In this document: piece after piece, positions 1-39,038 of the stretch
Position numbering within the stretch: the stretch's first letter is position 1
Layout: each line of letters starts with the position of its first letter
Assembly: GCA_004282745.1 (NCBI GenBank)
Contig: SHMT01000009.1
Location: forward strand, 1-39,038
Direction of reading: 5' to 3'
DNA: 39,038 nucleotides
Source: Candidatus Scalindua sp. SCAELEC01
GTDB lineage: Bacteria > Planctomycetota > Brocadiia > Brocadiales > Scalinduaceae
Notes under the pieces: model-generated
What the model was told of the DNA's origin: nothing
Database searches by the model: none
The model's input: the letters and a program-made list of their open reading frames with translations, nothing else
Position numbers and translations under genes: made by a program

Positions 1-2
1 AG

Positions 3-51
3 AAAATGTGTAACTCCAGTCGCCCTACGGGCTCCTTCCGTTACACATTTT
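3..51. repeat. Inverted repeat (12-bp arms)
   Basis: Arms AAAATGTGTAAC (3-14) and GTTACACATTTT (40-51) are perfect complements. They enclose a loop with a second small GCCC/GGGC stem. It looks like the end of a mobile element or a strong hairpin lying downstream of the minus-strand TA module. The left context is outside the window, so its class cannot be decided. Confidence 0.5.
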
Positions 52-120
52 GTCCCGTACTGATCATTAAGTAATGCATCTAAAAAATAATAAAAAATGG
101 TCTTGACAAACCAGGCCACC

Positions 121-285
121 TCAAGGAAGACTTTCTTCATGCTTTGAGTTTTCTTTTGCTTCTCTTAAATCTTTTAAATCTTCATAGTTTTCTAACTCTT
201 CTTTTATAAGAATAAACTCTTCGTAAGGTAATACTACAAATTCTTTTTTTCCATCTTTTTCAATTATTTGTGGATGAAGTGTCAT
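121..285 (-). CDS. Antitoxin of a RelE-type TA pair (54 aa)
   Basis: This short acidic protein begins MTLHPQIIEKDGKKEF and is rich in Glu and Lys. It resembles the Phd/RelB-like antitoxins that follow RelE toxins in many bacteria. An AAGGAG box lies 5 nt before ATG 285-283, so it has its own translation start. The upstream toxin frame is also continuous with it: because of a frameshift at the toxin's end, one uninterrupted reading frame runs from 540 to 121. I read the antitoxin as a separate gene that may also be made as the tail of a toxin-antitoxin fusion. Family assignment is by motif resemblance only. Confidence 0.7.
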   Translation of the reverse strand: MTLHPQIIEKDGKKEFVVLPYEEFILIKEELENYEDLKDLREAKENSKHEESLP

Positions 286-295
286 AATTATCTCC

Positions 296-540
296 TTAAC
301 GATATGCATCTTTACGATGTTTCTATATATTACAATTTTGTTAGTCTCTATTTCAAATAATATTCGCCAATCCCCAACCCTCAATCGATATTCAGGAGTA
401 TGTTTAGTTAGTTTCTTTACATCTCCTTGTAAATCATTTTCCATTTCTTTAATTTTTGCAGTAATTTTCTTTGCATCTGCCTTTGAAATATTTTTCAGAT
501 CTTTAATTGCTTTTTGTTTCAAAAATGTTTGGTATTTCAT
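296..540 (-). pseudogene. RelE/ParE-family toxin, C-terminus frameshifted
   Basis: Residues 1-73 follow the RelE pattern, with an N-terminal helical pair and the strand motif YRLRVGDWRILFEIE. RelE toxins of this type end in HRKDAYR followed by a stop. That ending is present here in another frame: positions 319 down to 296 read HRKDAYR and TAA. Only 2 nt (321-320) separate the in-frame Arg codon from the CAT codon. The real frame therefore loses the C-terminal Arg/Tyr that family members use in catalysis and reads on into the antitoxin. The TAA overlaps the antitoxin Shine-Dalgarno box, which supports the original toxin-then-antitoxin order. A sequencing error is possible; otherwise the toxin is probably inactive. 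Confidence 0.75.
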
Positions 541-551
541 TCTATAATAAA

Positions 552-682
552 AAGTACGAGTATTATTGTGGCGTCGATTTACATGCTAAGACAATGGACA
601 TCTGTATTCAAGACAAAAATGGGGAAGTGGTTGTCTATAGAATATGCGTGCACATCCGAAAGTTTTCCTTAAGAAAAGAGAA
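552..682 (+). pseudogene. IS110-family transposase remnant (N-terminus)
   Basis: The translation YEYYCGVDLHAKTMDICI, followed by an NGEVVV strand, is the start of an IS110-type DEDD transposase; GVDLHAKT carries its first catalytic Asp. After about residue 30 the reading frame slips near 639-642. The expected continuation NMRAHPKVFLKK is found in another frame at 641-676. Nothing recognisable of the remaining roughly 300 residues follows. This is a truncated, frameshifted IS110 scar lying divergently from the RelE-type module. Confidence 0.7.
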
Positions 683-1106
683 CCAATGAAAAAGATTATC
701 GTATTCTGCTCCTCAACCGATTTCAGAGCACAACAGGAATAAGAAGATCGTATTAGATTCTCTTATAACCAGTCTTCTTGTCCGTGCTGCGTATGCAGAC
801 GGGTTGATTGGGATGGCACGAGGGAACAGATTAGTTTCTGGGTCGCAGAGTAAGACTATGCCACCTGCAAGCAGACAGTGGTCTCTTTGCAATTGGTCTT
901 TGGTGCCCGCCAGGATGAATCCGTTTGAACGGGCAGGATATACTCCTATAACTGCTATATTTTGAAATAAGGTCAGAGTCGCATTTTCTTTTTTCTAGTG
1001 CCGCTTTCAAAGAACCGAAAAATCAATCTTTTTCAGGCATAGGGGTAATTCTTTGTTTGACAAAAGAGGACCTTATAGGTGTTAGATTTTTGGTTGAACA
1101 TTTCTG
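683..1106. other. Gene-free stretch between TA modules
   Basis: No coding sequence was recognised. It holds a small GCCCG/CGGGC hairpin at about 906-938 that resembles the GC-rich palindromes at 7933-7980 and 21355-21420. The base composition and stop-codon density look like decayed DNA downstream of the IS110 scar. Confidence 0.4.
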
Positions 1107-1375
1107 TTAATACACTTCATCGTGTGTACCGATGTCAATTAGTAGTGCTTTATTATCAGAAATGAATTTGAATACAAGCGATATTCATATGTGATGCTGA
1201 AAGCCCAATTCCCTTTAAGCCTACCACTTAAATTATGCGTTTTTAAAGAAGGGTGAAATGGATTTTCTGTGAACTTAGTTAATGTATCTTGAAAATTTGC
1301 TATTAAATCAGGATGTTTTTTATTCCATTTCTTGAGTATCCGCAAAAACGGTTGATCCCATATGATTTCAACCAT
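1107..1375 (-). pseudogene. RelE/YoeB-like toxin with a C-terminal frameshift
   Basis: The first 67 residues look like a RelE/ParE-superfamily toxin, with the core GRLKGNWAFSITYEYR. The open frame then ends at 1139 with YSNSFLIIKHY. Shifting by one base after the CGC Arg codon restores the family-typical tail VFKFISDNKALLIDIGTHD and then EVY, with a TAA at 1109-1107. A single-base deletion, probably in an Ile codon, therefore explains the truncation. The lost tail carries the conserved GTHDEVY end of the toxin fold. It starts 1 nt after the antitoxin stop, the tight coupling usual in such operons. Confidence 0.8.
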
Positions 1376-1376
1376 C

Positions 1377-1583
1377 TTATAATTTTTTCATCAAATCACT
1401 TACTGAGCCACTGGTAACGTTTCCGGTGTTATAGTTATATTCTGCTTCTTTTGCTCTCTCGGCAATTTCATTCCTCCTCACCTCATGGATGCGTTTGCTG
1501 AATGTTTGCACAATAAAGTCTTGTTCATCCAAAGAGAGAGAAGAAACATTTTGGAGTATATCATTTATTATTGATTCCTGCAT
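1377..1583 (-). CDS. Antitoxin, addiction-module component family (68 aa)
   Basis: This small helical protein contains LSLDEQDFIVQTFSKRIHE and then RRNEIAERAKEAEYNYNTG, ending NVTSGSVSDLMKKL. The pattern is typical of antitoxins paired with RelE/ParE-type toxins. It is the first gene of a two-gene operon: its TAA is separated by one base from the toxin ATG. The gene itself looks intact while its partner is frameshifted, so this may be a free-standing antitoxin. The start is the first ATG and no strong Shine-Dalgarno box is visible. Confidence 0.75.
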   Translation of the reverse strand: MQESIINDILQNVSSLSLDEQDFIVQTFSKRIHEVRRNEIAERAKEAEYNYNTGNVTSGSVSDLMKKL

Positions 1584-1867
1584 AATCTAAAACCCTTCCA
1601 TTATGGTGCCTCATAGTTAATAAACCATTTTTAAATTAATATTTATAACCATTTTCTCTTAATTATTGATTCTAAAGTCCGAGGGTATGTAAACGTTACT
1701 ATTTCTAATAGCTTTGTCAATATTTTTCAACAATAAAGGTCTGGGATCGGGCCATGCTATCCCCTTCAAAACATTGAGTTAATGTCGCAAAAATAGGTGT
1801 TTTCACAGCCAATATCTTCCTTTTTGATGTCCAAAACAGCGTTATAGCGACGAACTGGCTCTCTAAG

Positions 1868-2047
1868 GGCCCAGGAAAGAATAACTTGTTGTTTTATCGC
1901 GCTCAGTTTTAGGTCAGATTTGGTCGATCTGATCGAGCAGGACCACAGGCGTAGCCTGAGCTACAGCGAGGATACTGCGAGTGAAGAGCGGCCTAAGGTG
2001 GCCTGAAAATGAGATGCGAGAACTACAAGTTATTCTTTCCTGGGCCC
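1868..2047 (+). mobile_element. 180-bp MITE, family A, full-length copy 1
   Basis: The element begins GGCCCAGGAAAGAATAACTT and ends with its near-perfect inverse. Its interior is shared with the copies at 9876-10055 (opposite orientation) and 13248-13427. All three measure exactly 180 bp. The left flank is TAAG (1864-1867); the right flank here is TTTG, so the target duplication has drifted or was never exact. It has no coding capacity. It sits directly against the REP-transposase remnant at 2060-2212. Confidence 0.8.
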
Positions 2048-2059
2048 TTTGTTGAAAGG

Positions 2060-2212
2060 CTTGTCCCTACACCGGTAGTTTTTCTCCCTTTGGCCCGGAC
2101 ATTCAGTTTTTCTTTTATTATACTCTTGGCTACTCCTTCCAGCAACCAATTGTATTGACTTTGGGATTACATCACGTGCAGGAATAAAATGTCTGATTGC
2201 TCTGTCGTCCAT
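2060..2212 (-). pseudogene. Possible REP-associated transposase fragment
   Basis: A short translation contains RDVIPKSIQLVAGRSSQEY followed by NKRK. From memory this matches the region before the GAFWEDRYHAT motif of a REP-associated (RayT/Y1-type) transposase family. The catalytic HUH region is not present upstream, and downstream the frame is cut by the family A MITE. It is best read as a scar. The match rests on about 23 residues and needs a database search. Confidence 0.4.
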
Positions 2213-2310
2213 GCGTGGCCCGTCTATATCCTTCTTTTTGCCCTTAAAAAAGGTGCTATTGCGCAGAAAATTTCCCTGTTTGATGGTTAAAGTTCAATCT
2301 TTTCAAATAG

Positions 2311-4743
2311 TTAGCGTGGCCCGACCCTTTCTCCGCCGTTCTGTCTGATATAATCCATAAGCTGTTCAACCTCTGCGGAATCAGGATTTAAGCTCCTTAG
2401 CTGTTTTGCCCGTACATCGGCATCATCCCATTTTCGCTGCTGTAAATAGAGAGTGGCCAGTGCGTATATTATCGAATAGTCATCTTCAAAGGTTTCCAAT
2501 GCCTTCAAGTATACCGTTTCCGCCTCATCCTGCCTTCCAAGGTGTTGCAGGCAGAGGCCCCAATTGTAAAAGACCCTCGGGTTTGTCTTAACGATGACGG
2601 CCGCTTTTTCTAGATAATTTATTGCTTCATCGAGTCGCTTTTCTTCTGCCAGTAACAGACCGAGAGAATAATATGCCTCGCCATTGTCGGGCTCCAGCTC
2701 TATAATCTTGCAAAATTGCTGCTCGGCATCTCTATTTCTGCCCACTGCATTATAAAGATTGGCAAGATTGAAATGCGCGGGTATAAAATCAGACACCAGT
2801 TGTATAGCATTTTTATACGAGGTCTCAGCAAGATCATTTTGCCCCAGGTTTTGATACAACAAACCCAGGTTCAGGTGTGACTCAGGCCGATCAGCTATAG
2901 AGTGTTGACGCTGTTTATATTCTTCCAACGCCGTCTCGAAATGACGAAGTTGTTCACGAGCTCTCAACTCTTCGGGCACTTCAGTCACAGCACGAGCAGC
3001 TTCTGTGCGTACGGCGCGCATTGGGTCATTTAGCATAGGCGTAAGAAGTGAAAGCTTCCTTTGTTGTAATTCAGATCGAGGAGCTCTCGGTATGAGTGTC
3101 GATATTCCTCTCACTGCCTCGTACCGTACTAATGGGTCCAAATCATTTAATGCAGAGGAGATCACATGAAGCGTTTGCTCGTTTCGGTAGCGCTGTAAAA
3201 TGTGGAGCGCCGTAGCTCTGACAATTGCAGGTTTGGATTTGTCTTCTGCCAGTTTGATTAACAGGAGAGCGGCTTCCGGTTTTCCTGCCTGACCTGCTGC
3301 AAATATTTCAGCGAAATGTATTTCACCCTCTCGCATATCTTTCGTCAATGGATACCACTCATCGACTGTGTTTGCAGCCCACTGAACAGATTTGTCTTTG
3401 TGGCACCTGTTACAGGCATTGGGAATGTCCAGCTTTAGAGAAAGGTCCGGACGAGGAATACGGAAGCTGTGGTCACGACGGGGATCAACTATCATGTATT
3501 TCGTTTCCGGCATATGGCACTCTACACAAAAGGCACCGGAAGAATCCGGCTTGTGAAAATGGTGTTCCGGTGTATCATAATCCTTGGGGGTAACGGAATA
3601 ACGCTCTCGTACGGGTGCGGTGGAATGACACCGTTTGCACAGTTCATTACCATCGGCATGAAGAGTGGCCGTGTGAGGATTGTGACAATCAGTGCAGCGG
3701 ACACCCTGGTGATATTTCTTAGATTGAATAAACGAACCGTACACATACACCTCATCCAGAATCTGGCCATCAGGATAATATAAGGGATCTATTAACGGCT
3801 GGGGTACATAATAATCCATAAAGGGTTTACCGTAATGATACTCCTCTCTTAATCCGTTACGGCGGGCATGACAGCGGGCACATGCCTCAACCTGAATACG
3901 AGAATCATGGGCTTTAAGATTTATCTCTAATCCCCTGTTCATGTATCTGTCACTCTTTGTCCCGGTATCCTGAAGATCGCGTGCCCACTCTACATGATTG
4001 GAACCAGGACCGTGGCATGCCTGACAGCCCACATCTATCTCAGACCAGGTAGTCTTAAAAGTATCTGTTTCGAGATCATAGTTCTTTTGGAGATTTGTTG
4101 TGTGGCACTCGGCGCACATATAATTCCAGTTGAGAAACCTTCTGGTCCAGTGAAAGATGTGATTGGGGGTAATTTTTTCATCAGGATGGAGGTGAAACCA
4201 GCGCTGGCCACCTTCTTCCCTGGAGTGTGTATCCCAGGCAATGTCCAGCACCTGTATCCGGCCATCGGAGAATTCAATCATATACTGCTGAAGCGGGTCA
4301 ACTCCCAGCACATAACGTATTTCGTAATCATGCAGTTTACCATCCGGGCCATCTGTGCGAACAATAAATTTTCCGTCTTGCCGGAAAAACGTTGTCGGGA
4401 GATCATCATGAATAAAGGGAGAGTTATTGAAATCTCCAAGAACGGTTTCTTCGGTAGCAACGTCCATTGCAAGATCATGATGAGAATCTTTCCACTCTCT
4501 GTATTGCTTTTCATGACACTCTCTACAACTTTGTCGGTCAACAAATTCGGCTTTTTCAGGCTTTACAATAGTATTCAGTCTTGGTTGATTACCCTTATTA
4601 TCACAGCCACTCTGCATCAATACCATAAAGGATATCAGGACAACAATACTTATGGGTGCGAGGAAACGATTATTTTGGCGTAAAAAGGATCTTTTGTGAG
4701 AATTATTATCTATTTGCTCTAACATTTTTTTGAATGCACTCAA
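2311..4743 (-). CDS. Octaheme c-type cytochrome with HEAT and TPR repeats
   Basis: The 810-aa protein has a membrane or signal segment at about 28-45, possibly lipoprotein-like, with Cys47 in a QSGC context. Eight CxxCH heme sites start at Cys 73, 210, 240, 288, 350, 369, 406 and 444. Scattered His residues could serve as distal ligands. Residues 470-590 look like HEAT-type helical repeats (LDPLVRYEAVRGI, DPMRAVRTEAARAV), and 615-790 contain about four TPR units (LGLLYQNLGQNDLAETSY, YYSLGLLLAEEKRLDEA). It is probably a periplasmic or membrane-tethered electron-transfer protein or reductase scaffold. The first possible start is TTG 4743, with ATG 4725 as alternative; neither has a strong Shine-Dalgarno box. 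Substrate unknown. Confidence 0.9.
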   Translation of the reverse strand: MSAFKKMLEQIDNNSHKRSFLRQNNRFLAPISIVVLISFMVLMQSGCDNKGNQPRLNTIVKPEKAEFVDRQSCRECHEKQYREWKDSHHDLAMDVATEETVLGDFNNSPFIHDDLPTTFFRQDGKFIVRTDGPDGKLHDYEIRYVLGVDPLQQYMIEFSDGRIQVLDIAWDTHSREEGGQRWFHLHPDEKITPNHIFHWTRRFLNWNYMCAECHTTNLQKNYDLETDTFKTTWSEIDVGCQACHGPGSNHVEWARDLQDTGTKSDRYMNRGLEINLKAHDSRIQVEACARCHARRNGLREEYHYGKPFMDYYVPQPLIDPLYYPDGQILDEVYVYGSFIQSKKYHQGVRCTDCHNPHTATLHADGNELCKRCHSTAPVRERYSVTPKDYDTPEHHFHKPDSSGAFCVECHMPETKYMIVDPRRDHSFRIPRPDLSLKLDIPNACNRCHKDKSVQWAANTVDEWYPLTKDMREGEIHFAEIFAAGQAGKPEAALLLIKLAEDKSKPAIVRATALHILQRYRNEQTLHVISSALNDLDPLVRYEAVRGISTLIPRAPRSELQQRKLSLLTPMLNDPMRAVRTEAARAVTEVPEELRAREQLRHFETALEEYKQRQHSIADRPESHLNLGLLYQNLGQNDLAETSYKNAIQLVSDFIPAHFNLANLYNAVGRNRDAEQQFCKIIELEPDNGEAYYSLGLLLAEEKRLDEAINYLEKAAVIVKTNPRVFYNWGLCLQHLGRQDEAETVYLKALETFEDDYSIIYALATLYLQQRKWDDADVRAKQLRSLNPDSAEVEQLMDYIRQNGGERVGPR

Positions 4744-4783
4744 GAATATCCGGATATCGAGGTCATCACGTTACCTTAAACCA

Positions 4784-4817
4784 GGATAGACTGCGCATAG
4801 CCATGCGCAGTCTATCC
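4784..4817. terminator. Strong 15-bp hairpin between sulfatase and cytochrome genes
   Basis: Arms GGATAGACTGCGCAT (4784-4798) and its exact complement (4803-4817) enclose a 4-nt loop. It lies 55 bp downstream of the sulfatase stop and 40 bp upstream of the cytochrome start. No clear U-tract follows on the minus strand (TGGTTT only). It could be an attenuator, an mRNA-processing hairpin or a weak terminator rather than a classical intrinsic terminator. Confidence 0.5.
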
Positions 4818-4872
4818 CGAATGGTACTCTACCGACAACTCAAAGTCCGCTCGCAGAACAAACTAGTGCACA

Positions 4873-6660
4873 TTATTGTGACTGGGGAGCCAGCTTTTGC
4901 ATGACCTGGTCAATGGTAAAACTTGCTGCTTTCTGACGTGGCGGGAACTCCTTGAACGTCGCAAGAAACTTACCGACATATTCCTGCGCCGGCACCAACA
5001 GGAAGACATGGTTAATGTACCAGTCCCAGTAAGTATTCGAAGTTTCTGACGCTCGCTCGTACGGGTCCATGCGCAGATTGTAGAGCCACGGTATACGCGT
5101 CTTTACAAAAGGTTCACTCCAGACTGCCAAGGTACCACGTGCTCTTTGCTGTGCGAAGACTATCTTCCAGTTGTCGTAGCGGAGTCCGGTCAATCCACCG
5201 TCGTCGGAAAAGTAAAAAAATTCTTCACGGGGACTTTTCTGCTCCTTGCCGGTTAAGTACGGCAGGAAGTTGTAGCCATCGAGGTGGACCTTAAAGGTCT
5301 TGTTCCCGGCTTTATGGCCTTTCAGAAGTTTTTCCTTGATGTCAGCATCTCCGGCAGCCGCAAGCAGGGTAGGCAGCCAGTCCAAATGCGACATGATGTC
5401 GTTTGAGACCGTACCGGGTTTGATCTTTCCTGGCCAACGCACCATTGCGGGTACACGATAGGCACCTTCCCAGTTAGAGTTCTTCTCGTTCCGGAAGGGT
5501 GTCATGGCAGCATCAGGCCACGAGTTCATGTGAGGTCCATTATCCGTGCCGTACATGACAATCGTATTTTCAGAAATTCCCAACTCATCAAGTTTATCCA
5601 GGACCTGCCCGACGTTTCTGTCATGGTCAATCATAGTGTCGTGATAGGGACTCTGCCAACGGCCGGATTGTCCCAGACTTTCCGGCTTCGTATGAGTCCG
5701 AAAGTGCATGTGGGTAAAATTTACCCACACGAAGAATGGGTTACCTGCCTTGTGCTGATCTTCAATAAACGTAACTGACCTGGCCGCCACGTCGTCATCG
5801 ATAGTTTCCATGCGCTTCCTGGTCAACGGGCCGGTATCCTCGATCCTGCCGTCGGCAAAGCTGTGGATTACACCCCGCGGTCCGTACTTCTTACGAAACT
5901 CAGGGTCCTTCGGATAATCCGGCAACTCAGGCTCTTCCTCAGCATTAAGGTGATAGAGATTACCGTAGAATTCGTCGAAGCCGTGATTTGTTGGCAGCAT
6001 CTCGTCCTTATCACCCAGGTGGTTCTTGCCAAACTGACCGGTAGTGTAGCCGAGCGGCTTAAGCAGCTCGGCAATTGTGGGATCTTCCTCACGGAGACCA
6101 AGATCGGCGCCCGGCATGCCAACCTTGCTGAGTCCGGTGCGGAAAACGTTCTGGCCCGTGATAAAGGCTGATCGACCGGCGGTGCAGCTCTGCTCCGCAT
6201 AGTAGTCAGTGAAGATCATCCCCTCCCTGGCTACGCGATCGATGTTGGGCGTTCGGTAGCCCATCATCCCCATCGTGTAGGCGCTGATGTTGCTTTGGCC
6301 GATGTCGTCACCCCAGATAATGACAATGTTGGGCTTCTTATTACCCTTTTTCTCAGATTCCGTTACCGGTTGATCTGAAGGGGAACTTGTGCCTGCCTGA
6401 GCCAGTAATAAGGGTTTGGTTTTGTCGACCGGAGCTCTATTTTGTTCTTTTTTCTCACTAGTTACTTTAGGGGTTTGGAGCTGTTTGGGTTCTTTCGCAT
6501 GGATAGCGTCTGTTCCCGTTTTTTTTTCGTTCGATAAACCAGCAATAGTTTTTGAATTCGATTCTTCTCGCGTTCCCTCTGATGATGTATCGGCAAAAAG
6601 CCCCGATACCCCAATCATAAAAACACACAGCGCTAACATAGTTATAGAGAACTGTTTCAT
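4873..6660 (-). CDS. Secreted arylsulfatase-family hydrolase
   Basis: The 595-aa protein has a signal peptide (residues 1-23, ending near LFADTSS). A roughly 85-residue Lys/Glu/Thr-rich linker precedes the sulfatase domain, which starts at about 110. Metal-site Asp118-Asp119 lie in WGDDIG. The nucleophile is Cys159 in SCTAGRSAF, a C-x-A-x-R site that formylglycine-generating enzyme would convert. GKNHLGD (211-217) and GTDNGPH (371-377) supply the Lys/His and Asp/Asn ligands. It should act on sulfate esters outside the cytoplasm; the substrate cannot be told. A purine-rich GGGAAG box precedes the ATG. The next gene upstream is the DUF3313 lipoprotein, 148 bp away on the same strand. Confidence 0.93.
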   Translation of the reverse strand: MKQFSITMLALCVFMIGVSGLFADTSSEGTREESNSKTIAGLSNEKKTGTDAIHAKEPKQLQTPKVTSEKKEQNRAPVDKTKPLLLAQAGTSSPSDQPVTESEKKGNKKPNIVIIWGDDIGQSNISAYTMGMMGYRTPNIDRVAREGMIFTDYYAEQSCTAGRSAFITGQNVFRTGLSKVGMPGADLGLREEDPTIAELLKPLGYTTGQFGKNHLGDKDEMLPTNHGFDEFYGNLYHLNAEEEPELPDYPKDPEFRKKYGPRGVIHSFADGRIEDTGPLTRKRMETIDDDVAARSVTFIEDQHKAGNPFFVWVNFTHMHFRTHTKPESLGQSGRWQSPYHDTMIDHDRNVGQVLDKLDELGISENTIVMYGTDNGPHMNSWPDAAMTPFRNEKNSNWEGAYRVPAMVRWPGKIKPGTVSNDIMSHLDWLPTLLAAAGDADIKEKLLKGHKAGNKTFKVHLDGYNFLPYLTGKEQKSPREEFFYFSDDGGLTGLRYDNWKIVFAQQRARGTLAVWSEPFVKTRIPWLYNLRMDPYERASETSNTYWDWYINHVFLLVPAQEYVGKFLATFKEFPPRQKAASFTIDQVMQKLAPQSQ

Positions 6661-6808
6661 TTCTTTACTTCCCTGCTTTATATTTTTTTATGGATTGGTT
6701 AAAATATTTTTGTTAAGAATCCAGTGCTTTCAGCGAAAAGTAACACTCTCTAAGCTGATGGAGTGAAATAACCCTTCAATATGCAGATTTACCACACAGA
6801 GTTCTCTC

Positions 6809-7483
6809 TTAATATCCTTTCTTTGCTCTCGCCTCTCGAAGTCTCTGGATCAGTTGGTCGGCCCAGTGCTCAAAAGCCTGTTCCACGTCATTCCAGGCCT
6901 TCGTGGATCCTTTAAGGGCTTTCCCTCCTACCTGACGGTCCATCGCAGCCGCGAGCATTTCACCACTATTGGAATCTGTAATCTTGCACTCAACGCTGGC
7001 CCCACCCACAAATGCACCGGTACCTGTCGCCAATCTCTTTAAACCTGACATGAGGTGGGCCTGGGGTATGATAGTTGTAATGATATCCAAACCAACTTTT
7101 GATTTCTTCGCCTCGGTGAGCGCCGCACTAATACGCATGACTCCTGGTCCCGGTGTCTGGACAACCTCGTAATCTCCCTTAAGCCTGGCAACGATCTTGT
7201 AATGCAGATGGCTGGCAAGGTTATTGAGCTCATCTTGCGGTATTTTAGAATCCTTACTACACCAGACTGCGGAAGGATCAACGATAACTTTATCATATGC
7301 TGCAAAATCGGCATCAGGATTTACATATCTGAGTTGGGCCTCTCCTTTTTCTCCCTCTTGAAGCAGAGAATAATCTCCAAGGAATCCGGATGCTTCTCCT
7401 GCTTTACGAGCCTGATGAGTTTGAGAGCATCCAACAAACGAGACTATCAGCAACATTAGAATAACTCCCTTTACATTTTTCAT
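6809..7483 (-). CDS. DUF3313-family lipoprotein
   Basis: The 224-aa protein starts MKNVKGVILMLLIVSFVGC. This is a short signal ending in a lipobox-like FVGC (Cys19), so lipid anchoring is likely. The body carries features of DUF3313: FLGDYSLLQEGEKGEAQLRY near the start, the AYDKVIVDPSAVW strand, and a GTGAFVGGASVECKITD glycine-rich segment. DUF3313 proteins are uncharacterised outer-membrane-associated lipoproteins. GGGG lies upstream of the ATG. It could be cotranscribed with the sulfatase and cytochrome, although both intergenic gaps exceed 125 bp. Confidence 0.8.
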   Translation of the reverse strand: MKNVKGVILMLLIVSFVGCSQTHQARKAGEASGFLGDYSLLQEGEKGEAQLRYVNPDADFAAYDKVIVDPSAVWCSKDSKIPQDELNNLASHLHYKIVARLKGDYEVVQTPGPGVMRISAALTEAKKSKVGLDIITTIIPQAHLMSGLKRLATGTGAFVGGASVECKITDSNSGEMLAAAMDRQVGGKALKGSTKAWNDVEQAFEHWADQLIQRLREARAKKGY

Positions 7484-7887
7484 GTTACGTTTCCCCTTTC
7501 TTTAATTATGATACATAAATAAAAACTATTTTTCCTTCCTTTGTACCTCTATATAAAGAACTTCATATCAAAAAGCAACTTATTTTTACCTTTTTTAGCC
7601 TTGATTGATGCACTACCAACCACCATCATCTTGAAGATATTGGCGAATCATGTTTACGTTGCTTTTTAGAGTATTACTCGTAGATAATGCAGGAAGCAAA
7701 CGGTATAACATATACGATTATACCCTGCGTGACACAAGCAGAGATTACTCATAAAATTGTGAAAACACTTGATTTTCATCAATACGTTAAATATGGCACT
7801 ATAGAATTTTGAATAAGGAAGTAGATGTGTCAGATTGGTAGGACAAGTTGGTGTATCATGCCTCCGCACGCAGAGGTGCAGGTGCAC

Positions 7888-8001
7888 AACTCTTTCAAAA
7901 TAGCTGCCTTTTCACATCCAGGGTGATTGTCGCCTGCCCGGATGAAGGTGAATCCATTCGGACGGATCCGCCCGGGCAGGTGTGGCTAATGCACAAAAAC
8001 A
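7888..8001 (+). repeat. Paired GC-stem repeat, copy 1
   Basis: Begins AACTCTTTCAAAATAGC and ends GGGCAGGTGTGGCTAATGC followed by ACAAAAACA. The same left and right ends, with different middle sequence, recur at 9119-9257. The centre folds into a CCTGCCCGG stem. It does not encode protein. It is probably a degraded non-autonomous element. Confidence 0.5.
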
Positions 8002-8085
8002 GTGTAAAACATTGAATAAGTTTACACTCCTCTCTCACTCGTACTCATAACCTTAATCGCCGTGTGCGAAGTATGATTAAGAGTA

Positions 8086-8122
8086 AATACTGTATGGTTG
8101 GTAAGACTCACCATACAGTATT
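8086..8122. repeat. 13-bp perfect hairpin
   Basis: AATACTGTATGGT (8086-8098) is complementary to 8110-8122, with an 11-nt loop. It lies in non-coding DNA, well away from the ndk stop at 8463, and has no T-run on either side. Role unknown; an operator or element end is possible. Confidence 0.5.
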
Positions 8123-8462
8123 ATTAGTGTGCGGCTATTACGGGACAGCGGATCAAAATGAAAATTCTATGTAATTAATTTACTACTCCTCACACAAAGG
8201 CATTGAGACACAAAGAAAAATAAATATTTATATATTTAGTCGTTCCCCATCTGAATGACAAGTCTGTCCGGCAAACAGTTCCAACGTTTTGACACTCTTA
8301 AAGCTATTTGTCTTTTCGCTTTCTCTGTTTTTCTTAGCGTCTGCGTGATGATTCTCTTTGATGTGTTGCTTTTCAGCACCCCCTACCTTCTCTGTAACTT
8401 GAGCTAGGTGCTAACTGTACATATTGAATATCAGAGTCTAGCTGGGGCAGGTTTTATGTTCA

Positions 8463-8981
8463 CTATTTCCAGACAGTCTCTCTCTTTGTTACCTCCTCTT
8501 CCCTCGTATCATATATCACCTTTGTAAGCTCATGCGGTTTGAACCACAGTTGTATTTCTCTTTTCGCATCCTCAGGACAGCTTGATGCATGGACAACATT
8601 TTCAAACACTCCGCTCGTAGTAATCCTGCCGTATTTTCCTCGTAATGAGGTCGGGTTTGCACTTTCGGGGTTTGTGTCACCCGTTATATGCCGGACCCGC
8701 TTAATCGCATTCTCACCTTCATACACCATTGCCAAAACCCTCTTGGTGTGGTAGGTCCCCATGATATACTCAATAAGTTCGTCAAAAAATTTCTGGCCTT
8801 TCAAGTCCCTGTAATGGGTCTCCGCAAGCTCTCTATCTACCGAGACCACTTTTGCACCAACAATTACCAATTCACTCTCAGACAGTTTGTCTATAATATT
8901 ACCCGTCAGCGATTTTACCAACCCGTCCGGTTTTATTAAGACCAAGGTCTGTTCTATAGTAACATCATCATTTTCTACCAT
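8463..8981 (-). CDS. ndk: Nucleoside diphosphate kinase
   Basis: The 172-aa protein transfers the ATP gamma-phosphate to NDPs through a phosphohistidine. TLVLIKPDG (12-20) is the N-terminal NDK signature with nucleotide-binding Lys17. GDTNPESANPTSLRGKYG (101-118) is the substrate loop. Catalytic His131 lies in ENVVHASSCPEDAKREI. The usual H-x-S-D-S after the histidine is here HASSC, so the Asp is replaced, and a roughly 25-residue C-terminal tail exceeds the usual ~140-150 aa. The fold signatures are otherwise complete. It appears to be a single-gene unit; a MITE and an A-rich tract lie upstream. Confidence 0.95.
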   Translation of the reverse strand: MVENDDVTIEQTLVLIKPDGLVKSLTGNIIDKLSESELVIVGAKVVSVDRELAETHYRDLKGQKFFDELIEYIMGTYHTKRVLAMVYEGENAIKRVRHITGDTNPESANPTSLRGKYGRITTSGVFENVVHASSCPEDAKREIQLWFKPHELTKVIYDTREEEVTKRETVWK

Positions 8982-9063
8982 TATATTTCAGGCGAAAGCC
9001 CTGACTCCTCAAAAAAAAAAAATAAAAAAACGGATATCTCAAAAAAACAGTTTGCGAATTAAG

Positions 9064-9102
9064 GGCCCAGGAAAGAATAACTTGTTGTTCTTTCCTGGGC
9101 CC
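9064..9102 (+). mobile_element. 39-bp mini-MITE, family A
   Basis: It consists of only the two termini of the 180-bp element: a 13-bp stem GGGCCCAGGAAAG with its complement, around a 14-nt loop. It is flanked on both sides by TAAG (9060-9063 and 9103-9106), a clean 4-bp target duplication. The insertion at 37168-37206 has the same 39-bp length. Confidence 0.8.
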
Positions 9103-9118
9103 TAAGCGCATCCTGCGT

Positions 9119-9257
9119 AACTCTTTCAAAATTGCCACCTCGTCCGAATGACCTATTAACCGGACGGGCAATGACATCCATATCGTTGCTTAACGCCATT
9201 TTGGGTACCCGCCTGAACGACTCATTCGGGCAGGTGTACTAACGCACATAAAACATG
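9119..9257 (+). repeat. Paired GC-stem repeat, copy 2
   Basis: Shares AACTCTTTCAAAATTGCC at the left and GGGCAGGTGTACTAACGCAC at the right with the repeat at 7888-8001. The interior differs, but it also contains inverted CGTCCG/CGGACG and CGCCTGAACGA-type segments. Confidence 0.5.
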
Positions 9258-9288
9258 ATTTTCAAATCCCTAAATGTCTGAACGAAAA

Positions 9289-9489
9289 CTAGTTATCTAT
9301 CTCAACAGGAAGCACCATATTCTGCATTGAGAGCTGAACAAACGCATCAATGTCAATTTGATCACGATCATCTGACGGCTTTTTGAGTCTATCAGCATCC
9401 CTTTCAACATACTCAACACCCTCTGTCTTGTATCTCTCTTTAAGCGTTTCACATTTAGGACAATCAACGGCGGTATAGATATATTTCAT
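9289..9489 (-). CDS. Small glutaredoxin/NrdH-like CPxC protein
   Basis: The 66-aa product begins MKYIYTAVDCPKCETLKERY, the beta-strand plus CxxC active site (Cys10, Cys13) of a glutaredoxin-like fold. It then has a second strand, VEYVERDADRL, and a Thr/Asp-rich middle that ends MVLPVEIDN, resembling the cis-Pro segment. It is about 15 residues shorter than a typical NrdH. Start choice: a GGGGGAG box lies about 8 nt before ATG 9489, whereas the upstream in-frame ATG at 9510 would place that box inside the gene. A thiol-disulfide role is inferred from the fold; the partner is unknown. Confidence 0.8.
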   Translation of the reverse strand: MKYIYTAVDCPKCETLKERYKTEGVEYVERDADRLKKPSDDRDQIDIDAFVQLSMQNMVLPVEIDN

Positions 9490-10072
9490 GCTACTCACTC
9501 CCCCTTTCATAAAAAATTACGATGATAAAAGAGCCACCGTTTTCTTCAATGTGGCCCTCTCAACAGATTTGCCAGGAAGTATACCAGCTATACACAAAAT
9601 GTCAAAGAAAAATACAACATTTTGTATACCTCAAAGCTTACTATTGCATATCTTGTGGTGTAAGTCCTTCTTTAATCAGGAATTTACGTTCAGCGGTTTT
9701 TTTGAGACCTTTTTCCCTCTGCCTATCGGCAAGCAATGTAAAAGAACAAAGAGAATGATGTGCTCACGGTTTGTGCAGAGAGAAAAATCTATTACAAGAC
9801 CCAGTGTTTCGGGAGTATCTCGTTGAGAGAACTTGAAATACAATCCGAGCGACAAGATTGGTGTAGTGACCTTAGGGTCCAGAAAAAAATAACTTGTCGT
9901 TCTGGCATCTCATTTTCAGGCCACCTTCGGCCGCTCTTCACTCGCAGCATCCTCGCTGTAGCTCAGGCTACGCCTGCGGTCCTGCTCGATCAGATCAACC
10001 AAATCTGATCTAAAACTGAGCGCTACAAAACAACAAGTTATTTTTTCCTGGACCCTTATGTATTTATGTTTG
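9490..10072. other. Intergenic region with MITE and possible gene remnant
   Basis: Apart from the MITE at 9876-10055, the minus strand around 9650-9745 reads ADRQREKGLKKTAERKFLI and ends KEGLTPQDMQ before a TAG. This looks like the tail of a coding sequence, but it has no clear start and no family that I recognise. It may be a fossil. Confidence 0.35.
9876..10055 (-). mobile_element. 180-bp MITE, family A, full-length copy 2
   Basis: Inverted relative to the copies at 1868 and 13248. The terminus reads GGTCCAGAAAAAAATAACTT and the other end is its inverse. The flanks TTAG (9872-9875) and TTAT (10056-10059) are close to a 4-bp duplication. It lies 17 bp beyond the yqeY stop. Confidence 0.8.
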
Positions 10073-10498
10073 TCAACTGGCAAGTATACCCTTGAGGAGG
10101 GACTGAACCTTTTTGCCATCAGCCACATCCTTATACTTTCCCATAATGGTCCTCATTGCGAGACCAATATCTTTACTTGTATAATTTTCTGATGTAACAA
10201 CCTCACGGACTATCTTTTCAAGCTCATCATCAGACAACTGCTTCGGTAGAAACTCATCAACAATCGCAAGTTCTGCCACATTCGCTTCCACCCTATCCGG
10301 TACATCTAACCGTTTGTACTCCTCAATAGCCTTCCTCAGCTTTTTTGCGTAGCCTTTTACCACATCTTGATATACAAACTCCTCACCGGACTTTTCCAAG
10401 TGGGTCATTTCTGCCAGCAACATCCGCAAAACGGAGACCCTGGTCGTATCCCTCGCCTTCATTGCAACCTTCAACTCTTCTGTTATTCGCTCTTTCAT
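10073..10498 (-). CDS. yqeY: GatB/YqeY-domain protein
   Basis: The 141-aa protein matches the small YqeY family along its length: MKERITEELKVAMKARDT, RVSVLRMLLAEM, AIVDEFLPKQLSDDEL and the C-terminal IGLAMRTIMGKYKDVADGKKV. YqeY shares the C-terminal tRNA-associated domain of the GatB amidotransferase subunit; its exact function is unsettled. It is the last gene of a minus-strand run that includes plsC. The gap to the zinc-ribbon gene is 23 bp. The ATG is used and no strong Shine-Dalgarno box is visible, so translational coupling is possible. Confidence 0.93.
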   Translation of the reverse strand: MKERITEELKVAMKARDTTRVSVLRMLLAEMTHLEKSGEEFVYQDVVKGYAKKLRKAIEEYKRLDVPDRVEANVAELAIVDEFLPKQLSDDELEKIVREVVTSENYTSKDIGLAMRTIMGKYKDVADGKKVQSLLKGILAS

Positions 10499-10521
10499 TA
10501 TCTGTTATAACCCGAGTAACG

Positions 10522-10827
10522 TCACCACTCCTTGCGGACTAGATGTCCACAATGGGGGCAATAATTTGGGCTGCCATCATAGTGTTTCCTACAGTGCTCG
10601 CAGAGTGTTAAAACCTCAGGGCGTCTGCCCGCCCCCCCCTTTAATACCAAATAGGTCACAATTAAATACGCCGGCAGAAAAACAATCATGACCAAAAATA
10701 CACCTAACATCCACCCCAAGGCGGCATTTTTACTATATCCATTCTTTAGTGCATCTTTATGAATCAAGAAAGCAACACCGGCTGCAATCAGAAACGCTAT
10801 GATTAAATGTTGAGGAGACATGGCCAT
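10522..10827 (-). CDS. Small membrane protein with C-terminal zinc ribbon
   Basis: The 101-aa protein has two hydrophobic segments (about 8-23 and 36-62). A cytosolic tail follows, with Cys76-x2-Cys79 and Cys90-x2-Cys93 (CEHC and YCPHCG), a rubredoxin-like zinc ribbon. No named family was recognised. A run of eight G residues in the coding strand (10632-10639) encodes part of the KGGAG linker and could be prone to slippage. It sits between the Cys-rich gene (33 bp) and yqeY (23 bp), apparently in the same transcript. Confidence 0.75.
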   Translation of the reverse strand: MAMSPQHLIIAFLIAAGVAFLIHKDALKNGYSKNAALGWMLGVFLVMIVFLPAYLIVTYLVLKGGAGRRPEVLTLCEHCRKHYDGSPNYCPHCGHLVRKEW

Positions 10828-10860
10828 AATTCAGATCTAAAATTTTATTGTATCAAATTC

Positions 10861-11094
10861 TTAACGCTTCAGCTTACAAGGCGAATTACATAAATCACAT
10901 GCACCCGCATCCCATTCAGTACCCACAAAGTCAAACCACTCTGCTGGATCATTACGACAGGAACTGCAGATCCCTAAGTCACACAGACCCTCAATCCGTC
11001 CCGCCCTCACATCAAGGTCGTTCACCCCCTCACCACAGCAGGCACACTGCCAAGTTCCCAGATCACAGCTTAAATCTCCTCCTAAATCGCACAT
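10861..11094 (-). CDS. Cysteine-rich 77-aa protein of unknown function
   Basis: Eleven of 77 residues are cysteine, spaced as CxCC, CxxxCxxC and CxxCxxxC. A short phrase CDLG recurs (MCDLGG, SCDLGT, LCDLGI, and ACDLC near the end). The rest is acidic and hydrophilic (FDFVGTEWDAG), with no signal peptide. A good AAGGGAG box 6 nt before the ATG and an 11-bp gap to plsC argue that it is a real gene. It may bind zinc or an iron-sulfur cluster in the cytoplasm, perhaps with the neighbouring zinc-ribbon membrane protein; this is inference. I do not recognise a family. Confidence 0.7.
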   Translation of the reverse strand: MCDLGGDLSCDLGTWQCACCGEGVNDLDVRAGRIEGLCDLGICSSCRNDPAEWFDFVGTEWDAGACDLCNSPCKLKR

Positions 11095-11105
11095 GGCTTC
11101 TCCCT

Positions 11106-11843
11106 TCAGTTATATAAAAGTTTAGAGACTTCGCCCCTTATCTTTATCAGTACATCTTTGGATAGGGCCCTATCTTCCTTCTCTACCGTTGAAAATTCGA
11201 GAGGCTTGCCAAACCGAAAACAGACATTCCTCTTTTCCGGATTACAAAGAAAACTATTTTTCGCCAGAAAATTTCCACTTCCCATAATGGCTGTCGGAAC
11301 CACCTTTCGGCCGGACCTTAAGACAACCATTGAAATACCCCTCTTAAATTGCCCAAGCTTACCGTTTTCACTCCTGGTACCCTCAGGAAAAAAAACAACT
11401 GATTTCCCGCCCTTCAACTTCCTCACAACCGCACACAGCGCGTTGTATGCATCCCTCTCCTTACTTCTCCGTATTCCAATATGACCGGAAACTCTCATAT
11501 ACCTCCCCAAAAACGGTATTTTAAAAATAATATCCTTGGAGATAAAGCTAAAATTCCTCGGAATAGCAGCGAGAGAGAGCTTAATGTCAAAAAAGCTTTG
11601 GTGGTTCGAGACAAAAATCACCGGCTCATGAAGGGGTATATTTTCAACACCCTGTGCATCTATCGTTACCCCCATCAGCCGAAAGGCAATTCTTGTTAAT
11701 TTTCTCTCAAGAGCGTTGTATCTGCTCTCTTTATCTTTAACACCCAACGTTGAAAAGATTAAAATGAAATAACCCGTCACCCATAAAATGCTAAGCGTAG
11801 CCCATGCGTAGAGTGTGTAAATAATCTGAAAAAGCTTCTTCAT
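11106..11843 (-). CDS. plsC: 1-acyl-sn-glycerol-3-phosphate acyltransferase
   Basis: The 245-aa membrane-associated enzyme acylates lysophosphatidate to phosphatidate. A hydrophobic N-terminal segment (about 12-33) precedes the catalytic NHxxxxD motif, SNHQSFFDI (His81, Asp86). The acceptor-binding FPEGTRSENG (152-161) and GQFKRGI follow. The length is normal for PlsC. Its ATG overlaps the TGA of the preceding short gene by 4 nt, consistent with translational coupling. It leads the Cys-rich, zinc-ribbon and yqeY genes. A second acyltransferase, fused to an acyl-ACP synthetase, is broken at about 24-25.4 kb, so this may be the remaining intact enzyme locally. Confidence 0.95.
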   Translation of the reverse strand: MKKLFQIIYTLYAWATLSILWVTGYFILIFSTLGVKDKESRYNALERKLTRIAFRLMGVTIDAQGVENIPLHEPVIFVSNHQSFFDIKLSLAAIPRNFSFISKDIIFKIPFLGRYMRVSGHIGIRRSKERDAYNALCAVVRKLKGGKSVVFFPEGTRSENGKLGQFKRGISMVVLRSGRKVVPTAIMGSGNFLAKNSFLCNPEKRNVCFRFGKPLEFSTVEKEDRALSKDVLIKIRGEVSKLLYN

Positions 11844-12103
11844 GTAACCGCATTCTCTATTTTTTTTACATGCCTGAAATTATCCTGCCGGAGAAACGGA
11901 ACCCGAGCAACGCCATAAAAGTCATACGATGCAGGTGAAAGGGTATCAAAAACAGGCGCCAAATTCAAGGTTTTTGTCTCAAGTTGCCTCTTTCGTAGTT
12001 TACGGTTACCGATAACAGGGCTCAAGAAACAGAATATTGCTCCGCAATTCCAAAGTTTAAACAGTAGTCCTTTGATCGAAAAACTCCCTATTATCCTTCT
12101 CAC
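11840..12103 (-). CDS. Hypothetical 87-aa protein overlapping plsC
   Basis: A GTG-initiated frame ends in an ATGA overlap with plsC, an arrangement typical of coupled genes. The protein has a short hydrophobic patch (LFKLWNCGAIFCFLSPVIG) and a basic middle (NRKLRKRQLE). Its tail is DFYGVARVPFLRQDNFRHV. No family was recognised, it has no ATG and no convincing Shine-Dalgarno box. It could be a real small leader gene or the C-terminal fragment of a lost gene. Confidence 0.4.
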   Translation of the reverse strand: MRRIIGSFSIKGLLFKLWNCGAIFCFLSPVIGNRKLRKRQLETKTLNLAPVFDTLSPASYDFYGVARVPFLRQDNFRHVKKIENAVT

Positions 12104-12331
12104 TATAAGTAATGATATTGCTATTTGACAAAGCGATAGACAACTTTATACAATCAAGAATAGAGACCTGTACACACTATCAGAGAAACAGCTATCCCAA
12201 ACCCGCCGAACCAGGGCAATGTATTTCTTCTCTGTTTTTGCTTATCCAGATTGTTACCTTGAAGGAATCTATCTTGATAACAGAGCTTGACCACAAGCGA
12301 ATATTTGTAATTTCCAGAAGGAGGCAACAAT

Positions 12332-13165
12332 ATGCACGCTTACGAGAATAAAAAATTCCCCCCATTCATCTATGGTACAGCATGGAAAGAGGAGCGGACG
12401 TCTGAACTGGTACAAAAGGCGGTCTTAGCAGGATTCACCGGTATTGATACGGCAAACCAACCCAGACACTATCAGGAACAGCTGGTGGGAGAAGCCTTAT
12501 TGCAGTTATCCAGTGAAGGCATAGACCGTGAGGGACTATTCCTCCAGACCAAATTTACACCCGTTAACGGGCAGGACCAGAGGGTCCCCTATGATGCCTC
12601 TGCCAACCTGACTACACAGGTAAAGCAGTCGTTTGAGAGTTCTCTTAAAAACCTCCAAACCGATTATGTTGATTCCTACCTCCTGCACGGCCCCTACTCT
12701 TCTCCCGGTCTGGGAAACGAGGATTGGGAGGTCTGGAATACCATTGAGGAGCTTTACCAATCAGGCAAAGCGAAATGCATTGGCATCAGCAATGTAAACA
12801 TTAACCAGTTAGTACTCTTAACCGAAAATGCAAAAATAAAACCCATGGTCGTCCAAAACAGATGCTTTGCCGCTTTGGGGTGGGACCGGGAGGTGAGGAG
12901 CTTTTGCAACACCAACCATATTGTTTATGAGGGTTTTTCCTTGCTTACGGCAAACCCTTTTGTCTTGAGTAACCAAAGAGTCCGACAGATTGCCGAAGAG
13001 TTGGGAAGAACTCCTGAACAGATAGTATTCCGGTTTTCCATCCAGGCAGGAATGCTCCCTCTGACAGGAACAACAGATGAGCAACACATGCGGGAAGATT
13101 TACAGGTAACGGATTTTACACTCGGTAGTAACGACGTCAAATTGATTGAGTCCCTTACCGTTTGA
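12332..13165 (+). CDS. Aldo/keto reductase
   Basis: The 277-aa NAD(P)H-dependent carbonyl reductase family member has a standard TIM-barrel length. FTGIDTANQPRHY carries the catalytic Asp and, seven residues on, the Tyr region. LQTKFTP supplies the Lys and SYLLHGP the His of the catalytic tetrad. GKAKCIGISNVN is the conserved mid-barrel strand. The ATG is preceded by AGAAGGAGG, one of the best ribosome binding sites in the window. It is a single plus-strand gene between minus-strand blocks. Substrate cannot be predicted. Confidence 0.93.
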   Translation: MHAYENKKFPPFIYGTAWKEERTSELVQKAVLAGFTGIDTANQPRHYQEQLVGEALLQLSSEGIDREGLFLQTKFTPVNGQDQRVPYDASANLTTQVKQSFESSLKNLQTDYVDSYLLHGPYSSPGLGNEDWEVWNTIEELYQSGKAKCIGISNVNINQLVLLTENAKIKPMVVQNRCFAALGWDREVRSFCNTNHIVYEGFSLLTANPFVLSNQRVRQIAEELGRTPEQIVFRFSIQAGMLPLTGTTDEQHMREDLQVTDFTLGSNDVKLIESLTV

Positions 13166-13247
13166 ACGAAAACCATTTTGGAGTGACTATATCTTGGCAC
13201 TTTTCGTTTACCCATGGGTTCTGCCATAAAATGAAAAGGCTATTAAG

Positions 13248-13427
13248 GGCCCAGGAAAAAATAACTTTTTGTTTTATCGCTCTCAGTTTTATGTCAGATT
13301 TGGTCGATCTGACCGACCAGGACCGCAGGTGTAGCCTAAGCTACAGCGAGGATGCTGCGAGTGAAGAGCGGCCGAAGGTGACCTGAAAATGAGATGCGAG
13401 AACAACAAGTTATTCTTTCCTGGGCCC
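13248..13427 (+). mobile_element. 180-bp MITE, family A, full-length copy 3
   Basis: Termini GGCCCAGGAAAAAATAACTT and the inverse of GGCCCAGGAAAGAATAACTT. It is flanked by TAAG on both sides (13244-13247 and 13428-13431), so the target duplication is exact. Its interior is collinear with copy 1. It lies 80 bp past the aldo/keto reductase stop. Confidence 0.85.
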
Positions 13428-13429
13428 TA

Positions 13430-13557
13430 AGTGTTTGAACCAAAACTGCCCAGGTACAAGGCGCGTAACAATTCCGGAACCGGAACGTACCAATGTACTT
13501 GAGGATTGCAGAATTGTTACAGCAACGCAGTAGATGGGTAGTTTTCGTTCAAACACT
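13430..13557. repeat. 128-bp palindromic element with AGTGTTTGAAC ends
   Basis: AGTGTTTGAACCAAAACTG (from 13430) pairs with the complement of 13535-13557 (AGTTTTCGTTCAAACACT). An inner GCGTAACAATTC / GAATTGTTAC pair adds a second stem. Its right end supplies the last codons and stop of the LON-domain gene, and its left end abuts the family A MITE. The related strings TTTGAACGAAAAC (13160) and TGAACGAAAACT (9276) occur beside two other gene ends. Confidence 0.65.
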
Positions 13558-14097
13558 ATTTAGTGACTCCATAAGCCTTATCAAGCAGGGAACAACTTTC
13601 TCACTGGGGAGTTCAATGATTTTCTGTTTTTCTAAGAGATATTCGCTTAATAGGATTCCTACAACACCGAGGAACTCATTGTCATCATCTGGAATTTCCC
13701 CTTTTCCTTTTACAATACCCGCTACGCAGTTACGCAGCAGGGAATAATCACCAGGAAATTCTGGGGCCTCCTCATCCAACCACGCTACCTCCGCTTTAAT
13801 ATGTGGCTGCTCCTGGACAAAACGTTCTATTCTGAACCTTCTTGCACCTCGAACGATGAGGAAAAAGAGAGTTTCAGATACTCTCGTAAACTCCTGAATT
13901 GCTACGGATGTACCAATCTTAAAAGGGATTGCAGGTGCGCCAACCTCTTTCCCCTCTCTAATCAAACAGACACCAAAAGGGCGCTCCTCACGGTGACACG
14001 CTTCTATTAATCTGAGATATCTCGGTTCAAAAATGCGTAGTGCCATTTTCTGATACGGAAACACCACAGAGTTGAGAGGGAACAAATCTAATACCAT
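13549..14097 (-). CDS. LON-protease substrate-binding-domain protein
   Basis: The 182-aa protein consists only of the N-terminal LON domain, without AAA+ or protease parts. The LFPLNSVVFPYQKMALRIFEPRY start is diagnostic; PFGVCLIREG, IGTSVAIQEF and GARRFRIERF follow the family pattern. Stand-alone LON-domain proteins of this size are widespread and poorly characterised. The final residues and TGA lie inside the palindromic element at 13430-13557, so the C-terminus may have been altered by that insertion. No operon partner. Confidence 0.9.
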   Translation of the reverse strand: MVLDLFPLNSVVFPYQKMALRIFEPRYLRLIEACHREERPFGVCLIREGKEVGAPAIPFKIGTSVAIQEFTRVSETLFFLIVRGARRFRIERFVQEQPHIKAEVAWLDEEAPEFPGDYSLLRNCVAGIVKGKGEIPDDDNEFLGVVGILLSEYLLEKQKIIELPSEKVVPCLIRLMESLNSV

Positions 14098-14917
14098 AGT
14101 TATTTATCTCCCGAGACCCATTTAACCACCCATTTACTTCGTTCTTTTCCTGAATCTCCAGCTCTCCTTCGGTACTAAAACCTTTAAAAAAAGGCCGCTT
14201 AAGAAGTCAGGAAGTGCAGAAAGGAAAGAAGAAGGCAAAGGAGTCATTTTTTAATACCTTTCTTATTTTACAAATCTACATGATCATGCTATGTTTCATG
14301 TTATCATATTTTCTATACTATCGCAAATTTCCAATCTCCCCTGTGACTTTTATACTCATTTCATAATAGTTTTCGGATAAAATCCGAGATAAAAATGAGC
14401 GAGTAAAGTCCTCGGCGTTTTCTGTCCGGGGATACCTTCACCAAGATTTGGTTTTCAGAAAAACAGAAAAACCAAATCGGTTTTAGTATATTAAGAATCG
14501 CTCAATGTAGCTTACTAAATGTTATGAACCTTTTATTGGTTAATTTGGTGAGTCTCCAATTCAATGATTGAATCGTTACTAATGACACTGCCCCCCTTTT
14601 TCTGTCAATTATTGTTGAACACATTACAACAAACAGATTTGGATCTAAGCTTCAATGTTCCTGATACTTACATGTAAAAGGCACGCTATTTTTTTATAGC
14701 TTATTCAGATTTCGTTTACATGCAACGTAACGTTTCTTATGCTCCCCGAACACACCGAGCATTACAAACAGTTGCCCTCCCAACACTTACAAGCTTTCTT
14801 TCACAAACAAGTCCTTTGGTACAACAGTTGTCTAATAAACAGAGCGAAACATATTGATTATGTGGAACCCAGACAATCCTTTGAATTACTAGGAATTGTT
14901 GAATTTCCTGAAAGTAT
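14098..14917. other. Gene-free region upstream of the protease gene
   Basis: Holds one family B repeat (14351-14490) and otherwise AT-rich DNA. An in-frame open extension upstream of the protease (from 14739) has no signal peptide or family match, so it is treated as non-coding leader. No promoter could be assigned confidently. Confidence 0.4.
14351..14490 (-). repeat. Family B TA-bounded repeat, copy 1
   Basis: Starts TATACTCATTTCATAATAG and ends ATCGGTTTTAGTATA. Internally it has GGTTTTCGG-like and TCGGATAAAATCCGA palindromes and the CTTCACCAAGATTTGGTTTT segment shared with 20944-21055. The TATACT...AGTATA boundary suggests a TA-targeting (Tc1/mariner or IS630-like) non-autonomous element; that link is inferred. 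Confidence 0.65.
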
Positions 14918-14923
14918 AAGGAG
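14918..14923 (+). promoter_or_regulatory. Ribosome binding site deciding the protease start
   Basis: AAGGAG lies 7 nt before GTG 14931, but only 1 nt before ATG 14925. The spacing favours the GTG, which is followed at once by a basic n-region and a hydrophobic signal. Confidence 0.65.
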
Positions 14924-14930
14924 AATGTTT

Positions 14931-16499
14931 GTGAGTAAAGTAACAAAAAGGATAGAGAGAAGAAGACTGTTGTATATTTTATTATTTGGACCCATTTTGT
15001 TATTTACGCTTGCAAACAATGTGTCTGCCAATGAGCCGGTTTTTGATTGTCAAGCTCCTCACCATAACAGTGATACGTCTTCACTTTCTCAACCTGAAAA
15101 CACCGCGCCGACAGTATCCATCGTCCGCGTTTCGGGTAACGATTGCTGGACAATTAACCCATTCATTTCTGGATTTTCCCTCCTTGAACAGAAAACCTCA
15201 GTCACGTATGGCCTCGATGAAGACAGAGACGGAATAGCCAATTTCCCGACCCTGCCGGTCAGGGGGGCTGTAATCATCCCGGTATTCCTTGTAGATTGGA
15301 GCGACTTCGATCCGGCGATTGACGAGAGTAATCACAACAACCCAAACAGTGTCTATCACGGTTACCAGAAAAAGAGCCCCACTGAACTCAGCACCTTTCT
15401 CAACGGACCTCACGGACCTGCAAGCTATTTCCGTGAGGTCTCAGGCGGACAGTTATCTATCACCTTTGAGGTATTTCCCTGGATGGTCAGCGACAATATG
15501 ACCTATCTCAGCGATAAAGAACCTAACTACTATTTTTATGATTCTCAATTGGAGGAGTGGTGCGTAAAAAAAAGAGAGTATGCATTGGATGTCCTGCGTT
15601 CGGCAGTTGTTGACTTAGGTGTCAACCTCTCAGATTATGATGCCGACAATAATGCGGTCCTCGATGGATTCGTTATCGTCTATGAAGGTCAAGCGGGAAA
15701 ACTGGCAGGAGAGAACCTGTCATGGACTAATTACGCCTACAACGTTAAAACAGAGAGACCATACCTGCATAACGTTGCTTCCCTTGTCGATTCGACGGAT
15801 CCAAACTTCGAGACATTTGCCGCCCAACCAATCCTCTTCAGCCGCTATAACAACATTTCAGAACAGTGGGGGCCTAACGACCCAGGTAAATTCACACACG
15901 TAGGGACTTGGGTACACGAAATCGGCCATCTCCTTCTCGGATACAGAGATTATTATCATAAACCGAATGATCTTGGAGACTACGCCTTCAGCGCCCACAG
16001 CGGAGATCCAAATCCCTACCACCCTGCTGCAATGGAAAAATGGCTTTTTGTCCATTGGATAGAGCCTGTGACAGTCGAAACCAGCGGGACCTTCACGTTA
16101 ACCAACCACCATCTCACGAAGAGCCAGACCTACGACCCACACTCTACCTACCTATACAAGGTCCCCATTGAAGGTGATCCGCTCCATTTTCTCACGATCG
16201 AAAACCGCTACTACCTTCCTGAAAACCGGGGAGGGAGTAGATTCAATGAAAAACAGCCTGGATCATCTCCTGAGAGCGGCCTGGTAATATTCGAGATCAA
16301 CCGGCACACCTCCACATCTCAACAGATTCGCAGGCTCATACCTGAGCGCGTCCAGGAGTTGCCACACCAGTCAAGAGGCGCCTTTCAATCTGGCGATCTG
16401 TTTGTCTATAGCTCAGAAAATTTTCATTTGAAGGTGTCTGATGTGTCAGTACCTGACGAACAGGTCTCATTTACCCTGGAAGTATCAAATGTATATTAG
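14931..16499 (+). CDS. Secreted M6-like zinc metalloprotease
   Basis: The 522-aa product starts at a GTG placed by an AAGGAG box. A signal peptide (RRRLLYILLFGPILLFTLANN, cut near VSANE) is followed by a domain typical of M6/immune-inhibitor-A peptidases. It contains RGAVIIPVFLVDWSDF, a FREVSGGQLSI segment, and the zinc motif HEIGHLLLGYRDYY with His329, Glu330 and His333. DADNNAVLDGF (237-247) looks like a calcium loop. The C-terminal third is beta-rich (SGTFTLTNH, FHLKVSDVSVPDEQVSF), as in this family. It probably degrades extracellular protein; the target is unknown. It is flanked on both sides by family B repeats and is not in an operon. Confidence 0.85.
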   Translation: MSKVTKRIERRRLLYILLFGPILLFTLANNVSANEPVFDCQAPHHNSDTSSLSQPENTAPTVSIVRVSGNDCWTINPFISGFSLLEQKTSVTYGLDEDRDGIANFPTLPVRGAVIIPVFLVDWSDFDPAIDESNHNNPNSVYHGYQKKSPTELSTFLNGPHGPASYFREVSGGQLSITFEVFPWMVSDNMTYLSDKEPNYYFYDSQLEEWCVKKREYALDVLRSAVVDLGVNLSDYDADNNAVLDGFVIVYEGQAGKLAGENLSWTNYAYNVKTERPYLHNVASLVDSTDPNFETFAAQPILFSRYNNISEQWGPNDPGKFTHVGTWVHEIGHLLLGYRDYYHKPNDLGDYAFSAHSGDPNPYHPAAMEKWLFVHWIEPVTVETSGTFTLTNHHLTKSQTYDPHSTYLYKVPIEGDPLHFLTIENRYYLPENRGGSRFNEKQPGSSPESGLVIFEINRHTSTSQQIRRLIPERVQELPHQSRGAFQSGDLFVYSSENFHLKVSDVSVPDEQVSFTLEVSNVY

Positions 16500-16530
16500 G
16501 GAACGCGGTTTTCACCACAACTTCTCGATA

Positions 16531-16643
16531 TATACTAAAACCAATTTGGTTTTAGATTTTTCTAAAAACCAAAGCTTGGTTGCAGTTATACTCGCTCCGT
16601 TTTAACTCGGATTTTATCCGAAAACCATTATGAGATGAGTATA
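16531..16643 (+). repeat. Family B TA-bounded repeat, copy 2
   Basis: TATACTAAAACCAATTTGG at the left; GGATTTTATCCGAAAACC and GATGAGTATA at the right. It measures 113 bp, close to the 112-bp copy at 20944-21055 in the opposite orientation. It lies 31 bp past the protease stop. A second left end (TATACTAAAATCGATTTGG) begins 2 bp later and is cut off. Confidence 0.65.
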
Positions 16644-16683
16644 TATACTAAAATCGATTTGGTTTTCGGGTTAAGTCAGTAGC

Positions 16684-16862
16684 GTCCGGTTAGGTTTTTG
16701 CGTATTTAATTTATTGCCCCAAAACTTGTCATTCCCGCATGTTTCCCGCTTTAAGCGTGCGGGAACAAGCTTTAGCGGGAATCTATGATGAAACGAGTCT
16801 CTGGATACCGATAAAGGCGTTCGGGTATGACGAAAGCCGCCTAAGCAAAAACCTAACCGGAC
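16684..16862 (+). mobile_element. 179-bp inverted-repeat element, family C
   Basis: Perfect 18-bp terminal inverted repeats GTCCGGTTAGGTTTTTGC (16684-16701 and 16845-16862). The interior has a nested TTCCCGC/GCGGGAA palindrome resembling intergenic repeats common in many genomes. There is no coding capacity. Flanking duplications are not evident. A non-autonomous transposon is the most economical reading. Confidence 0.75.
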
Positions 16863-16876
16863 AATGATGATTAATA

Positions 16877-17068
16877 TCAACATTTAAGTTTACTTGATGT
16901 AATTGCAAGCATTCCTGACACATGTTCTCCCCTTGCAATTTTATCGTTTACCGGCTTAAGGCTGTCCTTACATACTCCGCATGAACATAAATGGATACTC
17001 TGGGCATTTGCATTAATTTGAATTGATAGGCATTGTCGTACGAGGAATCCAATCATAAAATGTCTCAT
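16877..17068 (-). CDS. Possible gene remnant with CxCxxC motif (63 aa)
   Basis: The frame ends HLCSCGVCKDSLKPVNDKI and then ARGEHVSGMLAITSSKLKC. The second half reads like a genuine protein C-terminus with a CxCxxC metal-type motif. The first 20 residues overlap the end of the neighbouring lipoprotein gene in another frame and are probably spurious. I do not recognise a family. Most likely it is the tail of a gene interrupted by the arrival of the lipoprotein gene; it could also be chance. Confidence 0.25.
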   Translation of the reverse strand: MRHFMIGFLVRQCLSIQINANAQSIHLCSCGVCKDSLKPVNDKIARGEHVSGMLAITSSKLKC

Positions 17069-18116
17069 CTTTCATAAAAAATGGACCGTTGTGGAACGCC
17101 TCAGGCAGAGTGACTAGGATATAAGCTAAAACATTGCGATGCTCACCTTTTGATAAATCAAAGCTTCCCTTTTTACATGGAATCCAGGTGTGTTCAGGAT
17201 CAAAGAAAGAAAAAACAAATTTTCGAGCCTTGGTAACGAATTCCGATTCTTTTTGCCCTGATAGTATGTGAGCAATTCCAATTTCTGCAATTATATCAGG
17301 TGTGGCGTGTTTAAAAATTTCAGTCTGGTGTTCTTTAAAAAAATCGAGAATCCATCGATGTTGCGTTGCATTTACATAGCGTTGGTAATAGCCACTATCG
17401 GCAATAATGATATGGGTCAATCCATAAAGTTGCGTTTTAAATTTTGAAATTTGGGTTTTATCAAAGGTCTCAAAAGCACTTTTGAAAGCCTCGTTGTATT
17501 CAACTGAAAGATCTACAATACCTAAGTCTCGAAGCCAATATACCCAGTTGGCGGTTTGAGCACTCCAAGCGAGAATTATTTTTTTAGTGAGCAGAGGGGT
17601 TCTGAAATCAACCTCTTTCATTCTCTCTAAAAGTTTATTATGATGTTTTGATGCGAGTCCCATTTCTTGCAAAACTGCCATCGGGTAAACGACACGAGTT
17701 AGATAAAAGTAAAAATCAGCATTGGGCGTAGCAAGAATTTCTTTTTGCAGTGAATCTTTATAAGATGATCCTTGCAAGTCGTAAATATCCTTGAGATACG
17801 TATTAATATATTGTCGATTATCTAAGTGAACAAATGCGTCCTGCAACTTATCGGCAAGAGTAAAAACCCGGAACAAGGATGGAGATAGGTAAGCACGATC
17901 TCCAGTGAGACGGTACATACGGATCCCATAGTGCCCTTGCTTGGTGGGTGATAATGTAGAAAAATTGGCATCTAACTTTGCTTTTATTTTTTCAGCAGCG
18001 AGATCATACCCATTGCTAGCTTTGGGTGATTCAACATAGCGATCTGACAGGGGATTCGCAGTTGGAGTACACCCAATAATTAGTACTGCTGCAAAACACA
18101 AAATTTTCGTTCTCAT
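17013..18116 (-). CDS. DUF3541-like lipoprotein
   Basis: The 367-aa protein starts MRTKILCFAAVLIIGC, a lipoprotein signal with LIIGC. An AAGGG box 9 nt upstream selects ATG 18116 over the in-frame TTG at 18125. The mature protein is almost all helical: LSPTKQGHYGIRMYRLTGD, an AVLQEMGLASKHHNKLLERM segment and IAEIGIAHILSGQKE. The arrangement resembles DUF3541 proteins, known mainly from gammaproteobacteria such as Vibrio and Legionella; that match is from memory and moderate. Function is unknown. AT-rich composition and its isolated position fit recent acquisition. Confidence 0.65.
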   Translation of the reverse strand: MRTKILCFAAVLIIGCTPTANPLSDRYVESPKASNGYDLAAEKIKAKLDANFSTLSPTKQGHYGIRMYRLTGDRAYLSPSLFRVFTLADKLQDAFVHLDNRQYINTYLKDIYDLQGSSYKDSLQKEILATPNADFYFYLTRVVYPMAVLQEMGLASKHHNKLLERMKEVDFRTPLLTKKIILAWSAQTANWVYWLRDLGIVDLSVEYNEAFKSAFETFDKTQISKFKTQLYGLTHIIIADSGYYQRYVNATQHRWILDFFKEHQTEIFKHATPDIIAEIGIAHILSGQKESEFVTKARKFVFSFFDPEHTWIPCKKGSFDLSKGEHRNVLAYILVTLPEAFHNGPFFMKDETFYDWIPRTTMPINSN

Positions 18117-18137
18117 TGTTTGCAACCCTTAAGCCTT

Positions 18138-18160
18138 ACTCTTCCCATGATGGGAAGAGT
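18138..18160. promoter_or_regulatory. 10-bp palindrome just upstream of the lipoprotein gene
   Basis: ACTCTTCCCA-TGA-TGGGAAGAGT is a perfect inverted repeat. It sits 6 bp upstream of the Shine-Dalgarno box of the DUF3541-like gene and 265 bp downstream of the Lcl-domain gene stop. No T-run follows on either strand, so an operator or leader hairpin is as likely as a terminator. Confidence 0.45.
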
Positions 18161-18424
18161 GCAAAAGCAGAATTTCTAAAGATGCTGGAATTAAACACCA
18201 CGAGAGATATGACGCAATAACAGACATACCTGTATGAGAAATACACGAGGAATTTGTGCTGATGGATCATGGCAGGAGTTGCACAACAACTTAACTCTTG
18301 TAACGTGCGGGAGCACAGGGAGGATTTCACCCTGCACCCCCGCCATATTGCTACCATCTCACATCAGGGACAAATAGTAAATATGGTCATCAGACGCGAG
18401 ATCTCCTTGAAACGGTGCCACATA

Positions 18425-20500
18425 TCAGTCACGTATACACCAGACATCATTGGCGCTACCCTTAAGATCATCGAACAGAAAACCCGTGTCGAAACCCACG
18501 GCCCATGCGGAAGTTGTATCGTTGGCAATGGTAGTAGACGTCCAATAGCTCGACACCGGTACATTGGTGAATGGATGACCACTGGGTAGAGCCGGGCCGA
18601 ACATACTCCGATCGATAAGACTCAAAAGCTCATTTAAGTTAGCCAATCGCCATTGTCCCGCGATCGAACCGTCATTAGGCCCTTCTGTTAAGGAACCGTC
18701 ACCAACCAATTCGTTGCATGATGCCAAGGCCGTCAACCAATCTTGTTGACCAAATAAGTCAGCAGCCTTTGTCCAGATAATGCCCGTTAAATTGTCCGTT
18801 ACCGTTGCATCTCCGTTATCCTTAAAACGTCGACTGGGCCAGGCAACCCCCTTTTTGAGATCGCCGTCAGAACCCGATGGTGAAGGATTTAACGGGAAGG
18901 TTGAGGTCTGTCCGGTTTTCGCAACCGGAGAGGGCGGGGGAGCCTGATACACATAATCGGCAAAATCCCATGTATTACTAATTCTCCACCACAATCTTAC
19001 ATAAATGGTGTTCCCATTTACGGGGATTCCATGAACAACATACGTTGTTGTTTCTAATTCGTTTTTCTTGAGAATATCTTTACTACCCGGGCCTGTCGTT
19101 CCCACATGGAGCCGGTACAGATCTTCCTCAGTCCCGGCATTCCATTCGAAGGAGACAGACGCTGTCGTTAATGTGGAGTCAGGTACCGGACTTTTCATCG
19201 TTGGGGTATCTGCTGGGTCAACAGTCACCGTCACCGTTGCCTCGTTAGAGGTTGCACCAAGATTGTCATCCACCGTATACCTGAATGCATCAATACCTAA
19301 GTAACCTGCATAAGGGACATAATCAACCGTTCCATCCGAATTAGCGAAAGCCGTACCATTAATCGGATCACTTATTATGAAGACAGTAGCAGGATCAACC
19401 GTGCCATCAGGGTCGCTGTCGCCGGCTATGACATCTATAGTAACCGGGACATCCACAACCGTTGTTACTGTGTCGTCATCCGCAATAGGCGCCTGATTAC
19501 CACCGCTCTGTGTCCGGTAAGTATAATCACTGTTATACCATGTATCTCCATTCCGCCACCACAACCGCACATAAACGGTTTCACCCGTTAGGGGTATTCC
19601 TGTTACAACATACGATGTTGTTGTGATTTCATTTTTCGTTAAGAAATTTTTACTCCCCCGACCCGTTGTTCCTATATGGAGCCGGTAGAGATCTTCCACG
19701 GTTCCCACATCCCATTCGAAAGATACTGTTGTTGTCGTTAATAGTGAGCCCGGCGCCGGGTTTGTTATCTCAGGAGCAGGACTCCAAGTCCCTGACAGTC
19801 TATACTTTGTACTCTGGTGAAATGCTCTACTGTAGCCATAGACCTTGATGAAATAGATACCTGGCGATGCACTATATGTAATTCTTTCATTACCGCAAGA
19901 GCCATTATAAGAACCAGCAACTCGTGCCGCATTTGAATAAAGTTCTATCTCGTAATCGAGACAAGGGTCTTTCGGGGGTCTTAATGAAAGATCGACAACC
20001 CCTGTACTACCAACATTTATCTTATACCAGTCAACATCTGTATCACTACAGATCAACGCCTTATAATTACGCCCTGACGTTAGCGGACCATAGGATCGAG
20101 ATCTGGAATTATTTGGTTCGTAAGCATCGGTACAACTCCGCGTCGGGTAATCATAGTCAGTTCTCTTCCACGCACCACCAACTCTCCACCACAGTCGAAC
20201 ATAAACCGTATCGCCTGTCAGGGGTATCCCCGTTACACGAAACGATGTCGTTGCAAGTTCGTTTTTCCTTACAATGTCTTTACTCCCCGGACCGGTTGTT
20301 CCTACATGGAGCCGGTAGAGATCCTCCTCGGTTCCGGCATCCCATTCGAACATAACAGTCGCGGTTGTTAAATCAGAACCCGGCACCGGGCTTGTCATCG
20401 CTGGTTCTGCTGCCCTGGCTACCGTAACAGTCGAAGATAATCCAAAGAGTAATAATAAACCCACTGCAATCATGAGAAACCTTGTTAATTTTTTTTCCAT
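18425..20500 (-). CDS. Secreted modular surface protein with C-terminal Lcl (DUF1566) domain
   Basis: The 691-aa protein starts at ATG 20500, preceded by AAGGA; the in-frame TTG at 20518 is poorer. A signal peptide (1-31) is followed by a beta-sandwich module at 35-118, repeated at 245-328 and 433-518. It has the fixed core FEWDAGTEEDLYRLHVGTTG, then GSKD and VYVRLWWR. Between them lie a pre-peptidase C-terminal-like domain (122-240, DAYEPNNS ... DVDWYKINV) and a cadherin/Big_9-like domain (334-430, NQAPIADDDTV ... VDYVPYAGY). Residues 551-691 form an Lcl/DUF1566 domain (RFKDNGDATVTDNLTGIIW ... QWRLANLNELLSL ... YWTSTT). Such proteins act outside the cell in adhesion or carbohydrate binding; the ligand is unknown. 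Confidence 0.88.
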   Translation of the reverse strand: MEKKLTRFLMIAVGLLLLFGLSSTVTVARAAEPAMTSPVPGSDLTTATVMFEWDAGTEEDLYRLHVGTTGPGSKDIVRKNELATTSFRVTGIPLTGDTVYVRLWWRVGGAWKRTDYDYPTRSCTDAYEPNNSRSRSYGPLTSGRNYKALICSDTDVDWYKINVGSTGVVDLSLRPPKDPCLDYEIELYSNAARVAGSYNGSCGNERITYSASPGIYFIKVYGYSRAFHQSTKYRLSGTWSPAPEITNPAPGSLLTTTTVSFEWDVGTVEDLYRLHIGTTGRGSKNFLTKNEITTTSYVVTGIPLTGETVYVRLWWRNGDTWYNSDYTYRTQSGGNQAPIADDDTVTTVVDVPVTIDVIAGDSDPDGTVDPATVFIISDPINGTAFANSDGTVDYVPYAGYLGIDAFRYTVDDNLGATSNEATVTVTVDPADTPTMKSPVPDSTLTTASVSFEWNAGTEEDLYRLHVGTTGPGSKDILKKNELETTTYVVHGIPVNGNTIYVRLWWRISNTWDFADYVYQAPPPSPVAKTGQTSTFPLNPSPSGSDGDLKKGVAWPSRRFKDNGDATVTDNLTGIIWTKAADLFGQQDWLTALASCNELVGDGSLTEGPNDGSIAGQWRLANLNELLSLIDRSMFGPALPSGHPFTNVPVSSYWTSTTIANDTTSAWAVGFDTGFLFDDLKGSANDVWCIRD
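18947..20398 (-). repeat. Three intragenic repeats encoding an 84-aa module
   Basis: Copies at 20398-20147, 19768-19517 and 19204-18947 are similar at DNA as well as protein level. The shared phrases include TGGAGCCGGTA(G/C)AGATCTTC on the plus strand. The near identity of copies 1 and 3 suggests fairly recent duplication or gene conversion. Confidence 0.75.
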
Positions 20501-20540
20501 TTCCTCTATCCTTATCAAATTTTAAATAGGTAGTTTTGCT

Positions 20541-20672
20541 AGAAAACAAATCTTGGTTGTCTGCCCAACATGTCGTTCAGGCCGGCCGTTATCCCCAGAC
20601 AGAAACCGTCGAGGACTTTACTCGTTCAAGTCTATCTCGGGTTTAATCGAAAACCTTTACCAGATGAGTATA
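20541..20672 (+). repeat. Family B repeat, degenerate copy 3
   Basis: Contains AAAACAAATCTTGG, the CATGTCGTTCAGG...CCCCAGACAGAAA segment shared with 21390-21432, GAGGACTTTACTCG and the terminal CAGATGAGTATA. The left TATACT boundary is lost. Confidence 0.5.
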
Positions 20673-20943
20673 TTACGGTGCTAAGTTCATACCAATAACC
20701 CCCTCCCCCGAAAACAAAAGCCCGTTTGAGAATAATCTAAACTGATAAAATTTTTTTGAAACGCTTCAGGAATAATAAAGCATAATGATATAAGACTTGC
20801 TATCGGCACTGACTGCGGATAGCCAAGTAATGGTTGGCGTTAATAATATAGCAAATACTCTTCTTCACACTCATTCTACACCTAAGACTTTATTGATTTA
20901 TTAGCAATATTTCCTCAAGGATAATAAGTATTTGCTGAAATAC

Positions 20944-21055
20944 TATACTCATCTCATAATGGTTTTCGGATAAAATCCGAGATAAAATTGAGCGAGTATA
21001 CCTTCACCAAGATTTGGTTTCCGATAAAGCCGAAAACCAAATCGGTTTTAGTATA
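20944..21055 (-). repeat. Family B TA-bounded repeat, copy 4
   Basis: TATACTCATCTCATAATGG at one end and ATCGGTTTTAGTATA at the other, 112 bp. This is the cleanest copy, with both TA boundaries and both internal palindromes. Confidence 0.65.
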
Positions 21056-21188
21056 TATGAAGTTTCTTTGCCAATTAGAAAGAAAATTTGACTTGGTTAA
21101 TTATTAATTATCTATACACTAAAACGTTTATTTGTCAACAGAATAAACTATGACAAAGTAGGACAATTTAAACCATTCTCGTTATAAG

Positions 21189-21206
21189 GACCCAGGAAAG
21201 AATAAT
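21189..21206 (+). mobile_element. Solo terminus of family A MITE
   Basis: GACCCAGGAAAGAATAA follows TAAG (21185-21188), exactly as at intact copies, but the rest of the element is missing. Confidence 0.5.
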
Positions 21207-21281
21207 ATGTATCAGTGCAAACGAAGTGAATGGAGAGAAATGCCTATTTTCAGGTATTACCAAGAGAAGCGTGGTTTCTTG

Positions 21282-21500
21282 TATACTAAAACCGATTTGG
21301 TTTTCGCTTTTACCCGTCCCCGCCAGAATGAGTATCTTGTTGGTGATCGGATGACAGGCCGGGCAGGCTGGAAACCAAATCTGGTTACCTGCCCGACATG
21401 TCGTTCAGGCGGGCAGTTATCCCCGGACAGAAAACACCGAGGACTTTACTCGCTCAATTGATCTCGGATCTTATCCGAAAACCATCATGCGATGAGTATA
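21282..21500 (+). repeat. Family B repeat, long copy 5
   Basis: TATACTAAAACCGATTTGG at 21282 and GATGAGTATA at 21500 bound a 219-bp copy. It is about 107 bp longer than copy 4 because of a GC-rich palindromic segment (GGCCGGGCAGG ... CCTGCCCGACATG). Confidence 0.65.
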
Positions 21501-21680
21501 TACCCAACACGAACTGGTTTTAGGTTTTCAGAACCCGATTTCACCAGAAATTTCGCCTTTTCTCAATCACAAAATCCTCGCCTTAGTAACACTAAGGCTC
21601 TGGTTTTGTTCAATCGAAAAAGCAAACTTTCAAGCAAACTCCGGCCCAGAAATCCCTAAAATCAATTCGTGATGGGTATA
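21499..21680. mobile_element. 182-bp inverted-repeat element, family D
   Basis: TATACCCAACACGAACTGG at the left matches the complement of the right end (TATACCCATCACGAATTGA), and both run on into TTTTAGG. Its left TATA is shared with the end of the adjoining family B copy. Its right end lies within the last codons of the sigma-54 regulator remnant. Confidence 0.65.
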
Positions 21681-22620
21681 TCACTGGTTATTTGAATATA
21701 TTTTTTAACGGTGCGTTGATCAAGCTCGGTTTTTCTCGCGACCTCCTCGTATGTCCCGCAGCGTTGATAGAGAAGTGTGCAATACGCCGGCACTATCTCC
21801 TGTGCGTTGAGGGTCCCCGCATCGATGCCATGATGAAGACGGTCCTCTAGACCTGTAGGTGTATTACATACATCTCCACGGTAACTGTTTGTGAGGAGGA
21901 TACGGCGTACGGCCTGTTCCAGTTCTCGAATATTTCCCGGCTAGGGATAGTCGCTTGGGAGCTCCTTTCAAGAACAGCGAGAATGGATCTTTGCAAATCG
22001 GGAGTGGGCGTTTCGGTAATTTGACCCAGGGTATGGCCCATTAATGTTTTCAATGTATCAGCTTCCTCTTTTATCTGTTGGCGAAGAGTGGGGACTAAAA
22101 TCACATCCGAGCAGAGCCGATAAAAGAAATCATCATGAATATTCTCCTGTTTCCGTAGCTCATCCAGGGGTCTGTTGGTAGCCGCTATTACCCTTCCATG
22201 AAAACGGATATTCTGATGACCGCCTACTACCTGAAACGTACGCTCTTGAAGGGCCTTAAGCAGCTTGATCTGCACCGGTATTGAGATTTCACCTATTTCG
22301 TCAAGGAAGATGGCGCCATGGGGTCTGCAACGGGCAAATATTCCCTGGTGCTCTTCTACCGCGCCAGTAAAGGCCCCTTTTTTGTGTCCAAAAAGTTCCG
22401 ACTCTATTATGGACTCAGGAAACTGAGAGAGGTTGATTGAGATGAATTTGCTGGTAAAGCTTTCGGCAAAAGAGCCTGTTTTTTCATCGAAAGGGATATA
22501 CCCTGAACGTCCGATAGCCGCAGCCGCTGTCCCCTTTCCAGTCCCGGTCTCACCCAAAATAAAGGTGGAAAAATCCTCCATCCGGTTTCTTCTGGATACT
22601 TTTTTAAAAATAGGTAACAC
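21681..22620 (-). pseudogene. Sigma-54-dependent AAA+ regulator, disrupted
   Basis: The open part (257 aa from GTG 22620) carries Walker A GETGTGKG, the sigma-54 contact loop GHKKGAFTGA and Walker B GAIFLDEIGE. The sensor region ENIHDDFFYRLCSDVI and arginine-finger area follow. After VLER the frame slips by one base near 21960. In the correct frame the text reads ELPSDYP-stop-PGNIRELEQAVRR, where the stop TAG replaces the Trp TGG of the invariant YPWPGN. A helix-turn-helix tail, YEEVARKTELDQRTVKKYI, is still legible down to about 21690. No sensor domain remains upstream and a family D element meets the 3' end. Non-functional. Confidence 0.85.
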
Positions 22621-22811
22621 CCAATGATAGATCTAGATAACAAAAACAGGATAGTTGTGGCATATCATATGCGGATACAAATATTAAGTGTGATAACTGA
22701 ATATTTAATATCAATTTATTTTACTATTTTCTACAATTGGGAAGCAATATGACCAAAGTGCCTGAAATGAGGCCTGTCAGATTCCTACCCACAAACAGAC
22801 AGGAAAAGAGA

Positions 22812-23942
22812 ATGAAAATATACAATTCGGTTAAAAATAAAACAGTACAAGTCCGGAACAGGTTAACAAGAATTAATGACATGGAACCGCTGAGCCTTTT
22901 GTCAATACTCGTAATTTTCTTATTGGATATATTTATTCTGGTAAATTTATTTACCGGTTTGAATAACCACGCAAGTCAGCTGGTTAAACCTCATGAATAC
23001 ATACCCTATATCTGCAGAGATATTATTATTGACGAAAACTGGGTAAAAGAGAGGAAGATTTCAAGGATATCTTCCCTGGTATTAAGAGAGCATCGGTATT
23101 ACTACTACAGAGAAAGAGACCAAAAAGAGAAACATGAAATATGCAAGATTATTATCGAGCAGATTGAACTCCTTAAAAAGGACAAAAACCTAATTGCGCT
23201 CTGTAGAAAAAGAGATGAATTATCAAAAAGATATAACAGCTATGATGACTACCAAAAGCGGATAAGCGATAAAGCCAAAACAATCTTAAGCGAAAGAGAT
23301 AACGTTGAGAGAGACATCAACCGACTCGACTCGGTTAATGAATTCTGGGAAATAATTGAAAGACAGTCTCTCTTATCAGAACAGCTAAAAAATGATCTCA
23401 GAAGATTCAACTTTCTCCACCCAATAAAAAGGTTGTTTTACGAACTTCTCTTCCTTGTTCCGATCTTACTGGTGGTGCTTTTCTGGAATAATCGGTGTCT
23501 CAAGCGTGAGAAATGGCTACAAGCTTTTGTCTCATCTCATCTCCTTGTGGTAACAATTATTCCCCTCTTTTACAATATATGTCACGCTGCCTTTGACATC
23601 ATACCAAAGAACATTATTAAGGAGTTTATCCATTTTCTTGAGTCTATACATTTAATTGCTATCTGGCACTATGCATTAATTGTCGTTGCCGTAATTATCA
23701 CCTTTTTTCTTATCTATATCATCCAGAAGAAGGTGTTTACAAAGAGTCGAATGTTAAGGCAACGTTTATTAAGAAAACAGTGCATGAGCTGTGGCAGGAA
23801 GATCGAACATGACGGAGACTTTTGCCCCTTTTGTGGTAAGGAGACAAAAATAGTTTGCAAGCACTGTAATAAAATAACGCCTAAAGGATTTGATTATTGT
23901 ATTCAGTGTGGTGAAGTGATGGATAAAACTATTGTACAATAA
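22812..23942 (+). CDS. Membrane protein with two C-terminal zinc ribbons
   Basis: Using ATG 22812 (AGGA 7 nt upstream) the protein has 376 aa; ATG 22749 would add 21 residues. Transmembrane helices lie at about 28-48, 208-226, 238-258 and 284-304. Between the first two is a roughly 150-residue charged, coiled-coil-like region rich in Lys, Arg and Glu. The tail has two zinc ribbons: Cys324/327/338/341 (CMSCG ... CPFCG) and Cys349/352/363/366 (CKHCN ... CIQCG), a double zinc-ribbon arrangement. No specific family was recognised. It is intact although flanked on both sides by pseudogenes. Confidence 0.75.
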   Translation: MKIYNSVKNKTVQVRNRLTRINDMEPLSLLSILVIFLLDIFILVNLFTGLNNHASQLVKPHEYIPYICRDIIIDENWVKERKISRISSLVLREHRYYYYRERDQKEKHEICKIIIEQIELLKKDKNLIALCRKRDELSKRYNSYDDYQKRISDKAKTILSERDNVERDINRLDSVNEFWEIIERQSLLSEQLKNDLRRFNFLHPIKRLFYELLFLVPILLVVLFWNNRCLKREKWLQAFVSSHLLVVTIIPLFYNICHAAFDIIPKNIIKEFIHFLESIHLIAIWHYALIVVAVIITFFLIYIIQKKVFTKSRMLRQRLLRKQCMSCGRKIEHDGDFCPFCGKETKIVCKHCNKITPKGFDYCIQCGEVMDKTIVQ

Positions 23943-23964
23943 AATGAAACTTATACTCTAGGAA

Positions 23965-25450
23965 GTAGTTTGGTTTTTTGCCAATATCTTACATTGTAGT
24001 CCCGCGCTCATATTTATCATTTTCGGTGTCCTCTCTTTTTTTGTAATCGCCTATATCTGCACGCTTCTCCCTGAGTTTCTTTTAAGGTTTCTGGCCTATA
24101 TTATTACTCACACTATTTACAGAATCAAGATCATTGGTAGAGAGAGCATTCCTCAGGAGGGGGGAGCGCTCCTTGTCTGTAACCACGTCTCTTACAATGA
24201 TGAAGGTCTTGTACTTGCCTGTACTCAGCGGTTTATTCGTTTTATGATGCTGCGGGAGATCGCCAACAACAAACTGTTAAGGCCCTTTTGGATGGAGAAC
24301 TTGTCTGCATCTTTGCCGAGGGGGGAATTACCCGGACCGGCCACATAATGGTGTTCAAGAGGGGTTTTGAAAGGATTATGAAAAATATTGATGTCCCCAT
24401 CATACCGGTAAATCTGGATCGTGTCTGGGGGCAGCATCTTCAGCTTTGAAGGGGGAAAGTTTTTCGGGAAAGTGCCATCAAGATCGCCTTACCCGATAAC
24501 GGTCTCATTCGGCAAACACATGCCGTCCAGTGCATCGGCCTATCAGGTAAGGAGGGCAGTCTCCGAACTTGGTTCGGAAGCTTTTAAATATCGGCTTGGC
24601 AAGAGAGATTCATTACCCTATCGCTTTTACCGTCAGGCGATAAAGAGGCCATTTAGAAGATGCGTGACGGATTCGAGTGGTACAATACTGACTTATGCGA
24701 AAGCCTGTATGGGGGCTGTACCCCTGTTTCACTCATTCGGGTACACGGGGGCCTTGTGGTATCCCCTAACTACGGGTATGGGCGTTGTCTACCATAATAA
24801 TCCCCTTGATTTCAAGATCACGGGTGAAATGGTTGAGAGACATAAAGCGACACTATTAATGACAATGCCTACATTTCTCATGGGACAGATACGTAAATGT
24901 ACACCGGAACCGTTCAGCTCTTTACGATACGTTGTTGTCGGCGCTGAGAAACTACAAGAGAGGATTACTAAGGCCTTTATAAGAAAATTTAACAGAGGGC
25001 CATTAGAGGGGTATGGCTGCACGGAATTATCTCCTGTCGTATCCGTTAATGTACCAGATGTGATTGATAAAGAGATAAGGCAGATGGGCAACAAACCAGG
25101 CACTGTTGGACGACCTTTAACCCGGAATAACAGCCAGGATAGTCAATCCCGATACGTTTGAAGAGCTGCAGGCCGGAGAGGAAGGCCTTCTCCTCATCAA
25201 GGGTCAAAATGTTATGCTGGGATATCTGGGTGGCAAAGAGAGTACGCGGAAGGTCATGCACCATGATTGGTACATTACGGGTGATATTGACCTTGAGAAA
25301 CTGTGCAAAGAGATGTCAGAGAGTGAACTACCAAAACTGTGGCTTCCTAAAAAAAGCTCCTACTATCAGGTCTACAAAATTCCCGTATTGGGCAGTGGCA
25401 TACTTGACTCACAGAGGATTAAATCCGTGCCCCATTTTTTTACATCCGTC
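23965..25450 (+). pseudogene. Aas-type acyltransferase/acyl-ACP synthetase, shattered
   Basis: The remains are collinear with the 2-acylglycerophosphoethanolamine acyltransferase/acyl-ACP synthetase fusion. First comes the last transporter-like helix (IFIIFGVLSFFVIAYI). A PlsC-like domain follows with LLVCNHVSYNDEG (HxxxxD) and CIFAEGGITRTG. The AMP-ligase part has PLFHSFGYTGALWYP, VVVGAEKLQERI, LEGYGCTELSPVVSVNVPD and WYITGDI, and the typical tail LPKLWLPKKSSYYQ. Damage includes an internal deletion after REIANNK (~24275), a one-base insertion near 24430, a large deletion after GTILTYAKA (~24700), a frameshift near 25125 and a deletion after TGDI (~25290). The N-terminal transporter domain is gone. 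It would have recycled lysophospholipid. Confidence 0.85.
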
Positions 25451-25460
25451 TGATTGTGAA

Positions 25461-25737
25461 CTCTTTAATCTTTTTATTTACCCACATTATGTGATACCAA
25501 ACCATTACCATTTACTATTGTGCACATTGAAAGGCAATCTTGTATATTTTATGAGACACACAAATAGCGTATCCATGCAAAGACATAATAGGAAATAGAA
25601 AATGGATGGTCTCCTTTTTCGTGGTTGATATAAAGCCCTTTCGGTTCAAGAGGCATATTTGACTGGTTTCGTCAGCCATATCCAACTGAATTCCCTAAAT
25701 GCCAAAATGGTGGATAAATTGAGTCGTTATACAGGGA
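25461..25737 (+). pseudogene. REP-associated (Y1/HUH) transposase remnant
   Basis: In one frame the text reads YVIPNHYHLLLCTLKGNL, then MRHTNSVSMQRHNRK, a stop (TAG 25596-25598), DGLLFRG, a stop (TGA 25626-25628) and YKALSVQEAYLTGFVSHIQ followed by LNSLNAKMV. This follows the order MPNHYHLLL ... NRK.G.DG.LFRGRYKA ... YIHLNPVRAKMV of REP-associated tyrosine transposases. The HYH metal-binding motif is kept. The N-terminus is lost. It lies just upstream of the FkbK-like gene. Confidence 0.7.
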
Positions 25738-25816
25738 GATTTTTCAGAAAAGAATGCTGGATTGAAATTTTTAGCATTAATGTTCATGAATAAATTAGCG
25801 AAAATATATAATAGCT

Positions 25817-26668
25817 ATGAAGAAAAAAACCGTTGCCGTAATAGGAGCTGGTACTATTGGAGCTGATGTGGCCTTAGTTCTTTCTCTTAACAACTACTCT
25901 GTTTTGCTTAAGGATCTTTCCAAAGTTATACTCGACAAAGCGGAAAAGAGCATCAGAGATAGTTACAGATTCACAAAAATGATGAGAAAATCAGACCCTA
26001 TGCCCTCCCTGAATGATGTATTAAACAGAATAGAACTTACTACAGATTATGAGGGCTTCCAAGAAACGGATTTTGTAATAGAAAATATCACTGAAGACTA
26101 TGAGGCAAAAAAGAATGTCTATTTAGAGCTGAAAAAGATGTGTCGAAAAAACACGATTTACGGTGTGAACACCAGCTGTATTTCAATAACCAAAATCGCT
26201 GCACTTATGCTGGTTCCTGAAAACGTCATCGGAACACATTTTATGAATCCCGTTCCTTTATCTAAATTAGTGGAAGTAGTAATGGGATACCACACATCAG
26301 AAGACACTATAGAGAAAACCAGACATCTTATCCAAACTCTTCAAAAGACCTGCATTGTTGTTAACGACTTGCCGGGTTTTGTAACCAACCGGGTAATGAT
26401 GCTCACCGTTAATGAAAGTATATGGTTGGTTCACGATCAAGTTGCTGTAGCTAAAGATGTTGATATGATTTTTAAGTTGGGATTTGGACACAAAATGGGC
26501 CCGCTTGCCACAGCAGATCTTATCGGCCTAGACACGATTCTCAACTCCTTATCTGTACTTTATGAAAACTACAATGATCCAAAGTATAGACCCTGTCCTC
26601 TTTTGCGAAAAATGGTAGAAGCAGGAATTTTAGGAAAAAAGTCCGGTAGAGGATTCTACAACTATTGA
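25817..26668 (+). CDS. fkbK: FkbK-like 3-hydroxyacyl-CoA dehydrogenase-family oxidoreductase
   Basis: The 283-aa protein is a full-length 3-hydroxybutyryl-CoA dehydrogenase-family member. The NAD-binding GAGTIG is at 10-15, then ENITEDYEAKK, NTSCIS (Ser120) and catalytic His141 in GTHFMNPVPLSKLVEV. NDLPGFVTNRVMM and KMGPLATADLIGLD belong to the C-terminal domain. By itself it could be a fatty-acid or butyrate enzyme. Its 4-nt overlap (TTGA) with an FkbH-like gene, followed by ACP and acyl-CoA dehydrogenase genes, points to the FkbK role: oxidising the C3 hydroxyl of glyceryl-ACP. A TATAAT-like string lies 4 nt before the ATG; no Shine-Dalgarno box is clear. Confidence 0.85.
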   Translation: MKKKTVAVIGAGTIGADVALVLSLNNYSVLLKDLSKVILDKAEKSIRDSYRFTKMMRKSDPMPSLNDVLNRIELTTDYEGFQETDFVIENITEDYEAKKNVYLELKKMCRKNTIYGVNTSCISITKIAALMLVPENVIGTHFMNPVPLSKLVEVVMGYHTSEDTIEKTRHLIQTLQKTCIVVNDLPGFVTNRVMMLTVNESIWLVHDQVAVAKDVDMIFKLGFGHKMGPLATADLIGLDTILNSLSVLYENYNDPKYRPCPLLRKMVEAGILGKKSGRGFYNY

Positions 26669-27720
26669 ACGATAAAAAAACTCTCTTGAAAGAATTGAAA
26701 AAAATTAAATGCATTGTTTGGGATCTAGATAATACTCTGTGGGATGGCACTCTTCTCGAAGGAGACGACGTAAAGTTAAAAACTGGCGTTAGTGAGGTGA
26801 TTAAGACACTTGATCAACGAGGTATCCTCCATTCCATAGCCAGTAAAGGTAACTATAATGATGCTATGCTGAAGCTTAGTGAATTCCAACTTGATGATCT
26901 TTTTCTTTTCCCGGAAATAGGCTGGGACTCAAAATCTCAATCTATTGCCAAAATACAAAAGAACTTAAATATAGGCATGGATACGTTAATTTTTATAGAC
27001 GATCTATCCTTTGAGCTGGATGAAGTAAAGAGCGTACATCCCCAAGTAACTTGTATTAAGGCGTCACAATACTTGAATCTTCCATCCCATCATCTTTTGA
27101 ATCCGAAATTCATCACACGGGATTCAAGCAGAAGACGCTTAACGTACATCGAGGATCAGAAAAGGAGAGAAGAGGAAAGAGATTTCAAGGGACCTCGGAA
27201 GGAGTTCCTGGCATCTCTAGATATTCATATTCAAATCTCTGAAGCCAAGGATGATGATTTAAAAAGAGCTGAAGAGTTAACCGTAAGGACCAATCAGCTT
27301 AACGCAACAGGCAAGACATACAGCTATGATGAGCTGAAGCTGTTAATGGATTCGAAAAATCACAAGTTGCTCATATGCGAGATGAATGATAAGTATGGGG
27401 CTTATGGGAAAATAGGCCTTTCTGTAGTTGAAATTTTCAAAGATTATTTTTATATCAGACTTCTATTGGTATCCTGTAGGGTTATGTCAATAGGCGTTGG
27501 CACCGTTCTTTTATCTTATGTTATGCACGAAGCCAAAAAATTCGGAAAGAGGGTCAAAGCGGATTTCAGACACACCGGGAGAAACCGAATGATGTATATT
27601 ACATTTAAGTTTGCCAACTTTAAGGAAATTCTTGTAGACGAATCTGGTACAATAGTCCTGGAAAAGGATCTATCATCCATTCAAGAATATCCTTCATATA
27701 TAAATCTAACCATTAAGTGA
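26665..27720 (+). CDS. fkbH: FkbH-like glyceryl-ACP synthase (HAD plus GNAT-like)
   Basis: The 351-aa protein has the two-part FkbH build. The N-terminal HAD domain has VWDLDNTLWDGTL (Asp20, Asp22, Thr24), a SKGN motif (61-64) and IDDLSFELDEV. The C-terminal domain has RTNQLNATGKTYS and LVSCRVMSIGVG, with Cys272 in the family's SCR motif. Characterised members (FkbH, OzmB) take 1,3-bisphosphoglycerate, dephosphorylate it and load the glyceryl unit on an ACP. The start is TTG 26665, overlapping the FkbK stop as TTGA; no nearby ATG fits the family length. Together with its neighbours this strongly indicates a glyceryl-derived extender or building block. Confidence 0.9.
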   Translation: MNDKKTLLKELKKIKCIVWDLDNTLWDGTLLEGDDVKLKTGVSEVIKTLDQRGILHSIASKGNYNDAMLKLSEFQLDDLFLFPEIGWDSKSQSIAKIQKNLNIGMDTLIFIDDLSFELDEVKSVHPQVTCIKASQYLNLPSHHLLNPKFITRDSSRRRLTYIEDQKRREEERDFKGPRKEFLASLDIHIQISEAKDDDLKRAEELTVRTNQLNATGKTYSYDELKLLMDSKNHKLLICEMNDKYGAYGKIGLSVVEIFKDYFYIRLLLVSCRVMSIGVGTVLLSYVMHEAKKFGKRVKADFRHTGRNRMMYITFKFANFKEILVDESGTIVLEKDLSSIQEYPSYINLTIK

Positions 27721-27741
27721 ATTAAGCAGGAGAGTTGCCTA

Positions 27742-27987
27742 GTGGATGTATCTGAGAAAGTTCGAGCATTTGTACATGCCAATCTAATAGCATTTAGTGA
27801 TGATTTAATACTTAAAGATGATGACAATTTTTTTGAGTTGGGTTTTGTGGACTCTCCCTTTGCCATGCAACTGGTTTGCTTCGTTGAGGATACATTTAAC
27901 ATTTGTGTTACCGATGAAGACTTGGATTTATTAAATTTCAGCACGATTGCTCGTATCGTTCAATTTGTTAAAAGGAAAATATTATAA
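27742..27987 (+). CDS. fkbJ: Stand-alone acyl carrier protein, FkbJ-like
   Basis: The 81-aa acidic protein has the ACP fold pattern FFELGFVDSPFAMQLVCFVE. Ser38 is the predicted phosphopantetheine site. The usual DSL/NSL is here DSP, a substitution next to the modified serine, but the following AMQLV matches the FkbJ/ZmaD type better than fatty-acid AcpP. GTG start at 27742 with AGGAGAG 7 nt upstream. The stop overlaps the acyl-CoA dehydrogenase ATG (TAATG). It should carry the glyceryl unit made by FkbH. Confidence 0.9.
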   Translation: MDVSEKVRAFVHANLIAFSDDLILKDDDNFFELGFVDSPFAMQLVCFVEDTFNICVTDEDLDLLNFSTIARIVQFVKRKIL

Positions 27988-29135
27988 TGAGTAATGAATC
28001 CAGCCAGCAGATGGTTGTACGAGAAGCCAGGCTTTTTGCCGACGAAGTATTGCGGCCAAGGGCTGGGGATTTTGATAGAGAGGAGTTCCTCCCACGAGAC
28101 ATTATCGATGAATTGGCAAAAAGAAAGTATCTTTTGGCCAGTTTACCCGAAGCGGATGGAGGGTTGGGGCTGGATCCTGTATATTACGGTTTTTTGACGG
28201 AAGAGATCGGAAAAGCATGCTGTTCTACACGGGGACTGATTACGGTTCAGAGTTCGCTAATCGGAGAAACCCTGATGAGGTGGGGTAAAAAAGAGCAGAA
28301 AGCCAAATGGTTGTTGCCGCTGTCCAATGGAGAGAAAATTGGAGCCTTTGCACTCACCGAACCGGGAGTGGGAACCGATGCAAAAGGTGTTCAGACCTCT
28401 TATGTGAAAAGAGGGAAGGAATATGTACTCAACGGGACCAAGAAGTGGACTTCATTTGGTGAGCTAGCCGATTTTTTTATTGTCATTGCTGCATGCCGAA
28501 CGGAAATAACTGCCTTTATCGTTGAGAGGGACCGATCGGGAATCACGATTTCTCACCAGAAAGGCTTACTGGCAAATAGGGCATCTCACCTCTCCGAGAT
28601 TGAGTTTCAAAACGTGACCATTCCCGAAGAAAACATCATTGGCAAACCAGGAAGTGGGTTTACCTTTATAGCGAGCACAGCATTAGATCACGGAAGATAC
28701 AGTATTGCCTGGGCCGGTGTTGCCATTGCCCAGGAGGCCTTGGATTCCATGGCGAAATATGCCAGAGAGCGGAAGGCTTTTGGGCGTAAGATCGGCGAGT
28801 TCCAACTCATACAGATGATGATAGGAAATGCAGTGACCAAGACCCATGCGGCCAGGGCCTTATGCATTAAGGTGGGAGAGATGCGATCCAGGGGAGATAG
28901 TAATGCTACAATAGAGACCACGATTGCCAAATACTTTACTTCACAGATTGCCTGTGAAGTTACAACCGATGCGGTCCAGGTTCACGGTGGAAACGGTTGT
29001 TCAAACAACTATCCGGTTGAACGCCTGTTTCGCGAAGCAAAAGTTCTTGAAATTATTGAAGGAACATCTCAAATTCAGCAACTCATAATCGCAAAATATG
29101 GACTAAGGAAATATGGAAAAAGTAGTCATTATTAG
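27987..29135 (+). CDS. fkbI: FkbI-like acyl-CoA dehydrogenase
   Basis: The 382-aa flavoprotein has full acyl-CoA dehydrogenase architecture: [17 protein letters not shown] at the substrate loop, NGTKKWTS, the C-terminal helical domain with [15 protein letters not shown] and VQVHGGNG, and a catalytic Glu358 in [11 protein letters not shown]. In the methoxymalonyl/hydroxymalonyl-ACP pathway FkbI completes the oxidation of the C3 aldehyde to a carboxylate. The ATG overlaps the ACP stop by one base and AAGGA lies upstream, so the two are coupled. Without context it would be called a generic acyl-CoA dehydrogenase. Confidence 0.9.
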
Positions 29136-29203
29136 TTCGCTCCTTTATCAGAAGGTATCCTTGTCCTCCATTTTCGCGAGAAGATAAAAGACAAAAAACA
29201 CGG

Positions 29204-30133
29204 ATGATCACAATAGAGGATTTAGAAAAATATATCAAGCCATTACAAGAGGAAATTGACAAGATCAACCCCGATATTTGCGTCCAGTTTCCAATTTCGG
29301 TTTATATCGACAGTGTAAAATCCTATTTTCAAGTTCGTACCCATTCCTATTTTAGCTACAAACGGAGAAAAATATTTACAAAAATTAAAACCATTAATGG
29401 CTTTCATGCATTGGCTTTGTATCAGAAACTTGCGCTTGCATATTTCATGAAAGATTCTTTAGAACGCTTAAAACCAAAATCTTTACCGAAAGGAATTATT
29501 CTCGAAATACACTCTTGGTATCAAAGAGTTGTCGATGATTTCACCAGACAAGCAGATAGCTATTATGACTATTTGAAAATTGATTTTATATATGACGTAG
29601 GAGTGTGCTGCCTCAAGAGCCTGCCAATTGGCGGAGCCTGGTTCGTTCAGGTGCGCAGAATCGGTTTTCGACTGATTTTAGCATCAGGTATCCGTCAGTT
29701 AATAGAGCTATTGGGTTACCTAATTTTTAAAACAGGAGGCTTTAGGCATTACTGCGTAATCCATACCTACCAACGTTACTTACCTCGCTTTAATTGCCAA
29801 CAAATGAACTTGGCTTACCGGTTGATCGGTGAATTAATCAAGTATAATCCCAAAATAAAAGGTCTCTACAGGAGAAGTTGGTTCTTAAACCCAAACCTGG
29901 AAGCGATTAGCCCTAATCTTACCTATTTAAGAGAGATACCTCTGCAAAACGGTGCCACACTGTTTAAGGCTGGCTTAATCGAAGAAGATATCAAGTATTC
30001 TCTGGCATTTTCTCCACACCGACGGAAATTGTATGAAGAAGGTAAGTATTCACCCCTCTCCTATGCTTATATCTGGCCCAAAAATGAATTTCTTTTCTGG
30101 CTTAACAAAACCAATACCGAATTGTTAGGTTAA
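29204..30133 (+). CDS. Conserved protein of unknown function near the Fkb cassette
   Basis: The 309-aa protein lacks a signal peptide. It has a helical N-terminal half with a possible hydrophobic stretch at ~150-172 (SLPIGGAWFVQVRRIGF...). The conserved-looking C-terminal half includes HYCVIHTYQRYLPRFN, LYRRSWFLNPNLEAISPNL, TYLREIPLQNGATLF and SPLSYAYIWPKNEFLFWL. I recall unannotated proteobacterial proteins with this C-terminal pattern (HTYQP ... SWFYDP ... SPRLAYLRE), but no function. It starts 68 bp after fkbI on the same strand and may be cotranscribed, making it a candidate acceptor, transferase or tailoring protein of the glyceryl pathway. No Shine-Dalgarno box is evident. Confidence 0.75.
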   Translation: MITIEDLEKYIKPLQEEIDKINPDICVQFPISVYIDSVKSYFQVRTHSYFSYKRRKIFTKIKTINGFHALALYQKLALAYFMKDSLERLKPKSLPKGIILEIHSWYQRVVDDFTRQADSYYDYLKIDFIYDVGVCCLKSLPIGGAWFVQVRRIGFRLILASGIRQLIELLGYLIFKTGGFRHYCVIHTYQRYLPRFNCQQMNLAYRLIGELIKYNPKIKGLYRRSWFLNPNLEAISPNLTYLREIPLQNGATLFKAGLIEEDIKYSLAFSPHRRKLYEEGKYSPLSYAYIWPKNEFLFWLNKTNTELLG

Positions 30134-30566
30134 CATCTCTGTTGCTATATGCCTATTTTGTTTCAAGGCAAAGTGAATAGGGTAGAGAACAAGATATTCA
30201 CGTTAAGTTTTGTATGCGCAAAAAACTATTATCCGGTTAAATTTTAACAGGTAATTTCAGTTGAGGAAATTTTTTCTTACAATCGAACGTAAATTAAAAA
30301 TCTCCTTATCAAAAATACTTTATTTTCACTCTTCATTATTCTAGCATAAGAGCAATTAGCTAGCATTCGGATTCGTTTCTGGGAACGCGATACCTGAATG
30401 CCATTTTTATTTTTTCAATTTGCGACTCAATGAATGGTGTAACTTCTCTGCCAATGAGTAACACCGTCTATTAAGTTTACTACGTTGACTCCCAGAAATT
30501 GTGCTCCCAACAGCAGTAGACAAGGAATTTGATAATCGAGGATAGGATGTAAACTCGACCTTCGAA
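30134..30566. other. Gene-free gap before the radical SAM gene
   Basis: AT-rich DNA with many stops on both strands. No repeat of the families seen elsewhere, no clear hairpin and no small ORF with a ribosome binding site were found. In particular, no precursor-peptide candidate was recognised. Confidence 0.4.
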
Positions 30567-31601
30567 ATGGCAAAAATTTGGGTGGAGATGCGGTTCTGGT
30601 TTACCCTTACCGGAGCCGCGTTTGATTATCAAGGGTCTATTTGGACTGGTGAAATGGCTTCAATTCAGATTACAACACAAATCGGTTGCCGGAATTCCTG
30701 CGATTACTGCCCACAGGACCTGCTCATTGAAGCGAACCGGAAAACGGACGGGTCCTTGATAATGACTTTTGACACATTCAAAACCTGTGTCAAAAAAATT
30801 CCCCTTCAAGTTGCAATCTGGTTTGCGGGGATGTGCGAACCATGGTCTAACCCCAAATGCACAAAAATGCTGTTGTACGCACATGAGCAAGGACACGGAA
30901 TCGGGGTCTTCACGACTCTGGTCGGTATGTCGACTGCGGACCTCGATCTTCTTCAATTGGTCCCTTTTCAGTTCTTTCGGATACACCTTCCTTCGAAAAG
31001 TGGTATCGAGAGTATCAAAATCAGTGACAATTACCTACGTTGTCTGGGTAAGGTGATCTCCAACGGGATTCCCGTTACTTTCCATTGTCACGACCAGGTA
31101 GTTCCGGAAGTGGTCTCCATTCTCGATCAAAATGGGTATAGGGCAGAACTCCGTTCCCTCTATCGTAGGGCGGGAAACATCTCTGTCTCAGGTCGCCTCA
31201 AGGCGGGAAAGAGACGAGGTGCTATCGCCTGCCAACGGAGATCCCGTAGTAACGTGCTGCTACCGAATGGTGACGTATTACTCTGCTCAAACGACTATGG
31301 AATGAAACACACTCTTGGAAACCTGCTCGAAACCAGTTATGAATCTCTCTTTACCGGAAGCGAATTTCAAAAAATCCAGAGAGGCCAGACAGACGAATCA
31401 CTTGACGTTCTTTGTAGGTATTGTGACAATTTCGCGTACGACCTGGACGCTTACGCAAGTTTACAAAACTGGAGCTACCACATCGATCGTTTCCTGTACT
31501 ACCCGAGAAGAATTAGGAGTTGGGAAGACGCTCTTCAGTTGTTGGGGAAGGTGCGGTTCGTTGTCAGGAACGCCTCAAGAAGTATATTCAAAGGAAAATG
31601 A
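30567..31601 (+). CDS. Radical SAM enzyme with SPASM-like C-terminus
   Basis: The 344-aa protein carries the radical SAM cluster motif CRNSCDYC (Cys41, 45, 48) directly after the strand SIQITTQIG. Next comes the GMCEPWSNP glycine-rich/GEP-like region. Toward the C-terminus, NVLLPNGDVLLCSNDYGM and TLGNLLETSYESLF followed by CRYCDNF form a twitch/SPASM-like auxiliary cluster segment. This layout is typical of enzymes acting on peptides or of sugar/lipid maturases. The start is uncertain: ATG 30567 gives 344 aa; ATG 30654 would begin just before the first strand. No substrate can be assigned; proximity to the Fkb cassette is suggestive only. Confidence 0.82.
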   Translation: MAKIWVEMRFWFTLTGAAFDYQGSIWTGEMASIQITTQIGCRNSCDYCPQDLLIEANRKTDGSLIMTFDTFKTCVKKIPLQVAIWFAGMCEPWSNPKCTKMLLYAHEQGHGIGVFTTLVGMSTADLDLLQLVPFQFFRIHLPSKSGIESIKISDNYLRCLGKVISNGIPVTFHCHDQVVPEVVSILDQNGYRAELRSLYRRAGNISVSGRLKAGKRRGAIACQRRSRSNVLLPNGDVLLCSNDYGMKHTLGNLLETSYESLFTGSEFQKIQRGQTDESLDVLCRYCDNFAYDLDAYASLQNWSYHIDRFLYYPRRIRSWEDALQLLGKVRFVVRNASRSIFKGK

Positions 31602-31857
31602 GTAGATCAAGCATAGTTTATGGCAAGACCTTAAATAGTTCCATTAATGGGTCTCCCATTATCCCCCTTTACTTCCCCATTGCAATGTCATCCTGCTGGT
31701 AGAACTTGATATCTTGTCCACCTGTTGTTATGATAGGATAGAAACTTTAGCTCTGAATAACTGCCAATTTTCTTATCCTTATTTTCATCAACCCCATGAA
31801 AATACCTTATTATTTTCGCTATAATTTTCAATACGATCCATAACCTTAAACACCTCT

Positions 31858-34800
31858 ATGAAACACACTTACACCCATTCGACTCCCAAATTCGGACAAT
31901 TGAGACAACGGATCGACACTGCCATGCTGAGAGATCAATGGAAATTCCGTAAAAAGTTGAGACATTTGCGAACTCAGAAAGATAAAGAGAAAACATGGCA
32001 TCAAGAAGTCCAACAGCTCCACGATCAGATCAAGACCTCGGCACTCTTTAGGAAGAACCGTTGGGAAAAATGTCCTCAAATGTCTTATCCTGTTCATCTC
32101 CCCATTCTCAAGCATCGTGAAGAGCTGATTGAGGCAATCCGGAGACATCAGGTATTGATCATTGCAGGTGAAACGGGCTCCGGCAAAACAACACAACTTC
32201 CGAAAATCTGTATTGATGCCGGACAGGGTCGAGCGGCCATTATCGGCTGTACTCAGCCAAGACGAATAGCGGCAACTTCCATGGCGCAGAGGGTTGCCGA
32301 AGAGCTGGAGGTAGCGTTGGGTTCAACGGTAGGGTACAAGATTCGATTTTCTGAAAAATGTTCACACAATACTATAATCCAGATGATGACGGATGGGATA
32401 TTGCTCACAGAAATCCAGCGAGATCGTTTTTTAAACACTTACGATACTATCATCATCGATGAAGCACATGAACGGACTCTTAATATCGATTTTCTCTTGG
32501 GATACCTCAAACGACTGTTGCCCAAACGTCCCGATTTAAAACTCATCCTCTCCTCCGCCAACCTGGACATTCCCCGGTTCTCGGAATCGTTTCCTGACGC
32601 ACCGGTGATTGAGGTTACGGGGCGTGTCTTCCCTGTAGAAGTCCGTTATAAACCGATAGATAAAGAGCTGGAAGAGCAAGGGGATATTACCATCGAAGAT
32701 GCAGTCGTTCAAACGGTCAGGGACCTGCTCAGAAATCCGAGAGGTGGTAATATTTTGGTCTTCATGCCGGGAGAGCAGGAGATCAAGGAGGTAATTGGAC
32801 GCCTGGAGGCTCCGCACCAGTCAATTGCTCTTTTACCCCTTTTCGGACGACTCTCCCATAGTGACCAAAACCGTATTTTTCAAAACAGCTCTCAACGCAA
32901 GGTCATAGTAGCGACCAATATTGCTGAAACTTCACTCACCATCCCCGGTGTTCGTTATGTGATAGACACCGGATTGGTGAGGCTCAGTCGCTTTAGCAAC
33001 CGTTCACACACCTTACGTTTGCCGGTAGAAGCAATTTCCCAGAGTAGCGCAAATCAGAGAAAAGGGCGTGCAGGACGAGTGGAGAGGGGAGTATGTATCC
33101 GACTCTACTCCGAGGAGCATTATCTACAACGTCCGGAATTTACTCCACCGGAAATATTGCGCTCCTCCCTGGCAGAGGTGATTTTACGGATGAAATATCA
33201 ACGTCTTGGAGATATTGAGGAATTCCCCTTTATTAATCCTCCCTCCTCCTCTGCAATCAGAAGCGGTATCAAATTATTAAAAGAGTTGGGGGCATTAGAT
33301 GATGCGAATGAACTCACTTCGTTGGGTCGTGAAATGGCTCAATTGCCCATTGAACCGAGAACTGCCCGTATGTTGCTGGCTGCCAAACAGGAAAATACCT
33401 TACGGGAGGTGTTGGTGATTGCGGCAGGGATCTCAATCCAGGACCCGAGAGAGTACCCTCTTGAAAAGAGGGAACAGGCGAAACAGAGTCACAGCGCCTT
33501 TATTGACCGTTCATCAGATTTTATCACACTCCTGAATATCTGGAATGCCTATCACAGGCAGTGGGAATCGTTAAAAACCGAGAATAAAATGCGGAAGTTT
33601 TGCAAAGCACATTTCTTGTCGTTTGTGCGTATGCGAGAGTGGCGAGACATTCATCGTCAGTTGATGAATCTGTTCGATAAACCGTCAGACTTCCATCTGA
33701 AAAAAGAGTCCTCCGATTATCGAGGCATTCATGTCTCCATCCTTGCCGGTCACTTGACCCAAATTGCATTCAAAAAAGAGAAGAATCTCTATCAGACCAC
33801 TGCAAATCGTGAAATAATGATTTTTCCCGGTTCTGCTGTTTTCAACAAAGGCAAACCGTGGATAGTTGCCTCAGAGCTGGTTGAAACCTCAAGACTCTTT
33901 GCAAGGCGGGTTGCCAACATCGAAGTGGATTGGCTAGAGGCAATCGGGAAGGACCTCTGCAAACGATCATACTCAGAACCATCGTACCATGAAAAGAGAC
34001 AGAGCGTCATTGCCTATGAGAAGGTGACACTCTACGGAATGGTAATTGTCCCGCGCCGTCAGGTGCATTATGGAAAGATAAACCCCAAACAAGCAACCGC
34101 TCTCTTTATAGAAAAGGCGCTTGTTGAGGGCCTGATACGTACCCCGCATCCCTTTTTTGAACACAACCAGGCGTTAAAAGAGAACATCATACAAAAAGGG
34201 GCAAAGCTCCGTCGCTGCTATGAGTTAGAAGTAAACCAGGCCATGAGCGTTTTTTATAGAGAACGACTTCACCATATAGCCTCTGCCCACGACTTAAATG
34301 GTCTGCTCATGAAAAAAAACAGAGGGGAGCACCAAGACTTTCTCTTTATGACAGAAAAAGATTTTTCAATAGTTTTCGAGGAACCTTCTCAAGAAGATTT
34401 CCCCGACAATTGGAACCTTGGTGACCATCTTCTACCACTCAATTATCAATTTAAACCGGAAGAGAAAAAGGACGGAGTAACATTACGAATTGAAGAGAAG
34501 ATACTTCCCTATATGGAGGCAAACTCCCTTGATTGGTTAGTACCAGGCCTATGGGAAGAGAAGATACTTTACCTGATGAAGGGGCTTCCAAAAAGGTTGA
34601 GGAAGCTGTTGGTCCCGATTCCGGAAACGGCAAAAAAAACCGCACAGAACATTAAACGCACCCACTCCTCATTTTTAGCGGCATTGAGTGAGCATCTTCG
34701 CCTACATAATTCAGTCTCTATTTCACCCGACGAGTGGGATGAAGAGCGGCTGCCCGACTATCTGAAAATACGGATCGAAATCGAAGACTATGAGCACAAG

Positions 34801-35799
34801 GTGATCGCCACGGGACGAGACACCAATACTCTCTTAAAAGAGGGGAAAAAACAGCTCAAGGAGAAAAGCCACGCCGATGACTCTTCCCTGGAACTATCGC
34901 AGTGGAGAGAGGCTTCTGACCAATGGGAACTGCACAACTTGAGCGAATGGTCCTTTGATGATCTCCCGCAACAAATTACCCTGGAAACCCCTTCCGGCAT
35001 TCCACTCTTTGGATACCCCGGTCTCAAAGCTGATGGGGAGGGTGTCCACCGCTGCCTCTTTCACAAAAAAGAGGAGGCCGCCCTTGAAACAAGAGAGGGA
35101 ATCAAGCAGCTCTTATTACAACAACTAGGATACGAAATAGCCTGGCTGGAACGAGATCTTAATGATCTGAGGGAGTTGGAAGGACACTATGAGGTATTTG
35201 GAAGCCTGCCTCACTTACAGGAACAGGCAAGGGAAAATCTTCACAACTACCTCTTTGAAGTCGAGTGGATTGACAATAAAGAAGCGTATGAGAAGCATCT
35301 TGCCCTTGTCAGAATTAAGCTCGACAGACTCATGGTTAAATTTAAGGATTCCCTTGAAAAGATTGTATACCAGTACCACGAGACGCGAAAGGATTTAGAG
35401 CGTTTCCTCAGCAAACGATCACTTGACGAAGCCTACCGTGAGCTAACAACTCAACTCAACCTATTGTTACCACCCGACTTTTTAAAGACAATCCCTTATA
35501 CACAACTACAGCATATACCCCGCTATCTAAAAGCGATAAGCGTTCGAGCAGAGAGACTTGCCGTAAACCGGCTAAAAGACCAAGAAAAGATGGAAAAGAT
35601 TACACCCTACTTAAATCAGTGGAAGACCCTCCATAAAGATAGCTCTTTATCAGAGCCACAACAATCAGCAGTTCAAGAACTGTACTGGATGCTAGAAGAA
35701 TACAAGGTGTCGCTCTTTGCCGCAGAACTCCGTACTGCAGTTCCTATTTCAAACAAACGGTTGGATAAATTCCTGGAGAAATTTGGCCAGACAGTATAA
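31858..35799 (+). CDS. hrpA: ATP-dependent RNA helicase HrpA
   Basis: The 1313-aa DEAH-box helicase has the normal full length for HrpA. Walker A GETGSGKT is at 104-111, CTQPRRIAAT follows, and DEAH lies at 201-204. Motif III reads SSANLD (232-237) rather than the usual SAT. ATNIAETSLTIPGV and QRKGRAGRVERG are motifs V and VI. The helicase-associated winged-helix region and the long C-terminal DUF3418-type extension, characteristic of HrpA, complete the protein. HrpA acts in the cytoplasm on RNA and has been linked to ribosome rescue in Escherichia coli. It is a single-gene unit. Confidence 0.95.
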   Translation: MKHTYTHSTPKFGQLRQRIDTAMLRDQWKFRKKLRHLRTQKDKEKTWHQEVQQLHDQIKTSALFRKNRWEKCPQMSYPVHLPILKHREELIEAIRRHQVLIIAGETGSGKTTQLPKICIDAGQGRAAIIGCTQPRRIAATSMAQRVAEELEVALGSTVGYKIRFSEKCSHNTIIQMMTDGILLTEIQRDRFLNTYDTIIIDEAHERTLNIDFLLGYLKRLLPKRPDLKLILSSANLDIPRFSESFPDAPVIEVTGRVFPVEVRYKPIDKELEEQGDITIEDAVVQTVRDLLRNPRGGNILVFMPGEQEIKEVIGRLEAPHQSIALLPLFGRLSHSDQNRIFQNSSQRKVIVATNIAETSLTIPGVRYVIDTGLVRLSRFSNRSHTLRLPVEAISQSSANQRKGRAGRVERGVCIRLYSEEHYLQRPEFTPPEILRSSLAEVILRMKYQRLGDIEEFPFINPPSSSAIRSGIKLLKELGALDDANELTSLGREMAQLPIEPRTARMLLAAKQENTLREVLVIAAGISIQDPREYPLEKREQAKQSHSAFIDRSSDFITLLNIWNAYHRQWESLKTENKMRKFCKAHFLSFVRMREWRDIHRQLMNLFDKPSDFHLKKESSDYRGIHVSILAGHLTQIAFKKEKNLYQTTANREIMIFPGSAVFNKGKPWIVASELVETSRLFARRVANIEVDWLEAIGKDLCKRSYSEPSYHEKRQSVIAYEKVTLYGMVIVPRRQVHYGKINPKQATALFIEKALVEGLIRTPHPFFEHNQALKENIIQKGAKLRRCYELEVNQAMSVFYRERLHHIASAHDLNGLLMKKNRGEHQDFLFMTEKDFSIVFEEPSQEDFPDNWNLGDHLLPLNYQFKPEEKKDGVTLRIEEKILPYMEANSLDWLVPGLWEEKILYLMKGLPKRLRKLLVPIPETAKKTAQNIKRTHSSFLAALSEHLRLHNSVSISPDEWDEERLPDYLKIRIEIEDYEHKVIATGRDTNTLLKEGKKQLKEKSHADDSSLELSQWREASDQWELHNLSEWSFDDLPQQITLETPSGIPLFGYPGLKADGEGVHRCLFHKKEEAALETREGIKQLLLQQLGYEIAWLERDLNDLRELEGHYEVFGSLPHLQEQARENLHNYLFEVEWIDNKEAYEKHLALVRIKLDRLMVKFKDSLEKIVYQYHETRKDLERFLSKRSLDEAYRELTTQLNLLLPPDFLKTIPYTQLQHIPRYLKAISVRAERLAVNRLKDQEKMEKITPYLNQWKTLHKDSSLSEPQQSAVQELYWMLEEYKVSLFAAELRTAVPISNKRLDKFLEKFGQTV

Positions 35800-35919
35800 A
35801 AAAGTATCATATGGATCCCCCCTAGAAAGAGGGGAGGCTGCGTGAGCAGACGGGATATCGCAAATACTTGAAACAGCGTGTGTCAACAACGCGAAAATAA
35901 GTGTGATTTTAGAGTGTAA

Positions 35920-36303
35920 TCAGTATCCATAGTTTTTGATTCCAATGATCTTTTGCAACATACGAAAGTGGCTGTCTAAAGAGTAAATTCTACAATTATT
36001 TTGTTTTGAATTTTGCGCGATAATCAAATAAGGTATTCCAACCCCACTCATGCCGGACTTTAAGCATTTTATTTGAAATTGTATGATTTCCTCCCAATTA
36101 ATTTTTAGAGGAAATTTCATAATTTCGTTTAATAACCTGACCACCTTATTCTGTCTCTTTACTCTTAATGATGGAATCAATTCCGTAAGGATAATATCAT
36201 TAGTTACGATAAGATTTTCATCTATCAAAGCACTCAGTTCACTTGATTTGATGCCACCTCTGAAGTAATCCACCCATATAGATGTGTCTACAAGCACCTG
36301 CAT
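35920..36303 (-). CDS. vapC: VapC-type PIN-domain toxin with altered active site
   Basis: The 127-aa PIN-domain ribonuclease family member starts MQVLVDTSIWVDYFRG. Expected acidic residues are Asp6, Glu41 (ILTELIPSL) and Asp110 (YSLDSHF). The third family acid, normally Asp in GIPD, is Tyr92 here (GIPYLIIAQN); the codon is TAT where GAT would restore Asp. Metal binding would be weakened, so the toxin may be inactive or attenuated. Its ATG overlaps the antitoxin stop by one base (TAATG). Length and fold are otherwise complete. Confidence 0.88.
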   Translation of the reverse strand: MQVLVDTSIWVDYFRGGIKSSELSALIDENLIVTNDIILTELIPSLRVKRQNKVVRLLNEIMKFPLKINWEEIIQFQIKCLKSGMSGVGIPYLIIAQNSKQNNCRIYSLDSHFRMLQKIIGIKNYGY

Positions 36304-36494
36304 TAACGACCCCTGAGTACATCCAGATCAATATCCAGATCAACTTTTCCCTTAAATTTCTTCAGATCAGAAATTTTTGATTTCCTGATCAATTCTTTTA
36401 GAGCAAGGATAATCACGTTTGTCTTTGTCTTAACATGAGCCACCTGCATTGCCTCCTGCATTAACTCTTCCGGTAAGTCAAGTGTAGTCCTCAT
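36303..36494 (-). CDS. vapB: VapB-type ribbon-helix-helix antitoxin
   Basis: The 63-aa protein begins MRTTLDLPEELMQEAMQV, a ribbon-helix-helix DNA-binding strand and helix. A Lys-rich, then Asp-rich tail (KGKVDLDIDLDVLRGR) would wrap the toxin. An AAGGAGG box 5 nt before ATG 36494 selects this start over an in-frame ATG at 36512. It is expected to neutralise VapC and repress its own operon; AT-rich DNA upstream with a TGCAT palindrome could hold the operator. Confidence 0.88.
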   Translation of the reverse strand: MRTTLDLPEELMQEAMQVAHVKTKTNVIILALKELIRKSKISDLKKFKGKVDLDIDLDVLRGR

Positions 36495-36873
36495 TGCTAC
36501 CTCCTTATGCATAATTTTACTGTACCATGCATATAATGTCCACTGTTTTTTCGGGGTATCGACTTAGACTCCTCGACCTCGCCCGCCTGACCACTCTTTC
36601 TGGCAGGGAATAACATCACACCAAACGTCAACTAGTACTGCATGCGCGGGCGGGGAGACGAAGTGTAAAAAACATTGAAATATACTAAAATTTACCTTAA
36701 CGCAGAGGTCGCAGAGCTTATGCCAAGCTTTGCTTGATAGGAAACTTGCTGTAATTTGTTGAATACCCGGTCAATTCAATCGCATAATGCTTCAACATGA
36801 ATCTCTCCAATATCAATCCTTACATATTTGCAAACAAATTGCAAATATGTAAGGATTATGATATGATCTCTCA
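36495..36873. other. Spacer upstream of vapBC and the ATPase remnant
   Basis: Contains GC-rich inverted segments (GCCCGCCTGA near 36580; GCGGGCGGGG near 36650) and the perfect hairpin at 36815-36857. A tract near 36700-36725 resembles degenerate CGCAGAG repeats seen elsewhere. No gene. Confidence 0.4.
36815..36857. promoter_or_regulatory. Perfect 19-bp hairpin upstream of the ATPase remnant
   Basis: AATCCTTACATATTTGCAA (36815-36833) and its exact complement (36839-36857) flank a 5-nt loop. It ends 16 bp before the ATG of the AAA_14 pseudogene. A perfect arm of this length beside a decayed gene is surprising. It may be an operator-like site, a recent insertion or an RNA hairpin. Confidence 0.5.
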
Positions 36874-37387
36874 ATGATTGAACGTGCAGTGAAATCAAAA
36901 GTATTACGTTAGGCGAAACAGTATCCTGTTGTCACCATAACTGGTCCGCGACAATCCGGGAAAACCACACTCTGCCAAGCTTTGTTTCCCCACAAACCCT
37001 ATGTCTCCCTTGAGAATCCTGATAAGAGAAGAGTGGCAGTTAAGGATCCAAGCCAATTCCTTGCAGATTTCCCTGATGGGGTTGTTTTGGATGAAATTCA
37101 GAAAGCTCGTGATGTTCGCTCTATTATTCAGGTCCAGGATTTATCACGTTTTGAAATGTTTCTTAAGGGTTCAGGAAAGAATAACTTGTCGTTTTATCCT
37201 GAACCCTAAGATATGCGCTACACAAACAGGGCAGATCCTCAACCTTTCTCATGTAAGCAATGAGTGTGGTATTGCGGTCAATACCGTTAAAAGTTGGCTG
37301 ATTTATGGCGGAGACAAATATTATCGGGAAGAAGGACATCAGATTTGTCCATATGATCAAATAACCCAAAAAATAGTTGCTATATAG
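36874..37387 (+). pseudogene. AAA_14/DUF4143 ATPase, triply disrupted
   Basis: The frame starts MIERAVKSKVLR, is stopped by TAG at 36910-36912, then reads AKQYPVVTITGPRQSGKTT (Walker A) and GVVLDEIQKA (Walker B). At SRFEMFLK a 39-bp MITE plus duplicated TAAG shifts the frame. The text resumes as ICATQTGQILNLSHVSNEC and GIAVNTVKSWL. It then jumps directly to the family's final segment, IYGGDKYYREEG, so most of the DUF4143 nuclease-like domain (about 150-200 aa) is deleted. These ATPases are common, often horizontally spread. Clearly non-functional. Confidence 0.85.
37168..37206 (+). mobile_element. 39-bp mini-MITE inserted in the ATPase gene
   Basis: GGTTCAGGAAAGAATAACTT at the left and TCCTGAACC at the right, flanked by TAAG (37164-37167 and 37207-37210). 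Removing the element and one TAAG rejoins CTT AAG ATA TGC in the ATPase frame. That gives the exact insertion point and proves a 4-bp duplication. Confidence 0.88.
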
Positions 37388-37926
37388 TGTTTGAACAAAA
37401 ATTATCAGACAAAGAGATCCTGGCACGCCAGCATGCGAAGCATGCAGAGAAAAGGACTGTCCCGCTTGTCGTCATCTTAAACCATATTCGAAGTCTCTAT
37501 AATGTGGGCTCAATCTTTAGGACGGCGGATGGCATTGGTATTGAGAAGCTCTGGTTGTGCGGCATCACGGGGACACCCGGGAGTTCACGCTCAATGATTT
37601 CCAAGACAGCACTCGGTGCTGAAAAGGTTGTAGATTGGGGATATGCATGGGATGCGGTGTCTGTTGCCCGTCTCTATAAGGCCCATGGTTATGAGATTGT
37701 GTTACTGGAGCAAATTAAAGGTTCCCATCCGTACAACCTGTACCAACCGAAGAAACCTGTTTGCCTTGTTCTTGGAAACGAGGTGGAGGGTATTTCTGAT
37801 GAGTTCCTGAAGTTGTGCGATGTGCCTCTTGAAATAGAGATGGCAGGACTCAAAAATTCTCTCAATGTCTCGGTTGCGTTTGGTATTGTGGCTTACGACA
37901 TCAAACATAAGTTGAGTAAATCGTAA
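37387..37926 (+). CDS. SpoU/TrmH-family RNA 2'-O-methyltransferase
   Basis: The 179-aa protein is a compact SPOUT methyltransferase. Motif 1 is NHIRSLYNVGSIFRTADG, motif 2 is CLVLGNEVEGIS and motif 3 is LEIEMAGLKNSLNVSVAFG, which together form the knotted SAM site. It probably methylates a ribose in tRNA or rRNA; the target cannot be told. GTG start at 37387, whose G is also the last base of the upstream pseudogene stop; no good Shine-Dalgarno box, so ATG-less initiation is unusual. It converges on the SNF2 gene with 25 bp between the stops. Confidence 0.92.
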   Translation: MFEQKLSDKEILARQHAKHAEKRTVPLVVILNHIRSLYNVGSIFRTADGIGIEKLWLCGITGTPGSSRSMISKTALGAEKVVDWGYAWDAVSVARLYKAHGYEIVLLEQIKGSHPYNLYQPKKPVCLVLGNEVEGISDEFLKLCDVPLEIEMAGLKNSLNVSVAFGIVAYDIKHKLSKS

Positions 37927-37951
37927 ATCTGAAATCCTTTCTATTTCTCCT

Positions 37952-39038
37952 TTACGGTTTTGATAGCAATTTACCAAGGGCCGAAAATATATTTCCAACA
38001 ACCTCTTTTTCCGGAAGCGGTATCTTTAAGTAGGCCTTGCCACTCTTCTCATCTTTACCGAGTAGCGATTCACCATTTTTATCTGAGGAGGCCGCAGGTC
38101 CTGTAATAGCCTCACTCAAATGAGTCAAAAATTGAGCACCAGCTTGCAGGAGATTACCCAACTGTTCCACCTCCCCACGATACTCTTCGACAGACGAGGC
38201 ATGTCCTTTTCCATTCTCTTCGGCAAGCTCTTTTAATTCTGCTTCTCTGTAATCTTTTTCCGCTTCCCTTTTCTCTTTCTCCTCTACCGCCGGATCTGAC
38301 TTCTCCAGCGTCTCTGTCACCGTCTCTACCGTTTTTACAAATCGCTTGATCTGTGATTCTCCAACCATTACAACATCTTCACCTTCGGCATCCAATGCTC
38401 CGGCAAAAAGAGACTTTTTAAATTTTAAGAGTTCCAATATCCTTGATTCAATCGAGGAAGAGGAGACAAAGTTTATGACGCGAACGGACCTTTTCTGTCC
38501 CAACCTATGTACGCGCCCAATCCTCTGCTCCAGCACAGCAGGATTCCAGGGAATGTCCATGTTGATCACAACCGACCCGCTCTGCAGATTCAATCCAACA
38601 CCACCCGCGTCTGTAGACAGAAACACCTTACAATCTAGGTCTTCCTTAAACTGAGAAATAAGCCCTTTCCTCTTCTTTGAAGGAACACTTCCGTTTAAGT
38701 GAACATACTTAATGCCATTCCTCGTCAGGACGTTTTCGACCAATTCAGTCATTCTGAGCCACTGGCTGAAAATGACGGCCTTTTCTCCCCCTTCCTGAAC
38801 AAGCTCTTTCACAATAACCTCAAGTTCATCAAGTTTTGGGCCATGGATCGTCTTCTTATCTACCAGATAGGTATTATCCGCAGCCATACGCATAAAGTTG
38901 AGGGCAATCTGCAGTCGTCTCTGGTCCGCCTCGCAGAGAAATTTGTACCGCCGCCACTTTGCAACCAGCCTTACAACGATATCATAATTCTCATCATGAA
39001 TAACAGACTGCTCCTTTGTCATGGGCACAAAAAAGTTT
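37952..39038 (-). CDS. SNF2-family helicase, C-terminal part (runs off the window)
   Basis: Only the C-terminal roughly 362 residues are visible; the frame is open to the right edge, so the N-terminal ATPase lobe lies outside. Visible SNF2 motifs are KAVIFSQWLRMTELVE (motif IV region), FLSTDAGGVGLNLQSG (V) and LEQRIGRVHRLGQ (VI). A Glu/Lys-rich, coiled-coil-like tail (EEKEKREAEKDYREAELKEL) and a KAYLKIPLPEKEV segment follow. These proteins use ATP to remodel protein-nucleic acid complexes; bacterial members include RapA-like and defence-associated types. The class here cannot be decided without the N-terminus. Confidence 0.92.
   Translation of the reverse strand, partial: NFFVPMTKEQSVIHDENYDIVVRLVAKWRRYKFLCEADQRRLQIALNFMRMAADNTYLVDKKTIHGPKLDELEVIVKELVQEGGEKAVIFSQWLRMTELVENVLTRNGIKYVHLNGSVPSKKRKGLISQFKEDLDCKVFLSTDAGGVGLNLQSGSVVINMDIPWNPAVLEQRIGRVHRLGQKRSVRVINFVSSSSIESRILELLKFKKSLFAGALDAEGEDVVMVGESQIKRFVKTVETVTETLEKSDPAVEEKEKREAEKDYREAELKELAEENGKGHASSVEEYRGEVEQLGNLLQAGAQFLTHLSEAITGPAASSDKNGESLLGKDEKSGKAYLKIPLPEKEVVGNIFSALGKLLSKP

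Follow-up and report, generated by a model that had tools for sequence, protein, structure and literature searches.

A Candidatus Scalindua genome carries an intact four-gene cassette, fkbK-fkbH-acp-fkbI, which is best explained, with modest confidence, as an ordinary hydroxymalonyl-ACP cassette of the ZmaG/N/D/E kind that was acquired horizontally within a species-specific insert and is most likely stranded without a polyketide synthase (PKS). The window (the whole stretch of 39,038 nucleotides analysed) covers the first 39 kb of a contig of 146 kb. The bin, of 4.6 Mb in 104 contigs, is 98.6% complete with a reported contamination of 4.7%. The first-pass annotation, made from the letters of the window, had guessed at a planctomycete, and rightly so, as the host is a member of the Scalindua (anammox) family.

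The cassette occupies positions 25817–29135, with four intact frames, all on the + strand. The first gene, fkbK (25817–26668), encodes a 283-residue 3-hydroxyacyl-CoA-type dehydrogenase that matched Pfam 3HCDH_N (E = 1e-50) and 3HCDH (E = 8e-32), contains an HFMNP...LVEVV stretch and is 59–61% identical to the FkbK proteins of cassettes L032, L033 and L035. It is followed by fkbH (26665–27720), which starts at a TTG codon within a TTGA overlap with fkbK and encodes a 351-residue HAD-IIIC glyceryltransferase/phosphatase-like protein; this scored 247 bits against the FkbH domain of NCBIfam TIGR01686 (cut-off 147) and retains the DLDNTLW, IDD and SCRV motifs. After a 21-bp gap, the acp gene (27742–27987, GTG start) encodes a discrete acyl carrier protein (ACP) of 81 residues (PF00550, 28.5 bits, cut-off 20.8). 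Its phosphopantetheine-bearing Ser sits in a DSP motif, and alignment showed that it has the signature FAMQLV...DLD..NF in common with the cassette ACPs of relatives. The last gene, fkbI (27987–29135), starts in a TAATG overlap with acp and encodes a 382-residue acyl-ACP dehydrogenase with Pfam Acyl-CoA_dh N, M and C domains. It matched, among others, the solved FkbI structure 1r2j (E = 2e-41), and is 63% identical to an Aminicenantes cassette FkbI. Both dehydrogenases match their Pfam families over their full length, and we name them FkbK and FkbI, not generic beta-oxidation enzymes, because of the operon context and their matches to cassette copies elsewhere. All parts of an FkbK/H/J/I cassette are therefore present: an FkbH-type HAD-IIIC enzyme, an adjacent ACP with its Ser, and 3HCDH-type and acyl-CoA dehydrogenase-type enzymes. 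As this gene set recurs side by side in dozens of unrelated genomes, its arrangement is far beyond chance. The open reading frames and family matches confirmed the four genes, their order and the three junctions, as the first-pass annotation had described them.

By homology, the predicted product of the cassette is hydroxymalonyl-ACP, made by the zwittermicin/FK520 route; the enzyme identities and pathway proposed in the first-pass annotation are likewise borne out by family matches and homologous cassettes. FkbH would remove phosphate from 1,3-bisphosphoglycerate and load the glyceryl unit onto the ACP, FkbK would oxidise C3 of glyceryl-ACP to an aldehyde, and FkbI would oxidise this aldehyde to a carboxylate, giving hydroxymalonyl-ACP (PMC7489565, PMC4207774). 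Matching pathway enzymes are described for zwittermicin, tetromadurin and butyrolactol (PMC6395733, PMC7489565, PMC5355916). In most other bacteria the next step falls to a dedicated PKS acyltransferase, which takes the hydroxymalonyl-ACP, and such an acyltransferase is required for the known use of the unit (PMC4207774). The zwittermicin A enzymes ZmaN/ZmaD/ZmaG/ZmaE comprise the same four enzyme types, with no O-methyltransferase and hydroxymalonyl-ACP as the predicted product, but their genes lie in a PKS/NRPS cluster with a dedicated ZmaA-AT (PMC4207774), neither of which was found in our host. The FK520 genes fkbK-fkbH-fkbJ-fkbI (methoxymalonyl-ACP; M112949/M130554, PMC6395733) likewise form a minimal four-gene acyl-ACP extender module, whereas the cassette in the window has neither a PKS nor an adjoining FkbG O-methyltransferase. 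No methyltransferase open reading frame of any kind adjoins it at this locus, unlike a methoxymalonyl-ACP locus, which would hold FkbG. This absence is ordinary, since hydroxymalonyl users such as butyrolactol have no FkbG either (PMC5355916). A tetronate-type glycerate-utilisation operon was ruled out, as FkbK and FkbI are present and a FabH-like gene is absent from the window.

What could consume the product? We searched the host genome family by family for ketosynthase (KS), acyltransferase (AT) and condensation domains. Within the window, the domain search found no KS, AT, condensation or NRPS-type adenylation domain, and no PKS remnant. Across the 98.6% complete assembly there was no condensation domain, no type I AT and no type I KS, even as a fragment; the genome encodes five KS proteins, all stand-alone (415–435 residues), and one stand-alone AT. 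The earlier claim that no PKS or NRPS lies in the flanking 25 kb therefore holds, and extends across the assembled draft genome. A PKS or NRPS/PKS consumer, which belongs to the usual setting of the cassette and not to the cassette enzymes themselves, was thus not found in the host. Because the assembled genome has no such consumer, the cassette is most likely stranded; it may have been transferred without its PKS, or left behind after the PKS was lost.

The sole AT (L113:10569-11423, contig C44) resembles the discrete ATs of trans-AT PKSs, PksE, PksC and DisD (318–361 bits), and is far less FabD-like (the E. coli FAS FabD scored about 156 bits). It may serve as the host FabD; the core FAS cluster (L114, on contig C10), with plsX-like, fabH-like, ACP and FabF genes named from sequence starts and gene order, contained no AT match. 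Pairs of FabF genes on C19 (65–67 kb) and C18 (36–38 kb) adjoin radical SAM/B12 genes and amine-oxidase or flavin-oxidoreductase genes, neighbours that are likewise found in anammox FASII/ladderane-type clusters (PMC2649909). These pairs were rejected as consumers of the cassette product on account of this FASII/ladderane-type context and because the C19 FabF-type KS had strong matches in 17/17 genomes of the family, 16 of which lack the cassette. Elsewhere in the family, a first look returned 42 KS candidates in G004 and 31 in G007, compared to about 6–10 in other members, and these two genomes may be PKS-rich.

The host also encodes a second FkbH, in a 919-residue fusion with an ACP and a thioesterase (L009:3042-5801, contig C59). 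It lies among exopolysaccharide genes, a gene for an XrtA/PEP-CTERM-type amidotransferase, glycosyltransferase genes and FemAB-like genes, and FkbH matches similar to it occur in G004, G007 and G009. The fusion and its locus suggest that loading of the C3 unit outside a PKS may occur in this host; a search for FkbH in O-antigen gave no match among the papers covered. FkbH genes without FkbK and FkbI were seen in other genomes too. A divergent branch (about 35% identity), from the same order as the host, is found at L027:10086-11264 and L028:10052-11230, where the glycan-like clusters include genes for a DegT aminotransferase, a glycosyltransferase, a carbamoyltransferase and a SPASM protein but no FkbK or FkbI. 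In Desulfamplus, five loci (L056, L061, L070, L089 and L094) form a tight FkbH clade with no FkbK, ACP, FkbI or PKS detected nearby.

To place the cassette among its relatives, we used a sample of 86 FkbH loci (80 public loci, the window and loci of related genomes). PKS or NRPS genes lay within the fetched flanks of 58 of these. Forty complete cassettes had flanks of at least 9 kb on each side, and KS, condensation or adenylation domains were nearby in 36 of them; the exceptions were the window and three others (L039, L055 and L097), which have no PKS or NRPS within about 9–10 kb. Linkage was also seen close to the host. In the host's own family, G006, which has an FkbH identical to the one in a public Candidatus Scalindua record, contains two cassettes, L024 and L025, one adjoining type I PKS genes (KS-AT-DH-KR-ACP) and the other an NRPS with a thioesterase, with an Sfp-type PPTase nearby. 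These encode the same four enzymes as the window, but in the order K-ACP-I-H and on another branch of the tree, and directly beside PKS and NRPS genes. In the same phylum, the G195 cassette also adjoins PKS genes. PKS linkage in relatives, which was to mark the locus as an ordinary extender-unit cassette, was therefore found for this kind of cassette but not for the exact locus, as the tree shows that the relatives' cassettes are not orthologues. Given the linkage in 36 of the 40 cassettes, in G006 and in G195, the proposal in the first-pass annotation that the C3 unit has a use not described before is unsupported.

The nearest cassettes without PKS linkage are in Aminicenantes (L032 and L033). 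They share the K-H-ACP-I order, about 59–63% identity in K, H and I, and PKS-free fetched flanks with the window, but their genomes contain 16 and 37 PKS ketosynthase matches, mostly in giant frames, compared to none in the host. Likewise, the genome of an unlinked Spirochaetales cassette has a 2884-residue KS-bearing frame. The presence of these frames points to possible PKS partners in trans, and unlinked cassettes can act in this way; the galbonolide methoxymalonyl genes are reported to lie apart from the modular PKS, according to Karki 2010 as cited in PMC6395733. The search for conserved neighbours that might indicate another use returned no gene beyond the four common to the unlinked cassettes, and no conserved non-PKS partner gene.

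The cassette lies in an insert of ~17.7 kb (14112–31857) that is absent from the same-genus genome G001. The genes to its left (NDK-YqeY-PlsC-AKR-LON) and right (HrpA-SpoU) are collinear with contig C1 of G001, where the lon-like to hrpA spacing is 0.53 kb compared to 17.7 kb in the window. Directly upstream of the cassette is a decayed aas-like acyltransferase/AMP-ligase remnant (23950–25453, + strand), with PlsC-like and AMP-binding pieces in different frames and partial matches to PF00501 (AMP-binding) and PRK08633. Downstream, 68 bp after fkbI and on the same strand, is an open reading frame of 309 residues without a known family (29204–30133). It had no match in Pfam, NCBIfam, the PDB or a plasmid collection and, the host aside, no homologue in the 392 genomes of the phylum, and its single-sequence AlphaFold model, with a mean pLDDT of 36, was too poor to use. 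At the other end of the insert is a 344-residue radical SAM/SPASM protein (30567–31601, + strand; PF13186) with a CRNSCDYC motif, which, when used as a query, matched the window only among the cassette loci. That either protein is a partner of the cassette is unproven. The insert also contains dispersed direct and inverted repeats (TATACTCATCTCATAATGGTTTTCGGATAAAATCCGAG and others), at 14351–14475, 16528–16672, 20544–20674, 20944–21061 and 21276–21523, several of which have copies in G001. The GC content of the cassette (40.7% vs 42.9%) did not separate it clearly from the rest of the window, and its codon distances fell within the range of other short genes there.

In a tree of concatenated cassette proteins, the window grouped with cassettes from other phyla, mostly of K-H-ACP-I order (13 rows, 100/99 support), and apart from the K-ACP-I-H cassettes of its own family. 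A single clade of the four unlinked cassettes was neither upheld nor rejected (AU p = 0.25). This tree position, together with the absence of the insert from G001, favours horizontal gain by the host over loss in G001, a direction that would follow from parsimony and tree position. There was no clear sign of relaxed selection or decay. The branch leading to the cassette was not unusually long for its group. FkbH had nine changes at positions that are at least 93% conserved (9/100 conserved positions, rank 3 of 83), with N62G and R276I among those at near-invariant positions of the sample, and FkbK was changed at 5/84 conserved positions (rank 6 of 63). Deviation of the same degree was found in other members of the branch; the high ranks of these K-H-ACP-I relatives, too, come from the dominance of another clade in the sample.

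How probable, then, is each reading? The decayed gene directly upstream counts for a stranded cassette. Against it, the intact frames and kept motifs exceed what would be expected of a cassette that has long been useless, its branch is of ordinary length, and the window holds no PKS remnant. Next in probability, though we consider it unlikely, is that the cassette functions in trans with a PKS which the organism has but which the assembly or bin lacks. PKS repeats often break short-read bins, which counts in its favour, as do the KS-rich genomes of the nearest unlinked cassettes, the galbonolide precedent and the possible PKS richness of G004 and G007. However, not even a fragment of a type I KS or condensation domain appeared in 104 contigs of a 98.6% complete genome, and G001, of the same genus, lacks FkbH and shows nothing that would suggest PKS richness. 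That the contig or the cassette is a contaminant of the metagenome bin, as the reported figure of 4.7% might suggest, is highly improbable and largely refuted: the genes flanking the insert on either side are collinear with G001, whose HrpA is 84% identical, and the same contig bears a KS gene 90% identical to that of G001.

Somewhat less probable than a missed PKS is that the C3 unit has been repurposed, with hydroxymalonyl- or glyceryl-ACP passing to a lipid, glycan or small molecule, or to a FabF-type enzyme in place of malonyl-ACP. The intact operon in a genome without a PKS would fit this, as would the two downstream genes on the same strand, the FkbH-ACP-thioesterase fusion in the exopolysaccharide locus and the three other well-flanked cassettes without PKS or NRPS. 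Yet the unlinked cassettes have no further gene in common, the 309-residue frame has no detectable homologue and the radical SAM gene no counterpart at other cassette loci, and the L039 genome still holds a large KS-bearing frame. The C19 FabF-type gene is matched throughout the family, mostly in cassette-free genomes, and the dedicated acyltransferase that the known use of the unit needs (PMC4207774) is a further point against repurposing. Its more specific form, a PKS-free anammox pathway that hands the C3 unit to the FabF lipid system, to a glycan or to a product of the 309-residue and radical SAM proteins, is more doubtful still. The cassette is thus more likely a known kit, transferred or stranded, than a new pathway.

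A stranded cassette in this genome suggests that an extender-unit cassette can pass from one phylum to another complete and as a self-contained unit, and that it can end up in a genome without a visible polyketide synthase, which bears on how such clusters are assembled. An orphan cassette alone is therefore poor ground for inferring a new pathway. If a non-polyketide consumer were shown, however, a C3 acyl-ACP derived from glycolysis would have gained a new use in metabolism.

Follow-up and report, generated by a model that had tools for sequence, protein, structure and literature searches.

Do the two genes that follow an Fkb-type cassette in an anammox-order bacterium take part in the use of its product, or do they stand beside it by chance? 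The question arises from a 39,038-nucleotide stretch of DNA (the window; contig SHMT01000009.1, positions 1 to 39,038) of Candidatus Scalindua sp. SCAELEC01, in which a 309-aa protein (p309) and a radical SAM protein are encoded downstream of the cassette and on the same strand. An earlier note had proposed that the two could transfer or modify the glyceryl-derived unit if their linkage to fkbH is conserved. The features concerned are as follows.

25817-26668, + strand: fkbK-like 3-hydroxyacyl dehydrogenase (ORF and domain match)
26665-27720, + strand: fkbH (TIGR01686, 247.2 bits, cut-off 146.65)
27742-27987, + strand: stand-alone acyl carrier protein, ACP (PP-binding, 28.5 bits, cut-off 20.8)
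27987-29135, + strand: fkbI-like acyl-CoA dehydrogenase (ORF and domain match)
29136-29203: spacer between fkbI and p309, 68 bp
29204-30133, + strand: p309, undescribed family (309 aa, ATG start)
29744-30106, + strand: conserved part of p309, residues 181-301 (comparison with relatives)
30134-30566: spacer between p309 and the radical SAM ORF, 433 bp, 34.9% G+C
30567-31601, + strand: radical SAM protein with a SPASM-type C-terminal part (344 aa; start possibly at 30654)

FkbH, the ACP, and the two dehydrogenases occur together in the window, and the motif DLDNTLWDG is visible in the fkbH product. The cassette is probably of the hydroxymalonyl-ACP type and would supply a three-carbon unit of an unusual kind. 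The 433-bp gap that separates p309 from the radical SAM ORF showed no terminator-like site, and the window contains no Rfam match. Repeats around the ORFs yielded only weak, chance-like pairs and were set aside. Elsewhere in the window, positions 35920-36303 on the minus strand encode a VapC-like PIN-domain protein (NF047959, 51.4 bits, under the cut-off of 80).

The window is part of contig 19 of a draft genome of 4.59 Mb (98.57% complete, 104 contigs), in which no modular polyketide synthase (PKS) was found. Because no such synthase is visible, consumption of the ACP-bound unit may require a different enzyme. The five ketosynthases of this genome each occupy a 415-435-aa open frame (contigs 10, 18, and 19) and are arranged as two adjacent pairs and one single gene. 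The closest cassettes in G016, a genome of the same family, accompany a PKS or an NRPS, and the FkbH of a Paenibacillus genome (51% identity) is located near a PKS-NRPS. An FkbH match is also present at 106190-107110 in a genome of the same order (G021). Two further loci of the window's genome are of note. On the window's contig, approximately 27 kb past the end of the window, genes for an ACP, a dehydratase-like protein, two of the five ketosynthases, a desaturase-like protein, and additional genes stand in a row (L070, 7698-14216) that resembles a ladderane lipid cluster. On contig 59, a second FkbH-type protein forms part of a 919-aa ORF (L071, 3042-5801, minus strand) that adjoins asparagine-synthase-like and glycosyltransferase-like ORFs, both named by eye.

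A cassette that has lost its PKS could be a decaying remnant, with p309 and the radical SAM ORF as functionless bystanders. This is consistent with the absence of a PKS from the genome and with a broken gene just upstream of the cassette (window positions ~23960-25450, plus strand), which is of the acyl-[ACP]-phospholipid O-acyltransferase/acyl-ACP synthetase type and has pieces in all three forward frames (NF006386, E 6e-74 on the piece at 24421-25158). However, all six ORFs, four in the cassette and two behind it, are intact, and both downstream proteins retain the residues fixed throughout their families, which makes decay an unlikely explanation.

The p309 ORF starts where the earlier note had placed it, 68 bp past the fkbI-like ORF and on the same strand. 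Its description as a protein without a known domain also holds, in that Pfam, NCBIfam, PHROGs, and the PDB all lack a match and the sole Pfam row (E 0.094) falls under the cut-off. A profile of eight relatives scores p309 at 85.3 bits, whereas none of 2000 shuffled copies exceeds 5.2 bits, and p309 is therefore a real gene. Identity to its relatives is 26-34% (E down to 1e-22) and resides mostly in residues 181-300, with a mean of 11% at residues 1-72 and ~35% at residues 181-300, bearing out the constraint that had been noticed in the C-terminal half. The residues common to p309 and its relatives include H187-T188, R191, F196-N197, S225-W226-F227, P230, I235-S236-P237, L242-R243, S270, R273, and W291-P292, among others. 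Thus, p309 is a conserved, probably enzymatic protein with constrained motifs in its C-terminal part. Three relatives scanned against Pfam and NCBIfam likewise have no match, so that the family is undescribed as far as these collections go; in particular, neither p309 nor the three relatives match a GNAT or FemAB model. Single-sequence structure predictions of p309 are of low confidence (mean pLDDT of 35.8 for the whole protein and 37.4 for residues 120-309). Weak PDB matches of the family profile to TGF-beta proproteins (best E 0.83) were discarded.

Of 398 Pseudomonadota genomes, five encode a relative of p309 (E 1e-19 to 1e-21), and a profile search gave the same five; within the order to which one of these belongs, nine of the 120 genomes examined do so, the five included. 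On the basis of an HfsH-like gene and of gene content, this order is taken here to be the Caulobacterales. The gene is confined to the window's own genome both among 59 relative genomes and among 392 genomes of the phylum (E 0.001). Five weaker Planctomycetota matches (E 0.016-0.085) are short, stop-broken, or within unrelated proteins and were attributed to chance. No relative was found in 398 Bacillota genomes, when genome and viral contigs were scanned for sequence patterns, or by tblastn of plasmids and phages.

In all nine loci, a polysaccharide deacetylase gene adjoins the p309 relative in convergent orientation. Seven of these loci also contain ETF-QO, a TPR protein, ispE, glyQ, and glyS; none of these genes was found in the other two, which instead have nicotinate phosphoribosyltransferase nearby. 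Since the surroundings differ, the pair persists in two settings, which favors a role of p309 on sugars. The three deacetylases that were scanned all contain PF01522, and the two run against NCBIfam score 149 and 172 bits against the HfsH model, short of its cut-off of 400. By analogy only, the p309 relatives may modify sugars exposed by the deacetylase. Against a role on glycans, the two genes of the pair are convergent and not co-directional, and because the sampled relatives come from one order only, the deacetylase may be an inherited rather than a functional neighbor.

The proposed functional link to the cassette depended on conserved linkage to fkbH, for which all six window proteins were searched at E 1e-4 in roughly 8-10 kb on each side of the relatives. 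FkbH, FkbI, FkbK, and the ACP are absent from the surroundings of the p309 relatives (0/9 loci) and of the radical SAM relatives (0/7). Conversely, five other FkbH loci (L022, L023, L029, L024, and L025) contain no relative of p309 or of the radical SAM protein, and the 26 loci behind the FkbH hits, some of them duplicates, give only weak scores (best E 0.37 for p309 and 0.013 for the radical SAM protein). The homologues are scattered and never accompany fkbH in this sample; because they do not travel with Fkb genes, the adjacency in the window is probably accidental. Of the earlier proposal, the descriptions of the two proteins are thus retained, while transfer or modification of the glyceryl unit, insofar as it was argued from conserved linkage, is not. 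A plain rejection of any functional link is nevertheless withheld because the host genome has no visible modular PKS.

It is this absence that lends interest to p309 as a dedicated user of the cassette product: in place of the missing PKS, it would hand the ACP-borne glyceryl or hydroxymalonyl group to an acceptor that is not a polyketide, for instance an amino sugar. The 68-bp distance from fkbI on the same strand, a G+C content (37.6%) matching that of fkbK and fkbH (38%), and a genome holding five stand-alone ketosynthases only all agree with such a role, as does the pairing of the relatives with a deacetylase, whose action would free amines that could then be acylated. In contrast, FkbH is missing near all nine relatives, p309 has no relative beside the similar Fkb cassettes of G016 and Paenibacillus, p309 matches no acyltransferase family, and a profile comparison between the p309 family and the C-terminal FkbH domain yielded a probability of only 0.4-0.5%, so that this kinship was rejected. 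A dedicated role is therefore rather unlikely. The more specific version, in which the cassette works without a PKS and p309 draws the group straight from the ACP and attaches it to an amino sugar or a lipid head group in the cell envelope, is a long shot; if true, it would represent a new use of an extender-unit pathway. More generally, were p309 to use the cassette unit, the pathway would serve a non-polyketide product, and a limited search of the literature on FkbH found no case of the unit feeding a non-polyketide product.

The second ORF encodes a radical SAM/SPASM protein, as had been suggested from its sequence. SPASM (PF13186) scores 35.2 bits (cut-off 21.5) on the 344-aa ORF, while Radical_SAM (PF04055) is weak, with 18.4 bits being below its cut-off of 29.5. 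The CxxxCxxC motif, formed by C41, C45, and C48, is common to seven of seven relatives. A complete SPASM motif has seven cysteines. This full set was not found, as only C222, C240, C283, and C286 of the SPASM part are common to all eight aligned sequences, suggesting one auxiliary cluster. Where the protein starts is not certain, since in tblastn six of the seven relatives align from residue 33 onward and one from residue 11; an ATG at residue 30 is a possible alternative. In a PDB search with the family profile, BtrN was the sole solved structure matched (E 3e-5, in the C-terminal part). PAT1 chains, obtained from the PDB with phmmer (E 0.0006-0.001), were absent when the family profile was used and were dropped as chance matches.

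Among the 59 relative genomes, the radical SAM gene is likewise found only in the window's own. Its nearest relatives found are in seven of 72,556 plasmid records, all of them rhizobial, with matches that cover 74-84% of the query at 34-38% identity; viral contigs yielded none. Five of the plasmid loci (L036, L037, L038, L073, and L074) have nif genes around the relative, a sixth (L075) places it among hydrogenase genes, and the seventh (L076) with an IS66 element and sugar-transport genes. Upstream of the window's radical SAM ORF, no sigma-54 or NifA site was found. A sigma-54-like site precedes one of the seven relatives and a NifA-like site two of them, too few to be of use.

The radical SAM enzyme might in principle modify the Fkb-derived unit or its product, being encoded on the same strand and next but one to the cassette. 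A cassette in G016 also directly adjoins a radical SAM gene (L022, 7120-8718, minus strand), at a locus that includes a PKS and a glycosyltransferase, but the enzyme encoded there is B12-binding and belongs to a different class. The 433-bp gap, the difference in G+C content (47.4% for the radical SAM gene), and the lack of Fkb genes near the seven rhizobial plasmid relatives further render this role very improbable.

The explanation preferred here, with a confidence somewhat short of even, is that the two ORFs are separate single genes and chance neighbors of a hydroxymalonyl-ACP cassette, that p309 acts on sugars, and that neither is a dedicated Fkb enzyme. Chance adjacency is favored by the missing Fkb genes at all loci of both sets of relatives and by the confinement of both genes to the window's genome among the 59 relatives. 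The two genes would probably have been acquired independently and have happened to land downstream of the cassette, which is favored by the G+C contents differing among p309, the radical SAM gene, fkbK/fkbH, and fkbI (46.6%). Weighing against chance are the close, co-directional position of p309, its G+C content equal to that of fkbK and fkbH, and the lack of a PKS to use the cassette product.

On this explanation of separate genes, p309 would be a sugar-modifying enzyme that most likely transfers acyl groups in concert with glycan deacetylation. The gene, its family, the conserved C-terminal part with its fixed H, R, N, S, and W residues, and the deacetylase neighbor of the relatives are all shown, whereas the activity is inferred. 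The role in glycan modification is suggested by the constant deacetylase neighbor; acyl transfer is hinted at more faintly. The lack of both an acyltransferase family match and a confident fold counts against this explanation. The radical SAM protein should, judging from its cysteines, carry the SAM 4Fe-4S cluster plus a single auxiliary cluster and, like BtrN, the only solved structure that its profile matched, may oxidize a small or sugar-like substrate. The locus brings to light a protein family that has no name and whose relatives are accompanied by a deacetylase gene in all nine loci, as well as a full set of genes for an extender unit in a genome of the anammox order in which no PKS is visible.

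Hydroxymalonyl-ACP and methoxymalonyl-ACP pathways have been described for zwittermicin A and FK520-type systems, respectively (PMC4207774, PMC7489565). Like these cassettes, the window has FkbH, a stand-alone ACP, and 3-hydroxyacyl and acyl-CoA dehydrogenases; unlike them, it shows no O-methyltransferase among the adjoining ORFs scanned, and its genome has no PKS. The holdfast polysaccharide of Caulobacter is shaped by HfsH together with the putative acyltransferase HfsK, the two acting in one process (PMC5362036, PMC8449245). The HfsH-like deacetylase adjoining the p309 relatives makes for a functional analogy with this set. The differences are that p309 and three relatives match neither GNAT nor FemAB, that the HfsH match of the relatives' deacetylases is below cut-off, and that no deacetylase was seen beside p309 among the window ORFs, which were scanned in part. 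The radical SAM protein resembles BtrN and the SPASM/twitch enzymes in having both CxxxCxxC and a C-terminal cysteine set, with the likeness to BtrN being limited to the C-terminal part. Its rhizobial plasmid relatives differ in their surroundings, standing among nif, nod, acdS, hydrogenase, or transport genes and not Fkb genes, yet these radical SAM/SPASM proteins and the window protein have identical cysteines.
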